This document shows, piece after piece, positions 1 through 64,000 of a stretch of 64,000 bases of DNA. The translations under genes and the position numbers were made by a program. The stretch spans positions 1,488,001 through 1,552,000 of the forward strand of contig CM048850.1 of assembly GCA_026545225.1 (NCBI GenBank), read 5' to 3'. The notes under the pieces are model-generated. The model did not search any database. It saw only the letters and a list, made by a program, of their open reading frames with translations, and was not told where the DNA came from. Within the stretch, counting starts at the first letter, position 1. Every line of letters begins with the position of its first letter. Origin of the DNA: Cornus controversa (Eukaryota > Streptophyta > Magnoliopsida > Cornales > Cornaceae).

Positions 1-315
1 CGATGATGTGTTTTACTTGACTTCAATGAAAAAGAAAAAAAAAAGAAAAAAGTGATGAATAAGTAAATCAATTTGATCCTTTTCATGAGTAACCATGCCT
101 CTATGCCTCAGGAAGCACAGAGTGTTCGCGTCAAAAGTGAAAGAGTGAGAAAAGATGAACATTGGTTGTCTTAATTTGTAGCCTGACTGATTCGAGTAAT
201 TAGGTCTTCAGGATATCTTAAAGCCTAGTGCCCTAAAGCCATCTAGTTTGGGAGCCACTGACTGAAAGCTTGCTACATGGATCTCTCAGAAAGCTTAATA
301 AATCAAGACATTGTA
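1..315 (+). mobile_element. Athila 3'-region fragment, abutting the gag fragment of element C
   Basis: This stretch matches the 3' non-coding region of element C at about 23573-23910: the same A-rich tract, then the same run through the AAAGCTTAATARATCAAGACATTG-type segment. It is followed directly by mid-gag sequence instead of the polypurine tract and LTR. It is therefore a remnant of a neighbouring or rearranged copy of the same family. No gene lies in it. The left boundary is outside the window. Confidence 0.75.
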
Positions 316-1360
316 CAACCAATAGTGCAACCATCATATCAACCTAGGACTTTTGTACCTCAACAGCAATATCAAACACAAAGTCTTATGGCACAAAGAA
401 TTTCTGCTATTAAAGACAAGCTGACACTTACCTTGTTTAAATTTGACAAGCTTGATTCTCTTATAGAGATAGTGCAAGCTACTGCAATAATAGTACAATC
501 TACAATTCAGCTAGTGCACTCGCATTTTCAATCCATTGCCAAACTGGAATCTCAGTTTGGACAGCTTGCTACTTCATTAAGTAGAAGACAAGAAGGGAAG
601 CTCCCTAGTCAACCAGTTGCTAATCCAAGAGGGATGCAAGCTTCCACAAGCAACCCATACCATGAGCAAGTTCAAGCCATTACCACTTTGAGGAGTAGGA
701 AAATAATTGATAATAAGGTGGGTGAGAAGAAATAAGAAAAAAAAGTGACCACAAGTCCAAGTGCTGAAATTTCTTATGAGCCCAAGGCTCCTTTCCCACA
801 ACATTTCCTTGAAGCATCTAAATTGGGGAAGCAAGGGGACAAGCTGCATAACATGATGGAGGTGTTTCAACAAGTGAAGATTAATTTGCCACTCCTTGAT
901 GCCATCAAGCAAATTTCTCCTTATGCTAAATTTTTGAAGGACTTGTGCACTCAGAAAAGGCGTTCTAAAAGCCATATGCCAAAGAAAGTGATGCTGCCAC
1001 AACAAGTGAGTTCTATAATTCAGCATTGCACTCCTCCCAAGTACAAAGATCTTGGTGCCCCAACTGTCTCATGCATCATTGGGGAGCACCATGTTGATAA
1101 AGCTCTTTTTGATTTGGGTGCAAGTGTGAATTTGCTACCCTATTCAATTTGCTTACAATTGGGCTTGGGAGAATTGAAGGCTACCTCGGTGGTATTGCAA
1201 TTTGTAGACAGATCAATAAAGCAACCTCGAGGAATCATTGAAGATTTGCTCATTAAAGTGGACAAGTTTTACTTTCTTATTGATTTCATTGTACTTGACA
1301 CTGAGCCAATTCATCATCCAAAGAGGCACACTCCAGTGATCCTTGGTCGACCTTTCTTGG
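316..1360 (+). pseudogene. gag-PR: Element C, left part: gag C-terminal half and protease (Athila-type fossil)
   Basis: Translation on the + strand gives the late gag region (a Gln- and Ser-rich, probably coiled segment around TVQLVHS and KLESQFGQLATSLSRR), the linker rich in Lys and Pro, and then the aspartic protease with the DLGASVNLLP active-site region near 1107-1140 and the downstream RSIKQPRGIIEDLLIKVDKF block. The same blocks occur in D, E, B1 and A. The fragment stops where element D has inserted, and the same protein-coding region resumes at 18833 beyond D. It is a broken fossil with more than one break. Its N-terminal gag and 5' LTR are not in the window. Confidence 0.85.
1356..1360. 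repeat. Target site duplication CTTGG, left copy (element D)
   Basis: The five bases CTTGG precede the D terminus TGATTCGTG here and recur directly after the other D terminus (…CCTATCA) at 18828-18832. Both flanks belong to the protease/pol region of element C, so the duplication marks insertion of D into C. Confidence 0.9.
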
Positions 1361-2864
1361 TGATTCGTGTGTGAGTGTGACTCAAAAAGTATATCAATTA
1401 AAAATTTCTACACTTCGCAATAGAACAAATTCCTTGCAGAATAAGGCTATCAAAAGGGGTATCGTACCTTAGGGATTATGGTCTGATGAGTTGGAATACT
1501 GAATTCATTCTAATTAAATTTAGAAGAAAAGAATTCTGATTTTTAAACTAATTAAAAAGATAAAATAAAATAAATCAAATTAGATAGAAAGTGAAGATAA
1601 TATGAGAGAAATCTAGGGTGTTTAACTTCACCACTAACTCCACAATCAATGGTCAATTGAATCAACTATAGGGAATTACATCATGCATAAGTGGTGTCGG
1701 TGGCTACAAGCTCACCTTCATCCATCAAGAAGATAATATATGATTAAGGCTAAGCCATGGACTATCTTCGATTGGCATGAGCCATCTGCCTAACTACTCT
1801 AATCTAGGGTGAAGTATGGTTCATCTTCTCTAGGCATAATCCATCAAAGCTCTTAACAATATATTCAGTGATTACCATTGTATAATAATCGCTCTCATGA
1901 TCACAGAAAATAAGAGAGATTGAGTTTAATAACAACAACTAAATATCTAAGACAAGATAAGAAATCATTGAGATTGAATTTACAAGACTTTTATTGCTTA
2001 ATTCTATAATAAGAATCCTCTAAATTACACAATCTATGCATGTATCTAAAGGCCCCCAATAATTAAAACAATCAAACCATTGATGCTTTGTTAGGGCTAC
2101 ATCAAAACCCTTGTGGATGAACTAGCCACTCATGGTAGAAGAAGAAGCTTCAACTGTTGAGCAATAAGCCATTATCTTCATGAATTATGCGTCTGACTTC
2201 GTTTTCCAATGGCTCTGCAATATGTTTCTGTTCTCTTCTCAGCCCTCTCCGACTCTCCAATCTCTCTTCGTATATCTGTATCTCCCCAAACTCAGCCTCT
2301 TATTCTACACTTTATTCCCCCAAGAGAATACACCAAAGTCCTAATCCAATTAGGAATAAATTAGGGTTTCCCGCAGTACTAATCAGGTGGGTTTTTCCTG
2401 CTGACTTCGGCCCAACTTTTGACCCAGTAGAAGTCCGATTTACAAATTTTTTGTGAAACACAAAAGTGTGTAGAATCAAATTTCGTTCAACATCATGTCA
2501 ATTTGAAGCTCAAAAATAAGACTTTTGGAACATTTTCCAAAACGGAATTAAGACTGTCTTATGCGCAGATTTGGGCTTCAGGCCCGAAACCTTCTTAAGC
2601 AGCTGTAATTCTCTTGGACCTCTTCCTTGGGCTGAATTGAATTGAAATAAATCTTTAAATGGTTCCCTTTTGATGTAGACTTCATCTAACCATCTTGGAT
2701 GTCTTCTTTAAAAGCCAAAAAGCTTGGTTTTAACTGAATTAATCGTTAAGGCCCTAAAAATACAGAAAACACTAAAACAAAGTAAAATCACAAAATAATC
2801 TATCACTAAGAGAATAAAATACATAAGTTAAGAGGTTAGAATGCGTAACATTCAACGCCTATCA
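1361..2864 (-). repeat. 3' LTR of element D
   Basis: A 1504-bp LTR. On the + strand it begins TGATTCGTGTGTGAGTG and ends AACGCCTATCA, giving the usual TG…CA ends when read on the - strand. It aligns along its length with the LTRs at 16977-18494 and 24430-25940, and more distantly with the B1 LTRs. The polypurine tract abuts it at 2865. It holds no gene; a short open frame around 2187-2456 is LTR sequence. Confidence 0.92.
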
Positions 2865-2900
2865 CACCCCCAAACTTACATATTGCTAGTCCCTTAGCAA
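2865..2900 (-). promoter_or_regulatory. Polypurine tract and stem-loop of element D
   Basis: Read on the - strand this is the stem-loop TTGCTA-AGGGAC-TAGCAA (2883-2900), then AAGTTTGGGGGTG (2865-2877) immediately before the LTR start TGATAGG. The position next to the 3' LTR is that of the plus-strand primer for reverse transcription. Confidence 0.85.
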
Positions 2901-4537
2901 TAGAATAAAATAAAACTAAAACAACTAAAACTAACAAATACTAACTAAACTATCCAACTCCACTTTCGTGGGAGAAACGATTGTATTTAGCATATGCAAC
3001 AAGCCTTTAAACCCCTAGGTTCCCCCTAGTGGACGAGTATAGTCTCGTCAGGGTTTTCAGAAATGTTACCCACAAACATTCAAAATTCTATTTTAACATT
3101 AATTCAAGAAGAATATTACAATACATAGTGACAAACTTGCATTCAAGAATAATTCCAAACTTTCAAATTCTATAATTCAAATCAATGGTCCTCATGCATA
3201 ATTCACATCAACATATCTCAAAATAATCAACTCTAGCTCCCTCGTGTAAAGTGAACTAGCAGTCATCTCATGTAACATAACCAAGCTTTGAATATATTAA
3301 GGCACATACCCTTTCAACTCACTAGCTCCCCTTATTGAAATCATACTTCCCAACATTCATACATGACTTTTTCATTTTTTTTTCTTCATTCTCTTTTTTT
3401 CTCATTGCTTTATTGGTTGTGCAATGTCTTGATCTATTAAGCTTTCTGAGAGATCCATGTAGCAAGCTTTCAGTCAGTGGCTCCCATACCAGATGGCTTT
3501 AGGGCACTAGGCTTTAAGATACCCTGAAGACCTAATTACTCGAATCAGTCAGGCTACAAATCAAGACAACCAATGCTCATCTTTTCTCACCCTTTCACTT
3601 TTGACACGAACACTCCGTGCTTCCTGAGGCATAGAGGCCCGGTTACTCATGAAAAGGATCAAATTGATTTGCTTATTAATCATTTTTTTTTCTCTTCTTT
3701 TTTTTCTTTTTCTTTTTTTTTCATTGAAGTCAAGTATAACACATCATCGGTACTCATTCTCAAGATAGTTAATATCAAGCATATGTAACTTAATAACTCA
3801 AAACCAAAGTTTATACCCCATAAGACTATGCTAGTGTGTTTGTGCATGTAAGGAAACTAAAATTAATCACTTCAAAACATGTTATTGCAAACCGTGATTA
3901 AAACCACATAATTTAAACCACAATTTCCAAAAATTTAAAACATACTCAAAAATTGCAAGTTATGCACCTACATAAGGTATTAATCCTTTGAATAATGTCA
4001 AAACAGTCTATCTAAAAACAAAACAAAAGAAAATAAAATAAACAAACTAAGAAAATAAAATAAAATAAACTCCTAATACAAGAAGAATTTCACAAATTTT
4101 CCCCAATAAAGCACAAAAATAGGCATCGTCTCACCCCCAAACTTAAACTGTACATTGTCCTCAATGTACACCCAATCAAAGCAAAGAGAAGAGTAAGAAC
4201 GATGTTACCAGAAATTTGGAGTAGTGGAAAGAAAATAGAGCACACCACTAGCAAGAAGGCAATGAAAGCACACCCCCAAACTTGGATGTTTCAACCTGTC
4301 AAAACAAACCACTATACCCCAAAGATCAAATGAAATAGTATGGGTGAAAATATATATGAAAGAGAAAAATCCTAAAAAAATATATAAAATATTTTTTTCA
4401 TTTTTCAAATATATATATATATATATTTAAAAAAATAAAATAAAAATCTAACTACAAAAAGAAAAATATAATTTTAAAAAGAAAAATAAAAACTAAAAAT
4501 AAAATAAAATAAAATACAAAAGTAATTACCTTCCTGT
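2901..4537 (-). other. Element D 3' non-coding region with extra polypurine-like motifs
   Basis: No gene is seen. Besides AT-rich and T-rich tracts, this stretch contains two more copies of the polypurine motif (CACCCCCAAACTT on the + strand at 4132-4144 and 4271-4283) and a perfect 7-bp inverted repeat with a 4-base loop, TACATTGTCCTCAATGTA, at 4151-4168. The same set is found in C (22826-24429), in B1 and, with fewer copies, in A. Confidence 0.8.
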
Positions 4538-5735
4538 CAAGGGTGTGTTGGTGACTGAGTATCCGGATTCAAATTTGCCTGGTGCATCAGTGCACGTAGC
4601 ATCCTCCTCATCTCTAGTTGCTCTTGGCGAGTGTCGCGAAAGTGATCTGCCATCTCTGTCCTCATTGCTCTAAACTGTGTAGAGACCTCTGTCTGTAGGG
4701 TACCAAACTGGGCTGTTAACCCAGCAATCTGCCCCTCTAAATACTGATAATCATGGCCACCAGCCTATGTATGTACCTCCTCTTCCTCTGCCTCCATCTC
4801 CTCTAGATCTTCCACCAATGGTGGTATATCTATATGTTCTCCTCCCTGGGCCAACCGAGACACTTCACCAGGCGCCGCTATGACTCTCTGGTGCATATGA
4901 GATCGGCTCAAATTCCAGTCATGCGTGCCATAATGAAGATCACGTGGAAAGGCAAACTAGTCCTCATGGACTGCATACCCCAGTGCCACAAGCAACTGGT
5001 GAATAATAATAGGGAATGGAAACTCCCAGTCACTTGCACTGTCTGGTGCCTTGGCCACAACCTTGGAATAGAACTTCTCCATCTGGCCCCAGACAATCTG
5101 TGGGAACGACAGCCAATGCCCAAAATGTATGGCATATAAGGATCGAAGGAACTCTTGACGTCTCTCTATTTTATGTCCAATTGGACATACATTCTTGTGT
5201 AGAATAGCGTCAAGGAACCATAAATGATTTGGCATTGAACACTTGAAGCTGCATTCCTTTTCGGCCTAGAAAACTGATTAGCACACAAACGTGCAACCAA
5301 ATTACCCACTGACAAATCGTCGGGTAGAGGAGTATAAATATGAGATAAATCATCTGGGCACTCATGAGGACAACCCATGGCAATGGCAATGGATGACATG
5401 TCTACCCGAATAAGCACCTCCCGTTCATCAGGTGTCGGCATTAAGTTCTGATAAAATACCTTGACAAGCCTCGGGTAGATAGTAGACGAGAGTGGAACAA
5501 AAATGGATGCCGACAGACGACGACGGATGTCAAAAATCCCCCATCGTGTCTTGGGAAACATACCATAGAGTTCGGCTATGTCAAACGTAGTTTCAAAGTT
5601 CAAAGCCCTCTGATGCCATCTCTCTTGAATACCTTCTCGGTGAGATTGTGAAGAACCGGTAGTTGGATCATGCCTCGCTCGACGAAGAATACGTGAACTT
5701 GAAGCACCTTGGTGACTTGCTCTATTGGGTGCCAT
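4538..5735 (-). pseudogene. ORF3 remnant of element D (Athila third gene, plant transposon-protein-like)
   Basis: The - strand translation begins MAPNRASHQGASSSR and gives a basic N-terminus, then FDIAELYGMFPKTRWG, RLVKVFYQNL and ECPDDLSHIYTPLPDDLSVG, all shared with the ORF3 regions of C (21687) and A (53523). The family resembles what is annotated in plants as 'putative plant transposon protein' (I think Pfam PF20167; a profile search would settle it). Downstream similarity continues through a WGQM-type segment and a Gln/Arg-rich, probably coiled-coil tail to about 4538. It is broken, with a few breaks. The start is supported by its position about 430 bases after a TATA-like box. Confidence 0.7.
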
Positions 5736-6167
5736 AGAAGTAGAAAAAGTGTGGTTGAGGAATTAAATCGAACACTTGGTGTGCACAATTAAATTGGAAC
5801 CTTCAACCTCCTCTTTTTGGCAATTTTTTCACCCAAATCGAACAAGTAAATGCACCAAATTGATCCCCCAAACTTGGTCTTCAAAAGCCCTAAAAAAGAA
5901 TTGCACAAATTCACCAAAGAAAAACTTTACTTACTTTGATGTTGAACTTGAAAAAGTGAGAGCTTCCTTTGAGAACTAGTGATTCTTGATCCGATTTTGA
6001 TGTTGATGATGATGATAATCAATGTTGATGATGATGATAATCAATGTTGAATTCTTGTTTAATAATCACTAATTGAAGAAATTAATTTACGGTTGAAGTA
6101 GGACTTGAATTGGAGCTCAAAGAGGTAAAAGATGCAAGTGGTAGCAACCAAGGAGAAGTGGGAGTCC

Positions 6168-6406
6168 ATTTATAAGAAGAAGTCTCGGCCAGCCCAACCA
6201 TGGGCTTGGGCGATCGATCCCCCCTAGGGTGGGCGATTGATCGCCCACTTGCTGGTGGGTCTCTCCTAAAAAATGCATGGGGCGATCGATCCCCCTTGGC
6301 TGGGGCGATCGATCCCCCCCCCCTGGATGCCTGTTGGACCCTCCATCGCCCAAGGTCGACCGAGACTTGATATTTTTGAGTCTCCGTCGCCCAAGGTCGA
6401 CCGAGA
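6168..6406 (-). promoter_or_regulatory. Candidate internal promoter upstream of D ORF3: palindrome cluster plus TATA box
   Basis: On the - strand the order is two direct repeats of TCGCCCAAGGTCGACCGAGA-type sequence (seen on the + strand at 6346-6365 and 6387-6406, 41 bp apart), four copies of GCGATCGATC or GGGCGATTGATCGCCC (6210-6315), and then a TATA-like CTTATAAAT (6168-6176), with ORF3 starting at 5735. The arrangement recurs in E and C and, with different flanks, in A. Promoter function is an inference. Confidence 0.5.
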
Positions 6407-6620
6407 GCATGATTTTTCACCTGTCTTGAGTCCAAATACCTCGGTACACCTCTTGGCATCCTCCGGAAGCAACTTATACATCAAAAACTCAAAGAAAAAC
6501 ATTAAAACGCAACTAGAATTGAAAGAAAACTTAAGAAAACTAAAACTAAGAATTAAAATCAAAGAAAACTAAAGAAATTAAGGTATAGAAATACATACAA
6601 AACCTATAATTTAACGTCCG

Positions 6621-8960
6621 TAGGAGACGATCAACTCTCCGAAGGGATTAAGTCGGATAGACGGGATCCGTCAAGTCGACGGACTCTACGTCTCTTCTTG
6701 GAACACATCCTTCCACATAATGCTTCAACCTTTACCCATTAACTTTCATCAAACCAATTCCAAACAATTGCTCATCCGGAAATGAGTCTTGAATAGGTAA
6801 TGCATCGATCACCGGCTCAAACTTAATCCAAGATAAATGATCCACAACCACATTTCAGTCCCCTTTTTATCTTTTATCTCAAAATTGAATTCTTGCAGCA
6901 AAAAAATCCATCGAATAAGACGCGGTTTGGTTTCTTTCTTCGCCAATAAGTGTCTCAATGCTGCATGATTAGAGTAAACAACCACCTTGGACCCCAATAA
7001 ATAAGAACGAAACTTATTCAAGGCAAATACTACAGCTAGAAGCTCTTTCTCTATGGTTGTATAATTGAGTTAGGCATCAGAAAGAGTCTTACTAGCATAA
7101 TAGATTACATATGGCCGTTTCTCTTCTCTTTGTCCCAACACTGCTCCCACTGCATAATCAGAGGCATCACACATGATTTCAAAAGGTAAAGCCCAATTTG
7201 GAGACTGCATGACTGGTGCAGAGGATAACAGAGATCGAAGCTTTTCAAAAGCTTGCATACATTCTTCATCAAAGATAAAGGGAACATCTTTAGATAACAA
7301 ATGGCACAATGGTCAAGAAATTTTACTGAAATCATTGATAAATCTTCTATAGAACCCAGCATGGCCTAAGAAAGATCGAACTTGCCTTACCGAAGTTGGA
7401 TGAGGCAGAGTTGCAATTAGGTCGATCTTTGCTTTATCAACTTCAATACCTCTTTCTGAAACAATATGGCCCAATACAATACCCTCTTTTACCATGAAAT
7501 GGCTCTTCTCCCAACTAAGTACCAAATTATGCTCTCGGCACCTTTGAAGCACCAGTGATAAATTACTCAGACAGTTTTCAAAGGATGATCCAGAAACAGA
7601 GAAATTATCCATGAACACCTCCAAGAATTTTTCCACCATGTTAGAAAAGATGGCCATCATACACCTCTGAAATGTCGCCGGAGCATTACATAATTCAAAT
7701 GGCATACGACGATAAGCAAAAGTACCAGAGTAGCCATCCAGAAAGCAATAATAGCTTTGACCCACTAACCTTTCAAGTATTTGATCAATGAATGGAAGAG
7801 GGAAGTGATCCTTCCTTGTCATAGAATTTAGCTTTCTGTAATCAATGCAAACATGCCAACCTGTGGTAGTACGTTGTGGAACAAGCTCTCCCATTGAGTT
7901 AGGGACAATGGTAAGACCAGACTTCTTAGGAACCACTTGTGTTGGACTCACCCACGTGCTATCAGAAATTGGATAAATGATGCCTGCATTAAGTAATTTG
8001 ACAACCTCTTTCTTTACCACCTCCTTCATGTCGAGGTTCAGTCGCCTCTGTGCCTCTCTAGTTGGCTTACATCCTTCTTCCAAATAGATTTTGTGCATGC
8101 AAATTAAGGGATCAATGCCCTTAAGATCAGCAACACTCCACCCAATTACTTCACGATGTTGATATAAGACCTCTACTAAGCGCTTCTCTTGAGTTTCTGT
8201 CAGATCAGAGGCAATTATAACAGGAAGAGTTTTCTGTCCCCCCAAAAATACATACTTCAACTTGTCAGGCAAAGGCTTCAGCTCTAATGATGGAGGGGAC
8301 TCCAATGAAGGCACTAGGGGAGTGCTAGAGAGAGAAGGTAGTGGCTCAATTAGAATTCTCTAAGGTGGAGTATTCTAAATAGCATCCACTTCCAGCATAT
8401 AATGCACCTCTTCACACAACCCTTCATCATTAATTTTCTCAAAGTCATAAAGAAACTTACATACCTCCAGGGAGTTTCAAGATATAGAGGATGACACAAA
8501 TTCCTCTACACATTCATCAATATCATCCATGCAGAACACAGAACACATCACTCTGATCTGGAGGATGCTGGATAGCATTGAACACATTAAGCTTGACATT
8601 CATGTTGCCAAATGAGATATCCATGATCCCCGACCTACAATTTATGCAAGCATCAGCTGTAGCTAAGAAAGTTCAACCAAGGATCACTGGAATGTGCCTC
8701 TTTGGATTATTAACTGGTTCAGTGTCAAGTATAATAAAATCAACAGGAAAGTAGAACTTGTCCACTTTAATGAGCACATCTTCTATGATTCCTCTTGGTT
8801 GCTTTGTTGATCTATCTGCAAATTGCAATACCACTGAGGTAGGCTTCAATTCTCCCAATCCCAATTGTAAGTAGACTGAATAGGGTAGCAAATTCACACT
8901 TGCACCCAATGATGCATGAGATAGTTGGAGCACCCAGATCTTTGTACTTGGGAGGAGTAC
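6621..8960 (-). pseudogene. pol: Element D protease, reverse transcriptase and RNase H region
   Basis: The - strand frames show, in order, the protease block (LGASVNLLPYSVYLQLG, about 8930-8670), the RT (WHVCIDYRKLNSMTRKDHF, FLDGYSG, YRRMPFELCNAPATFQRC, SFLGHAGFYRRF; about 8310-7310) and RNase H ([37 protein letters not shown]; about 7309-6809), ending in a short pol tail near 6621. Residue patterns match element A closely. No integrase module (HHCC finger, D-D-E core) is seen. It is a fossil with several breaks. Confidence 0.88.
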
Positions 8961-10820
8961 ACTGCTGAATTATCGAACTTACTTGTTGTGGCAGCATCAC
9001 TTTCTTTGGCACATGGCTTTTAGAACACCTTTTCTGAGTGCACAAGTCCTTCAAGAATTTAGCATAAGAAGGAATTTGCTTGATGGCATCAAGGAGTGGC
9101 AAATTAATCTTCACTTGTCGAAACACCTCCAGCATGTCATGCTGCTTGTCCCCTTGCTTCCCCAATCTAGATGCTTCAAGGAAACATTGTGGGAAATGAG
9201 CCTTAGGCTCATAAGGAATTTCAGCACTTGGACTTGTGGTCACCTTTTCTTCTTCTTTCTTCTCACCCACCTTATTGTCAATTATTTTCCCATTCCTCAA
9301 AGTGGTAATGGCTTGAACTTGCTCATGGTGTGAGTTGCTTGTGGAAGCTTGCATCCCTCTAGGATTAACAATTGGTTGACTAGGGAGCTTCCCTTCTTCT
9401 CTTCTACTCAATGAAGTAACAAGCTGTCCAAACTGAGATTCCAGTTTGGCAATGGATTGAGAATGCGAGTGCACTAGCTGAACTATAGATTGTACTGTTG
9501 CTTCAGTAGCTTGCACTGTCTCTATAAGAGAATCAAGCTTGTCAAATTTAGACAAGGTAAGTGTTAGCTTGTCTTCAATAGCAAAAATTCTTTGGGCCAT
9601 AGGACTTTGTGTTTAAAATTACTGTTGAGGCACAAAAGTCCTAGGTTGATATGATGGTTGCATTGCTGCCCCTTGGTTACTATAAGAAAAACCAGGATGA
9701 TTCATCCATGTGGGATTGTAAGTATTACCTCGTGGAGGATTCATTGGTCCAGTGAATGTAGCTTGAACTTGCTCATGTTGAACATCAAAAAATTGCCCCA
9801 TTGAAGGACAATTGCTCAGATTATGCATAGGACTAGAGCAAAATTCACAAGGGCCTAGCAATGAAGAATTTGAAGTAGAAGGAGTTTGATTAGCAGCCAT
9901 AATTGCTGCTACCTTCTTTGCAATTAAATCAATATCAGTTGGCATAGCTTCTGAAGTACCAACCTCATAAATTCCATCAGTCTTCCTTGTAGTGGCATGT
10001 CTGCTAGAACGAGTGGAGGACACATGTTGCAGAGAGTTGTCACTAAGATTTTCAAATAAGGTCCATGCTTCTTCTTCACTCTTCAACATAAAAGTACCTC
10101 CACACGATGCATCAACCATCTATCTGTTGGCTTCTGTGAGCCCTTCATGAAAACTCTGCACTAGTTGCCACTTAGGAACTTGATGATGGGGACACTTCCT
10201 AAGAAGGTCCTTGAATCTTTCTCATGTCTCATAAAATTGTTCCCCCTCATATTGGGAGAAACCAGTGATAGCACGTCTGAACTGATTGGTCTTCCCTATC
10301 GGAAAATACTTCTTGAGAAACTCATGTTGCATCTGAGTCCAAGTCGTGATAAAACCTGCCGGTAGAGAGTTAAACCAATACTTTGCTTTGTCTTTCAAGG
10401 AGAATGAAAAAAGTCTCATTCTAAAAGCATCTTCAGAGAAGTTGTGAATTTTGGTAGTTGAGCACACTTTAATGAAGTCATCCAGATGCTTGTAAGGGTC
10501 TTCTTGAGTCAGCCCAAAATAAGATGGTAGCATCTGAATAATGCTGGACTTGATCTCATAATTCTGTGTTGTGACATTGGGTAATTGAAAACCTGCTGGT
10601 GAGGTATATATCTCAGGAACATAGTAGTCCCTAAGCAATCTAGCTCTTTCTCCATCAGCATTAGGAACAATATTGTTATTCCTCTCTTCTGCCATATCTT
10701 CAATTAATTCTTCCTCTTGCACAATTGTATCAACAGGGATGTTCCTCTATTCTCTAAGAGTACGTTCAGGCTCAGGATCAAGAGGTATCAAAGGATCAGC
10801 TACAGAACGACGACCTTGCA
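8961..10820 (-). pseudogene. gag: Element D gag region
   Basis: The translation contains the Athila-type capsid block (PSYFGLTQEDPYKHLDDF, FSEDAFRMRLFSFSLKDK, WFNSLPAG), a CCHC zinc knuckle CEFCSSPMHNLSNC (C-X2-C-X4-H-X4-C) near 9850-9810, and the Gln/Ser-rich coiled region TVQSIVQLVHSHSQSIAKLE. This order is the same in E, B1 and A. The start is near 10820 by comparison with the E start at 16831. It is broken, with a few breaks. Confidence 0.87.
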
Positions 10821-10949
10821 TATATTTACCAAAAGCACCTGAAAAGAAAACAAAAATAAAAATAAAATTAAAAATAAAATATAAAAATTTCCTAAACTAA
10901 AAATCCAAATAAAATTAATTATGTAAAATCCAATCAATCAAATAGATAA

Positions 10950-10967
10950 TCCCCGGCAACGGTGCCA
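10950..10967 (-). promoter_or_regulatory. Primer binding site of element D, tRNA-Asp type
   Basis: The + strand reads TCCCCGGCAACGGTGCCA, the 3' end of plant tRNA-Asp(GTC) apart from one base, directly inside the 5' LTR. Athila-group elements are known to use tRNA-Asp. Confidence 0.9.
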
Positions 10968-10972
10968 AAAAT

Positions 10973-11907
10973 TTATTCGTGTGTGAGTGTGACTCAAAAA
11001 GTAAATCAATTAAAAATTTCCACATTTCGCAATAGAACGAATTTCTTGCAGAATAGGGCTATCGAAAGGGGTATCGTACCTCAGGGATTATGGTCTGATG
11101 AGTTGGAATACTGAATTAATTCTAATTAAATTTAGAAGAAAAGAATTCTGATTTTTAAACAAATTAAAAAGATAAAATAAAATAAATCAAAGTAAACAAG
11201 ATAGTGAAGATAATAGGAGAGAAATCTAGGGTGTTTGACTTCACCACTAACTCCATAATCAATGGTCAATTGAATCAACTATGGGGAATTACATCATGCA
11301 TAAGTGGTGTCAGTGGCTACAAGCTCACCTTCATCCGTCAACAAGATAACATATGATTAAGGCTAAGCCATAGACTATCTTTGATTGGCATGGGCCATCT
11401 GCCTAACTACTCTAATCTAGGGTGCAGTATGGTTCATCTTCTCTAGGCATAATCCATCAAAGCTCTTAACAATATATTCAGTGATTACCATTGTGTAATA
11501 ATCTCTCTCATGATCACAGAAAACAAGAGAGATTGAGTTCAATAATAACAACTAAATATCTAAGACAAGATAAGAAATCATTGAGATTGAATTTACAAGA
11601 CTTTTATTGCTCAATTCTATAATAAGAATTCTCTAAATTACACAATCTATGCATTTATATAAAGGTTCCCAATAATTAAAACAATCAAACCATTGATGCT
11701 TTGTTAGGGCTACATTAAAACCCTAGTGGATGAACTAGTCGCTCATGGTAGAAGAAGAAGCTTCAACTGTTGAGGAAGAAGGCATCATCTTCATGAATTA
11801 AGCGTCTGACTTCGTTCTGCAATGGCTCTGCAAATATGTTTTTGTTCTCTTCTGAGCCCTCTCAGACTCTCCAATCTCTGTGTTCTTCTCCCTGTTCTCG
11901 CTTCAAT
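10973..11907 (-). repeat. 5' LTR of element D, first piece
   Basis: It aligns with the inner end of the 3' LTR of D (1361 onward) for about 935 bp. After it comes sequence of element E. The remaining outer part of the same LTR lies at 18495-18827. Confidence 0.85.
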
Positions 11908-12088
11908 CCTTTGAGAACTAGTGATTCTTGATCTGGTTTTGATGTTGATGATGATGATAATCAATGTTGAATTCTTGTTTAATACTCACCAATTGAAGAA
12001 ATTAATTTTTCGGTTGAAGTAGGACTTGAATTGGAGCTCAAAGAGGTCTAGGATGCAAGTAGTAGCAACATAGGAGGATAAGGAGTCC

Positions 12089-12345
12089 ATTTATAGCATA
12101 AACTTTCGGCCAGCCCACCCATGGGCTTGGGTGATCGATCCCCCCTAGGGTGGGCAATCGATCGCCCACCTGCTGGTGGGGGTCTTCAAGAAATAACATG
12201 GGGCAATCGATCCCCCTTGGCTGGGGCGATCAATCCCCCCCCGGATGCCTGTTGGACCCTCCATCGCCCAAGGTCGACCGGGACTTGATATTTTTGAGTC
12301 TCCATCGCCCAAGGTCGACTGAGAGCACGATTTTTCACCCGTCTT
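12089..12345 (-). promoter_or_regulatory. Candidate internal promoter of element E: palindromes plus TATA box
   Basis: This has the same layout as 6168-6406 in D: two direct repeats containing CGCCCAAGGTCGAC, GATCGATC-type palindromes including GGGCAATCGATCGCCC (12152-12167), and the TATA-like CTATAAAT on the - strand at 12089-12096. The ORF3 it would serve is no longer present in E. Confidence 0.45.
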
Positions 12346-12566
12346 GAGTCCAAATACCTCGGTACACCTCTTGGCATCCTCCAAAAGCAACTTATACATC
12401 AAAAACTCAAAGAAAAAACATTAAAACGCAACTAGAATTGAAAGAAAACTTAAGAAAACTAAAACTAAAAATTAAAATCAAAGAAAACTAAAGAAAATAA
12501 AGTATAGAAATACATATAAAACCTACAATTTACCGTCCGGAGGAGACGATCAACTCTCCGAAGGGA

Positions 12567-14081
12567 TTAAGTTGGATAGAAGGGATCCGTCAAGTCGACA
12601 GACTCTATGTCTCTTCTTGGCACACATCCTTCCACACAATGCTTCAACCTTTGCCCATTAACTTTCATCAAACCAATTCCAAACAATTGCTCATCCGGGA
12701 ATGAGTCTCGAATAGGTAATGCATCAATCACTGGCTCAAACTCAATCCGAGATAAATGATCCGCAACCACATTCTCCGTCCCCTTTTTGTCTTTTATCTC
12801 CAAATCGAATTCTTGCAGCAATAAAATTCATCGAATAAGACGCGGTTTGGTTTCTTTCTTCGCCAATAAGTGTCTTAATGCTGCATGATCAAAGTAGACA
12901 ACCACCTTGGACCCCAATAAATAAGAACAAAACTTGTCCAAGGCAAATACTATAGCTAAAAGCTCTTTCTCTGTGGTTGTATAATTGAGTTGGGTATCAG
13001 AGAGAGTCTTACTAGTGTAATAGATGACATATGGCCGTTTCTCTTCTTTTTGTCCCAACACTGCTCCCACTGCATAATCAGAGGCATCACACATGATTTC
13101 AAAAGGTAAAGCCCATTTTGGCGATTGCTTAATTGGTGTAGAGGATAACAGAGACCGAAGCTTTTCAAAAGCTTGCACACATTCTTCATCAAAGATAAAG
13201 GGAACATCTTTAGATAACAAATGGCACATTGGTCGAGCAATTTTACTGAAATCCTTGATAAATCTTCTATAGAACCCAGCATGGCCTAACAAAGATTGAA
13301 CTTGCCTTATCGAAGTTGGATGAGGCAGAGTTGCAATTAGGTCGATCTTTGCTTTATCAACTTCAATGCCTTTCTCTGAAATAATATGTCTTAATATAAT
13401 ACCTTCTTTCACCATAAAATGGCTCTTCTCCCAACTAAGTACCAAATTACGCTCTCGGCGCCTTTGAAGTACTAGTGATAAATTACTCAGACAGTGTTCA
13501 AAGGATGATCCAAAAACAGAGAAGTCATCCATGAACACCTCCAAGAATTTTTCCACCATGTTAGAAAAGATGGCCATCATACACCTCTGGAATGTCGCCG
13601 GAGCATTACATAATCCAAAAGGCAAACGACGATAAGCAAAAGTACCAAAGGGACAAGTGAAAGTGGTCTTCTCTTGATCTTCTAGATCCATAGCCACTTG
13701 GTTATAACCAGAGTAGCCATCCAGAAAGCAATAATAGCTCTGACCAGCTAACATTTCAAGTATTTGATCAATGAATGGAAGAGGAAAGTGGTCCTTCCTT
13801 GTCATAGAATTGAGCTTTCTGTAATCAATGCAAACACGCCAACATGTGGTAGTACGTTGTGGAACAAGCTCTCCCATAGAGTTAGGGACAATGGTAAGGC
13901 CAGACTTCTTTGGAACCACTTGTGTTGGACTCACCCATGTGCTGTCAGAAATTGGATAAATGATATCTGCATCAAGTAACTTGACAACCTCTTTCTTTAC
14001 CACCTCTTTCATGTTGGGGTTCAGTCGCCTCTGTGCCTCTCTAGTTGGCTTACATCCTTCTTCTAGATGAATTTTGTGCAT
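12567..14081 (-). pseudogene. pol: Element E reverse transcriptase and RNase H
   Basis: A long - strand frame (12828-14081, 417 residues) and its continuation carry the RT blocks CIDYRKLNSMTRKDHF, FLDGYSGYNQVAMD, FGLCNAPATFQRCMM and FMDDFSVFG (xxDD catalytic pair), then SLLGHAGFYRRF and RNase H with MCDASDYAVGAVLGQ, TTTEKELLAIVFALDKF and [14 protein letters not shown]. The tail runs through KDKKGTENVVADHLSRI to a stop near 12567. This is the non-chromovirus Ty3/gypsy pattern. No integrase follows. It is a fossil. Confidence 0.9.
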
Positions 14082-14371
14082 GCAAATTGAGGGATCAATG
14101 CCTTTAAGATCAGCAACACTCCATCTAATTGCTTCACGATGTTGATATAAAACATCTACTAAGCTCTTTTCTTGAATTTCTGTCAGATCAGATGCAATTA
14201 TAACAGGAAGAGTTTTCTGTGCCCCAAAAATACATACTTCAATTTGTCAGGCAAAAGCTTCAACTCTAATTCTGGAGGGAACTCTAATAAAGGCACTAGG
14301 GGAGTGCTAGAGAGAGAAGGTAGTGGCTCAATTGGAATTCTCCAAGGTGGAGTATTCTGAATAGCATCCAC

Positions 14372-14905
14372 TTACAGCATAGAATACACCTCTTTGCACA
14401 ACCCTTCATCATTTATTTTCTCAAAGTCATAAAGAGACTTACATACCTCCAAGGAGTTTTGAGATATAGAGGATGAAACAACTTCCTCTACACATTCATC
14501 AATATCATCCATGCAGAACACATCACTCTGATCTGGAGGGTGTTGGATAGCATTGAACATATTAAGCTTGACATTCATGTTGCCAAATGAAATATCCATG
14601 ATCCCCGACCTACAATTTATGCAAGCATCAGCAGTAGCTAAGAAAGGTTGACCAAGGATCACTGGAATGTGCCTCTTTGGATTGTGAACCAGCTCAGTGT
14701 CAAGTACAATGAAATCAACAGGAAAGTAGAACTTGTCCACTTTAATGAGCACATCTTCTATGATTCCTCGGGGTTGTTTTGTTGATCTATCTACAAATTG
14801 CAATACCACCGAGGTAGGCTTCAATTCTCCCAAGCCCAATTGTAAGTAGACTAAGTAGGGTAGCAAATTCACACTTGCACCTAAATCAAGAAGAGCTTTA
14901 TCCAC
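14372..14905 (-). pseudogene. PR: Element E aspartic protease and linker to RT
   Basis: The 177-residue frame opens MDKALLDLGASVNLLPY, with the retroviral-type protease active site D-x-G-A in DLGAS, followed by RSTKQPRGIIEDVLIKVDKFYFPVDFIVLD and RHIPVILGQPFLATADACINC. The C-terminal 70 residues are an acidic linker found at the same place in C and A. It is a fossil part of pol. Confidence 0.87.
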
Positions 14906-14956
14906 ATGGTGCTCCCCAATGATACATGAGATAGTTGGAGCACCAGGATCTTTGTA

Positions 14957-16831
14957 CTAGAGAGGAGTACACTGCTGAATTATCGAACTTACTTGTTGTG
15001 ACAGCATCACTTTCTTTGGCACATGGCTTTTAGAACGCCTTTTCTGAGTGCACAAGTCCTTCAAGAATTTAGCATAAGGAGGAATTTGCTTGATGGCATC
15101 AAGGAGTGACAAATTAATCTTCACTTGTCGAAACACCTCCAGCATGTCATGCTGCTTGTCCCCTTGCTTCCCCAATCTAGATGCTTCAAGGAAACGTTGT
15201 GGGAAATGAGCCTTAGGCTCATAAGGAATTTTAGCACTTGGACTTGTGGTCACCTTTTCTTCTTCTTTCTTCTCACCCACCTTATTGTCAATTATTTTCC
15301 CATTCCTCAAAGTGGTAATGGCTTGAACTTGCTCATGGTGTGAGTTGCTTGTGGAAGCTTGCATCCCTCTAGGATTAGCAATTGGTTGACTAGGGAGCTT
15401 CCCTTCTTCTCTTCTACTCAATGAAGTAGCAAGCTGTCCAAACTGAGATTCCAGTTTGGCAATGGATTGAGAATGCGAGTGCACTAGCTGAACTATAGAT
15501 TGTACTGTTGCTGCAGTAGCTTGCACTGTCTCTATAAGTGAGTCAAGCTTGTCAAATTTAGACAAGGTAAGTGTCAGCTTGACTTCAATAGCAAAAATTC
15601 TTTGGGCCATAGGACATTGTGTTTAATATTGTTGTTGAGGCACAAAAGTCCTAGGTTGATATGATGGTTGCATTGCTGCCCCTTGATTACTATAAGAGAA
15701 ACCAAGATGATTCCTTCATGTGGGATTGTAAGTATTACCTCGTGGAGGATTCATTGGTCCAGTGAATGTAGCTTGAACTTGCTCATGTTGAATCTCAGAA
15801 AATTACCCCACCGAAGGACAATTGCTCACATTATTCATAGGACTAGAGCAAAATTCACAAGGGCCTAGCAATAAAGAATTTGAAGTAGAAGGAGTTTGAT
15901 TGGCTGCCATAATTGCTGCTACCTTCTTTGCAATTAAATCAATGTCGGTTGGCATAGCTTCTGAAGCACCAACCTCAAAAATTCCATCAGTCTTCCTTGT
16001 AGTGGCAGGTCTGCTAGAACGAGTAGAGGACACATGTTGTAGAGAGTTGTCACTAAGATTTTCAAATAAGGTCCATGCCTCTTCTTCACTCTACAGCATA
16101 AAATTACCTCCACACGATACATCAACCATCTGTCTGTTGGCTTTTGTCAGCCCTTCACGAAAACACTGCACTAGTTACCACTTAGGAACTTGATGATGGG
16201 GACACTTCCTAAGAAGGTCCTTGAATCTTTCCCATGTCTCATAAAATTGTCCCCCCTCATGTTGGGAGAAACCAGTGATAACACGTCTGAACTGATTGGT
16301 CTTCCCTATCGAAAAATACTTCTTGAGAAACTCATGTTGCATTTGAGTCCAAGTCGTGATAGAACCAGCCGGTAGAGAATTGAACCAATACTTTGCTTTG
16401 TCTTTAAGAGAGAATGGAAAAAGTCTCATTCTGAAAGCATCTTCAGAGAAGTTATGAATTTTTGTAGTTGAGCACACTTCAATGAAGTCATCCAGATGCT
16501 TATAAGGGTCTTCTTGAGTCAGCCCAAAATAAGATGGTAGCATCTGAATAATGCTGGACTTGATCTCATAATTCTGTGCTGTGACATTAGGCAGTTGAAA
16601 ACCCGCTGGTGAGGTATATGTCTCAGGAACATAGTAGTCCCTAAGCAATCTAACTCTTTCTCCATCAGCATTGGGAACAAGGTTGTTATTCCTCTCTTCT
16701 GCCATGTCTTCAAGTAATTCTTCCTCTTGCACAATGGTATCAACAGGGATGTTCCTCTGTTGTCTAAGAGTACGTTCAGGCTCAGGATCAAGAGGTATCA
16801 AAGGATCAGCTACAGAACGACGACTTTGCAT
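14957..16831 (-). pseudogene. gag: Element E gag
   Basis: The first frame (218 residues from 16831) begins MQSRRSVADPLIPLDPEPER. A closely similar start in element A (MLGRRSLSLPLFPCNSELER) supports this as the gag start. The capsid block (PSYFGLTQEDPYKHLDDFIE, MRLFPFSLKDKAKYWFNSLP, EFLKKYFSIGKTNQFRR), the CCHC-type knuckle and the coiled C-terminal region (TVQSIVQLVHSHSQSIAKLE) follow. Broken, with a few breaks. Confidence 0.87.
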
Positions 16832-16953
16832 ATATTAGCCAAAAGCACCTGAAAAGAAAACAAAAACAAAGTTAAAAATAAAAGATAAAAATTTCCAAAA
16901 CTAAAAATCCAATTAAAATTAATTCTGTAAAATCCAATCAATCAAATAGATAA

Positions 16954-16971
16954 TCCCCGGCAACGGCGCCA
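16954..16971 (-). promoter_or_regulatory. Primer binding site of element E, tRNA-Asp type
   Basis: TCCCCGGCAACGGCGCCA on the + strand equals the 3' end of plant tRNA-Asp including CCA. It sits five bases inside the 5' LTR boundary. Confidence 0.93.
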
Positions 16972-16976
16972 AAAAT

Positions 16977-18494
16977 TTATTCGTGTGTGAGTGTGACTCA
17001 AAAAGTATATCAATTAAAATTTTCCACACTTCGCAATAGAACGAATTCCTTGCAGAATAGGGCTATCGAAAGGGGTATCGTACCTCAGGGATTATGGTCT
17101 AATGAGTTGGAATACAGAACTAATTCTAATTAAATTTATAAGAAAAAAATTCTGATTTTTAAACTAAATAAAAAGATAAAATAAAATAAATCAAAGCAAA
17201 CAAGATAGTGAAGATAATAGGAGAGAAATCTAGGGTGTTTAACTCCACCACTAACTCCACAATCAATGGTCAATTGAATCAACTATAGGGGAATTACATC
17301 ATGCATAAGTGGTGTCGGTGGCTACAAGCTCACCTTCATCTGTCAAGAAGATAACATATGATTAAGGCTAAGTCATGGACTATCTTTGATTGGCATGGGC
17401 CATCTGCCTAACTACTCTAATCTAGGGTGCAGTATGGTTCATCTTCTCTAGGCATAATCCATCAAAGCTCTTAACAATATATTCAGTGATTACCATTGTG
17501 TAATAATCTCTCTCATGATCACAGAAAATAAGAGAGATTGAGTTCAATAATAACAACTAAATATCTAAGACAAGATAAGAAATCATTGAGATTGAATTTA
17601 CAAGACTTTTATTGCTCAATTCTATAATAAGAATCATCTAAATTACACAATCTATGCATTTATATAAAGGTCCTCAATAATTAAAACAATCAAACCATTG
17701 ATGCTTTGTTAGGGCTACATCAAAACCCTAGTGGATGAACTAGCCGCTCATGGTAGAAGAAGAAGCTTCAACTGTTGAGGAAGAAGGCATCATCTTCATG
17801 AATTATGCGTATGACTTTGTTCTCCAATGGCTCTGCAAATATGTTTCTGTTCTCTTCTGAGCCCTCTCAGACTCTCCAATCTCTGTGTTCTTCTCCCTGT
17901 TCTCGCTTCAATTCAACCTCTAAGTCTTCACTTTATTCCCCAAGAGAATACACCAAAGTCCTAATCCAATTAGGAATAAATTAGGGTTTCCCGCAGCACT
18001 AATCAGGTGGGTTTTTCCTGCTGACTTCGGCCCAACTTTTGACCCACTAGAAGTCCGATTTACGGACTTTTCGTGAAATACAAAAGTGTGCAGAATCAAA
18101 TTTCGTTCAATCTCGCATGAAAATAATGTCGATTTGAGGCTCAGAAATAAGACTTCTGGTCCATTTTCCAAAATGGGATTAAGACTGTATTATGCGCAGA
18201 TTTGGGCTTCAGGCCCGAAACCTTCTTAAGTAGTTGTAATTCTCTTGGACCTCTTTCTTGGGCTGATTTGAGTTGAAATAAATGGTTGAATAATTCTCCT
18301 TGATGTAGTCTTCATCTAACCATCTTGGATGTCTTCTTTAAAAGCCCAAAAGCTTAGTTTTAACTGAAATAATCATTAAGGCCCTGAAAATACATAAAAT
18401 ACTAAAACAAAGTAAAATCACAAAATAGTCTACCACTAAGAGAATAAAATACATAAGTTAAGAGGCTAGAATGCGTAACATTCAATGCCTATCA
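16977..18494 (-). repeat. 5' LTR of element E
   Basis: A full 1518-bp LTR homologous to 1361-2864 and 24430-25940. The inner end reads TTATTCGTGTGTGAG where B1 has TGATTCG. The outer end is …ATGCCTATCA at 18494. A TATA-like TTTATATA lies on the - strand at 17661-17668, about 830 bp into the LTR. Confidence 0.9.
17661..17668 (-). promoter_or_regulatory. Possible LTR TATA box, element E
   Basis: TTTATATA on the - strand is followed by the conserved ATGCATAGATTGTG segment. The same pair is seen in the C LTR (25247-25254) and the D 5' LTR piece. Assignment as the LTR promoter is an inference. Confidence 0.4.
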
Positions 18495-18827
18495 GTTTTC
18501 CAAAACGGGTTTAAGACTGTATTATGCACAGATTTGGGCTTCAGGCCCGAAACCTTCTTAAGCAGCTGTAATTCTCTTGGACCTCTTCCTTGGGCTGAAT
18601 TGAGTTGAAATAAATGGTTGAATGGTTCCCTTTTGATGTAGGCTTCATCCAACCATCTTGGATGTCTTCTTTAAAAGCCAAAAAGCTTGGTTTTAATTGA
18701 ATTAATCATTAAGGCCCTGAAAATACAGAAAATACTAAAACAAAGTGAAATCACAAAATAATCTATCACTAAGAGAATAAAATACATAAGTTAAGAGGTT
18801 AGAATGCGTAACATTCAACGCCTATCA
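18495..18827 (-). repeat. 5' LTR of element D, outer piece
   Basis: A 333-bp stretch that repeats the outer third of the LTR (compare 18162-18494). It ends CCTATCA at 18827, followed by the CTTGG target duplication. Together with 10973-11907 it brackets element E. Confidence 0.85.
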
Positions 18828-18832
18828 CTTGG
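18828..18832. repeat. Target site duplication CTTGG, right copy (element D)
   Basis: It matches 1356-1360. The C coding sequence resumes immediately after it (ATGCTTGCATAAATTGTAGG in C; compare the - strand at 14630). Confidence 0.9.
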
Positions 18833-20904
18833 CCACTGTCGATGCTTGCATAAATTGTAGGTCGGGGATCATGGATATTTCATTTGGCAACATGAATGTC
18901 AAGCTTAATGTGTTCAATGCTATCCAAGACCCTCCAGATCAGAGGGATGTGTTCTACATGGATGATATTGATGAATGTGTAGAGAAATTTATGTCATCCT
19001 CTATATCTGGAAAGTCCCTGGAGGTATGTAAGTCTCTTTATGACTATGAGACAAATGATGATGATGAGTTGTGTGAAAAGGGAAAGTCTATATTGGAAGT
19101 GGATGCTATTCAGAATACTCCACCATAGAAAATTCCAATTGAGCCACTCCCTTCTCTCTCTAGAACTCCCCTAGTGCCTTCATTGGAGTCCCATCCATCA
19201 TTAGAGTTGAAGCCTTTGCCTGACAAGTTAAAGTATGTATTTTTGGTGGCACAGAAAACTCTTCCTATTATAATTGCCTCTGATCTAACAGAAACTCAAG
19301 AAAAGCGCTTAGTAGAGGTCTTATATCAACATTGTGAAGCCATTGGGTGGAGTGTTGCTGACCTTAAGGGCATTGATCCCTCAATTCGCATGCACAAAAT
19401 TCATTTGGAAGAAAGATGTAAACCATCTAGAGAGGCACAGAGGTGACTGAACCCCAACATGAAGGAGGTGGTAAAGAAAGAGGTTGTCAAGTTACTTGAT
19501 GCAGGTATTATTTATCTAATTTCTGACAGCCCATGGGTGAGTCCAACACAAGTGTTTCCTAAGAAGTCTGGTCTTACCATTGTCTCTGACTCTATAGGAG
19601 AGCTTGTTCCACAATGTATTGCCACAGGTTGGCGTGTTTGCATTGATTACAGAAAGCTCAATTCTATGACAAGGAAGGATCACTTTCCTCTTCTATTCAT
19701 TGATCAAATACTTGAAAGGTTAGCTGGTCAGAGTTATTATTGCTTTCTGGATGGCTACTCTGGTTATAACCAAGTGGCTATGGATCCAGAAGATCAAGAG
19801 AAGACTACTTTCACTTGTCCCTTTGGTACTTTTGCTTATCGTCGTATGCCATTTGGATTGTGTAATGCTCCAGCGACATTCCAGAGGTGTATGATGGCCA
19901 TCTTTTTTGACATGGTGGAAAATTTCTTGGAGGTGGTCATGGATGACTTCTCTATTTTTGGATTATCTTTTAAAAACTGTTCGAGCAATTTATCACTTGT
20001 GCTTCAAAGGTGCCGAGAATGGAATTTGGTACTTAGTTGGGAGAAGAGTCATTTCATGGTGAAAGAGGGTATTGTGTTGGGCTATATTGTTTCAGAGAGA
20101 GGCATTGAAGTTGATAAAGCAAAGATTGACCTAATTGCAACTCTGCCTTATCCAACTTCAGTAAGACAAGTTCAATCTTTCTTAGGCCATGCTGGGTTCT
20201 ATAGAAGATTTATCAAAAATTTCAGTAAAATTGCTCAACCATTGTGCCATTTGTTATCTAAAGAGGTTCCATTTACCTTTGATGAAGAATGTGTCCAAGC
20301 TTTTGAAAAGCTTCGGTGTCTGTTATCCTCTGCACCAATCATGCAATCTCCAAAATGGGCTCTACCTTTTGAAATTATGTGTGATGCCTCTGATTATGCA
20401 GTATGAGCAATGTTAGGACAAAGAGAAGAGAAATGATCATATGTTATCTATTACGCTAGTAAGACTCTCTCTGATGCCCAACTCAATTATACAATCATAG
20501 AGAAAAAGCTTCTAGCTGTAGTATTTGCCTTGGACAAGTTTCGTTCTTATTTATTAGGGTCCAAGGTGGTTGTCTACTCTGATCATGCAACATTGAGACA
20601 TTTATTGGTGAAGAAAGAAACCAAACCGCGTCTTATTCGTTGAATTTTATTGTTGCAAGAATTTAATTTGGAAATAAAAGACAAAAAGGGGACAGAGAAT
20701 GTGGTTGCAGATCATTTATCCCGGATTGAGTTTGAGTCGGTGTTCGATGCATTGCCTATTTGAGACTCATTTTCAGATGAACAATTATTTGGAATTTGTG
20801 AAATAAAAGTTAATGGGCAAAGGTTGAAGCGTTGTGTAGAAGGATTTGTGCCAAGAAGAGACGTAGAGTCCGTCGACTTGACGGATCCCGTCTATCCGAC
20901 TTAA
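18833..20904 (+). pseudogene. pol: Element C reverse transcriptase, RNase H and pol tail
   Basis: The + strand frames give the linker (SGIMDISFGNMNVKLNVFNA), a conserved block before RT (LKPLPDKLKYVFL, EKRLVEVLYQHCEAIGWSVADLKGID), RT with CIDYRKLNSMTRKDHF, FLDGYSGYNQVAMDPEDQEK, YRRMPFGLCNAPATFQRCMM and VMDDFSIFG, and RNase H with FEIMCDASDYAV and ADHLSRIEFE. It ends near 20904 in a tail shared with D and E. No integrase is seen. It is broken, with several breaks. Confidence 0.88.
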
Positions 20905-21147
20905 TCCATTCAGAGGGTTGATCGTCTCCTACGGACGTTAAATTATAGGTTTTGTATGTATTTCTATCCTTTAATTTCTTTAGTTTTCTTTTATTTTGAT
21001 TTTTAATTTTAGTTTTCTTAAGTTTTCTTTCAATTCTAGTTGCGTTTTAATGTTTTTTCTTTGAGTTTTTGATGTATAAGTTGCTTCCGGAGGATGCCAA
21101 GAGGTGTACCGAGGTATTTGAACTCAAGACGGGTGAAAAAATGTGCT

Positions 21148-21272
21148 CTCGGTCAACCTTGGGCGATGGAGACTCAAAAATTACAAGTCTCGGTCAACCT
21201 TGGGTGATAGAGGGTCAAACAATCGATCGCCTAGGCCCATGGAGGGGCTGCCCGAAATTTTGCTCTATATAT
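21148..21272 (+). promoter_or_regulatory. Candidate internal promoter of element C: palindrome remnant plus TATA box
   Basis: Two direct repeats containing CGGTCAACCTTGGG (21149 and 21194 regions) are followed by AATCGATCGCC (21222-21232) and a TATA-like CTATATAT at 21265-21272, with ORF3 starting at 21687. The layout and spacing (about 415 bases from TATA to ORF3) match D. The palindromes are more eroded than in D and E. Confidence 0.45.
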
Positions 21273-21686
21273 GGTCCATCTCTCCAACTTTAAAGCTACT
21301 ACTTGCTTGCTTGACCTCTTTGAGCTCCAATTTAAGTCCTACTTCAACTAGGAAATTATTTTCTTCAATTGGTGATTCTTAAACAAGTATTTAACATTGA
21401 TTATCATCAACATCGACATCAACATCAAAACCGGATTGATCATCACTAGTTCTCAAGGAAACTCACTTTTTCAAGTTCTACATCAAAGTAAGTGAAGTTT
21501 TTCTTTGGCAAAATTGTGCAATTCTTTTTTAGGGCTTTTGAAGACCAAGTTTGGGGAATACAATTGGTGCATTGAGTTGTTCAATTTGGGTGGAAAAATT
21601 GTCGAAAAGAGGAGGTTGAAGGATACACTTTTATTGTGCACGCCAAGTGTTTGGTTTAATTCCTCAACCATACTTTTTCTATTTCT

Positions 21687-22823
21687 ATGGCACCAAAGAG
21701 AGCAAATCACCAAGGTGCTTTAAGTTCACGCAATCCTCACCTAGCAAGGCATGATCCGACACCCGGTTCTTCAAGATCTCGCCAAGAAGGTATTCATGAG
21801 AGATGGCATCCAAGGGCCTTGAACTTTGAAACAATGTTTGACATTGCCGAACTCTATGGTATGTTTTCTAAGACACGATGGGGGATTTCTGACATCCGTC
21901 GTCATCGATCGGTATCAATTTTTGTTCCACTCTCTTCTACTATCTACCCGAGGCTTGTCAAGGTATTTTATCAGAATTTAACGCCAAAACCTCATGAGTG
22001 CCCAGATGATTTGACTCATATCTATACTCCTCTACCCGATGATTTGTCAGTGGGTAATTTGATTGCACATTTGTGTGCTAATCAATTTTTTGGGCCGAAA
22101 AGGAATGCAGCTTCGAAGTCTTCTATGCCAAATCACTTATGGTTCCTTGATGCTATTTTACTCAAGAATATATATCCCATTGGACATAAAATCGAGAGAC
22201 GTCAAGAGTTCCTTAGATCCTTATATGCCATACATTTTGGGCATTGGCTGTCATTCCCACAGATTGTTTAGGGCCAGATGAAAAAGTTCTATTCCAAGGT
22301 TGTGGCCAAGGCACCGGATAATGCAAATGACTGGGAGTTTCCATTCCCGACTATCATTCATCAGTTGCTTATTGCACAGGGGTATGCAGTTCATGAAGAC
22401 GAGCTTGCCTTTCCACATGATATTTATTATGGCTCGCATAACTGGAATTTGAGCTGATCTCATATGCACCAGAGAGTCATAGCTGCGTCTAGTGAAGTGT
22501 CTCGATTAGCCCAAGGAGGAGAACCTGTAGATATACTACCACCGGTGGAAGATCCAGAGGAGATGGAAGCAGAGAAAGATGAGGTACATATACAAGCTAG
22601 TGGCCATGATTACTATTATTTAGAGGGACAGATTGCTGGGTTGATAGCCCAGTTTGGCACCCTATAGACAGATGTTTCTGCACAGTTTGGAGTAATAAGG
22701 ACTGAGATGGTGGATCGATTTCGTGAGTCTCGCCAAGATCAACTAGAGATGAGGAAGATATTGCGTGCACTGATGCGCCAGGCGAACTTGGATTCGGATG
22801 CTCAGTCACCACCACATTCTTGA
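21687..22823 (+). pseudogene. ORF3 remnant of element C
   Basis: It begins MAPKRANHQGALSSRNPHLA, close to the D start. Conserved blocks are FDIAELYGMFSKTRWGISDI, RLVKVFYQNL, HLCANQFFGPKRNAASKS, WFLDAILLKNIYPIGHKIER, LRSLYAIHFGHWLSFPQIV and, later, a Gln/Arg-rich tail (RFRESRQDQLEMRKILRALM) with heptad-like spacing. The blocks align with the 401-residue ORF3 of A (WFLDTVLLKNACPLQHVAEH, LRCLYAFHTGTWFSVPSLIW). No signal peptide or membrane segment is visible. It is a broken copy. Confidence 0.72.
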
Positions 22824-24416
22824 CAAAAAGGTAACTCTCTTTTGTATTTTATTTTATTATCAGTTTTATTTTTTATTTTTAGTTTTATTTTTCTTTCGGT
22901 AGTTAGAATTTTATTATAAAAAAAAAAATTTTTTAGGATTTTTCTCTTTCATATTTATTTTCACCGATACTATTTCACTTAATCTTTGGGGTATAGTGGT
23001 TTGTTTTGACAGGTTATAACATCCAAGTTTGGGGGTGTGTTTGCATTGCCTTCCTTCTTTAGGTGTGCTCTATTTTCTTTCCACTACTCTGGGTTTCTGG
23101 TAGCATCGTTCTTACTCTTCTCTATGCTTTTATTGGGTGTACATTGAGGATAATGTACAATTTAAGTTTGGGGGTGAGGCGATGCCTTATTTTTGTGCTT
23201 TATTGCATATGGGGGGAAGTTTTTGTGAAATTCTTCTTGTTTTAGGATTTTTATTTATTTTATTTTCTTAGTTTGTTTCTGTATTTTATTTTGTTTTGTT
23301 TTTAGATAGAATGTTTTGACATTATACAAGGGATTAATACCTTATGTAGGTGCGTATTTGCAATTTTTGAGTATGTTTTGAATTTTTTTGAAACTATGGT
23401 TTAAATTAAGTGGTTTTAATCATGGTTTGCATTGATATGTTTTGGAGTAATTAGTTTTAGTTTCCTTACATGCACAGACACACTAGCATAGTCTTGTGGG
23501 GTATATACTTTGGCTCTGAGTTATTGAGTTACATATGCTTGATATTAATTAGTATCTCTTGAGAATGAGTACCGATGATGTGTTACTTGACTTCAATGAA
23601 AAAGAAAAAAAAAATAGAAAGAAAAAAAAAAAAGAAGAAAAAAGTGATGAATAAGCAAATCAATTTGATCCTTTTCATGAGTAACAGGGCCTCTATGCCT
23701 CAGGAAGCACTGAGTGTTAGCGTCAAAAGTGAAAGGGTGAGAAAAGATGAGCATTGGTGGTCTTAATTTGTAGCCTGACTGATTCGAGTAATTAGGTTCT
23801 TCGGGGTATCTTAAAGCCTAGTGCCCTAAAGCCATCTGGTTTGGGAGTCACTGACTGAAATCTTGCTACATGGATCTTTTAGAAAGCTTAATAGATCAAG
23901 ACATTGCACAACCAATAAAGCATTGAAAAAAAAATTGATGTTTGGAAGTATGATTTCAATAAGGGGAGCTAGTGAGTTGAAGGGGTATGTGTCTTAATAT
24001 ATTCAGAACTGGGTTATGCTACATGAGATGACTACTAGTTCACTTTACACGAGGAGGCTAGAATTAGTTGCTTTGAGATACGTTGATGTGAATTATGTGT
24101 GGGAACCATTGCTTTGAATTATGGAATTTGAAAGTTTGAAATTATTCTTGAATGCAAGTTTGTAACTATATATTGTAATCTTCTTCTTGAATTAATGTTG
24201 AAACAGAATTTTCAATGTTTGTGGGTAACATTTCTGGAAACCCTCACGAGACTATACTCATCCACTAGGGGAACCTAGGGGTTTAAAGGCTTGTTGCATA
24301 TGCTAAATGCAATCGTTTCTCCCACGAAACTGGAGTTGGGTAGTTTAGTTAGTATTGGTTAGTTTTTTTTGTTTTAAGTTTTGTTTTATTCTATTGCTAA
24401 GGGACTAGCAATATGA
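22824..24416 (+). other. Element C 3' non-coding region with two extra polypurine-like motifs
   Basis: No gene is seen. AAGTTTGGGGGTG occurs at 23025-23037 and 23164-23176, the second preceded by an inverted repeat GTACATT-GAGGAT-AATGTAC (23139-23158). An A-rich tract lies at about 23600-23645. The stem-loop TTGCTA-AGGGAC-TAGCAA at 24394-24411 leads into the true polypurine tract. Confidence 0.8.
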
Positions 24417-24429
24417 AAGTTTGGGGGTG
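24417..24429 (+). promoter_or_regulatory. Polypurine tract of element C
   Basis: AAGTTTGGGGGTG abuts the LTR start TGATAGGC. It is the third copy of this motif in the 3' region of C and the only one next to an LTR. Confidence 0.88.
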
Positions 24430-25940
24430 TGATAGGCATTGAATGTTACGCATTCTAACCTCTTAACTTATGTATTTATTCTCGTAGTGATAGATTATTT
24501 TGTTATTTTACTTTATTTTAGTGTTTTCTGTATTTTCAGGGCCTTAATGATTATTTCAATTAAAACTATGATTTTGGGCTTTTAAAGAAGACAACCAAGA
24601 TGGTTAGATGAAGCCTACATCAAGGAGATTCATTCAACTATTTATTTCAACTCAAATCAGCCCAAAGAAGAGGTCCAAGAGAATTACAGCTGCTTAAGAA
24701 GGTTTCGGGCCTAAAGCCCAAATCTGCGCATAATACAATCTTAATCCAATTTTGGAAAACGGACCAGAGTTTTGTTTTCGAGCCTCAAATAGACATAATT
24801 TTTGCGAAAGATTGAATGAAACTTGATTCTGCACACTTTTGTATTTCACGAAAATTCAGTGAATCGAACTTTTAGTGGGTCAAAAGTTGGGCCGCACATC
24901 AGTAGGAAAAAGCCACCTGATTAGTGCTGCGGGAAAACCTAATTAATTCCTAATTGGATTAGGACTTTGGTGTATTCTCTTGGGGCATAAAGTGAAGGAT
25001 TGGAGGCTGAGTTGGGAAGAGAACACAGAGAATTGGAGAGTCTGAGAGAGCTTTTGGATAGAACAGAAGATATACTTTGCAGAGCCATTGGAGAATGAAG
25101 TCATACGCATAATTCATGAAGATGATACCTTCTTCCTCAACAGTTGAAGCTTCTTCTTTTACTATGAGCGGCTAGTTTATCCACTAGGGTTTTGATGTAG
25201 CCCTAACAAAGCATCAATGGTTTGATTGTTTTAATTATTGGGGACCTTTATATACATGCATAGATTGTGTAATTTAGAGGATTTTTATTATACAATTGAG
25301 TAATAAAAGTCTTATAAATTCAGTTTCAATGATTTCTTATCCTGTCTTAGATATTTAGTTGTTGTTATTGAACTCAATCTCTCTTATTTTCTATGATCAT
25401 GAGAGTAATTATTACATAATGGTAATCACTGAATATATCATTAAAAGCTTTGATGGATTATGCCTAGAGAAGATGAACCATACCGCACCCTAAATTAGAG
25501 TAGTTAGGCAGATGGCCCATGCCAATCGAAAATAGTCCATGACTTAGCCTTAATCATATGTTATCTTCTTGAGGGATGAAGGTGAGCTTGTAGCCACCGA
25601 CACCACTTATGCATGATGTAATTCCCCATAGTTGATTCAATTGACCATGATTGTGGAGTTAGTGGTGAAGTCAAATACCCTAGATTTCTCTTATACTATC
25701 TTCACTTTCTATTTTACTTTGATTTATTTTATTTTACTTTTTAATTAGTTTAGTTTAAAAAGCAGAATTCTTTTCTTCTGAATTTAATTATAATTAATTC
25801 CGTATTCCAACTCATGAGACCATAATCCCTGAGGTTCGACACCCCTTTTGATAGCCCTATTCTACAAGGAATTCATTCTATTACGAAGTGTGGCAATTTT
25901 TAATTGATATACTTTTTGATTCACACTCACACATGAATCA
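24430..25940 (+). repeat. 3' LTR of element C
   Basis: A 1511-bp LTR from TGATAGGCATTGAATG to CACACATGAATCA, in the opposite orientation to and homologous with the LTRs of D and E. A TATA-like TTTATATA lies at 25247-25254. The 3' flank TTTCT cannot be tested as a target duplication because the 5' end of C is outside the window. Confidence 0.9.
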
Positions 25941-26667
25941 TTTCTAAATCGTGACTATAGGTCACTACTGACCACGTGACGCACAATGCAACTCTAATGT
26001 TAATGCATAGTCACATGAATCATATATTTCATACAACACATAACATATAGCATGTTAATTCAAACAAACACATGGGATGCATGATATGGGATGTAATGCA
26101 TCTAAACAACCCAATATCTCAGCCCTCGGGCTAACACTAGGAAAGTACCCCTGACCACCCATGATTCAAGTATGTCCTCTGCTTGAGCAAACGAACTTTC
26201 ATGGCCCAGTTTCCTTTAGTACTCTAGTACACACTAGAATGCCTCAATCCTCATCCTCAAATGAGTTCACAATCATTTCTCACCATTCATTCTAGGTATC
26301 CATACCTATAGCTATGACAATTTATACATCATCTCATAACTCCAATTTATCACATAATTGGATCATTACTCCTCGTTCTTAAGTTTCTAAACCTAGTACC
26401 TCAATTACATTCCATGACTCAACAAGTCATTCCAAGTCCTTACATGGTTTAACCATTTCCTTTCATCCCTAGGTGTCCAAACCTAGTACTCTAATAGCTA
26501 TTCAAAAATCATTAAATCCTCAACCTTTATCCATCATCCCTAGGTGTTCCAACCTAGTACTCTACCTTCTTGTATCAGGTACATAAACCAACATTCTCAA
26601 CCATACACATGATATTTCCATTCCCCATCGTCCCTAGGTATTCTAACTTAGAGCTCTGATACCATTC
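25941..26667 (-). mobile_element. Leader region of an old tRNA-Met-primed element (G)
   Basis: There is no gene. Read on the - strand this is the sequence just inside a 5' LTR. It contains several degenerate units of the form CCTAGGTnTCCAAACCTAGTACTC (near 26291, 26466, 26527 and 26630), the last merging into a primer-site sequence. The same kind of array is found in the leader of F (42720-42960), which supports assignment to a related long-LTR Ty3/gypsy element. Confidence 0.55.
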
Positions 26668-26771
26668 TGTAATGCTCCGATCCCCCGACTCTCGAGAAAT
26701 CAGAGGTTAACCCGTCCATTAGTCCTAATGGACCCTTTTTACCCTCTATAAAGTACCATGCTCTGATACCA
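26653..26771 (-). promoter_or_regulatory. Two tRNA-Met primer binding sites with an LTR-end-like segment between them
   Basis: GCTCTGATACCA (+ strand), complementary on the other strand to TGGTATCAGAGC as in tRNA-Met-primed elements, occurs at 26653-26664 and 26760-26771. Each is followed by TTCTGT and an LTR-end-like sequence: TGTAATGCTCCGATCC at 26668 and TGTCACATCCTGATTC at 26775. Only the second is followed by a long LTR. Confidence 0.7.
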
Positions 26772-26774
26772 TTC

Positions 26775-27414
26775 TGTCACATCCTGATTCTCGAGGCCCG
26801 AAAACTGAGGTGTGACTCCGTGAGATCACCCTCATGATATAACCATCACCTGATCATACAATCTCAATTTCCTATTATTTTTAAGAAATTTGGGCATCAC
26901 CCATTTGAATAAATCAGATCCTGATGTGTCATTCATACTTTAAACCTAAATTGGATACTTCTGAGCACATGTCCCCCAACATTTATATCTTAAATTCAAA
27001 ATGGACACTTTTGGGCATGTGTCCCCCCATCCTACACATCCTAAATTAAAAATGGACACTTTTGGGCACGTGTCCCCCCATTCTACACATCTTAACACAA
27101 TTGAAATATAACTCAATCCCTGAATGTCTGTCTCATATACATACATCAAATAAAACATATAAGTTACACATATAATAATGTAACTACAACCTCAAAATAA
27201 TATCACATGCCACAAGCCGGCATGGATAGCTACCATAACATAATTTAAACATAATCTTCAAAACTCAATCAAATGACCATTGAGCTCCTTTTTGAGTCCT
27301 AAAACCTCCACAAGTGACTATGAAGTCCATTTTTCATCCAATCTTGGCACACAACCTGGAAAATGTTGGGGGGAATGGGGTGAGCACCACGGCGGCTCAG
27401 TAGAGATACCCCAA
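26775..27414 (-). repeat. LTR of element G, piece 1
   Basis: It starts TGTCACATCCTG next to the primer site and resembles the inner end of the F LTRs (a TGTCACGCCCC-type start, CATGCCGGCATGGATAGC, GGTGAGCACCACGGCGGCTCAG). It contains three near-repeats of a CACTTTTGGGCAYGTGTCCCCC-type unit at about 26950-27090. It is interrupted at 27414 by B1. Confidence 0.65.
27410..27414. repeat. Target site duplication CCCAA, left copy (B1)
   Basis: CCCAA precedes the B1 terminus TGATTCGTG and recurs at 34883-34887 after …CCTATCA. Confidence 0.93.
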
Positions 27415-28845
27415 TGATTCGTGTGTGAGTGTGACTCAAAAAGTATATCAATTAAAATTTTCCACACTTCGCAATAGAATGAATTCCTTGCAGAATAGGG
27501 CTATCGAAAGGGGTATCGTACCTCAGGGACTGTGGTCTGACTGTGTTGGATATAAGGAATTAATTCTAATTAAATTTAAAAGAAGTAAATTCTGATTTTT
27601 AAAACTAAATTAACTAATGAAGCAATTGAACAAAAGCAAGAAAAACTAAGGAGTGTAGAGAATATAAGATAAGTCTAGGGTAATTGATTTCACCACTAAC
27701 TTCACAATCAATGGTCAATTGAACTAACTATGGGGCATCATATCATGCATAAGTGGTGTCGGTGGCTACAAGCTCACCTCCATCCGTCAAGAAGATAACA
27801 TATGATTAAGGCTAAGTCATGGACTATCTTCGATTAGCATGGGCCATCTGCCTAACTACTCTAATCTAGGGTGTAGTATGGTTCATCTTCTCTAGGCATA
27901 ATCCATCAAAGCTTTTAATGATATATTCAGTGAAAACCATTGTGTAATAATCACTCTCATGATCACAGAAAATAAGAGGGACGAGTTCAATAACAACAAT
28001 CAAGTATCTAAGACAAGATAAGAAATCATTGAAACTGAATTTATAAGACTTTTATTGCTCAATTCTATAAGAAGAATCCTCTAAATTACACAATCTATGA
28101 ATGAATACAAAAATCCCCAATAATTAGAACAATCAAACCAGTGATGTTTAGTTAGGGCTCCATCAAAACCCTGGTGGCTGAACTAGTCGCTCATGATACG
28201 CCTTGTTCTCCAATGATTCTCTATTCCAAAAGCTCTTCAAAGCTGCTGCCAAGCCTCCTCCATACAGCCCTAATTTGTCACTTTAAATAGCCAAGAGAAT
28301 ACATCAAAGTCCTAATCCAATTAGGAATTAATTAGGTTTTCCCGCAGCACTAATCAGGTGGGTTTTTCCTGCTGACTTCGGCCCAACTTTTGACCCACTA
28401 GAAGTCCGATTTACGGAATTTTCGTGAAATACAACAGTGTGCAGAATCAAATTTCGTTCAACCCAACGCGAGAATTATGTTAATTTGAGGCTCGGAAATA
28501 ATACTTCTGGTCCGTTTTCCAAAACGGGATTAAGACTGCATTATGCGCAGATTTGGGCTTCAGGCCCGAAACCTTCTTAAGCTGTTGTAATTCTCTTGGA
28601 CCTCTTCCTTGAGCTGATTTGAGTTAAATTATGGAGTTGAATGGATCCCTTTGGAGTAGGCTTCATCTAACCATCTTGGATGTCATCTTTAAAAGCCCAA
28701 AATCTTGGTTTTAACTGAAATAATCATTAAGGCCCTGAAAATACAGAAAACACTAAAACAAAGTAAAATAACAAAATAATCTATCACTAAGAGAATAAAA
28801 TACATAAGTTAAGAGGCTAGAATGCATAACATTCAACGCCTATCA
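27415..28845 (-). repeat. 3' LTR of B1
   Basis: 1431 bp, TGATTCGTG…GCCTATCA on the + strand, almost identical to 33452-34882. It is related to but clearly diverged from the C/D/E LTRs, mainly in the central part. Confidence 0.95.
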
Positions 28846-31342
28846 CACCCCCAAACTTACATATTGCTAGTCCCTTAGCAATAGAATAAAACAAAACTAA
28901 AACAAAGAAACTACTAAACACTAAGTAAACTACCCAACTCCACTTTCGTGGGAGAAACGATTGCATTTAGCATATGCAACAAGCCTTTAAACCCCTAGGT
29001 TCCCCCTAGTGGACGAGTATAGTCTCGTGAGGGTTTCCAGAAATGTTACCCACAAACATTCAAAACTCTGTTTCAACATTAATTCAAGAAGAAGATTACA
29101 ATATATAGTTACAAAGTTGCATTCAAGAATAGTTTCAAACTTTCAAATTCTATAATTCAAAGCAATGGTCCCCATACATAATTCACATCAACATATCTCA
29201 AAATAATCAACTCTAGCTCCCTCGTGTAAAGTGAACTAGCAATCATCTTATGTAGCATAACCAAGTTCTGAATATATTAAGGCACATACCCCTTCAACTC
29301 ACTAGCTCCCCTTATTGAACTCATACTTCCCAACATGCATACATGACTTTTTCATCATTTTTTTCTTTTCATTCCCTTTTTTTTTTCATTGCTTTATTGG
29401 TTGTGCAATGTCTTGATCTATTGAGCTTTCTGAAAGATCCATGTAGCAAGCTTTCAGTCAGTGACTCCCAAACCAGATGGCTTTAGGGCACTAGGCTTTA
29501 AGATACCCTGGAGACCTAATTACTTGAATCAGTCAGGCTACAAATCAAGACAACCAATGCTCATCTTTTCTCACCCTTTCACTTTTGACGCGAACACTCC
29601 GTGCTTCCTGAGGCATAGAGGCCCGGTTACTCATAAAAAGGATCAAATTGATTTGCTTATTCATCACATTCTTTTTTTTTTTTTTTTTCTTCTTTTTTTT
29701 CCTTTTCATTGAAGTCAAGTAAAACACATTATCGGTACTCATTCTCAAGAAATACTAATTAATATCAAGCATATGTAACTCAATAACTCAAAACATAGGT
29801 TTATACCCCACAAGATTATGCTAGTGTGTCTGTGCATGTAAGGAAACTAAAATTAATCACTTCAAAACATGTTATTGCAAACCATGATTCAAACCACTTA
29901 ATTTAAATCACAGTTTTCAAAATTTTCAAACATACTCAAAAATTGCAAGTTAAGCACCTACATAAGGTATTAATCCCTTGAATGATGTCAAAACATTCTA
30001 TCTAAAAATAAAACAAAATAAAATAAAAAACAAACTAAGAAAATAAAATAAAATAAAATCCTAATACAAAAATAATTTCACACAAATTTCCCCCCATAAT
30101 GCAATAAAGCACAAAAATAGGCATCGCCTCACCCCCAAACTTAAACTGTACATTGTCCTCAATGTACTACCAATCGAGGCATAGAGAAGAGTAAGAACGA
30201 TATTACCAAGAATCCGAAGAATAGTGGCAAGAAAATAGAGCAAACCAATAGTATGAAGGCAATGCAAGCACACCCCCAAACTTGGATGTTTCAACCTGTC
30301 AAAACAAACCACTATACCCCAAAAACCAAGTGAAATAGTATGGGTGAAAATAAATATGAAATAGAATTTTTTTTTTTTACTGAAGAAAGAAAGAAAGAAA
30401 AAAACAATATGAAAAATAAAATAAAGAAGAAAAGAAAAAAAAATAAAAATACAAAAAAATAGTTACCTCCGAAAAAATCAAGGAGAAGGTGGTGCCGAAG
30501 CATCTAAGTCATGGCCGGAATGGAGCACCAAAATCAACCAACTAACCCTCAGTTAATGTGCAATGTCCTCCCCCAAACTTGTAGCACAAAACCTCTCAAA
30601 GAAATCCAACCAATTTTTCAAACAAAGTCTACTTCCTTGTGAAGAAGAAACTTGAGAAAATTGATCATTTAATGAGGATGGAGAAAAATAGATTGGAATG
30701 GATGATGATGGTGATGAATGATGATGATCAAGTAGTGTTATGAAATATTTTGAGAGTGTATTTTGATGTTGGAGAGGCACAAAATGCATCAAAACATGTA
30801 AATCTGAGTGGGGGGCAAGTAAAAGGCTTTGAAATTGAAGCAAAACGGATCAGCTGGGGCTTCCTAGGCTGGGCGATCGATCCCCCTAGGGCTGGGCGAT
30901 CGATCGCCCAGCTGGTTGGTCTCCCAGCTTGGGGAAAAATGGGGGCGATCGATCCCCCCTTGCTTGGGCGATCGATCCCCCCGGCTGATGCCTGTTTCGC
31001 CCTCCATCGCCCAAGGTCGACCGGGACGTGTATTTTTGGAGTCTCCATCGCCCAAGGTCGACCGAGAGCTCATTTTTTCACCCATCTTGAGTCTAAATAC
31101 CTCGGTACACCTCTTGGCATCCTCCGGAAGCAACTTATACATCAAAAACTTAAAAGAAAAAACATTAAAACGCAACTAGAATTGAAAAGAAACTAAAGAA
31201 AAACATAAACTAAAAATAAAAATAAAAATAAAATAATAAATAATAAAAATAAAAGAAAACTAAAGAAATTAAAGGATAGAAATACATACAAATCCTACAA
31301 TTTAACGTCCGTAGGCGACGATCATCAACTTCAATTGAAAGT
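28846..31342 (-). other. B1 3' non-coding region: polypurine tract, extra polypurine motifs, stem-loops, palindromes
   Basis: There is no gene. From the LTR inward: the polypurine tract (28846-28858), the stem-loop TTGCTA…TAGCAA (28864-28881), a T-rich tract (about 29670-29705), CACCCCCAAACTT at 30130-30142 and 30271-30283, the stem-loop TACATTGTCCTCAATGTA (30149-30166) and a fourth polypurine-like copy, CTCCCCCAAACTT, at 30568-30580. At about 30870-31070 there is a palindrome cluster including a perfect GGGCGATCGATCGCCC (30894-30909), plus two CGCCCAAGGTCGACCG repeats. ORF3 is absent, and no TATA box is found at the conserved place. Confidence 0.8.
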
Positions 31343-33247
31343 TCACCCAATGCCACATCTCTTGAGGATATTTAACTTTGTTCCTCCTATATGATCCTCA
31401 CCTCCTTGGGTTGAACTTAAGGTAACCGGAATGGTGTCATTGGCTTCAAAAAACACATCTCTCTGTCTTGACGGAAGATGTTTCAATTTTACCCATGGAG
31501 GAGACTCTAATGATGGCATCGGAGGAGTGCTAGAAAGAATAGGCAATGGCTCAATCGGAATCTTCCAAGGTGGAGTATTTTTTATGGCCACTACATCAAG
31601 TAAATCATTCACCCCCTCACTGGACTTCTCAACATCATGTGATAGAGCAACCGGATCAACTTCTTCAACATAATCATCAAAGCCATCCATGAAGAAACAA
31701 TCACTCTTACCTAGAGGATGTTGAATGGCATTAAAAGTATTCAATTTCACCTTAGCCTCATGAGAAATTTTATCATTAGGACTCTTTGTCACCTCTTCTT
31801 CATCAAGCTTCTTCTCCCCCACCTTGTTGTCACTTATTTCTCCATTTCTAAGAGTGGTGATGGCTTGAAATTGTTCATGGTGTGGGTTGCTTGAAGAAGA
31901 AATATTTTCGAGGACATGAACCCCTCTTGGGTTGGCAACTGGTTGAGTTGGTAGTTTCCCCTCTTCTCTTTTACTCAAGGCATTGACAAGTTGTCCAAAC
32001 TGAGATTCTAGTTTGGCAATCGACTGAGATTGAGAGTGAACTAGTTGAACAGTGGATTGAAGTGTTGCTGCAGTAGCTTCCACCATCTCAACAATAGAGT
32101 CAAGATTCTCAAGTTTTTCTAGGACAATTGTCATCTTGTCCTCAATGACTGAATACCTCTGTGCCATAGGAACTTGTTCTTGATATAATTGTGAAGGCAC
32201 ATAGTTCTGAGGTTGAAAAGTGGGCTGAATTGCTGCCCCTTGCTCTTGTGGAAGATCGAAAAATTGCCCAAGTGAAGGACAATTATTGACATGGTGCATA
32301 GGACTCGAGCAAAAATCACATGGCTCAAATATAAGAGGGTATGGAGATGGATTAGGAACTTGACCAGTTGCCATGATTTGTACCACTCTCTGTGACACAG
32401 CATCCACAATGGTAGACATAGCATCTGCAGAACCAATCTCAAAAATATCATCTGCCTTCCTTGAATGGGTTGGTCTGCTCGAACGAGATGAAGATACATT
32501 TTGCAAAGAATTGTCACTGAGATTCTCGAACAAAGTCCATGCTTCATCTTCACTTTTTAACATAAAAGTGCCCCCACATGATGCATCTACCATCTGTCTG
32601 TTACCTTCTGTCAGTCCCTCATAAAAACATTGCACTAACTGCCACTTTGAAACTTGATGATGAGGACACTTCCTAAGAAGGTCCGTGAATCTCTCCCATG
32701 CCTCAAAAAATTGTTCTCCCTCAAATTGAGAGAAACCAGTGATAGCTCGTCTGAATTGATTAGTCCTCCCTATCGGAAAATATTTCTTCAAAAACTCATG
32801 TTGCATTTGAGTCCATGTAGTGATAGAGCTCACCGGTAGAGATCTGAACCAATACTTGGCCTTCTCCTTCAAAGAGAATGGAAAGAGTCGCATCCGAAAA
32901 GCATCTTCTGAGAAGTTATGAATTTTCGTTAATGAGCAAACTTCTAAAAATTCATCCAAGTGCTTGTACGGATCCTCATGAGTCAACCCAAAATAAGATG
33001 GCAACATATGAATGATACTGGGCTTGATCTCATAATTCTGTGCAGTGACATTAGGTAATTGAAATTCAGCTGGTGAATTATAAGTCTCTGGGACATAGTA
33101 GTCTCTGAGTAAACATGCCCTCTCCACAACAACATTAGGCACGATATTGTTCTCCTCATTATTACCACGCACACCATTCATGATGTAAATAATCTCTTCC
33201 TCTTGCTCAATGGTATGGTGATTGAAGTACCGGAAAAGAAAAAACAA
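31343..33247 (-). CDS. gag: B1 gag polyprotein, single long frame
   Basis: The frame has 634 codons. The likely functional start is the internal MNGVRGNNEENN (near 33180), because the first 20 or so residues lack the MxxRRS-type N-terminus seen in E and A. Domains: capsid-like block at residues 80-215 (PSYFGLTHEDPYKHLDEFLE, MRLFPFSLKEKAKYWFRSLP, EFLKKYFPIGRTNQFRRAIT), then CDFCSSPMHHVNNC, a CCHC zinc knuckle (C-X2-C-X4-H-X4-C, residues about 310-324), a probable coiled coil at about 365-430 (MTIVLEKLENLDSIVEMVEA), and a C-terminal stretch matching the gag-to-pol linker of relatives. The product would form the particle that packages the element RNA. It appears whole, and no pol follows. Confidence 0.88.
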   Translation of the reverse strand: MFFLFRYFNHHTIEQEEEIIYIMNGVRGNNEENNIVPNVVVERACLLRDYYVPETYNSPAEFQLPNVTAQNYEIKPSIIHMLPSYFGLTHEDPYKHLDEFLEVCSLTKIHNFSEDAFRMRLFPFSLKEKAKYWFRSLPVSSITTWTQMQHEFLKKYFPIGRTNQFRRAITGFSQFEGEQFFEAWERFTDLLRKCPHHQVSKWQLVQCFYEGLTEGNRQMVDASCGGTFMLKSEDEAWTLFENLSDNSLQNVSSSRSSRPTHSRKADDIFEIGSADAMSTIVDAVSQRVVQIMATGQVPNPSPYPLIFEPCDFCSSPMHHVNNCPSLGQFFDLPQEQGAAIQPTFQPQNYVPSQLYQEQVPMAQRYSVIEDKMTIVLEKLENLDSIVEMVEATAATLQSTVQLVHSQSQSIAKLESQFGQLVNALSKREEGKLPTQPVANPRGVHVLENISSSSNPHHEQFQAITTLRNGEISDNKVGEKKLDEEEVTKSPNDKISHEAKVKLNTFNAIQHPLGKSDCFFMDGFDDYVEEVDPVALSHDVEKSSEGVNDLLDVVAIKNTPPWKIPIEPLPILSSTPPMPSLESPPWVKLKHLPSRQRDVFFEANDTIPVTLSSTQGGEDHIGGTKLNILKRCGIG

Positions 33248-33428
33248 AAAAAAAAATTAGATTAGTAGCAAAAATAAAATTTCTAAACTAAAAAATAAAA
33301 TAAAACTAATTAGTAATTGAAAAGAAAGCAATAAAAATAAAAAAAATAAATAAATAAAAGAAAAAAAATTCCTAAACTAAAAATCTAATTAGAACTAATT
33401 CTAAAAATCCAAACAATCAAATAGACAG

Positions 33429-33446
33429 TCCCCGGCAACGGCGCCA
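33429..33446 (-). promoter_or_regulatory. Primer binding site of B1, tRNA-Asp type
   Basis: TCCCCGGCAACGGCGCCA on the + strand, five bases inside the 5' LTR. Confidence 0.95.
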
Positions 33447-33451
33447 AAAAT

Positions 33452-34882
33452 TGATTCGTGTGTGAGTGTGACTCAAAAAGTATATCAATTAAAATTTTCC
33501 ACACTTCGCAATAGAACGAATTCCTTGCAGAATAGGGCTATCGAAAGGGGTATCGTACCTCAGGGACTGTGGTCTGACTGTGTTGGATATAAGGAATTAA
33601 TTCTAATTAAATTTAAAAGAAGTAAATTCTGATTTTTAAAACTAAATTAACTAATGAAGCAATTGAACAAAAGCAAGAAAAACTAAGGAGTGTAGAGAAT
33701 ATAAGATAAGTCTAGGGTAATTGATTTCACCACTAACTTCACAATCAATGGTCAATTGAACTAACTATGGGGCATCATATCATGCATAAGTGGTGTCGGT
33801 GGCTACAAGCTCACCTCCATCCGTCAAGAAGATAACATATGATTAAGGCTAAGTCATGGACTATCTTCGATTGGCATGGGCCATCTGCCTAACTACTCTA
33901 ATCTAGGGTGTAGTATGGTTCATCTTCTCTAGGCATAATCCATCAAAGCTTTTAATGATATATTCAGTGAAAACCATTGTGTAATAATCACTCTCATGAT
34001 CACAGAAAATAAGAGGGACGAGTTCAATAACAACAATCAAGTATCTAAGACAAGATAAGAAATCATTGAAACTGAATTTATAAGACTTTTATTGCTCAAT
34101 TCTATAAGAAGAATCCTCTAAATTACACAATCTATGAATGAATACAAAAATCCCCAATAATTAGAACAATCAAACCAGTGATGTTTAGTTAGGGCTCCAT
34201 CAAAACCCTGGTGGCTGAACTAGTCGCTCATGATACGCCTTGTTCTCCAATGATTCTCTATTCCAAAAGCTCTTCAAAGCTGCTGCCAAGCCTCCTCCAT
34301 ACAGCCCTAATTTGTCACTTTAAATAGCCAAGAGAATACATCAAAGTCCTAATCCAATTAGGAATTAATTAGGTTTTCCCGCAGCACTAATCAGGTGGGT
34401 TTTTCCTGCTGACTTCGGCCCAACTTTTGACCCACTAGAAGTCCGATTTACGGAATTTTCGTGAAATACAACAGTGTGCAGAATCAAATTTCGTTCAACC
34501 CAACGCGAGAATTATGTTAATTTGAGGCTCAGAAATAAGACTTCTGGTCCATTTTCCAAAACGGAATTAAGACTGCATTATGCGCAGATTTGGGCTTCAG
34601 GCCCGAAACCTTCTTAAGTTGTTGTAATTCTCTTGGACCTCTTCCTTGGGCTGATTTGAGTTAAATTATGGAGTTGAATGGATCCCTTTGGAGTAGGCTT
34701 CATCTAACCATCTTGGATGTCATCTTTAAAAGCCCAAAATCTTGGTTTTAACTGAAATAATCATTAAGGCCCTGAAAATACAGAAAACACTAAAACAAAG
34801 TAAAATAACAAAATAATCTATCACTAAGAGAATAAAATACATAAGTTAAGAGGCTAGAATGCATAACATTCAACGCCTATCA
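33452..34882 (-). repeat. 5' LTR of B1
   Basis: 1431 bp, nearly identical to 27415-28845 (about seven substitutions and no length change seen). The outer terminus …CAACGCCTATCA is followed by CCCAA. Confidence 0.95.
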
Positions 34883-34887
34883 CCCAA
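34883..34887. repeat. Target site duplication CCCAA, right copy (B1)
   Basis: It matches 27410-27414. The G LTR sequence resumes after it. Confidence 0.93.
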
Positions 34888-35700
34888 CCCCACCTAAGCG
34901 CCAACTCGACACAGACCTACATGAGTGCAAGTCATGGCATCCCTATCGGCTACATGGCATATGCTAGAGCATTTAAATATACGTAGCATATTCATTAAAT
35001 AAACATAAGCAATTTTTATTACATAGACAATTCCAAGCAATGCAAGCTTCACCTCACAACTTAAATCATACGCATAAGTATTTTGTCAAACACCATGCAT
35101 ACAACATGTTCAGGGATAATGCCTACATCTCATGGATAATCATAACTAATCATAAGCATTATCAAATCAAGAATTTTGCATACACTCTTCAAAACCATAC
35201 ATTTTAACATAATTCATATACTTTAAAAAAACATAAAGTCATCCTTACACATAGCATCATCTCAAGGATATCACACATGTTCACATGTCTCAATATTATC
35301 ACATAGAGCATTTATACATATCAAATTTAGCATACAATTATCACAAGAGCAACTACGAATTTAAAGCCCAAATCCCAACTCTCCTATGCATGCTAACCCA
35401 CCAAGGAAACTACATAATTCCTATAGAATTGACGTTAGGGAGGAATGAATACCCCCTACCTCAATCTTTGTAAAAGTCCTACAACCACGGCTGCCACTAT
35501 CAAAATTAGCCCCCATTTCTTTGACGTCGGGCCATTTTCGGCCACTAATAACCACTTTGTTAGTCCATCAACCAAGCTGGGAATCCACCTCACTCAAACA
35601 CTCAATCAAAGCTCGTCGGAATCATCCAAAATCACCAAAATAGCCTATCCTAAATAGCCGGCCATCATCACCATGCTTTGACACTTTCAGTCCAACCTCA
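34888..35700 (-). repeat. LTR of element G, piece 2
   Basis: No gene. AT-rich sequence with many CATAAGCAT and TCACA-type words, similar in texture to the F LTR segment that follows its own CGGCTCAGTAGG motif. It is bounded by B1 on the left and by F on the right, where it ends in CCTCA. Confidence 0.55.
35696..35700. repeat. Target site duplication CCTCA, left copy (F)
   Basis: CCTCA before the F terminus TGTCACGCC; the same five bases follow the other terminus at 46055-46059. Confidence 0.9.
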
Positions 35701-38700
35701 TGTCACGCCCCGACTTTCGACACCCGATTAGGAACAGAGGAGGTGGGGTGTGAACTGGTGAAATCACACATCAAAGCCTCAGTCACCGGAGATTCCATCA
35801 CCGTGCCGAGGTCTCAACCCTTAAGTCAATGCGGAAGCGTAAAACATATATACTCTAAATCATCAATTTATATCTCAACACTCTCATAATCCTTATACAA
35901 GTTTTTGCACAATGTATAAACACTAACTCACATTTCTAATGTCCATAGACCCATATAAAAATAAGTTACATAAATGTAATTGCAATCTCATATCAATATA
36001 ATCCACATGCCACATGCCGGCATGGATAGCCAACTATGCAATTCATAACACTATATCCAAAAAGAAATTTTAAAGTATTATTTCAAATCACTATAGCACT
36101 CTAAGCCTCATCCTTCGGTGATGCTTTATCTGAAAAAAAATTTGTATATAGGGGGTGAGTACCACTGCGGCTCAGTAGGAATGATCCACCCAACTCTACT
36201 CTAATTCAAGAGGCCATGCATGGATGCATATGAAATCATTACCTTTCAACATGACAGATATCCATGCTTTTTACCCATAAACAATCACGTTTTTTAAATC
36301 ATGCGTGATGCTTCACATTTCAATGCATATACATTTATATATATCAATTTGGACAAGTCACAATTAAAATATATAACTCACACCACATAAATCCAGAAAT
36401 CAATTCAGTGGGGACTAGCTTATCACACCACATCCATAGTAAGGGTCTCTTCGGCACCCAAACTCTGCTTACGCTTTATCGGGTTGCTAACCCAAAGGGA
36501 GCGCCTCCTCTTGACCAAGTTTTGGGTCTTTCACCCTAGGGACCATTTACTCATCTTAATTCTCAATGTTGTCACGCCCCAAAAATCTCGCTTTTCACAT
36601 AGTGCACATAATCACATCAATACACTTCTCCACACAATGCAATGCATTTTATCAAATCAATGCATTTTCCGTCTCAACTCAAGATTGTCACAATGTCATT
36701 CACTCACTTCATGAAAAATCATTATGCTTATGCATTTTCAACAAAATCACATATTTCATGCACAGCTCTACATTGAAAATCATATTTTCATATTTTCATC
36801 AATGAACACAATTTTCATTAAAAGTATTCATAATCTCAATATCACATATGCAGCATATATAAGTTCTAACCAACATGTTAGACATATACATATGAATGAA
36901 TCAATATAAATACACAGGCCCCTAAACTCACAAAATCACAATCCTATATTCATGTCACAGATAAGAGACCTATAGAATCAAAGTAAGGATGAGTCTAGCA
37001 CCCCTATCTCGGTTTGGAGTGAGAACTCCAAAAATCTCTAATTCCCGAGAAGGTTGAGAAGATCGCCTTCTACTGCTTTGCCGGAATTGTGTTACACGTC
37101 TTCATGTACCCAAAGCTTATGGGAAGTCGAATTTTTTAATCCAAGTCTCAAGCTCAACTCATCGTCAAATCAATTAAAATAGTCAAAAATTTTAAATCAA
37201 TTCCAGTTAAAATCCACTTCAAACTTTCAAGAGTCAAACACATCTTATACCCATTTCCTTGTTTTTGGGCTTATCCATTTTATTGATCCATTTGATTTTC
37301 ATCCCAAACAATAAAATAATTAATTGTCCAAGCTTAACGATACCCAGTAACCAACTATCATCTAGCCCAAATCAAACACCAAGCTAGCCCAAGCAGTGAA
37401 CCCACTTTATTGTCTATTCAAAACCAACAACCCAAACCCAATTCATATATCTAGGCCCATCACACAACCAACCCTTGTTGCCACCATGCAGCCAAAACAC
37501 TCTCAATGAGCACCTCTTTGAACTGCCGCCAAGGAGATCCCACTCCCATGGCTGCCTAGCTATGCACAACACAACCTAAACTCACCATCACCAAGCTACC
37601 AAGTAACAGGGACCAAATGGGTAGATCCACCAACCAAGCATTGGCTACCGAAAACCAAACCTTCACCCATGGATCTTATTCCTCAAGCTCAATGACTCAC
37701 GACTACATGAGTCACTCACAGTGGTGAACTCAAGCCAAAACCATTGCAGCCATGGCAACTACTATGCATTACCAAGAACCAAAAATCCATCTCAGCTGAA
37801 GCCCACTTCAACTAACCAACTAACCCAAGTTTCCTTCATGAACCCACAAGAATTCCACCATTGGCCCCTCCATGCTCCCTCACCAGCGGTATTACTTGTG
37901 TAGGCAATTACCATGCTAATCCATCATTTTCTTCTTCTAAAACGAACCACCACCGAGCTCAAAACAGCCCACCAATGAGACCCATATGGCCGGTCCAAGA
38001 CCACCCACCTCGCTGCCCTTAAATGTCGGCACCATTTGAGACTCCAAGGCCAAACCCATGTCCAAGCCAGCTCACCACTACCGCCGAACCTCTATGAGCC
38101 AATAACCATATCTATGTGTTCTAACCGAAATATCAAAGCAGACCCACCATGAACACCAAGCCGTCCATCATCAACACGTACTAGCCACCACCACACCCTT
38201 ACTGAAACAGCCACAGCATGACCACGATTGCCACCACTGTTTGAACAGAACCCCATGAGAAGTCCCAGTTGAACCTCCACCGTCGCCCACTGCACCAACC
38301 GAGAATCCACTTGTTATGGCCACCTGAAACCCAACCATCTTCAACCGTCGGGCAGCACCACCAGTACAACAGCCACTCACCACCACTGAGTTGCCAGAAC
38401 CAGCTCCTCTCTCTCTCTCTGTTCTCTTCTTTCTCTCTCTAAAAATTCCTTTCCACTCTCTAGTTCTCGGTTCTGTCTATTCTCTTCTCTCTTCTTCTTC
38501 TTCTTCTGTTTTTTTTTCTTTTCTCTTCTTTCCTCTTTCGCTATCTCTCAGCTGACCATCACACTTTGGTCTCTTCTTATCTTTTCAGCCGAGACACCTT
38601 TCTCCTTTATCAAATAAATATCTAGTACCTTTTTCTTATATCATTCTACACCACATATCCCCCGGCCAACTACAACCATATGAAAAACATATTTTATATA

Positions 38701-39054
38701 TATATTTCAATAATATATATATTTCCACAATATATATATATATATATCTCCTTCTATAATATCTCATTCATTCTCCACATACAAATAATATATGCATCTA
38801 AAAGTATTTATAATTAAATATAAATACACCGCTATATATATATATATATACACACATGTCCACATATATATATATATATATATTTCCTTCAACTATATAT
38901 ATAATCCCATATATATATAGGTATCTATATCCTCCACCTCTATATAAATGTATATATAATTTCATATATATATATATATTTCCTTCAACTATATATATAA
39001 TCCTATATATATATAGGTATCTATATCCTCCACCTCTATATAAATGTATATATA

Positions 39055-39090
<36 letters not shown>

Positions 39091-39173
39091 CATTTTTGAA
39101 TTTAATTAACTCGAAAATAATTAACCCGATCTAAAAATAATCCGAAATCGGTCAAAATAACTCGGTCCTTACA
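35701..39173 (-). repeat. 3' LTR of F
   Basis: TGTCACGCCCC…GGTCCTTACA on the + strand. Read on the - strand it starts TGTAAGGACC. It contains a pyrimidine-rich (CT) tract at 38405-38550, a TA-rich block at 38690-39090 with a duplicated unit of about 100 bp, and CA/CC-rich sequence at 37500-38390 whose open frames are not genes. Confidence 0.88.
38690..39090. repeat. TA-rich microsatellite and ~100-bp minisatellite in the F LTR
   Basis: TATATA runs alternate with a unit containing AGGTATCTATATCCTCCACC and CTATATAAATGTATATATAA, present twice (about 38876-38970 and 38980-39065). The right LTR carries only one partial unit near 45896-45950, which explains most of the length difference between the two LTRs. 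Confidence 0.85.
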
Positions 39174-39189
39174 ACCTCCTCACCTTTCA
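39174..39189 (-). promoter_or_regulatory. Polypurine tract of F
   Basis: On the - strand GAAAGGTGAGGAGGT runs directly into the LTR start TGTAAGGACC. Confidence 0.75.
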
Positions 39190-42100
39190 GGAATTTCATC
39201 CTCGAAATTAGAAACATACTCTGATTCTCATAATATTTTCACAAAATCTTAAGTGACATCCCGCATTTTCCTTTTTTTTTTCATGGAAATAGTCACGATT
39301 CGCCGGTATCTAACACACAACTTCTACTCCATAACCAATAAGGTTTTAGCTATTGCATCATGCAACTTCACTTTACATTTCATGAAATATTCAATTACTG
39401 ATATACCTCAAACGATGTCTAGACATCCTCAACATGTAGCACAGTCATCATACCACGAATTACCACAACCACGATCATCCCCTAAACTGAGTTCAGGAAG
39501 ATAAGTTCTAAATAATTCACTTTCAACCCAATCCACTTTCCAATTAGCAAAAGTATGCTTTTGCACTCCTTTCTAGTAATTCATCAACTTGAATCACAAC
39601 TTTCAAATTTCTCACTTTAGGAAACCAAGGTGACTCGATTTACACATCACTGCTGCACTTCTCAAGAGTCATTCCAAAACTGTACGACCACGAAGCTAAT
39701 CATACCTATGCAACACACAAGTGTAAGTTTATCACCATTCACCTCACCATTTCATACACAAGTTCAAACTTGATGAAATTCACATATTCATCTTTCACTG
39801 ATACCACAATCCACACGCCTCATAATCATAATCCAAGAACACTCATTGTACCAATCCTTCTCAATTATCATAATTCATTTCACATAATCCCCGAAGTACT
39901 TGTTTCCCAAAGTCCACAGTTTCTTTTTCAATACCTGTCCAGTCCTTCTCTATCTGAAGTCTCAGCTGATATCCTCATCTAATCACATCAATCACCCACG
40001 GTGATACTCCCCTATTATCTAGGATTATCAACACTCAAAGTCATTATTTCATTCTCAAACATGACTTTCAATCTCTGGCATACCATTCCCAGGCTTAGTT
40101 CAAAGCCCCGTGTATCACTACAATCCATCCATATCAATCCAGTGCACATCACAAGTGCACTCACCGACAAGGCACATGACAGTGAACTCGCCAACATAAA
40201 CCACACACAGTGTACCTGTCGCAACAAGTCACATGGTCTAGTTCAATCTTATAGACTACAATCCGTTGGAATTCAAAGCTAAATTTAGGGTATTATCCAT
40301 CTATTCCTTTCGAACATCTCTGTGTGCACCCTTAGATCCTGACTGCTTCACCTAGGGTCCCTCAAACATTCCCTTATATGTCTCTCTAAAATTTCAGAAT
40401 CTATGCATTACGATTAGTGATGTCATATCACCCGAACCACAAATCACTTATCTACTCATCAATCTCATACAAAATGGAACTAAAACCAACATTCTTCCAT
40501 TCATACACCAAAAGTCACATATAATCCTTAATGAGTCATTACATGTGAAACTCAAGCTTACAACATAATTACAATGTTTTTCAACATAGTCCAGGTTTTG
40601 GTCGACTGTTGCACACACCACTCAATTGAAAATTCAAAAATGCCTCAAAGACTGATTTTTCACAAGTCCATCTGTCATCCCTATTATCATACACTCATTT
40701 AAAACCCTAAATATGGTTGAAAACTACATAAATCCATGGTTTCAAGCCTCATAGATATGAAATCCACAATTCTCTAAATTATACTCAAAACTACATTCTC
40801 CTAGGATTCAAAACATTCACAATATTCCCACGAGGTTATACATATAATCCACGTATAAGGATGTGGTTCATAACCCAACTTACACATCTCACACGTGGCC
40901 TAAGGCCAATGTTTCATAAGGATTATTAACTCAATCCTTAACTAATCCAATCACATTTTCAAATTGTGTGGAATCATTATTCTCTTAATCTCATAGCTAA
41001 TCCGTGTATCTTTTGATTCTCACTAGTACTGTAAGGTACGATTCACAAGAAAACAAAGTTTGTAGAAAATTATGCTGCTCACATATCACATATTTTCCTC
41101 GGTTAACAACTAATCAAGACAAACCAATAGTATTCTCACCGTTATTCTCTCATAATATCATAACTAGTTATGTCCCAAAATTGGATCAAAATTCATATAA
41201 CAATTAAAACTCCATCCTTCTAGGTGTCACTACCCATGATAATACATCTATAGACTAAATTATCTCTCATGCTGAAAACCTCACCTCAATAAGTGTGTCA
41301 ATAGACAATGCTGCGTCTCAATGACAATAAGCACACCCTCAGGCTCGTCAAATGGGGCCAACTGTCCTTCACTAAAAATCACGATATCCTGGGTTGTGTG
41401 CACAAACAAAACTAAGTCTATAGTGACAACAACCGATCCTCAATTGGTGTACCAATAGACAAATCTACGTCTAAATGGCAACACCACAATGATCATCCCA
41501 AGGTCTCTAACCTTTTCATGAATATCACATGTCCCCTCGAGTAATCTATCATGTACGAGAACTCTCAACCTCAAGAGCTGCTTAAGCTAACCTACTCCTG
41601 TCAATACAATCTCAATTATACACCCACTATCACACCATAGTACACATTGCATGTCAAGGACGCACAAATCTCATTTCCATCTACATTCTAGATCTCTAGA
41701 ATTATCCGTCTAAGGCCATAACCTAAATAGGGATCATAACTCCACAGTCCTATACATCATTGAGAATTACATTCTCAACATCCAACACATCCCACTATAG
41801 TCAAGCACAACAGTGCATTTCAACACTAAGGCCAAACAAGTCATACCTTTACCAAGATTTTCAAATCTTTTCCAAATCAACCATCACACTCAAGTAATTT
41901 CAACTTTCAAAATTATGAATTATAATCCTTCAAGTGTGTCTTAAGACACACTCTTACTATCTTGTCACATATCACAACAACGCTATTTTCTCATATCACT
42001 ACTGAGAATCATCACAGCAAAACTAGTCACATCTAGTAACTCAAAGTCGAACACCAATCGACATCCCGTAATCCAAGTCTCGTAAGACCAACCAAATTTT

Positions 42101-42951
42101 TTTTTTCAAGGTAACTCCACTCCCAATAGATGTATCAATGGACCATGGTGACTTCAAAGATGGCTAGCCCCAAGGCACAAGCACAAGTAAATGCATATGA
42201 ATGAATGAATAAATGAGATGCACGTAACTCTATCAACACCCTAGTCCATGAGCTAGAAACTAGGATAATACATTCGACCTCTTTACTATTAGAAGTCGTC
42301 CACACTTGAAATCTTTCCATCACTAGTTCTTTATCCATCGTCACCTGGACGAGACAACTCAACACTCACGAGAGTCGTCGAATTGTAAAAGAAGTACTAA
42401 TCTAAGAAAAATTGGTTAATCAGTCCATTTTTCCTAGCTAGCCCAACTCTGACAACATGCCTCTCTCGTCTCCTATCTCAATCTCAATGGTCAGCCCTAG
42501 CATAACACTTATCAATCACGTAACATAAGTCTCCAAGTATCTGTAAGGATTCAAACACTCACAACCTTCTTTGTATTATCTTTCAATTGCTCACAAATAA
42601 GACTTGACATCAAGTCAAGAGTTTCAACTCAACCAATTCTGGGAATATTACCAAATGGAAATCAATTTCACACACCAACACATTGTTCTTTCATTATGAT
42701 CACTTACACCAAGCTAATCATTTCACTATTGTCCAAAGGTAATCAAACCTATCATTTAGACAATAATCAATCACTACATATCTCTAAACCAATAGGTTAC
42801 TTTTTGTCCTTAGGTACTCAAACCTATGACTTTGATACCCTAGGTCTTCAAACCTAATGCTCTAATAGCAATCCAAAAATCATCAAATCATTCTAATCCA
42901 ACACGTAGCTTAACCTTTTCCAATCGTCCATAGGTATTCAAACCCGGTTAA
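39190..42951 (-). other. Interior of F, no coding capacity
   Basis: There are only short frames in this 3.8-kb interior, and none resembles gag, protease, RT, RNase H or integrase on either strand. The sequence is A/C-rich on the + strand. The part nearest the primer site (about 42720-42950) has degenerate units such as CTTAGGTACTCAAACCTATG and CCTAGGTCTTCAAACCTAATG, comparable with the array at 26282-26667. Confidence 0.75.
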
Positions 42952-42963
42952 GCTCTGATACCA
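42952..42963 (-). promoter_or_regulatory. Primer binding site of F, tRNA-Met type
   Basis: GCTCTGATACCA on the + strand, that is TGGTATCAGAGC read on the element strand, three bases inside the 5' LTR end at 42967. Confidence 0.9.
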
Positions 42964-42966
42964 TGT

Positions 42967-45900
42967 TGTAGTGCCCCAACTTTCGACACCCGGTTAGGAG
43001 CAGAGGAGGTGGGGTGTGAACTGGTGAAATCACACATCAAAGCCTCAATCACCGGAGATTCCATCACCGTGCCAAGGTCTCAACCCTTAAGTCAATGCGG
43101 AAGCGTAAAATATACATACTCTAAATCATCAATTTATATCTCAATACTCTCATAATCCTTATACAAGTTTTTGCACAATGTATAAACACTAACTCACATT
43201 TCTAATGTCCATGGACCCATATAAAAACAAGTTACATAAATGTAATTGCAATCTCATATCAATATAATCCACATGCCACATGCCAGCATGGATAGCCAAC
43301 TATGCAATTCATAACACTATATCCAAAAAGAAATTTTAAAGTATTCTTTCAAATCACTATAGCACTCTAAGCCTCATCCTCCAGTGATGCTTTATCTAAA
43401 AAAAAAATTGTATATAGGGGGTGAGCACCACTGCGGCTTAGTAGGAATGATCCACCCCAACTCTACTCTAATTCAGGCGGCCATGCATGGATGCATATGA
43501 AATCATTACCTTTCTACATAACAGATATCCATGCTTTTTACCCATAAACAATCACATTTTTCAAATCATGTGTGATGCTTCACATTTCAATGCATATACA
43601 TTTATATATATCAAATTGGACAAGTCACAATTAAAATATATAACTCACACCACATAAATCTGGAAATCAATTCAATAGGGACTAGGTTATCACACCACAT
43701 CCATAGTAAGGGTCTCTTCAATACCCAAACTCTGCTTACGCTTTATCGAGTTGCTAACCCAAAAGGAGCGCCTCCTCTTGGCCAAGTTTTGGGTCTTTCA
43801 CCCTAGGGACCATTCCCTCATCTTAATTCTCAATGTTGTCACGCCCCAAAAACATCGTTTTTCACATAGTGCGCATAATCACATCAATACACTTATCCAC
43901 ACAATGCAATGCATTTTATCAAATCAATGCATTTTCTATCTCAACTCAAGATTGTCACAATGTCATTCACCCATTTCATAAAAAATCATCATGCTTATGC
44001 ATTTTCAATAAAATCACATATTTCATGCACAGCTCTACATTAAAAATCATATTTTCATATTTTCATCAATGAACACAATTTTCATTAAAAGTATTCATAA
44101 TCTCAATATCACATATGCAGCATATATAAGTTCTACCCAACATGTTAGACATATACATATGAATGACTAACCTTTTTATATACAATATAAATGCACAGGT
44201 CCCTAAACTCACAAAATCACAATCCTATCTTTTATGTCATAGATAAGAGACCTATGGACTCAAAGTAAGGATGAGTCTAGCACCCCTACCTCGGTTTCGA
44301 GTGAGAACTCCAAAAATCTCTAATTCCTGAGAAGGCTGAGAAGATCGCCTTCTCCTGCTTTGCCAGAATTGTGCTACACGTCTTCATGTACCCAAAACTT
44401 ATGGGAAGTCAAATTTTTTAATCCAAGTCTCAAACTCAACTCATCTTCAAGTCAATTGAAACAGTCCAAAATTTTAAATTAATTCCTGTTAAAATCCACT
44501 TCAAATTTTCAAGCGTTAAACACATCTTATACCCATTTCCTTGTTTTTGGGCTTATCCATTTTATTGATCCATTTGATTTTCATCCCAAACAATAAAATA
44601 ATTAATTGTCCAAGCCTAACGATACCCAGTAACCAACTATCATCCAGCCCAAATCAAACACCAAGCTAGCCCAAGCAGTGAACCCACTTTATTGTCTATT
44701 CAAAACCAACAACCCAAACCCAATTCATATATCTAGGCCCATCACACAACCAACCCTTGTTGCCACCATGCACTCGAAACACTCTCAATGAGCACCTCTT
44801 CGAACTACCGCCAAGGAGATCCCACTCCCATGGCTGCCTAGCTATGCACAACACAACCTAAACTCACTATCACCAAGCTGCCAAGTAACAGGGACTAAAT
44901 GAGTAGATCCACCAACCAAGCATTGGCTGCCCAAAGCCAAACCTTCACCCATAGATCTTATTCTCCAAGCTCAATGACTCACGACTACATGAGTCACTCA
45001 CAGTGGTGAACTCAAGCCAAAACCATTGCAGCCATGGCAGCTGCTATGCATTACCAAGAACCGAAAATCCATCTCAGCCGAAACCCACTTCAACTAAACA
45101 ACTAACCCAAGTTTCTTTCGTGAACCCACAAGAATTCCACCAATGGCCCCTCCATGCTCCCTCACCAGTGGTACTACTTGTGTAGGCAACTACCATGCTA
45201 ATCCATCATTTTCTTCTTCTAAAATGAACACCACCGACCTCAAAATAGCCTACCAAGGAGACCCATATGGCCGGTCCAAGACCACCCACCTCACTGCCCT
45301 TAAATGTCGGCACCATTTGAGACTCCAAGGCCGAACCCATGTCCAAGCCAGCTCACCACTACCGCCAAACCTCTATGAGCCAACAACCATATCTATGAGT
45401 TCTAACCAAAATATCAAAGCAGACCCACCTTGAACACCAAGCCGTCCATCATCAACATGTACTAGGCACCACCACACCCTCACTGAAACAGCCATAGCCT
45501 AACCATAGTCGCCACCATCATCCGAATAGAACCCCGTGAGAAGGCCCAATTGAGCCTCTACCATTGCCCACTGCACCAGCCGAGAATCCACTTGTTATAG
45601 CCACCTAAAACCCAACCATCTTCAACCATCGGGCAGCACCACCACTAAAACAGCCACTCACCACCACCGAGTTGCCAGAACCAGCTCCTCTCTCTCTTTG
45701 TGTTCTCTTCTTTCTCTCTCTAAAAATTCCTTTCCTCTCTCTAGTTCTCGGTTCTCTCTATTCTCTTATTTCTTCTTCTTCTTCTTCTTCTTCTTTTTTT
45801 TTCTTTTCTCTTCTTTCCTCTTTCCCTATCTCTCAGCTGACCATCACACTTTGGTCTCTTCTTATCTTTTCAGCCGAGACACCTTTCTCCTTTATCGTAT

Positions 45901-46054
45901 CTATATCCTCCACCTCTATATAAATGTATATATAATTTCATATATATATATATATATTTTATTTTATTTTGCATTTTTAAATTTAATTAATTCAAAAAAA
46001 ATTAACCCGGTCTAAAAATAATCTGAAATCGGTCAAAATAACTCAGTCCTTACA
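42967..46054 (-). repeat. 5' LTR of F
   Basis: TGTAGTGCCCC…CAGTCCTTACA, aligned over almost its whole length with 35701-39173. The CT-rich tract is at 45685-45825. The TA-rich part is much shorter than in the other LTR. Confidence 0.88.
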
Positions 46055-46059
46055 CCTCA
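46055..46059. repeat. Target site duplication CCTCA, right copy (F)
   Basis: It matches 35696-35700. Confidence 0.9.
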
Positions 46060-46346
46060 TATCAATATAATCCATGTTATTTTCAATTATAACCTAATCC
46101 AATCCATGGCAGCTCACTGCCATAGCTGAAACTGGACAATGAACACCTCAATCCATATTACTACACCCACTGTGAATTCACTTGACCTAAGTCCAGGCTT
46201 CAGCCAAGTTTGATCACCACTAACCCAATCAAACCTCCACCTTCCTCGACGAACAAACCTCCAAAATTTATGAGCATACCGGCTACACCATCATTAATGG
46301 AGGATCAACCAAAGCTCATCACAAACCCACCAAACTATAGGTAACT
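46060..46346 (-). repeat. LTR of element G, piece 3
   Basis: No gene. C/A-rich sequence with CAGCTCACTGCC and AACCTCCACC-type words, similar in composition and wording to the middle of the F LTRs. It follows the CCTCA duplication, so it is contiguous with 34888-35700 apart from F. It ends where H starts. Confidence 0.5.
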
Positions 46347-46439
46347 TGTAAGGACCAGAATATTATGACCGATTCCGGGCGATTTTGGACTGGACCGATT
46401 TTTTTTTTTTTGAATAAATTAAAAATTCGAAAAGATGTT

Positions 46440-46545
46440 GTATATATATATATATATGGAATTATATATATATATATATGAAGATGGAGGATATGGATAT
46501 ATATATATATATATGGGAATATATATATATATATATATATGGTAT
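46440..46545. repeat. TA microsatellite in the H LTR
   Basis: Four TATATA runs separated by GGAAT, GAAGATGGAGGATATGGA and GGGAA. The separators resemble those of the F minisatellite read on the opposite strand. Confidence 0.85.
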
Positions 46546-48120
46546 TATGTGTGTAAGTGTATTTAGAAAAATACACATGTAGAGTTGGATACATATATGG
46601 ATGATATATGCATATGTATTATTTTATGTGGATATTATATGTGTGGGTATGAAGGTTCAAAAAAATGAAAGGGGGAGAGTGACCCACGTGGGCCGGCTAG
46701 CTGAGTGGGAAAGAAGAAAAGAAAAGGAAAAAGAAAGAAAAAGAAAAGAAAAGAAAAAAAGAGAAAAAGGAGATCGGGGAGAGAGAGAGAACCGAGAGGC
46801 CGAAGAGAGAAGGGTCCGTCCCGGCGGCCCTAGCAGTGGTGGCTGGGCCCATTCCCGGCAGAGGCATCGACGGTGGCCGTGGTTGCCCACGGCGGAGCTA
46901 TCCGGCGTCGCGGGGTGGCTCAGTCCGGATGGGCTATTCGCGAAGGGGGCCCGACGGATGCTTGCGGTTGGGGTTTCTCCTTGGTAGTTTTCGGTGGAGT
47001 TGGTGCCAGGAGTGGCTGTGTGGTGGCCGGAGGTGAGTTTTTGGGTGGCTAGGGGTGGTTCACCGCTAGAGACGCTAGAGAGAGAGTGGGATTTGGGCTC
47101 GGTTCTGCTGAAGAGGACTGTGGTTGGTTCAATTTTGGGTCGAGCTCGGTGGTGCTTGGCTGGGTTCACAGCTGGGCTTCCTTGGGCCGGCCGTGGGTGA
47201 GGGTTTGATTGGCCAAAGATGGTGGTGCCTCGGGTTGAAGGTGCCGAGACTTGGCGATGGGATCTGTTTGGCTTCGGCTGGTGCTCGGGCCGTGTTGGGC
47301 TGCCTGGTTTGTGGCAGCAAGTGGTGGTTTTCTAGCGTGGGTGAGGCTGGTTTCATGGCAGCTCTCAGCTGGTACAGTGGTCACATACAGTGGTACCGAA
47401 AAGGCTGCTATGTGAGTTTTCTTGGTGGCTGGGTCGTGGACTCTCTTTGGTTCAGTTGAGGTGAGTTGTTGAGCTGAGCTTGGGTTCATGTTGTTGGCTG
47501 GTAGTGGTTTCGGATGGTGCCGAAACTTGTGGGTTTAGTTTGGGCAAGCCGTAGCGGTCAAAGGTTGCAGTTGTTTGGGCCAAGAATGGCGGCCTTGTGG
47601 TTTTGGGCCCTCATAGATGGTGGGCTTGGACATGGGAAAATAGGTTGAGGTTTGGACTTGGCCAAATTAATTGGGCCGAACACGGAAATTAAAAGGAAAC
47701 GAGGTGGTCCAGTGGATTTGATTGTATGGGCTTTGACCATAGGTTGGACCAAGCATGGAAACAAAAAGAGAAGGAACGAAAGCGGGTTCGTGGGTGACTT
47801 GGACACGGGACTGGACCGGACTTGGTGGAGGCCGCTTTGCAAGCGCAGACTTGGCGAAAGCGGGACCTAAGGCAAGTTGATTCTTGCCTCTATCTCATAC
47901 CTATCTTTTACGTACGTTGAGTAATTTACATATGTATTAATTTAATCATATGTGGTATGTGTATATACATATATATATAGGTGCTTATATATATGTGGGT
48001 GTAGGTGGATGTTGCGCATACATGGGATATGAGAGGATATATATATGCGTGTATATATATATATGTATGTGTGGGTTTGGGAAGTGATAACATGTTAGAA
48101 TTATCGCCTATTTGCATTGT

Positions 48121-48910
48121 GAAATGCATGTATCGTATTGATTGAAAACATGGAAAAAGCATGCTAAATAACACCTGTTTAGCTATGTGTTGTCTTGTAT
48201 GCATATGTGGCTCTTATGCATGATGTTCAATATATATATATGGGATTATATATATGGTTGCAGTGATAGAAATGCATGTTAAGTATTAATGTAACTTTTG
48301 GCGGGCATTTGCAAAACATGATTATGATATGCTAGGTGTTCTATATGTTCTTATTGCATATGTGGGTGACGTAATATATATGTGATTATATATTGTGATT
48401 GGAATGCATGTTGGCTACTTGTAGTGAATACATGCATTTAATGAGAGCATGACTATATTTATGCTAGTGTATGCGCATATGTGATTTATAGGCATGATTT
48501 GACATGTACGTGATTACATGTGGGTTTACGTGAATGAAATGCATGCTATCTGTCTATAGAAAATGTATGCATTGGTTATAGCATGATAAATATGTGCTAG
48601 GGTTGAAGTTGTTTGCATATGTGAGGTGTTATGCAAGTCTTGGAACATGTATGTGCTATATGTGTTGGAATGTGATAAAAGGCATGCTAAATACTTCTTT
48701 TTAGTATTCATGAGCATGGGTTGATGCATGAAAATATTATGTTGTGTATATATGCATTCATATTGCATGTATAGGAAGGAAATGACACATGTGGTTATAT
48801 GTGGGTTTATGTGGAGATGAAATGCATGCTATGTACTTTTAACTAGCTTATGCATTGTGAAGCATGAAATTGATGTGCTTGATCCATATATGATTGAAAT
48901 GCATGTATAG
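48121..48910. repeat. Degenerate tandem repeats of about 140 bp in the H LTR
   Basis: The anchor word GAAATGCATG (or a close variant) recurs at 48121, 48269, 48401, 48536, 48678, 48819 and 48896, that is at spacings of 148, 132, 135, 142, 141 and 77. Each is followed by loosely conserved GCATGA, ATGTGCTAG and GCATATGTG words. Confidence 0.65.
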
Positions 48911-48947
48911 GACCGTTGTGAGGAGAACGGGGAAAATGAGAGAGTAG

Positions 48948-49085
48948 TTTAACCACCTTGGAGTATGTGAGTTACTCGGTGAGGGATCCCAAAGCCATTT
49001 AACCACCTTGGAGTATGTGATTTATTAGGTGATATATTCTGAAATTATCTAACCACCTTGGAGTATGTGATTTACTCGGTGATGT
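48948..49085. repeat. Three 50-bp direct repeats at the insertion point of A
   Basis: TTTAACCACCTTGGAGTATG or TCTAACCACCTTGGAGTATG starts at 48948, 48998 and 49048, exactly 50 bp apart. Element A begins inside the third copy. The five bases before A are GATGT, and their partner, if any, lies outside the window. Confidence 0.9.
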
Positions 49086-50509
49086 TGATGTGGTCGGAAC
49101 TAAATTATATTGCAAGCTTAATTTTGCCCTTTTTATCAAAATATAATTTAACCACTCGCAAGAGCACGAATCTTTGTAGATAAGGTTCTATATAGAGGGT
49201 ATCGATCCCACGAGGACTAGTCGTTAATTGTCATAGAGAAAGATTAATTCTACTTTAATTCTAAAAAAAATAGGTTTTTGGTTTTGTGTTTAAGGCTATT
49301 GCATAAAGGAAATGACAATAAAATTAAAGAGTAAAGTTGGGAGAGAGAACTAGGGTTGGTTTCCACCACTAGCCATTCACATGTTCATAAGTGTAGCAAG
49401 CAAGGGATTCATTAATTAAATGCCTAACAATGTCATTAGGCTTGTGACCTCAATGACATATCAAAAGATCAATGTGTGTGCTAACCTATCATAATCCATC
49501 TTCAACAAGCATAGCTCTTCAACCTAACTAACTACCTACTTACTCTACTCTCTAAGTGAACACTACATGCATCCAAACTACCTTGTCTTGGCATGGTCTA
49601 TACAAACTAGCATCACACATTCATTTAAACACCATTATCTAGCCATCATTTGCACTTCTTGTGGAATATGCAAATGTTGTGCATTCAAGTGACAAAACCT
49701 ACTCTAAGACAAGAATAAATTCCATATCAAATGAATATATAAAAGAAATGTATTTGTGTACATAATCACTAGGCTAAATAATCAACATTTAATTACAAGT
49801 CCCAAGAGCTACAAAGATGAACAAGTTTACATGGCTAGGGGTTGAAACCAACACCCTAGTAGAAGAGTTAGTTGCTCATGGTTGCCTTGCACCCTTCCAT
49901 TGATGAAGAGAATGAAGCTTCTTGGTCTGGTTCAGCCCTTCCTCTTCCTCTCCCGAAGGTCTCTCCTTAAGTCCTCTGATGTCTATGTTGAGAGATATAT
50001 GAGATATGTGGCTTTTTGGTGCTTTTTGTATGCTTTTTGGCTCCTTTTGGGCCCACCATATATATATATATCATTATATATATCTCTTGTATCAAGAAGG
50101 CTCCCCAAAAGTCTTGTTCAAGTCAGACAATCCCCCTAAGTCGTGCAAAAAGGGGGATTTTGTTGCAAGTGGGAGAGCAGGTGAGCAAGTGGCCAAGTGG
50201 GCTCTGCAGCAGTTCGATTGATCGAAATTTCATTTCGATTGATCGAGATTTCGATCAATCGAAATGAGATTTCGATCAATCGAAATTTCGATTGATCGAA
50301 ATCCACATTTCGATCAATCGAAATGCCTTGGTAACAGCTTCTGATTTCATCTCTTGACTGCAGAAAGCTTCCAACTTTGCTCCATTTACTCCAATACCTG
50401 CAATACATCAAAAACACAAAAATACCGTAAACATATCTCGGTAAACGCAAAAACGGAACTAACATATGCAATAAAGAGGGTTCAAATGCATAGAATTGAA
50501 CACTTATCA
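49086..50509 (-). repeat. 3' LTR of element A
   Basis: 1424 bp, TGATGTGGTCGGAAC…CACTTATCA on the + strand. On the element strand it starts TGATAAGTGTTC. It contains six TTCGAT-NN-ATCGAA palindromes (50213-50322, one with a mismatched end) and a TATA-rich stretch (about 50058-50094) some 420-450 bp from the LTR start, the likely promoter region. Confidence 0.93.
50213..50322. repeat. Palindrome array TTCGAT-NN-ATCGAA in the A LTR
   Basis: Copies in both orientations (TTCGATTGATCGAA and TTCGATCAATCGAA) start at 50213, 50235, 50250, 50271, 50287 and 50309. The partner LTR has five (61749-61837). They lie upstream of the TATA-rich stretch on the element strand, as an enhancer would. Confidence 0.9.
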
Positions 50510-50545
50510 CACCCCCAAACTTACATATTGCTAGTCCCTTAGCAA
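50510..50545 (-). promoter_or_regulatory. Polypurine tract and stem-loop of element A
   Basis: AAGTTTGGGGGTG on the - strand (50510-50522) abuts the LTR start TGATAAG. Upstream of it lies TTGCTA-AGGGAC-TAGCAA (50528-50545), identical to the stem-loop of the more distant C and D elements. Confidence 0.9.
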
Positions 50546-52317
50546 TACAATATTACAAAAATGAAATCAACTATCTTATACAAAAGTTTAATCATGCTCA
50601 GTCATCAACTAGATAAAGGGCGCTCATCCATTCATTTCACAATTGGCAAATGCAACAAGTATTACAGAACTATGTGGTCATTAGCAAAAATGGACTTTCA
50701 CAAGCTATAAATGAACGACAGTCCCCACATGCTGGCCAGCCCGAACAACTATAACAATTCCAACCCCAAAATCCTCTTTGAAAAGTGAACATGCATTCTA
50801 ACATGTGGCTTTTGTCATATTTGGAGAAGAAAACGAACAAATCTGTTTTTAAGAGAAAAACTCATTGAAAATGCTCAACCCGGCTGTTTCATTATCACAA
50901 AACATTCATGATTGCTCATGTGCGGATGACCGTTCAATGCTTAGCTCTTTTTGCTTTCTTGTAAGCCCATGTAGCGGCATTGGGCCAATGACTCCCAAAC
51001 CAATTGGTTTTAGGGCATTAGGCGAAGAAGCACCCCTCGGACTTAATAACCGAGCTTACAAGGCGATGAGCGTAAGCAAGCCATCCGCTTATTACTGCTC
51101 AACCTTACACACTTTTACACGAATATTTCCTGCTTTGAGGCATAGAAATCCGGTTTATTTAGTGAGAAGGCTTATTGCATATTTTTCTCTTTTTATTTCT
51201 TCTTTTTTTTTTTTTTACAACAACCGGAAGAACTTATTCTTTAAGCTGTTCAGATAAAAACAGAAATTTTCAAAAACTCTCCCTCAGACTTATCCCCCAC
51301 AATTTAAACTGCATGTGTGCGAATTTGTGCGGTTAAGGACAAATTTAGGGCAAGAATTGTACGTGCTCGAGTTTGGACAATAATGTAGACCGCTCTAGCC
51401 TACTATAAAGCTTGCAAAAGTGCGGGTATTTACAATGTTAAAGTTCTTAACTACCTGCTGCATTTACCTCGGACATTTATTCGAATGATCTTCCTTTACA
51501 AAGCAAGACATCATAGCAAGCATGCAAAAATATCAAAGAAAAACTGCTCTACAATGACACTCAATATAATGACTGAACATTGCATGCATATGCAAGCGGT
51601 ATAGCATACCGCACCCCCAAACTTATATGCAACATTGTCCTCAATGTTTGGACAAGAAGAACAAGGAAAGAAGTTACCGGGATGGTAGAAGGCGAGAAAA
51701 AATGGTATTCCACTGCGGCGGTCATCCTGTAAATAAGAAAAACCTGCACAGAATACCAACTGGATACCACGAGCATTAAAAGGAACAAAAAGTAGATAAA
51801 TAGAACAAAATGAAATAATTACGCACAAACAGACAATGCCAATATCACTGTATATCTAATGGTCCGAACTGGTGTTTCCCAATTGTCTAAAAGGTCTATG
51901 CGACAAGATATTGACTATCCAGGCGCGCTAACGTATAGCACGCAAATGGGCTGCCTTTCTTTATTACCGCCATACTGTGTTGAAGCAATCTCAACAGTAT
52001 TGGGAATTAAAACCAGGCGGTAATAAACGGAAATCATCAACTGAATCGCATATAGCAATTAGACAAGTGGTACTACATACATAGTCAAAGTATAGAGAAC
52101 AGATAAATTGACGGAAAGCAAAAAGGAAAGACAGAAAAGATAAGACATGTCATAAAAGAAAATATAAATGTATTCCATAAAGATGAAAATGCGTTTCAGT
52201 ACAAAGGGTACATGTAGGTGGAATACGCAAAGAGAAACTAACATGGCCAACATGGCCTATCAAAAATAAAGAAAGAAAAATACAGAAAGTAAAGCATAAA
52301 AGGTGAATAAAGTGCAG
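50546..52317 (-). other. Element A 3' non-coding region
   Basis: There is no gene. It has a second polypurine-like motif (CACCCCCAAACTT on the + strand, 51612-51624) next to the stem-loop ACATTG-TCCT-CAATGT (51632-51647), and a T-rich tract near 51205. The whole stretch recurs at 62061-63833 with about 0.5% difference. Confidence 0.8.
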
Positions 52318-53523
52318 CTACTCGAGGGCAGGTGGTGGTGGTGGTGGCTCGGTGGGAGCAAAAGTTGAGGTGGAGGCTCGACCTGCGAACAGGAACTGCA
52401 GATCCTGCCGGAAGGCTCGGAACTCATCTAAGATCGCTCTCTGGCCCTGCGTCCGAATACCCGCCAGCTGACTCTGCGTCACCTGGACGTGCTCGTCAAA
52501 ACCCTGTTGGAGCCGCTCTACGTCAGCCGCCAGGCAGGAATAGCCTGTCGCTAAGATATCATGCCGCTCTGCAGCGACATCCATCTCCTCCTCCTCCATC
52601 TCCTCGTCCTCCGCCTCAGCCCCTGCTGGCTCTCCCTCATCCATCTCCACCGGGGCATCCATATCTACATCGTCTGGTGGATCACCCTGATGGTCCTGTC
52701 GCTCTAAGTGTCGCCTCACCCGATCCCACTGAGTAGATGTGAAGCGGGTGGGCGGTGCCAACTGAATGTCAGTCCGACTGACTGGTATACTGGCACTGCT
52801 GAGAAAAGCGGCGGTCAGGAATGGAAAGGGAAGCTGCCAACTCGCTGCTCTCTTCTTCCTCTTGTTGACAAGGCCATCCCAAACTTTGTGCATCTGCCCC
52901 CAGATAAGCGATGGGACAGAAAACCAAGTGCCCGTATGGAAAGCATAGAGGCAACGGAGGAGGTCGCCCCTGTGCTCTGCCACATGCTGCAGCGGACACG
53001 CGTTCTTGAGGAGAACGGTGTCCAGGAACCAATATCTGCTCGGGCACATTGATTTGGACGTGCAGTTGCGACGGGGTGTGGTAAACTCCCCACCACACAT
53101 GTCCATCACCATCGAGAAGAGCGTAGTGTCGGCTGGGAGCGCGGCTCTATAAAGTGGCTGACCGTCCGGGCCAACCATATCCGTCGGCTGCTGGTGAGGA
53201 ATGCCGAGCATATGAGCAATCCGGCTCGGCGTAATCGTGATCGTGACAGTGGCCACAGTAGTCTCGAGTGTATCTGGCGCTGTGCAGGAGTAGGTCATAT
53301 GCTCGTAAAAGACCTGCACTAGGCGCTCGTGTGCCAAGTCTGTGGGAGGCACACATAGCTGGTCGAGGCGACGCCTCCTGAGCTCGGCAACGGTCCAAGC
53401 TGTGTCGGGACGCCCCTCGAACTCGGCTAAGTCGAAAACCTGCTCCGGGCTGCACTTCCGAGATCGGAAGGCTCGCCCGGGCACGTCGCGAACAGCACCG
53501 GCGGCGTTCTTCACTCTCGCCAT
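52318..53523 (-). CDS. Element A ORF3: plant transposon-protein-like product in the Athila third-gene position
   Basis: 401 codons, MARVKNAAGAVRDVPGRAFR to …PPPPPPALE. Residues 1-25 are basic. Residues about 28-235 form the conserved region (FDLAEFEGRPDTAWTVAEL, RLVQVFYEHM, RIAHMLGIP, WFLDTVLLKNACPLQ, LRCLYAFHTGTWFSVPSLIW). Residues about 285-330 are very acidic (EAEDEEMEEEEMD). Residues 335-390 have heptad-like spacing with many Gln and Leu (probable coiled coil), before a Pro-rich tail. There is no signal peptide, membrane segment or furin-like site, so the 'envelope-like' label often given to this position is not supported. Domain order matches the C and D remnants. Function unknown; nuclear or particle-associated roles are guesses. 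Confidence 0.82.
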   Translation of the reverse strand: MARVKNAAGAVRDVPGRAFRSRKCSPEQVFDLAEFEGRPDTAWTVAELRRRRLDQLCVPPTDLAHERLVQVFYEHMTYSCTAPDTLETTVATVTITITPSRIAHMLGIPHQQPTDMVGPDGQPLYRAALPADTTLFSMVMDMCGGEFTTPRRNCTSKSMCPSRYWFLDTVLLKNACPLQHVAEHRGDLLRCLYAFHTGTWFSVPSLIWGQMHKVWDGLVNKRKKRAASWQLPFPFLTAAFLSSASIPVSRTDIQLAPPTRFTSTQWDRVRRHLERQDHQGDPPDDVDMDAPVEMDEGEPAGAEAEDEEMEEEEMDVAAERHDILATGYSCLAADVERLQQGFDEHVQVTQSQLAGIRTQGQRAILDEFRAFRQDLQFLFAGRASTSTFAPTEPPPPPPALE

Positions 53524-54701
53524 GGCCTCGGAACAGTCTGCACTGGATTCAAAAGGTACGTAAATGAAAGATGAATAAGAAGAAAGTGAAACTACTACTA
53601 AACTAAAAGAATTAAAAATAAAAATGAAGTCCTAGTCCATGGTACTGACAAAATTGCAAAAAGCTGCACTCGAAGAGGCAATGTGAACGGGCGCAACCGA
53701 AACGAAGGTGCCGCGGTTATACACCGAACACTAAGCGTTTGAAATGAAGAAAATGCCAAATCCCACTCCTGCTTGAATTCCTACCCCCCCCCGAAACCCA
53801 CAAGAACTGGATTTGGACATCGCAATCGCAACTATCCACCCCAACATGATCTAACTATGTTTATTCCGCTGTAAAACTATCAAAAATGGCGAGAGAATAA
53901 ACAGAAAGTAGCCATGCATCACTTACCTTGTGAGGAAGAAGATGAACGGCTCAACCGAAGAAAACTCCACGCGCAGCCGCGAAGAGAAGATCGCGCAGAT
54001 GCTTGCGGCGGATCGGACTGCGTCGGATGGCGGCGGATGATCGGGAATGGAAGATCGAGTGCTCGGGAGTGCTTGGAGAAGGCTTGGATCGCACAGAGGG
54101 AGAGAAGAAGTCGGATGGTCTTTTAAAATGGGAGGGAAGCCCAATGGTTTAAATAGATTTTTGGCTCACGTGCAGGCTCCGCGTGCATTTCGATTGATCG
54201 AAATGTGCATTTCGATCAATCGAAACTAACTTCGATGGATCGAGCTTGTCTCTTCGATCAATCGAACATTCCTTCCCTAAATCACATTTTTACTTCGATC
54301 AATCGAACATTTAATTGATGCAATCGAACTTTTAGTTCGATCAATCGAAATCCCATGTCGATCAATCGAAAGTTTCGATCGACCGAAGACCCATCGAAGT
54401 GCAATCGAAGAATATCACCTCTTGGGACTTTGGACTTGGCAAATCTCTGCAATTTTTCGATCAATCGAAACCAAAGTTTCGATCAATCGAAATTTTCGAT
54501 TGATCGAAATCTTGGTTTCGATCAATCGAAATGCTCAAAAACAGTCAGTTTAAAATATGCTTCAGGGACTTGGATATTTGGGAATTAGATACTCCATTGC
54601 TTAGATACAAACCTACTTTGGATAAAAGGGACACCATGGAAGCTTGATAGCGACCATGGCTTCGCCACCTTACACGTCTATGGCGCGACGTCCGGATCGG
54701 C
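53524..54701 (-). promoter_or_regulatory. Spacer between pol and ORF3 of A with palindrome cluster and TATA-like box
   Basis: There is no gene in these 1.2 kb. From upstream on the element strand there are about nine exact TTCGATYRATCGAA palindromes and one near copy (54189-54530), then a TATA-like CTATTTAAA (54148-54156), then ORF3 at 53523. The palindromes are of the same type as those in the A LTR. The arrangement mirrors D, E and C (6168-6406, 12089-12345, 21148-21272). A C-rich tract on the + strand near 53785-53796 is unexplained. Confidence 0.55.
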
Positions 54702-55667
54702 TCACGAGTCAAAATACACGGGATCCGTCAAAGTGACGACATCCACGTATTCGGTGGTGACTTGGTCATCCACGCACACTTTTAAGCGCTGCCCGTTTAC
54801 TTTGAACATCGATCCATCTTTCAAGTCCTTCAATTCCACCACTCCGTGGGGGGCGACGGAATTAACCAAAAATGGACCATCCCAACGGGAGCGAAGTTTT
54901 CCGGGAAACAAATGGAGGCGCGAGTTGTACAACCAAACTTTTTGGCCCGGCGAAAATGTTTTGACTCGAATATTACGATCATGAAAGGCTTTGGACCTTG
55001 CCTTATAGACTTTCGCATTCTCATACGCGTCATGTCGCAATTCTTCCAATTCATTTAATTGAAGCTTTCGATTAGAGCCGGCCTTTTTCATGTCAAAATT
55101 GAAGGTCTTGGTGGCCCACATAGCTTTATGCTCCAATTCAACCGGAAGATGGCACGCCTTGCCATAAACTAACCGATAAGGTGACATTCCAATGGGAGTT
55201 TTATATGCGGTTCGGTATGCCCATAATGCGTCGTTTAGTCGCAATGACCAATCCTTCCGGTCAGGCCGAACAGTTTTCTGAAGAATGTTCTTAATCTCCC
55301 TATTGGATACTTCTACTTGGCCACTAGTTTGAGGATGGTAGGGGGTGGCTACTTTGTGTGTGACAGAGTATTTGAGAAGCAAGGTTCGAAGGAACCGGTT
55401 ATAGAAATGCTTACCTCCGTCACTGATGATGGCCCGAGGCGTACCAAACCGGCTAAAAATGTTAGCTTGAATGAATTTAACCACGACTGCGTGATCATTG
55501 GTTTTGGTAGCAACGGCCTCTATCCACTTAGATACGTAGTCCACCGCCACAAGTATGTACTCATGACCAGTAGAGGGTGGAAATGGTCCCATGAAGTCAA
55601 TGCCCCACACATCAAATATTTCAATGACAAGAATAGGGTTAAGAGGCATCATGTCCTTCCGAGACAT
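54702..55667 (-). CDS. IN: Element A integrase region
   Basis: A 321-codon frame with the integrase catalytic core: first Asp in WGIDFMGPF (residue about 26), second in [12 protein letters not shown] (about 84), Glu in [13 protein letters not shown] (about 120), with the usual HPQTSGQ between them. A C-terminal GPF-type module ([19 protein letters not shown]) and the tail [12 protein letters not shown] follow, ending [11 protein letters not shown]. There is no chromodomain, as expected for Athila. It inserts the cDNA into host DNA. It is the only integrase seen in the window. Confidence 0.9.
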
Positions 55668-55679
55668 CGCGCCGAGGCG

Positions 55680-58600
55680 CTAACATCGCTCACAAGAGCG
55701 CCAGAATGAATATGCATCCCGATGAAGTGTCGGCCAGAAAAATCCGCATTGAAGAATTTTTGCTGCGGTTTTCTTAGCACTAAAGTGTCCCCCACAAGCG
55801 AGTGTATGACAAAATTTAAGAATGCTTTGGAATTCACTGTTGGGTACACACTTACGAATTATTTGATCGGGGCAGTATTTGAATAATTGAGGATCGTCCC
55901 AATAATATGATCGTGATTGGGAGAGAAAACGATCCTTCTCTTGTTTGGTCCAAGAAGATGGTATTTTACCAGTTGCCAAATAATTAACCACATCCGCATA
56001 CCAAGGGATACTTTCTTGAGAGATGACAAAGAGTTGTTCATCCGGGAAGGATTCACAAACTGGAATGGAATTATGGAGGGATTCAACAAGAATTCTAGAA
56101 AGGTGGTCAGCTACCACATTTTCAGTTCCCTTTTTGTCTCTAATCTCAAAATTGAACTCTTGCAACAAGAGTATCCAGCGGATCAACCTAGGCTTGGTGT
56201 CCTTTTTCGCCAAAAGATGCCGGAGGGCAGCATGGTCCGAATAGACAATGACCTTTGAACCTAATAAATAAGCTCGAAATTTGTCTAATGCAAATACTAC
56301 CGCAAGCAATTCCTTTTCCGTTGTGGTATAATTGATTTGAGCTTCGGAAAGGGTTTTACTTGCGTAATAGATGACATGTGGCAGTTTGTCTACTCGTTGC
56401 CCCAAGACCGCACCCATGGCATAGTCGGATGCATCACACATAATCTCAAATGGGAGAGTCCAATTTGGAGGGATTAGAATTGGAGCGGTTGTAAGCAAGG
56501 CGCGGAGTTTTTCAAAAGCGTCAAGGCACGCTTCATCAAAGGTAAAACAAGACTCTTTTTCAAGAAGGCGACACAAAGGCCGAGAAATCTTGCTAAAGTC
56601 TTTGATGAAACGGCGATAAAAGCCCGCATGCCCAAGGAATGAACGAATCTCTCTCACCGTGGATGGTGGAGGAAGTTTGGAAATGAGCTCAACCTTGGCT
56701 TTATCAACCTCTATTCCTCGCTTAGACACAATATGCCCTAGGACAATACCCTCTTGAACCATAAAGTGACTCTTTTCCCAACTAAGAATTAGGTTGGTTT
56801 CTTGACATCTTTTGAGAACACAAGCTAGATTTTGGAGGCATGATTCATATGAAGGTCCAAAAATGGAAAAATCATCCATGAACACTTCTAAGAATTTTTC
56901 CACCATGTCCGAGAAGATAGACATCATACACCGTTGAAAAGTTGCCGGTGCATTGCACAACCCAAAGGGCATGCGTCTATAAGCAAATGTGCCGAAGGGA
57001 CATGTAAAGGTGGTTTTCTCTTGGTCCCTCGGGTCTATAGCAACCTGATTATAGCCGGAATATCCATCCAAAAAGAAATAAAAGCTTTGCCCGGCCAATC
57101 TCTCCAATATTTGATCAATGAATGGGAGGGGGAAGTGATCTTTCCGAGTGGCTGAATTTAATTTCCTATAATCAATGCACACTCTCCATCCTGTGGTGGT
57201 GCGTTGGGGAACTAATTCACCCTTATCATTAGGTTGCACCGTAATACCAGACTTCTTTGGAACCACTTGAGTGGGACTAACCCACTGGCTATCAGAGATG
57301 GGGTATATGATCCCCGCATCTAGTAACTTCACCACCTCCTTCATGACAACGTCCTTCATATTTGGATTTAATCGACGTTGTGCCTCCCTTGAGGTCTTAG
57401 CATCCTCTTCCAAGTGTATGCGATGCATACAAACAGAAGGGTCTATTCCCTTAAGATCTACCACACTCCATCCTATTGCATCTTTGTGCTCTTTGAGCAC
57501 CTTTATGAGTTCCAATTCTTGAGCATTTGTGAGATTGGAAGCAATAATGACTGGAAGGGTCTCATTTGCGCCCAAGAAAACATACTTGAGTGTAGCTGGA
57601 AGAGGCTTGAGCTCAAGTTGTGGTGGGGAAATTAAAGAAGGAGTTTGGGGAGTTTTGGACAAAGGGGGCAAGGGTTCTCTCGGAACTCTCCACTTAGGCA
57701 AATCCATGACAGTATTAACATCGAGCATGGAATTGACTTCACATATGGATTGCTCAATGTCAAAATCGTCATGGTTAAAATGATTTAGGCATGCCTCTAA
57801 GGGGTCCGTGGAAAGAATAGAAGGAAGTGCTTCTTGAACAAGGTCGTCCACCACATCGACGCAAAAGCACTCACTTTCATCGTCGGGTGTGTGGTGGGAA
57901 GCATTGAAGATGTTCAAGCGGACTTTCATATTCCCAAAAGAGATGTCCATCACTCCAGTATGGCAATTAACGCAAGCGTTTGCCGTGGCCAAGAATGGAT
58001 GACCTAGAATGATAGGAATATGATGATTCAGATTTTGGACCGGTTCCATGTCAAGGACTATGAAGTCCACCGGAAAATAGAATTTGTCCACTTGAATGAT
58101 GACATCCTCAATGATGCCACGTGGTTGCTTCACCGAACGGTCGGCAAGTTGCAACACCACCGTGGTATGCTTGAGTTCCCCCAAACCTAGTTGTTGGTAG
58201 ACTGAGAATGGAAGCAAATTGACACTAGCCCCTAGGTCAAGAAGTGCTTTTTCAAAAGATTGATTTCCGATGGTGCACGAAATGGTCGGAGCACCCGGAT
58301 CTTTGAATTTAGGAGGGGCTTGGTGTTGGAAAATGGAGCTTATGTGCTCAGTTAAGAGGACTTTCTTAGGAACATTATTCCTAGATTTGCGCTTTTGAGT
58401 GCATAAGTCCTTCAAGAATTTCGCATAGGAGGGAATTTGTCGAATAGCATCAAGGAGAGGGAGATTGATCTTTACTTGTTTGAAGATCTCCATCATGTCT
58501 TGGATTTTCTCTCCTTGCTTCCCGAAATGAGAAGGTTCCTTTAATCGTTGAGGAAAAGGAACTGGAGGTTCATAAGAGGTGTCAAGATTTGGAATCGATG

Positions 58601-60335
58601 GTGACATAACTTCACTTGCCTTTCCTTTTGGATTTGAAGGGGTATTTTGCAAATTTGGATTTAACGGAAACAATTTTGGATTTAATTGGGATTCTTTTGG
58701 ATTTTTAGGTTGCTCTTGAAATTCCTTTCTCTCTTCCTCCCCTACCTTGGAGTTAATGATTTTTCCACTCCTCAAGGTTGTGATTGATTGAACTTGCTCT
58801 GGAGGAGCATTACAAGTTGAAGATGATGGATCTTCAATCATATGCACACCCTTGGGATTCGCCACCGGTTGACTTGGCAACTTACCTTCCTCCCTTCTGT
58901 TTAAGGCATTAGCTAGTTGCCCGATTTGAGCTTCTAACCTAGCCATAGATTGAGCATTGGCCTCAAGCTTAGAGATTGATTGAGAGTGAGTTTGCAATAA
59001 GCGGGTGTTGGCCTCAAGATTGCTTATCACTCGTTCTTCAAAGCTTTGGCTTCTTGGAGGAGGTGGTGGTTGTTGGTAATTTGATCTTTGATTGTAAGGT
59101 TGAGGGTTTGGCCTATAATGAGGCTGTTGAGATTGGTGATTAAAAGAATTTTGCCCTTGGAAAGGGGGACTTGATTCTTGATTCTTCCATGAAAAAGCCG
59201 GATGATTCTTGTAACCAGGATTGTACGTGTTCGAATATGGATCATTCATTTGTTTAGCGTACAAGGCATTCGCTTGCTCTTGAGCATAATCGGGAGATTG
59301 CCCGGCAATAGGACAATCTCGCACAAAATGCGAAGTGCTATAGCAAAACGAACACCCCTCCTGATTTTGGACAGATTGGTTAGGAATAGGTAGCCCATTT
59401 TTCATGATTAAATCCATTTTTTGGGACAAGGCTTCTACTTGCATGGCTACCTCATCTACCCGTGAAATCTCATGCACTCCTCTACAAGGTTGGGTGGCCT
59501 TCCCTTTTCTAGTGGAGGAGCGTTGAGCTGAATTGTTGCTTAGGGTTTGAAAAAGTTTCCATGCCTCATCGGGGCTTTTCAAAAGGTACCCACCCCCACA
59601 CGCGGAGTCTATCATTTGTCTATGTTGCTCACTCACCCCATCATAAAAACTTTGCACTAGCTGCCATTTTGGGACAGCATGATGCGGACAAGATTTTAAC
59701 AGATCTTTTAACCTCTCCCACGTCTCATGGAATTGTTCTTGGTCAATTTGGGTGAATCCGGTGATTGCTCGCCGAATATCACTTGTCTTACCCATTGGGA
59801 AGTATTTTTTTAAGAACTCTATTTGCATTTCCGCCCAAGAATGGATTGAGTTGGGTTCTAGGGAATTGAACCAACTTCTAGCCTTATCTTTTAGGGAAAA
59901 TGGAAACATACGTAGCTTTAGATCATCTTCCGTAAAGTGTGGTACACGAATGGTGGAACACACGGAAAAGAAGTAATCTAAGTGCCGGTATGGATCCTCA
60001 TTAGGAAGACCGTGAAAGCTGTTAAGAAGGTTGAGGGTGGAGGACTTTATTTCAAATTGATTTGCCGCTACATCCGGAAATTGAATACACGAAGGTACTT
60101 CAAATGTAGTCGGAAGGTAAAAGTCCATAAGCAACTCTCCTTGAGGAGGTGGTGGTGGAGGCGGTTGTTCATGATTAAAAGGAGGTAGACCGGGAGGTTG
60201 TCTCTCATTTGGATCCATGTTTTCAGTCCTAGGCAAAATAGGGTCCCTAGAGGTTCCTCTACGTCGTCTAAGTGTTCGTTCAAGTTCACTATTACAAGGA
60301 AACAAAGGAAGTGACAATGACCGTCTACCTAGCAT
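55680..60335 (-). CDS. gag-pol: Element A gag-pol: gag, protease, RT, RNase H and integrase zinc finger
   Basis: 1551 codons starting MLGRRSLSLPLFPCNSELER, a start supported by the similar one in E. The gag capsid block is at residues about 105-250 (GLPNEDPYRHLDYF, FPFSLKDKARSWFNSL, EFLKKYFPMGKTSDIRRAIT). The CCHC knuckle CSFCYSTSHFVRDC is at about 325-338, and a Gln- and Pro-rich plus coiled region at 380-480. Protease has DLGASVNLLP (about 700). RT has CIDYRKLNSATRKDHF, FLDGYSGYNQ, YRRMPFGLCNAPATFQ and FMDDFSIFG (about 1152). RNase H has CDASDYAMGAVLGQ (about 1300), [17 protein letters not shown] and [10 protein letters not shown]. The frame ends in an HHCC-type finger (HTLACGGH…CERC). Gag and pol are in one frame, as in other Athila elements. 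Confidence 0.93.
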   Translation of the reverse strand: MLGRRSLSLPLFPCNSELERTLRRRRGTSRDPILPRTENMDPNERQPPGLPPFNHEQPPPPPPPQGELLMDFYLPTTFEVPSCIQFPDVAANQFEIKSSTLNLLNSFHGLPNEDPYRHLDYFFSVCSTIRVPHFTEDDLKLRMFPFSLKDKARSWFNSLEPNSIHSWAEMQIEFLKKYFPMGKTSDIRRAITGFTQIDQEQFHETWERLKDLLKSCPHHAVPKWQLVQSFYDGVSEQHRQMIDSACGGGYLLKSPDEAWKLFQTLSNNSAQRSSTRKGKATQPCRGVHEISRVDEVAMQVEALSQKMDLIMKNGLPIPNQSVQNQEGCSFCYSTSHFVRDCPIAGQSPDYAQEQANALYAKQMNDPYSNTYNPGYKNHPAFSWKNQESSPPFQGQNSFNHQSQQPHYRPNPQPYNQRSNYQQPPPPPRSQSFEERVISNLEANTRLLQTHSQSISKLEANAQSMARLEAQIGQLANALNRREEGKLPSQPVANPKGVHMIEDPSSSTCNAPPEQVQSITTLRSGKIINSKVGEEERKEFQEQPKNPKESQLNPKLFPLNPNLQNTPSNPKGKASEVMSPSIPNLDTSYEPPVPFPQRLKEPSHFGKQGEKIQDMMEIFKQVKINLPLLDAIRQIPSYAKFLKDLCTQKRKSRNNVPKKVLLTEHISSIFQHQAPPKFKDPGAPTISCTIGNQSFEKALLDLGASVNLLPFSVYQQLGLGELKHTTVVLQLADRSVKQPRGIIEDVIIQVDKFYFPVDFIVLDMEPVQNLNHHIPIILGHPFLATANACVNCHTGVMDISFGNMKVRLNIFNASHHTPDDESECFCVDVVDDLVQEALPSILSTDPLEACLNHFNHDDFDIEQSICEVNSMLDVNTVMDLPKWRVPREPLPPLSKTPQTPSLISPPQLELKPLPATLKYVFLGANETLPVIIASNLTNAQELELIKVLKEHKDAIGWSVVDLKGIDPSVCMHRIHLEEDAKTSREAQRRLNPNMKDVVMKEVVKLLDAGIIYPISDSQWVSPTQVVPKKSGITVQPNDKGELVPQRTTTGWRVCIDYRKLNSATRKDHFPLPFIDQILERLAGQSFYFFLDGYSGYNQVAIDPRDQEKTTFTCPFGTFAYRRMPFGLCNAPATFQRCMMSIFSDMVEKFLEVFMDDFSIFGPSYESCLQNLACVLKRCQETNLILSWEKSHFMVQEGIVLGHIVSKRGIEVDKAKVELISKLPPPSTVREIRSFLGHAGFYRRFIKDFSKISRPLCRLLEKESCFTFDEACLDAFEKLRALLTTAPILIPPNWTLPFEIMCDASDYAMGAVLGQRVDKLPHVIYYASKTLSEAQINYTTTEKELLAVVFALDKFRAYLLGSKVIVYSDHAALRHLLAKKDTKPRLIRWILLLQEFNFEIRDKKGTENVVADHLSRILVESLHNSIPVCESFPDEQLFVISQESIPWYADVVNYLATGKIPSSWTKQEKDRFLSQSRSYYWDDPQLFKYCPDQIIRKCVPNSEFQSILKFCHTLACGGHFSAKKTAAKILQCGFFWPTLHRDAYSFWRSCERC

Positions 60336-60597
60336 GCATTATCAATTGAACAACACCTCTATACACAAAGTAACAAAAATATATACAAAAGAATGTGAAT
60401 GAACTCAAACCACCAATTTTTGAAGTTATACTCACAAAGGGTTCCAATTTGAATTCTTTTAGATGCCCGCAATGTGGTATACCTAAAATCAAGAAGTTTA
60501 AGATATAAGAACAAGATATTTACAAAAAGAATGAAAGAATTTCTAGCCTAAGAATTAAACCAGATTTAATCTTCCAATGGCGACAATTAAACCGTAG
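60336..60597 (-). other. Leader of element A between primer site and gag
   Basis: About 260 bases of untranslated leader, AT-rich, with no frame of note. Packaging or dimerisation signals would be expected here, but I recognise none. Confidence 0.6.
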
Positions 60598-60615
60598 TCC
60601 CCGGCAACGGCGCCA
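60598..60615 (-). promoter_or_regulatory. Primer binding site of element A, tRNA-Asp type
   Basis: TCCCCGGCAACGGCGCCA on the + strand, six bases inside the 5' LTR end at 60622. It is identical to the E and B1 sites although the LTRs are unrelated over most of their length. Confidence 0.95.
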
Positions 60616-60621
60616 AAATTT

Positions 60622-62024
60622 TGATGTGGTCGGAACTAAATTATATTGCAAACTTAATTTTGCCCTTTTTATCAAAATATAATTTAACCACTCGCAAGAG
60701 CACGAATCTTTGTAGATAAGGTTCTATATAGAGGGTATCGATCCCACGAGGACTAGTCGTTAATTGTCATAGAGAAAGATTAATTCTACTTTAATTCTAA
60801 AAAAAACAGGTTTTTGGTTTTGTGTTTAAGGCTATTGCATAAAGGAAATGACAATAAAATTAAAGAGTAAAGTTGGGAGAGAGAACTAGGGTTGGTTTCC
60901 ACCACTAGCCATTCACATGTTCATAAGTGTAGCAAGCAAGGGATTCATTAATTAAATGCCTAACAATGTCATTAGGCTTGTGACCTCAATGACATATCAA
61001 AAGATCAATGTGTGTGCTAACCTATCATAATCCATCTTCAACAAGCATAGCTCTTCAACCTAACTAACTACCTACTTACTCTACACTCTAAGTGAACACT
61101 ACATGCATCCAAACTACCTTGTCTTGGCATGGTCTATACAAACTAGCATCACACATTCATTTAAACACCATTATCTAGCCATCATTTGCACTTCTTGTGG
61201 AATATGCAAATGTTGTGCATTCAAGTGACAAAACCTACTCTAAGACAAGAATAAATTCCATATCAAATGAATATATAAAAGAAATGTATTTGTGTACATA
61301 ATCACTAGGCTAAATAATCAACATTTAATTACAAGTCCCAAGAGCTACAAAGATGAACAAGTTTACATGGCTAGGGGTTGAAACCAACACCCTAGTAGAA
61401 GAGTTAGTTGCTCATGGTTGCCTTGCACCCTTCCATTGATGAAGAGAATGAAGCTTCTTGGTCTGGTTCAGCCCTTCCTCTTCCTCTCCCGAAGGTCTCT
61501 CCTTAAGTCCTCTGATGTCTATGTTGAGAGATATATGAGATATGTGGCTTTTTGGTGCTTTTTGTATGCTTTTTGGCTCCTTTTGGGCCCACCATATATA
61601 TATATATCATTATATATATCTCTTGTATCAAGAAGGCTCCCCAAAAGTCTTGTTCAAGTCAGACAATCCCCCTAAGTCGTGCAAAAAGGGGGATTTTGTT
61701 GCAAGTGGGAGAGCAGGTGAGCAAGTGGCCAAGTGGGCTCTGCAGCAGTTCGATTGATCGAAATTTCATTTCGATTGATCGAGATTTCGATCAATCGAAA
61801 TTTCGATTGATCGAAATCCACATTTCGATCAATCGAAATGCCTTGGTAACAGCTTCTGATTTCATCTCTTGACTGCAGAAAGCTTCCAACTTTGCTCCAT
61901 TTACAACAATACCTGCAATACATCAAAAACACAAAAATACCGTAAACATATCTCGGTAAACGCAAAAATGGAACTAACATATGCAATAAAGAGGGTTCAA
62001 ATGCATAGAATTGAACACTTATCA
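60622..62024 (-). repeat. 5' LTR of element A (also abutting the A' interior)
   Basis: 1403 bp, about 99.5% identical by eye to 49086-50509. The length difference is one 21-bp palindrome-bearing unit. On its right comes a polypurine tract and the 3' region of a second element, so this LTR also serves as the 3' LTR of A'. Confidence 0.93.
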
Positions 62025-64000
62025 CACCCCCAAACTTACATATTGCTAGTCCCTTAGCAATACAATATTACAAAAATGAAATCAACTATCTTATACAAAA
62101 GTTTAATCATGCTCAGTCATCAACTAGATAAAGGGCGCTCATCCATTCATTTCACAATTGGCAAATGCAACAAGTATTACAGAACTATGTGGTCATTAGC
62201 AAAAATGGACTTTCACAAGCTATAAATGAACGACAGTCCCCACATGCTGGCCAGCCCGAACAACTATAACAATTCCAACCCCAAAATCCTCTTTGAAAAG
62301 TGAACATGCATTCTAACGTGTGGCTTTTGTCATATTTGGAGAAGAAAACGAACAAATCTGTTTTTAAGAGAAAAACTCATTGAAAATGCTCAACCCGGCT
62401 GTTTCATTATCACAAAACATTCATGATTGCTCATGTGCGGATGACCGTGCAATGCTTAGCTCTTTTTGCTTTCTTGTGAGCCCATGTAGCGGCATTGGGC
62501 CAATGACTCCCAAACCAATTGGTTTTAGGGCATTAGGCGAAGAAGCACCCCTCGGACTTAATAACCGAGCTTACAAGGCGATGAGCGTAAGCAAGCCATC
62601 CGCTTATTACTGCTCAACCTTACACACTTTTACACGAATATTTCCTGCTTTGAGGCATAGAAATCCGGTTTATTTAGTGAGAAGGCTTATTGCATATTTT
62701 TCTCTTTTTATTTCTTCTTTTTTTTTTTTTTTACAACAACCGGAAGAACTTATTCTTTAAGCTGTTCAGATAAAAACAGAAATTTTCAAAAACTCTCCCT
62801 CAGACTTATCCCCCACAATTTAAACTGCATGTGTGCGAATTTGTGCGGTTAAGGACAAATTTAGGGCAAGAATTGTACGTGCTCGAGTTTGGACAATAAT
62901 GTAGACCGCTCTAGCCTACTATAAAGCTTGCAAAAGTGCGGGTATTTACAATGTTAAAGTTCTTAACTACCTGCTGCACTTACCTCGGACATTTATTCGA
63001 ATGATCTTCCTTTACAAAGCAAGACATCATAGCAAGCATGCAAAAATATCAAAGAAAAACTGCTCTACAATGACACTCAATATAATGACTGAACATTGCA
63101 TGCATATGCAAGCGGTATAGCATACCGCACCCCCAAACTTATATGCAACATTGTCCTCAATGTTTGGACAAGAAGAACAAGGAAAGAAGTTACCGGGATG
63201 GCAGAAGGCGAGAAAAAATGGTATTCCACTGCGGCGGTCATCCTGTAAATAAGAAAAACCTGCACAGAATACCAACTGGATACCACGAGCATTAAAAGGA
63301 ACAAAAAGTAGATAAATAGAACAAAATGAAATAATTACGCACAAACAGACAATGCCAATATCACTGTATATCTAATGGTCCGAACTGGTGTTTCCCAATT
63401 GTCTAAGAGGTCTATGCGACAAGATATTGACTATCCAAGCGCGCTAACGTATAGCACGCAAATGGGCTGCCTTTCTTTATTACCGCCATACTGTGTTGAA
63501 GCAATCTCAACAGTATTGGGAATTAAAACCAGGCGGTAATAAACGGAAATCATCAACTGAATCGCATATAGCAATTAGACAAGTGGTACTACATACATAG
63601 TCAAAGTATAGAGAACAGATAAATTGACGGAAAGCAAAAAAGAAAGACAGAAAAGATAAGACATGTCATAAAAGAAAATATAAATGTATTCCATAAAGAT
63701 GAAAATGCGTTTCAGTACAAAGGGTACATGTAGGTGGAATACGCAAAGAGAAACTAACATGGCCAACATGGCCTATCAAAAATAAAGAAAGAAAAATACA
63801 GAAAGTAAAGCATAAAAGGTGAATAAAGTGCAGCTACTCGAGGGCAGGTGGTGGTGGTGGTGGCTCGGTGGGAGCAGAAATGGAGGTGGAGGCTCGACCT
63901 GCGAACAGGAACTGCAGATCCTGCCGGAAGGCTCGGAACTCATCTAAGATCGCTCTCTGGCCCTGCGTCCGAATACCCGCCAGCTGACTCTGCGTCACCT
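62025..64000 (-). mobile_element. A': second Athila copy in tandem with A, cut by the window end
   Basis: It repeats 50510-52483 with about ten substitutions: polypurine tract (62025-62037), stem-loop (62043-62060), second polypurine motif (63128-63140), stem-loop (63148-63163) and the C-terminal 55 codons of ORF3 (63834-64000, on the - strand, ending LE like ORF3 of A). No target duplication or foreign DNA separates it from the shared LTR. Confidence 0.92.
63834..64000 (-). CDS. ORF3 of A', C-terminal part at the window edge
   Basis: Nearly identical to the C-terminus of the A ORF3 (predicted coiled coil, FRAFRQDLQFLF-type residues, poly-Pro tail), open up to the window end. Only a few residues near the end differ. 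Confidence 0.75.
   Translation of the reverse strand, partial: VTQSQLAGIRTQGQRAILDEFRAFRQDLQFLFAGRASTSISAPTEPPPPPPALE

Follow-up and report, generated by a model that had tools for sequence, protein, structure and literature searches.

A likely internal promoter for ORF3 and a palindromic module plausibly shared with the LTR promoter in Athila elements of Cornus controversa

Introduction

Athila retrotransposons of Cornus controversa likely carry a separate promoter for their third open reading frame (ORF3), well supported by the sequence of the spacer between pol and ORF3, and the array of short palindromes found in that spacer is plausibly a module which the ORF3 and LTR promoters share. 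We consider it rather probable that both features belong together in three lineages (A, 3 and 4), i.e., that the internal promoter and the LTR promoter would use a common array module, probably through one factor, and that their expression would thus be coupled. Splicing is probably used for ORF3 too. The way in which third ORFs of plant elements are expressed has been disputed, with splicing, stop suppression or an internal promoter as the options. For a family that counts several thousand first-look ORF3 candidates in a single genome, the sequence now offers a start site that can be tested.

The window, as we call the whole stretch of DNA analyzed, comprises 64,000 nt of C. controversa (GCA_026545225.1, contig CM048850.1, positions 1,488,001 to 1,552,000, forward strand). 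Its element A lies on the minus strand and displays an Athila-like order, in which the integrase closes pol and the third ORF follows downstream in sense (Table 1); such a closing integrase, immediately followed by the third ORF, corresponds to the Ty3/gypsy order. The primer binding site CGGCAACGGCGCCA, which we take to be complementary to tRNA-Asp and of the Athila kind, adjoins LTR ends at 60602, 33433 and 16958. The spacer between pol and ORF3, or the equivalent place in the other elements, is referred to below as the slot.

Table 1. Features of element A and of the slots of elements D, E, C and B1, in window coordinates.
Feature	Position	Strand	Remarks
ORF3 of A, 401 aa	52318..53523	-	PF20167 match, below curated cutoff
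End of pol region with integrase core (rve), A	54702..55679	-	
Slot array of A	54189..54530	-	9 exact TTCGATYRATCGAA units and 3 with 1-2 mismatches
TATA-like box CTATTTAAA, putative ORF3 promoter of A	54148..54156	-	32 nt past last unit
Predicted leader intron of A (AAG/GTAAGT ... TGCAG/)	53538..53926	-	ends 14 nt before ATG
3' LTR of A	49086..50509	-	
5' LTR of A	60622..62024	-	
U3 array, 3' LTR of A	50213..50322	-	six units, five exact; first core 189 nt after LTR start
U3 array, 5' LTR of A	61749..61837	-	five units, four exact; one unit fewer
AT-rich TATA-like run, LTR of A	50055..50089	-	about 130 nt downstream of U3 array
D slot, four GATCGATC-type palindromes	6207..6330	-	
D TATA-like box CTTATAAAT	6168..6176	-	
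E slot, four palindromes	12128..12250	-	each C-to-T or G-to-A different from D or B1
E TATA-like box CTATAAAT	12089..12096	-	
C slot, single surviving palindrome	21219..21232	+	
C TATA-like box CTATATAT	21265..21272	+	
B1 slot, four palindromes	30870..30985	-	no TATA-like box, no ORF3

The Palindromic Array Between Pol and ORF3

The palindromes are far beyond chance. We count 18 copies of the 14-mer TTCGATYRATCGAA in the window, whereas not one turned up in any of 100 first-order Markov sequences; the 772-Mb genome contains 18,948 copies, compared with 16 of the reversed pattern. A first-pass annotation, made from the letters of the window, had described about ten such palindromes in the slot of A followed by a TATA-like box, as well as TATA-like boxes at the same place in D, E and C, and all of these are present as it described them (Table 1). 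It overlooked that half of the 18 exact copies, nine in number, are located outside the slot, in U3 of the LTRs at either end of A. Units in A-type slots are mostly spaced by 16-17 or 20-22 nt, in the window copy a CACGTG begins 18 nt beyond the last core, and the constant order at the slot is array, CACGTG, TATA and a pyrimidine-rich leader.

Other parts of that description need amendment. The core CGATYRATCG, said to be common to A and to a second group of elements (group 2), is found in strict form in one of four D units, in one of four B1 units and in none of E or C, the majority of group-2 units being GGATCGATCG. Since D, E and C (the slot of the latter having lost three of its four palindromes) are related copies, their boxes do not constitute three independent observations. 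The remark that B1, which has no ORF3, also shows no TATA-like box is accurate; nevertheless, its similarity to D ends just past the four palindromes, which implies that TATA and ORF3 were lost as one block, and B1 therefore cannot count as separate support for a role of the box in ORF3 expression. The palindromes, in turn, are not specific to ORF3, being also present in U3 and retained by B1 as four good units without ORF3 or TATA, which indicates that, independently of ORF3, they are either useful or persist.

Outside the arrays, the spacers of A and of group 2 present short matches only (best E value, 0.05); the cores of both arrays are short, which bears on the question of a single origin for them. 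Viral contigs yielded no TTCGATYRATCGAA-type palindrome pairs, and none of 32 pattern matches to integrase relatives in these contigs was confirmed.

Copies Across the Genome

Two kinds of copies were collected. Loci L001-L019 were taken from listed palindrome matches or their neighborhood (except L005, a continuation of the window) and are therefore biased towards arrays. The window and ten of these palindrome-chosen loci, readable from integrase to ORF3, form the set of eleven A-type spans, which carry the array in 11/11, TATTTAAA in 9/11 and CACGTG in 9/11 cases; in L012 and L013, TATTTATTC or a similar sequence stands where the other A-type spans have TATTTAAA.

The remaining copies were chosen by ORF3. 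First looks for ORF3 in the genome gave 6214 and 5596 candidates, from which 103 and 150, respectively, were taken for scoring. Among the best 30 of the 103 scored A-type matches (L020 being the window's own copy), 29, the window's own included, have an array between pol and ORF3 together with TATTTAAA, and in the one without array, L033, the upstream part is unrelated sequence. Ten group-2 copies (L051-L060), hand-picked from 150 scored and matching from residue 1, have at least one intact unit in every case. Furthermore, the diverged ORF3 of L018 served as query for another ten copies (L061-L070), hand-picked among 150 scored matches because they contain few stops: six contain intact units (L061, L063, L064, L068, L069 and L070), three contain only units with one mismatch (L062, L065 and L067) and L066 has none. 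Eight of these ten come from other lineages, as L068 and L070 are A type. The palindromes, whose absence from the same slot of other copies would, according to the first-pass annotation, have spoken against its proposal, recur there in 29/30 close A copies, 10/10 further group-2 copies and 9/10 matches to the L018 ORF3, in three of these nine only as damaged units. The number of exact cores in A-type slots with arrays varies from 5 to 14, and the position of the slot is kept in lineages whose ORF3 is 31-39% identical to that of A (group 2 and L018).

TATA Boxes, Splice Motifs and Conservation Before ORF3

A core-promoter element before ORF3 is thus seen in A-type spans through TATTTAAA, whose distance from the array is constant, and it is also seen in group 2, where L051-L060 together with D, E and C carry TATAWA or TATTTAA 10 or 12 nt after a GGGCTGSCCRA anchor in 12/13 copies, which are not 13 independent trials because some are nearly identical. 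Of random 26-nt stretches of the window, 2.8% include such a box. The letters of the box differ (TATAAA, TATATA or TATTTAA, the one exception being TATATTT), and this fixed place of a TATA whose letters vary speaks for a promoter, as do the constant succession of elements at the slot and the splice motifs of the leader. A canonical TATA is in place in one of two type-4 slots and in none of six type-3 slots (L061, L062, L063, L065 and L069 by pattern, L050 by eye), where an A+T-rich stretch occupies that place.

Between the TATA box and the ATG of ORF3, GGTAAGTG as donor and GTGCAG as acceptor are found in each of the eleven A-type spans; exceptions elsewhere are L023, without GGTAAGT, and L068, which has GGTAAATG. 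The group-2 copies that reach far enough contain CAAAGTAAGT in 12/12 cases, and by eye no acceptor was seen in group 2 at the usual distance from it. The original proposal was that a separate promoter transcribes ORF3 rather than splicing alone: its promoter part is well supported by the sequence, as stated above, and its contrast with splicing is too sharp given the donor and acceptor of the A-type spans.

Conservation by itself does not single out the promoter, since the mean identity of A-type copies to A in the block of CACGTG and TATA (0.82) is barely above that of the intron (0.76) and of ORF3 third positions (0.79) and below that of the spacer after pol (0.87). The corresponding values are 0.89 for the last unit and 0.67 for a 13-nt stretch around the donor.

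Lineage-Specific Motifs and Their Match in the LTR

The motif of the array is lineage-specific, with cores CGATYRATCG, CGATGCATCG or CGATTGTGCGA. Type 3, CGATGCATCG, is found in L061, L063 and L069 and in damaged form in L062, L065 and L050; type 4, CGATTGTGCGA, which is not a full palindrome, is found in L064 and L067. In the elements read, lineages A, 3 and 4 have each their own motif, of identical type in U3 and slot.

For types 3 and 4, six LTR-ward stretches downstream of such elements were fetched with their motif not known beforehand. Four of them reached an LTR, and the four LTRs carry the motif type of the slot (type 3 in L071, L072 and L075, type 4 in L073, with no exact unit of another type), their assignment to the slot elements being by distance and orientation; the stretches L074 and L076 have no similarity to type-3 or type-4 LTRs. 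From the LTR start to the array there are about 188 nt in L073 and about 260-280 nt in type 3, and TATATA boxes lie about 116-128 nt downstream of the arrays in both types.

The A-type match between LTR and slot, seen in 7/7 elements (the window, L006, L009, L011, L013, L014 and L015), is not blind because the LTRs were listed for having at least two A cores. In three more loci with LTRs not delimited (L008, L010 and L012), the further arrays are of A type, with no exact type-3 or type-4 unit. The layout of the A-type U3, in eight distinct LTRs, is regular: the first core lies 189-190 nt from the LTR start, and a further 129-150 nt separate the last exact core unit from the first TATA-like hexamer. 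Moreover, the first four slot units of A align with its U3 array in the same order, orientation and spacing, with a score of 111; shuffling the units and spacers 1000 times never gave a score this high (maximum 104). The shared module does not extend to group 2, since none of the five group-2 LTRs in the window has an array unit in its first 700 nt.

A Proposed Mechanism and Its Alternatives

From these layouts, we propose that an RNA polymerase II promoter in the spacer would drive ORF3. It would begin with the array, taken as a series of dyad-symmetric sites, continue in many cases with a CACGTG and then with a TATA box, and be followed by a pyrimidine-rich leader; in A, this leader would close with a conserved intron immediately ahead of the ORF3 ATG. 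The slot array of lineages A, 3 and 4 would be the same cis-module as the array upstream of the U3 TATA-like box, and with the same module at both promoters one DNA-binding factor probably acts on both. Such a shared factor would couple ORF3 expression to genomic transcription. We infer in this way a transcription start in the spacer, the binding of the factor and the coupling. An exchange of sequence between U3 and slot arrays could, however, also make their types match, without a shared factor.

The possibility that ORF3 messages arise solely from the LTR-driven transcript through splicing, with the TATA-like boxes unused, appears very improbable to us. The splice motifs just before the ATG in 11/11 A-type spans favor it, as do the predicted acceptors for Athila and BAGY2 cited in the accessible part of a study on Sireviruses (PMC2829016). 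However, donor and acceptor both lie downstream of the TATA box and hence fit equally a leader intron of an internal transcript, the group-2 TATA is kept while its letters change, and a promoter for the ENV ORF of Athila6A has been reported, as far as the available text goes (PMC4977677). A role of the arrays as RNA hairpins, for stability, as a source of siRNA or for packaging, with incidental TATA boxes, is somewhat less remote and still distinctly unlikely. The slot of A folds with -152.5 kcal/mol (z -10.0; 0 of 100 shuffles as good) and that of D with z -4.4, and the arms are symmetric around middle bases that vary by lineage, as in a stem-loop; nevertheless, strong folding is the automatic result of any palindrome array, and an RNA role would leave unexplained both the fixed TATA position and the place in U3 upstream of the LTR TATA-like run. 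The outermost pair of the units is informative here. In U3 (seven distinct LTRs) it is symmetric in 30/35 units (C..G 16, T..A 14, T..G 2, C..A 3), with a Fisher p of 3e-5 that ignores relatedness and is only a guide because the copies are related. In nine diverged slots, the symmetry is weak (42/71; Fisher p 0.08, again ignoring relatedness), and on the element strand C..A pairs (22) exceed T..G pairs (7), the reverse of what G-U wobble would predict; the U3 pairs likewise show no excess of T..G over C..A. This pattern is mild evidence in favor of a DNA site over an RNA hairpin.

It is unlikely as well, though less so, that the arrays are minisatellite-like repeats, propagated through slippage and conversion and CpG-methylated, which mainly serve or attract host silencing and have no role for the element. 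Their variable length is compatible with this origin, one LTR of A being short by one unit and the exact cores of A-type slots ranging as given above, and most of the damage, 44 out of 53 single mismatches counted in 11 A-type slots, consists of C-to-T or G-to-A changes at CpG. Work by Bousios of 2016 reportedly places siRNA hotspots at the palindromes of Sirevirus LTRs. Against it, the slot position is kept despite an ORF3 identity to A as low as that cited for the diverged lineages, and the U3 position is kept in types A, 3 and 4. The observed/expected ratio of CpG is 3.48 inside the U3 array, compared with 0.16 over the 260 nt that follow this array and 0.49 over the LTR, so that CpGs are retained within the U3 array and lost around it; the slot array has a ratio of 2.23. 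In addition, B1, with LTRs 99.4% identical, has intact units.

By analogy with DNA transposons, the arrays might be recognized by a trans-acting factor specific to each lineage, perhaps one that the element itself encodes, with ORF3 as the obvious candidate, and this factor would activate or un-silence both promoters; we give this extension only a small chance, marginally below that of silencing repeats. Motif and factor would then evolve together, as VANC proteins do with theirs, ORF3, frequently labelled envelope-like, would have a regulatory role, and elements such as B1, which keep palindromes without ORF3, would be served in trans. The protein lends itself to few conclusions. PF20167 is matched by 11 of 13 aligned ORF3 pieces, and DUF1985 and DUF287 are not among the Pfam matches at E up to 10. 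The maximum 19-residue Kyte-Doolittle mean is 1.33 in A and 1.21 in C (partial), with no strong transmembrane segment, the usual cutoff being 1.6. A search of PDB sequences gave two matches that are not credible (best E, 0.19), and in a large protein database 0 of 7995 scored candidates reached E <= 0.001. A structure model was discarded for its mean pLDDT of 35. Across Pfam, PDB, the transmembrane search and the model, no support was found for an envelope role, nor for DNA binding.

Comparison With Known Systems

Athila6A of Arabidopsis, for which transcription starts, ORFs, an intron and an ENV ORF promoter were defined, according to the available portion of the report (PMC4977677), is a precedent: both are Athila with an internal promoter for the third ORF, which in our case is putative. 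That portion mentions neither a palindrome array nor a link between LTR and internal promoter (PMC4977677). Grande provides a second case of a plant LTR retrotransposon with an accessory gene, gene23, under its own internal promoter; however, this gene is antisense to gag-pol, and the accessible text mentions no palindrome arrays (PMC7264820). In the same accessible text, this review of 2020 has env-like genes driven by the 5′ LTR (PMC7264820).

The VANDAL transposons, as described in the available part of the source, have lineage-specific short motif arrays in non-coding parts, which change together and along with an element-encoded protein (PMC5735166). The arrays described here resemble them as lineage-specific short motifs that change together. 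Nevertheless, VANDALs are DNA transposons whose protein was shown, in that same part, to act on the motif (PMC5735166), whereas the binder is here only hypothetical.

The Sireviruses offer a further likeness. In the accessible text, their palindromic LTR repeats begin at a distance of 200-400 bp from the PPT/LTR junction, ahead of the TATA box, and occur also upstream of ENV in nine ENV-bearing elements, with one motif per element (PMC2829016). This double placement of one motif, in the LTR upstream of TATA and before the third ORF, is what we find in types 3 and 4 (4/4) and in A (7/7), and not in group 2 (0/5 LTRs). The elements studied here are, however, no Sireviruses: their integrase stands at the end of pol before ORF3, and their cores are CGATYRATCG, CGATGCATCG and CGATTGTGCGA. 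Sireviruses are Ty1/copia elements with a CGG..CCG core in 12 of 13 motifs, and their motif was called Sirevirus-specific against classic Ty1/copia elements, whereas the Athila described here are Ty3/gypsy by order with mostly CGAT..ATCG; and while the internal promoter of Sireviruses could not be pinned down, according to that part of the source, a TATA can be named here in front of ORF3 (PMC2829016).

The array motif strings had no match in the literature text searched, and among the literature results, looked at in part, we found no earlier report of a matched motif switch in Athila. As far as the portions available of these sources allow comparison, the Athila of C. controversa combine an internal promoter, as in Athila6A, with paired palindromes, as in Sireviruses, and add a matched switch of motif across lineages, which provides a handle for finding the binding factor. 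The presence of a matched LTR and internal motif both in these Ty3/gypsy elements and in Sireviruses, which as Ty1/copia are only distantly related, suggests more than one origin of the layout.

Probable Tandem Arrangement and Neighboring Repeats

The two copies of the repeat pair of element A, an Athila element on the minus strand, share 98.8% identity, and since their similarity extends beyond the LTR into ORF3 of A, this element is probably a member of a tandem row with shared LTRs. In the next copy, found in the locus that continues the window (L005), the ORF3 match is limited to residues 133-401, and no exact core unit was found in the 9.5 kb read of this locus. Furthermore, one LTR of A is 21 nt longer than the other, corresponding to one palindrome unit of their U3 arrays; this difference is a recent gain or loss.

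Coordinates of repeated features in the window
Feature	Positions	Description
Repeat pair of A	49082-52484 and 60618-64000	spans LTR plus part of ORF3
U3 arrays of A	61749-61837 and 50213-50322	differ by one palindrome unit
Direct duplication	18164-18497 and 18496-18830	~333 nt, 92.5% identical; LTR edge between E and C
Direct repeat pair	35707-38622 and 42973-45907	2.9 kb, 94% identical

Regarding the Athila elements D and E, the similarity of the D LTR (10975-11907) stops at 11907, where the E spacer starts, and this position is perhaps a junction between two elements, with a deletion. Elsewhere in the genome, L018 carries at 960-1300 (+) an array resembling type 4, a lineage-specific palindrome-like motif, with an ORF3 nearby on the opposite strand; this array is probably the slot (pol-ORF3 spacer) of a different element.

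Mismatches in the Slot Units

In 11 A-type slots, namely the window's own and those at L006 and L008-L016, 44 of the 53 single mismatches in slot units (relatedness of copies uncorrected) are C-to-T or G-to-A changes at CpG. These are mostly concentrated at positions 3 and 12, and the bias is strand-symmetric.
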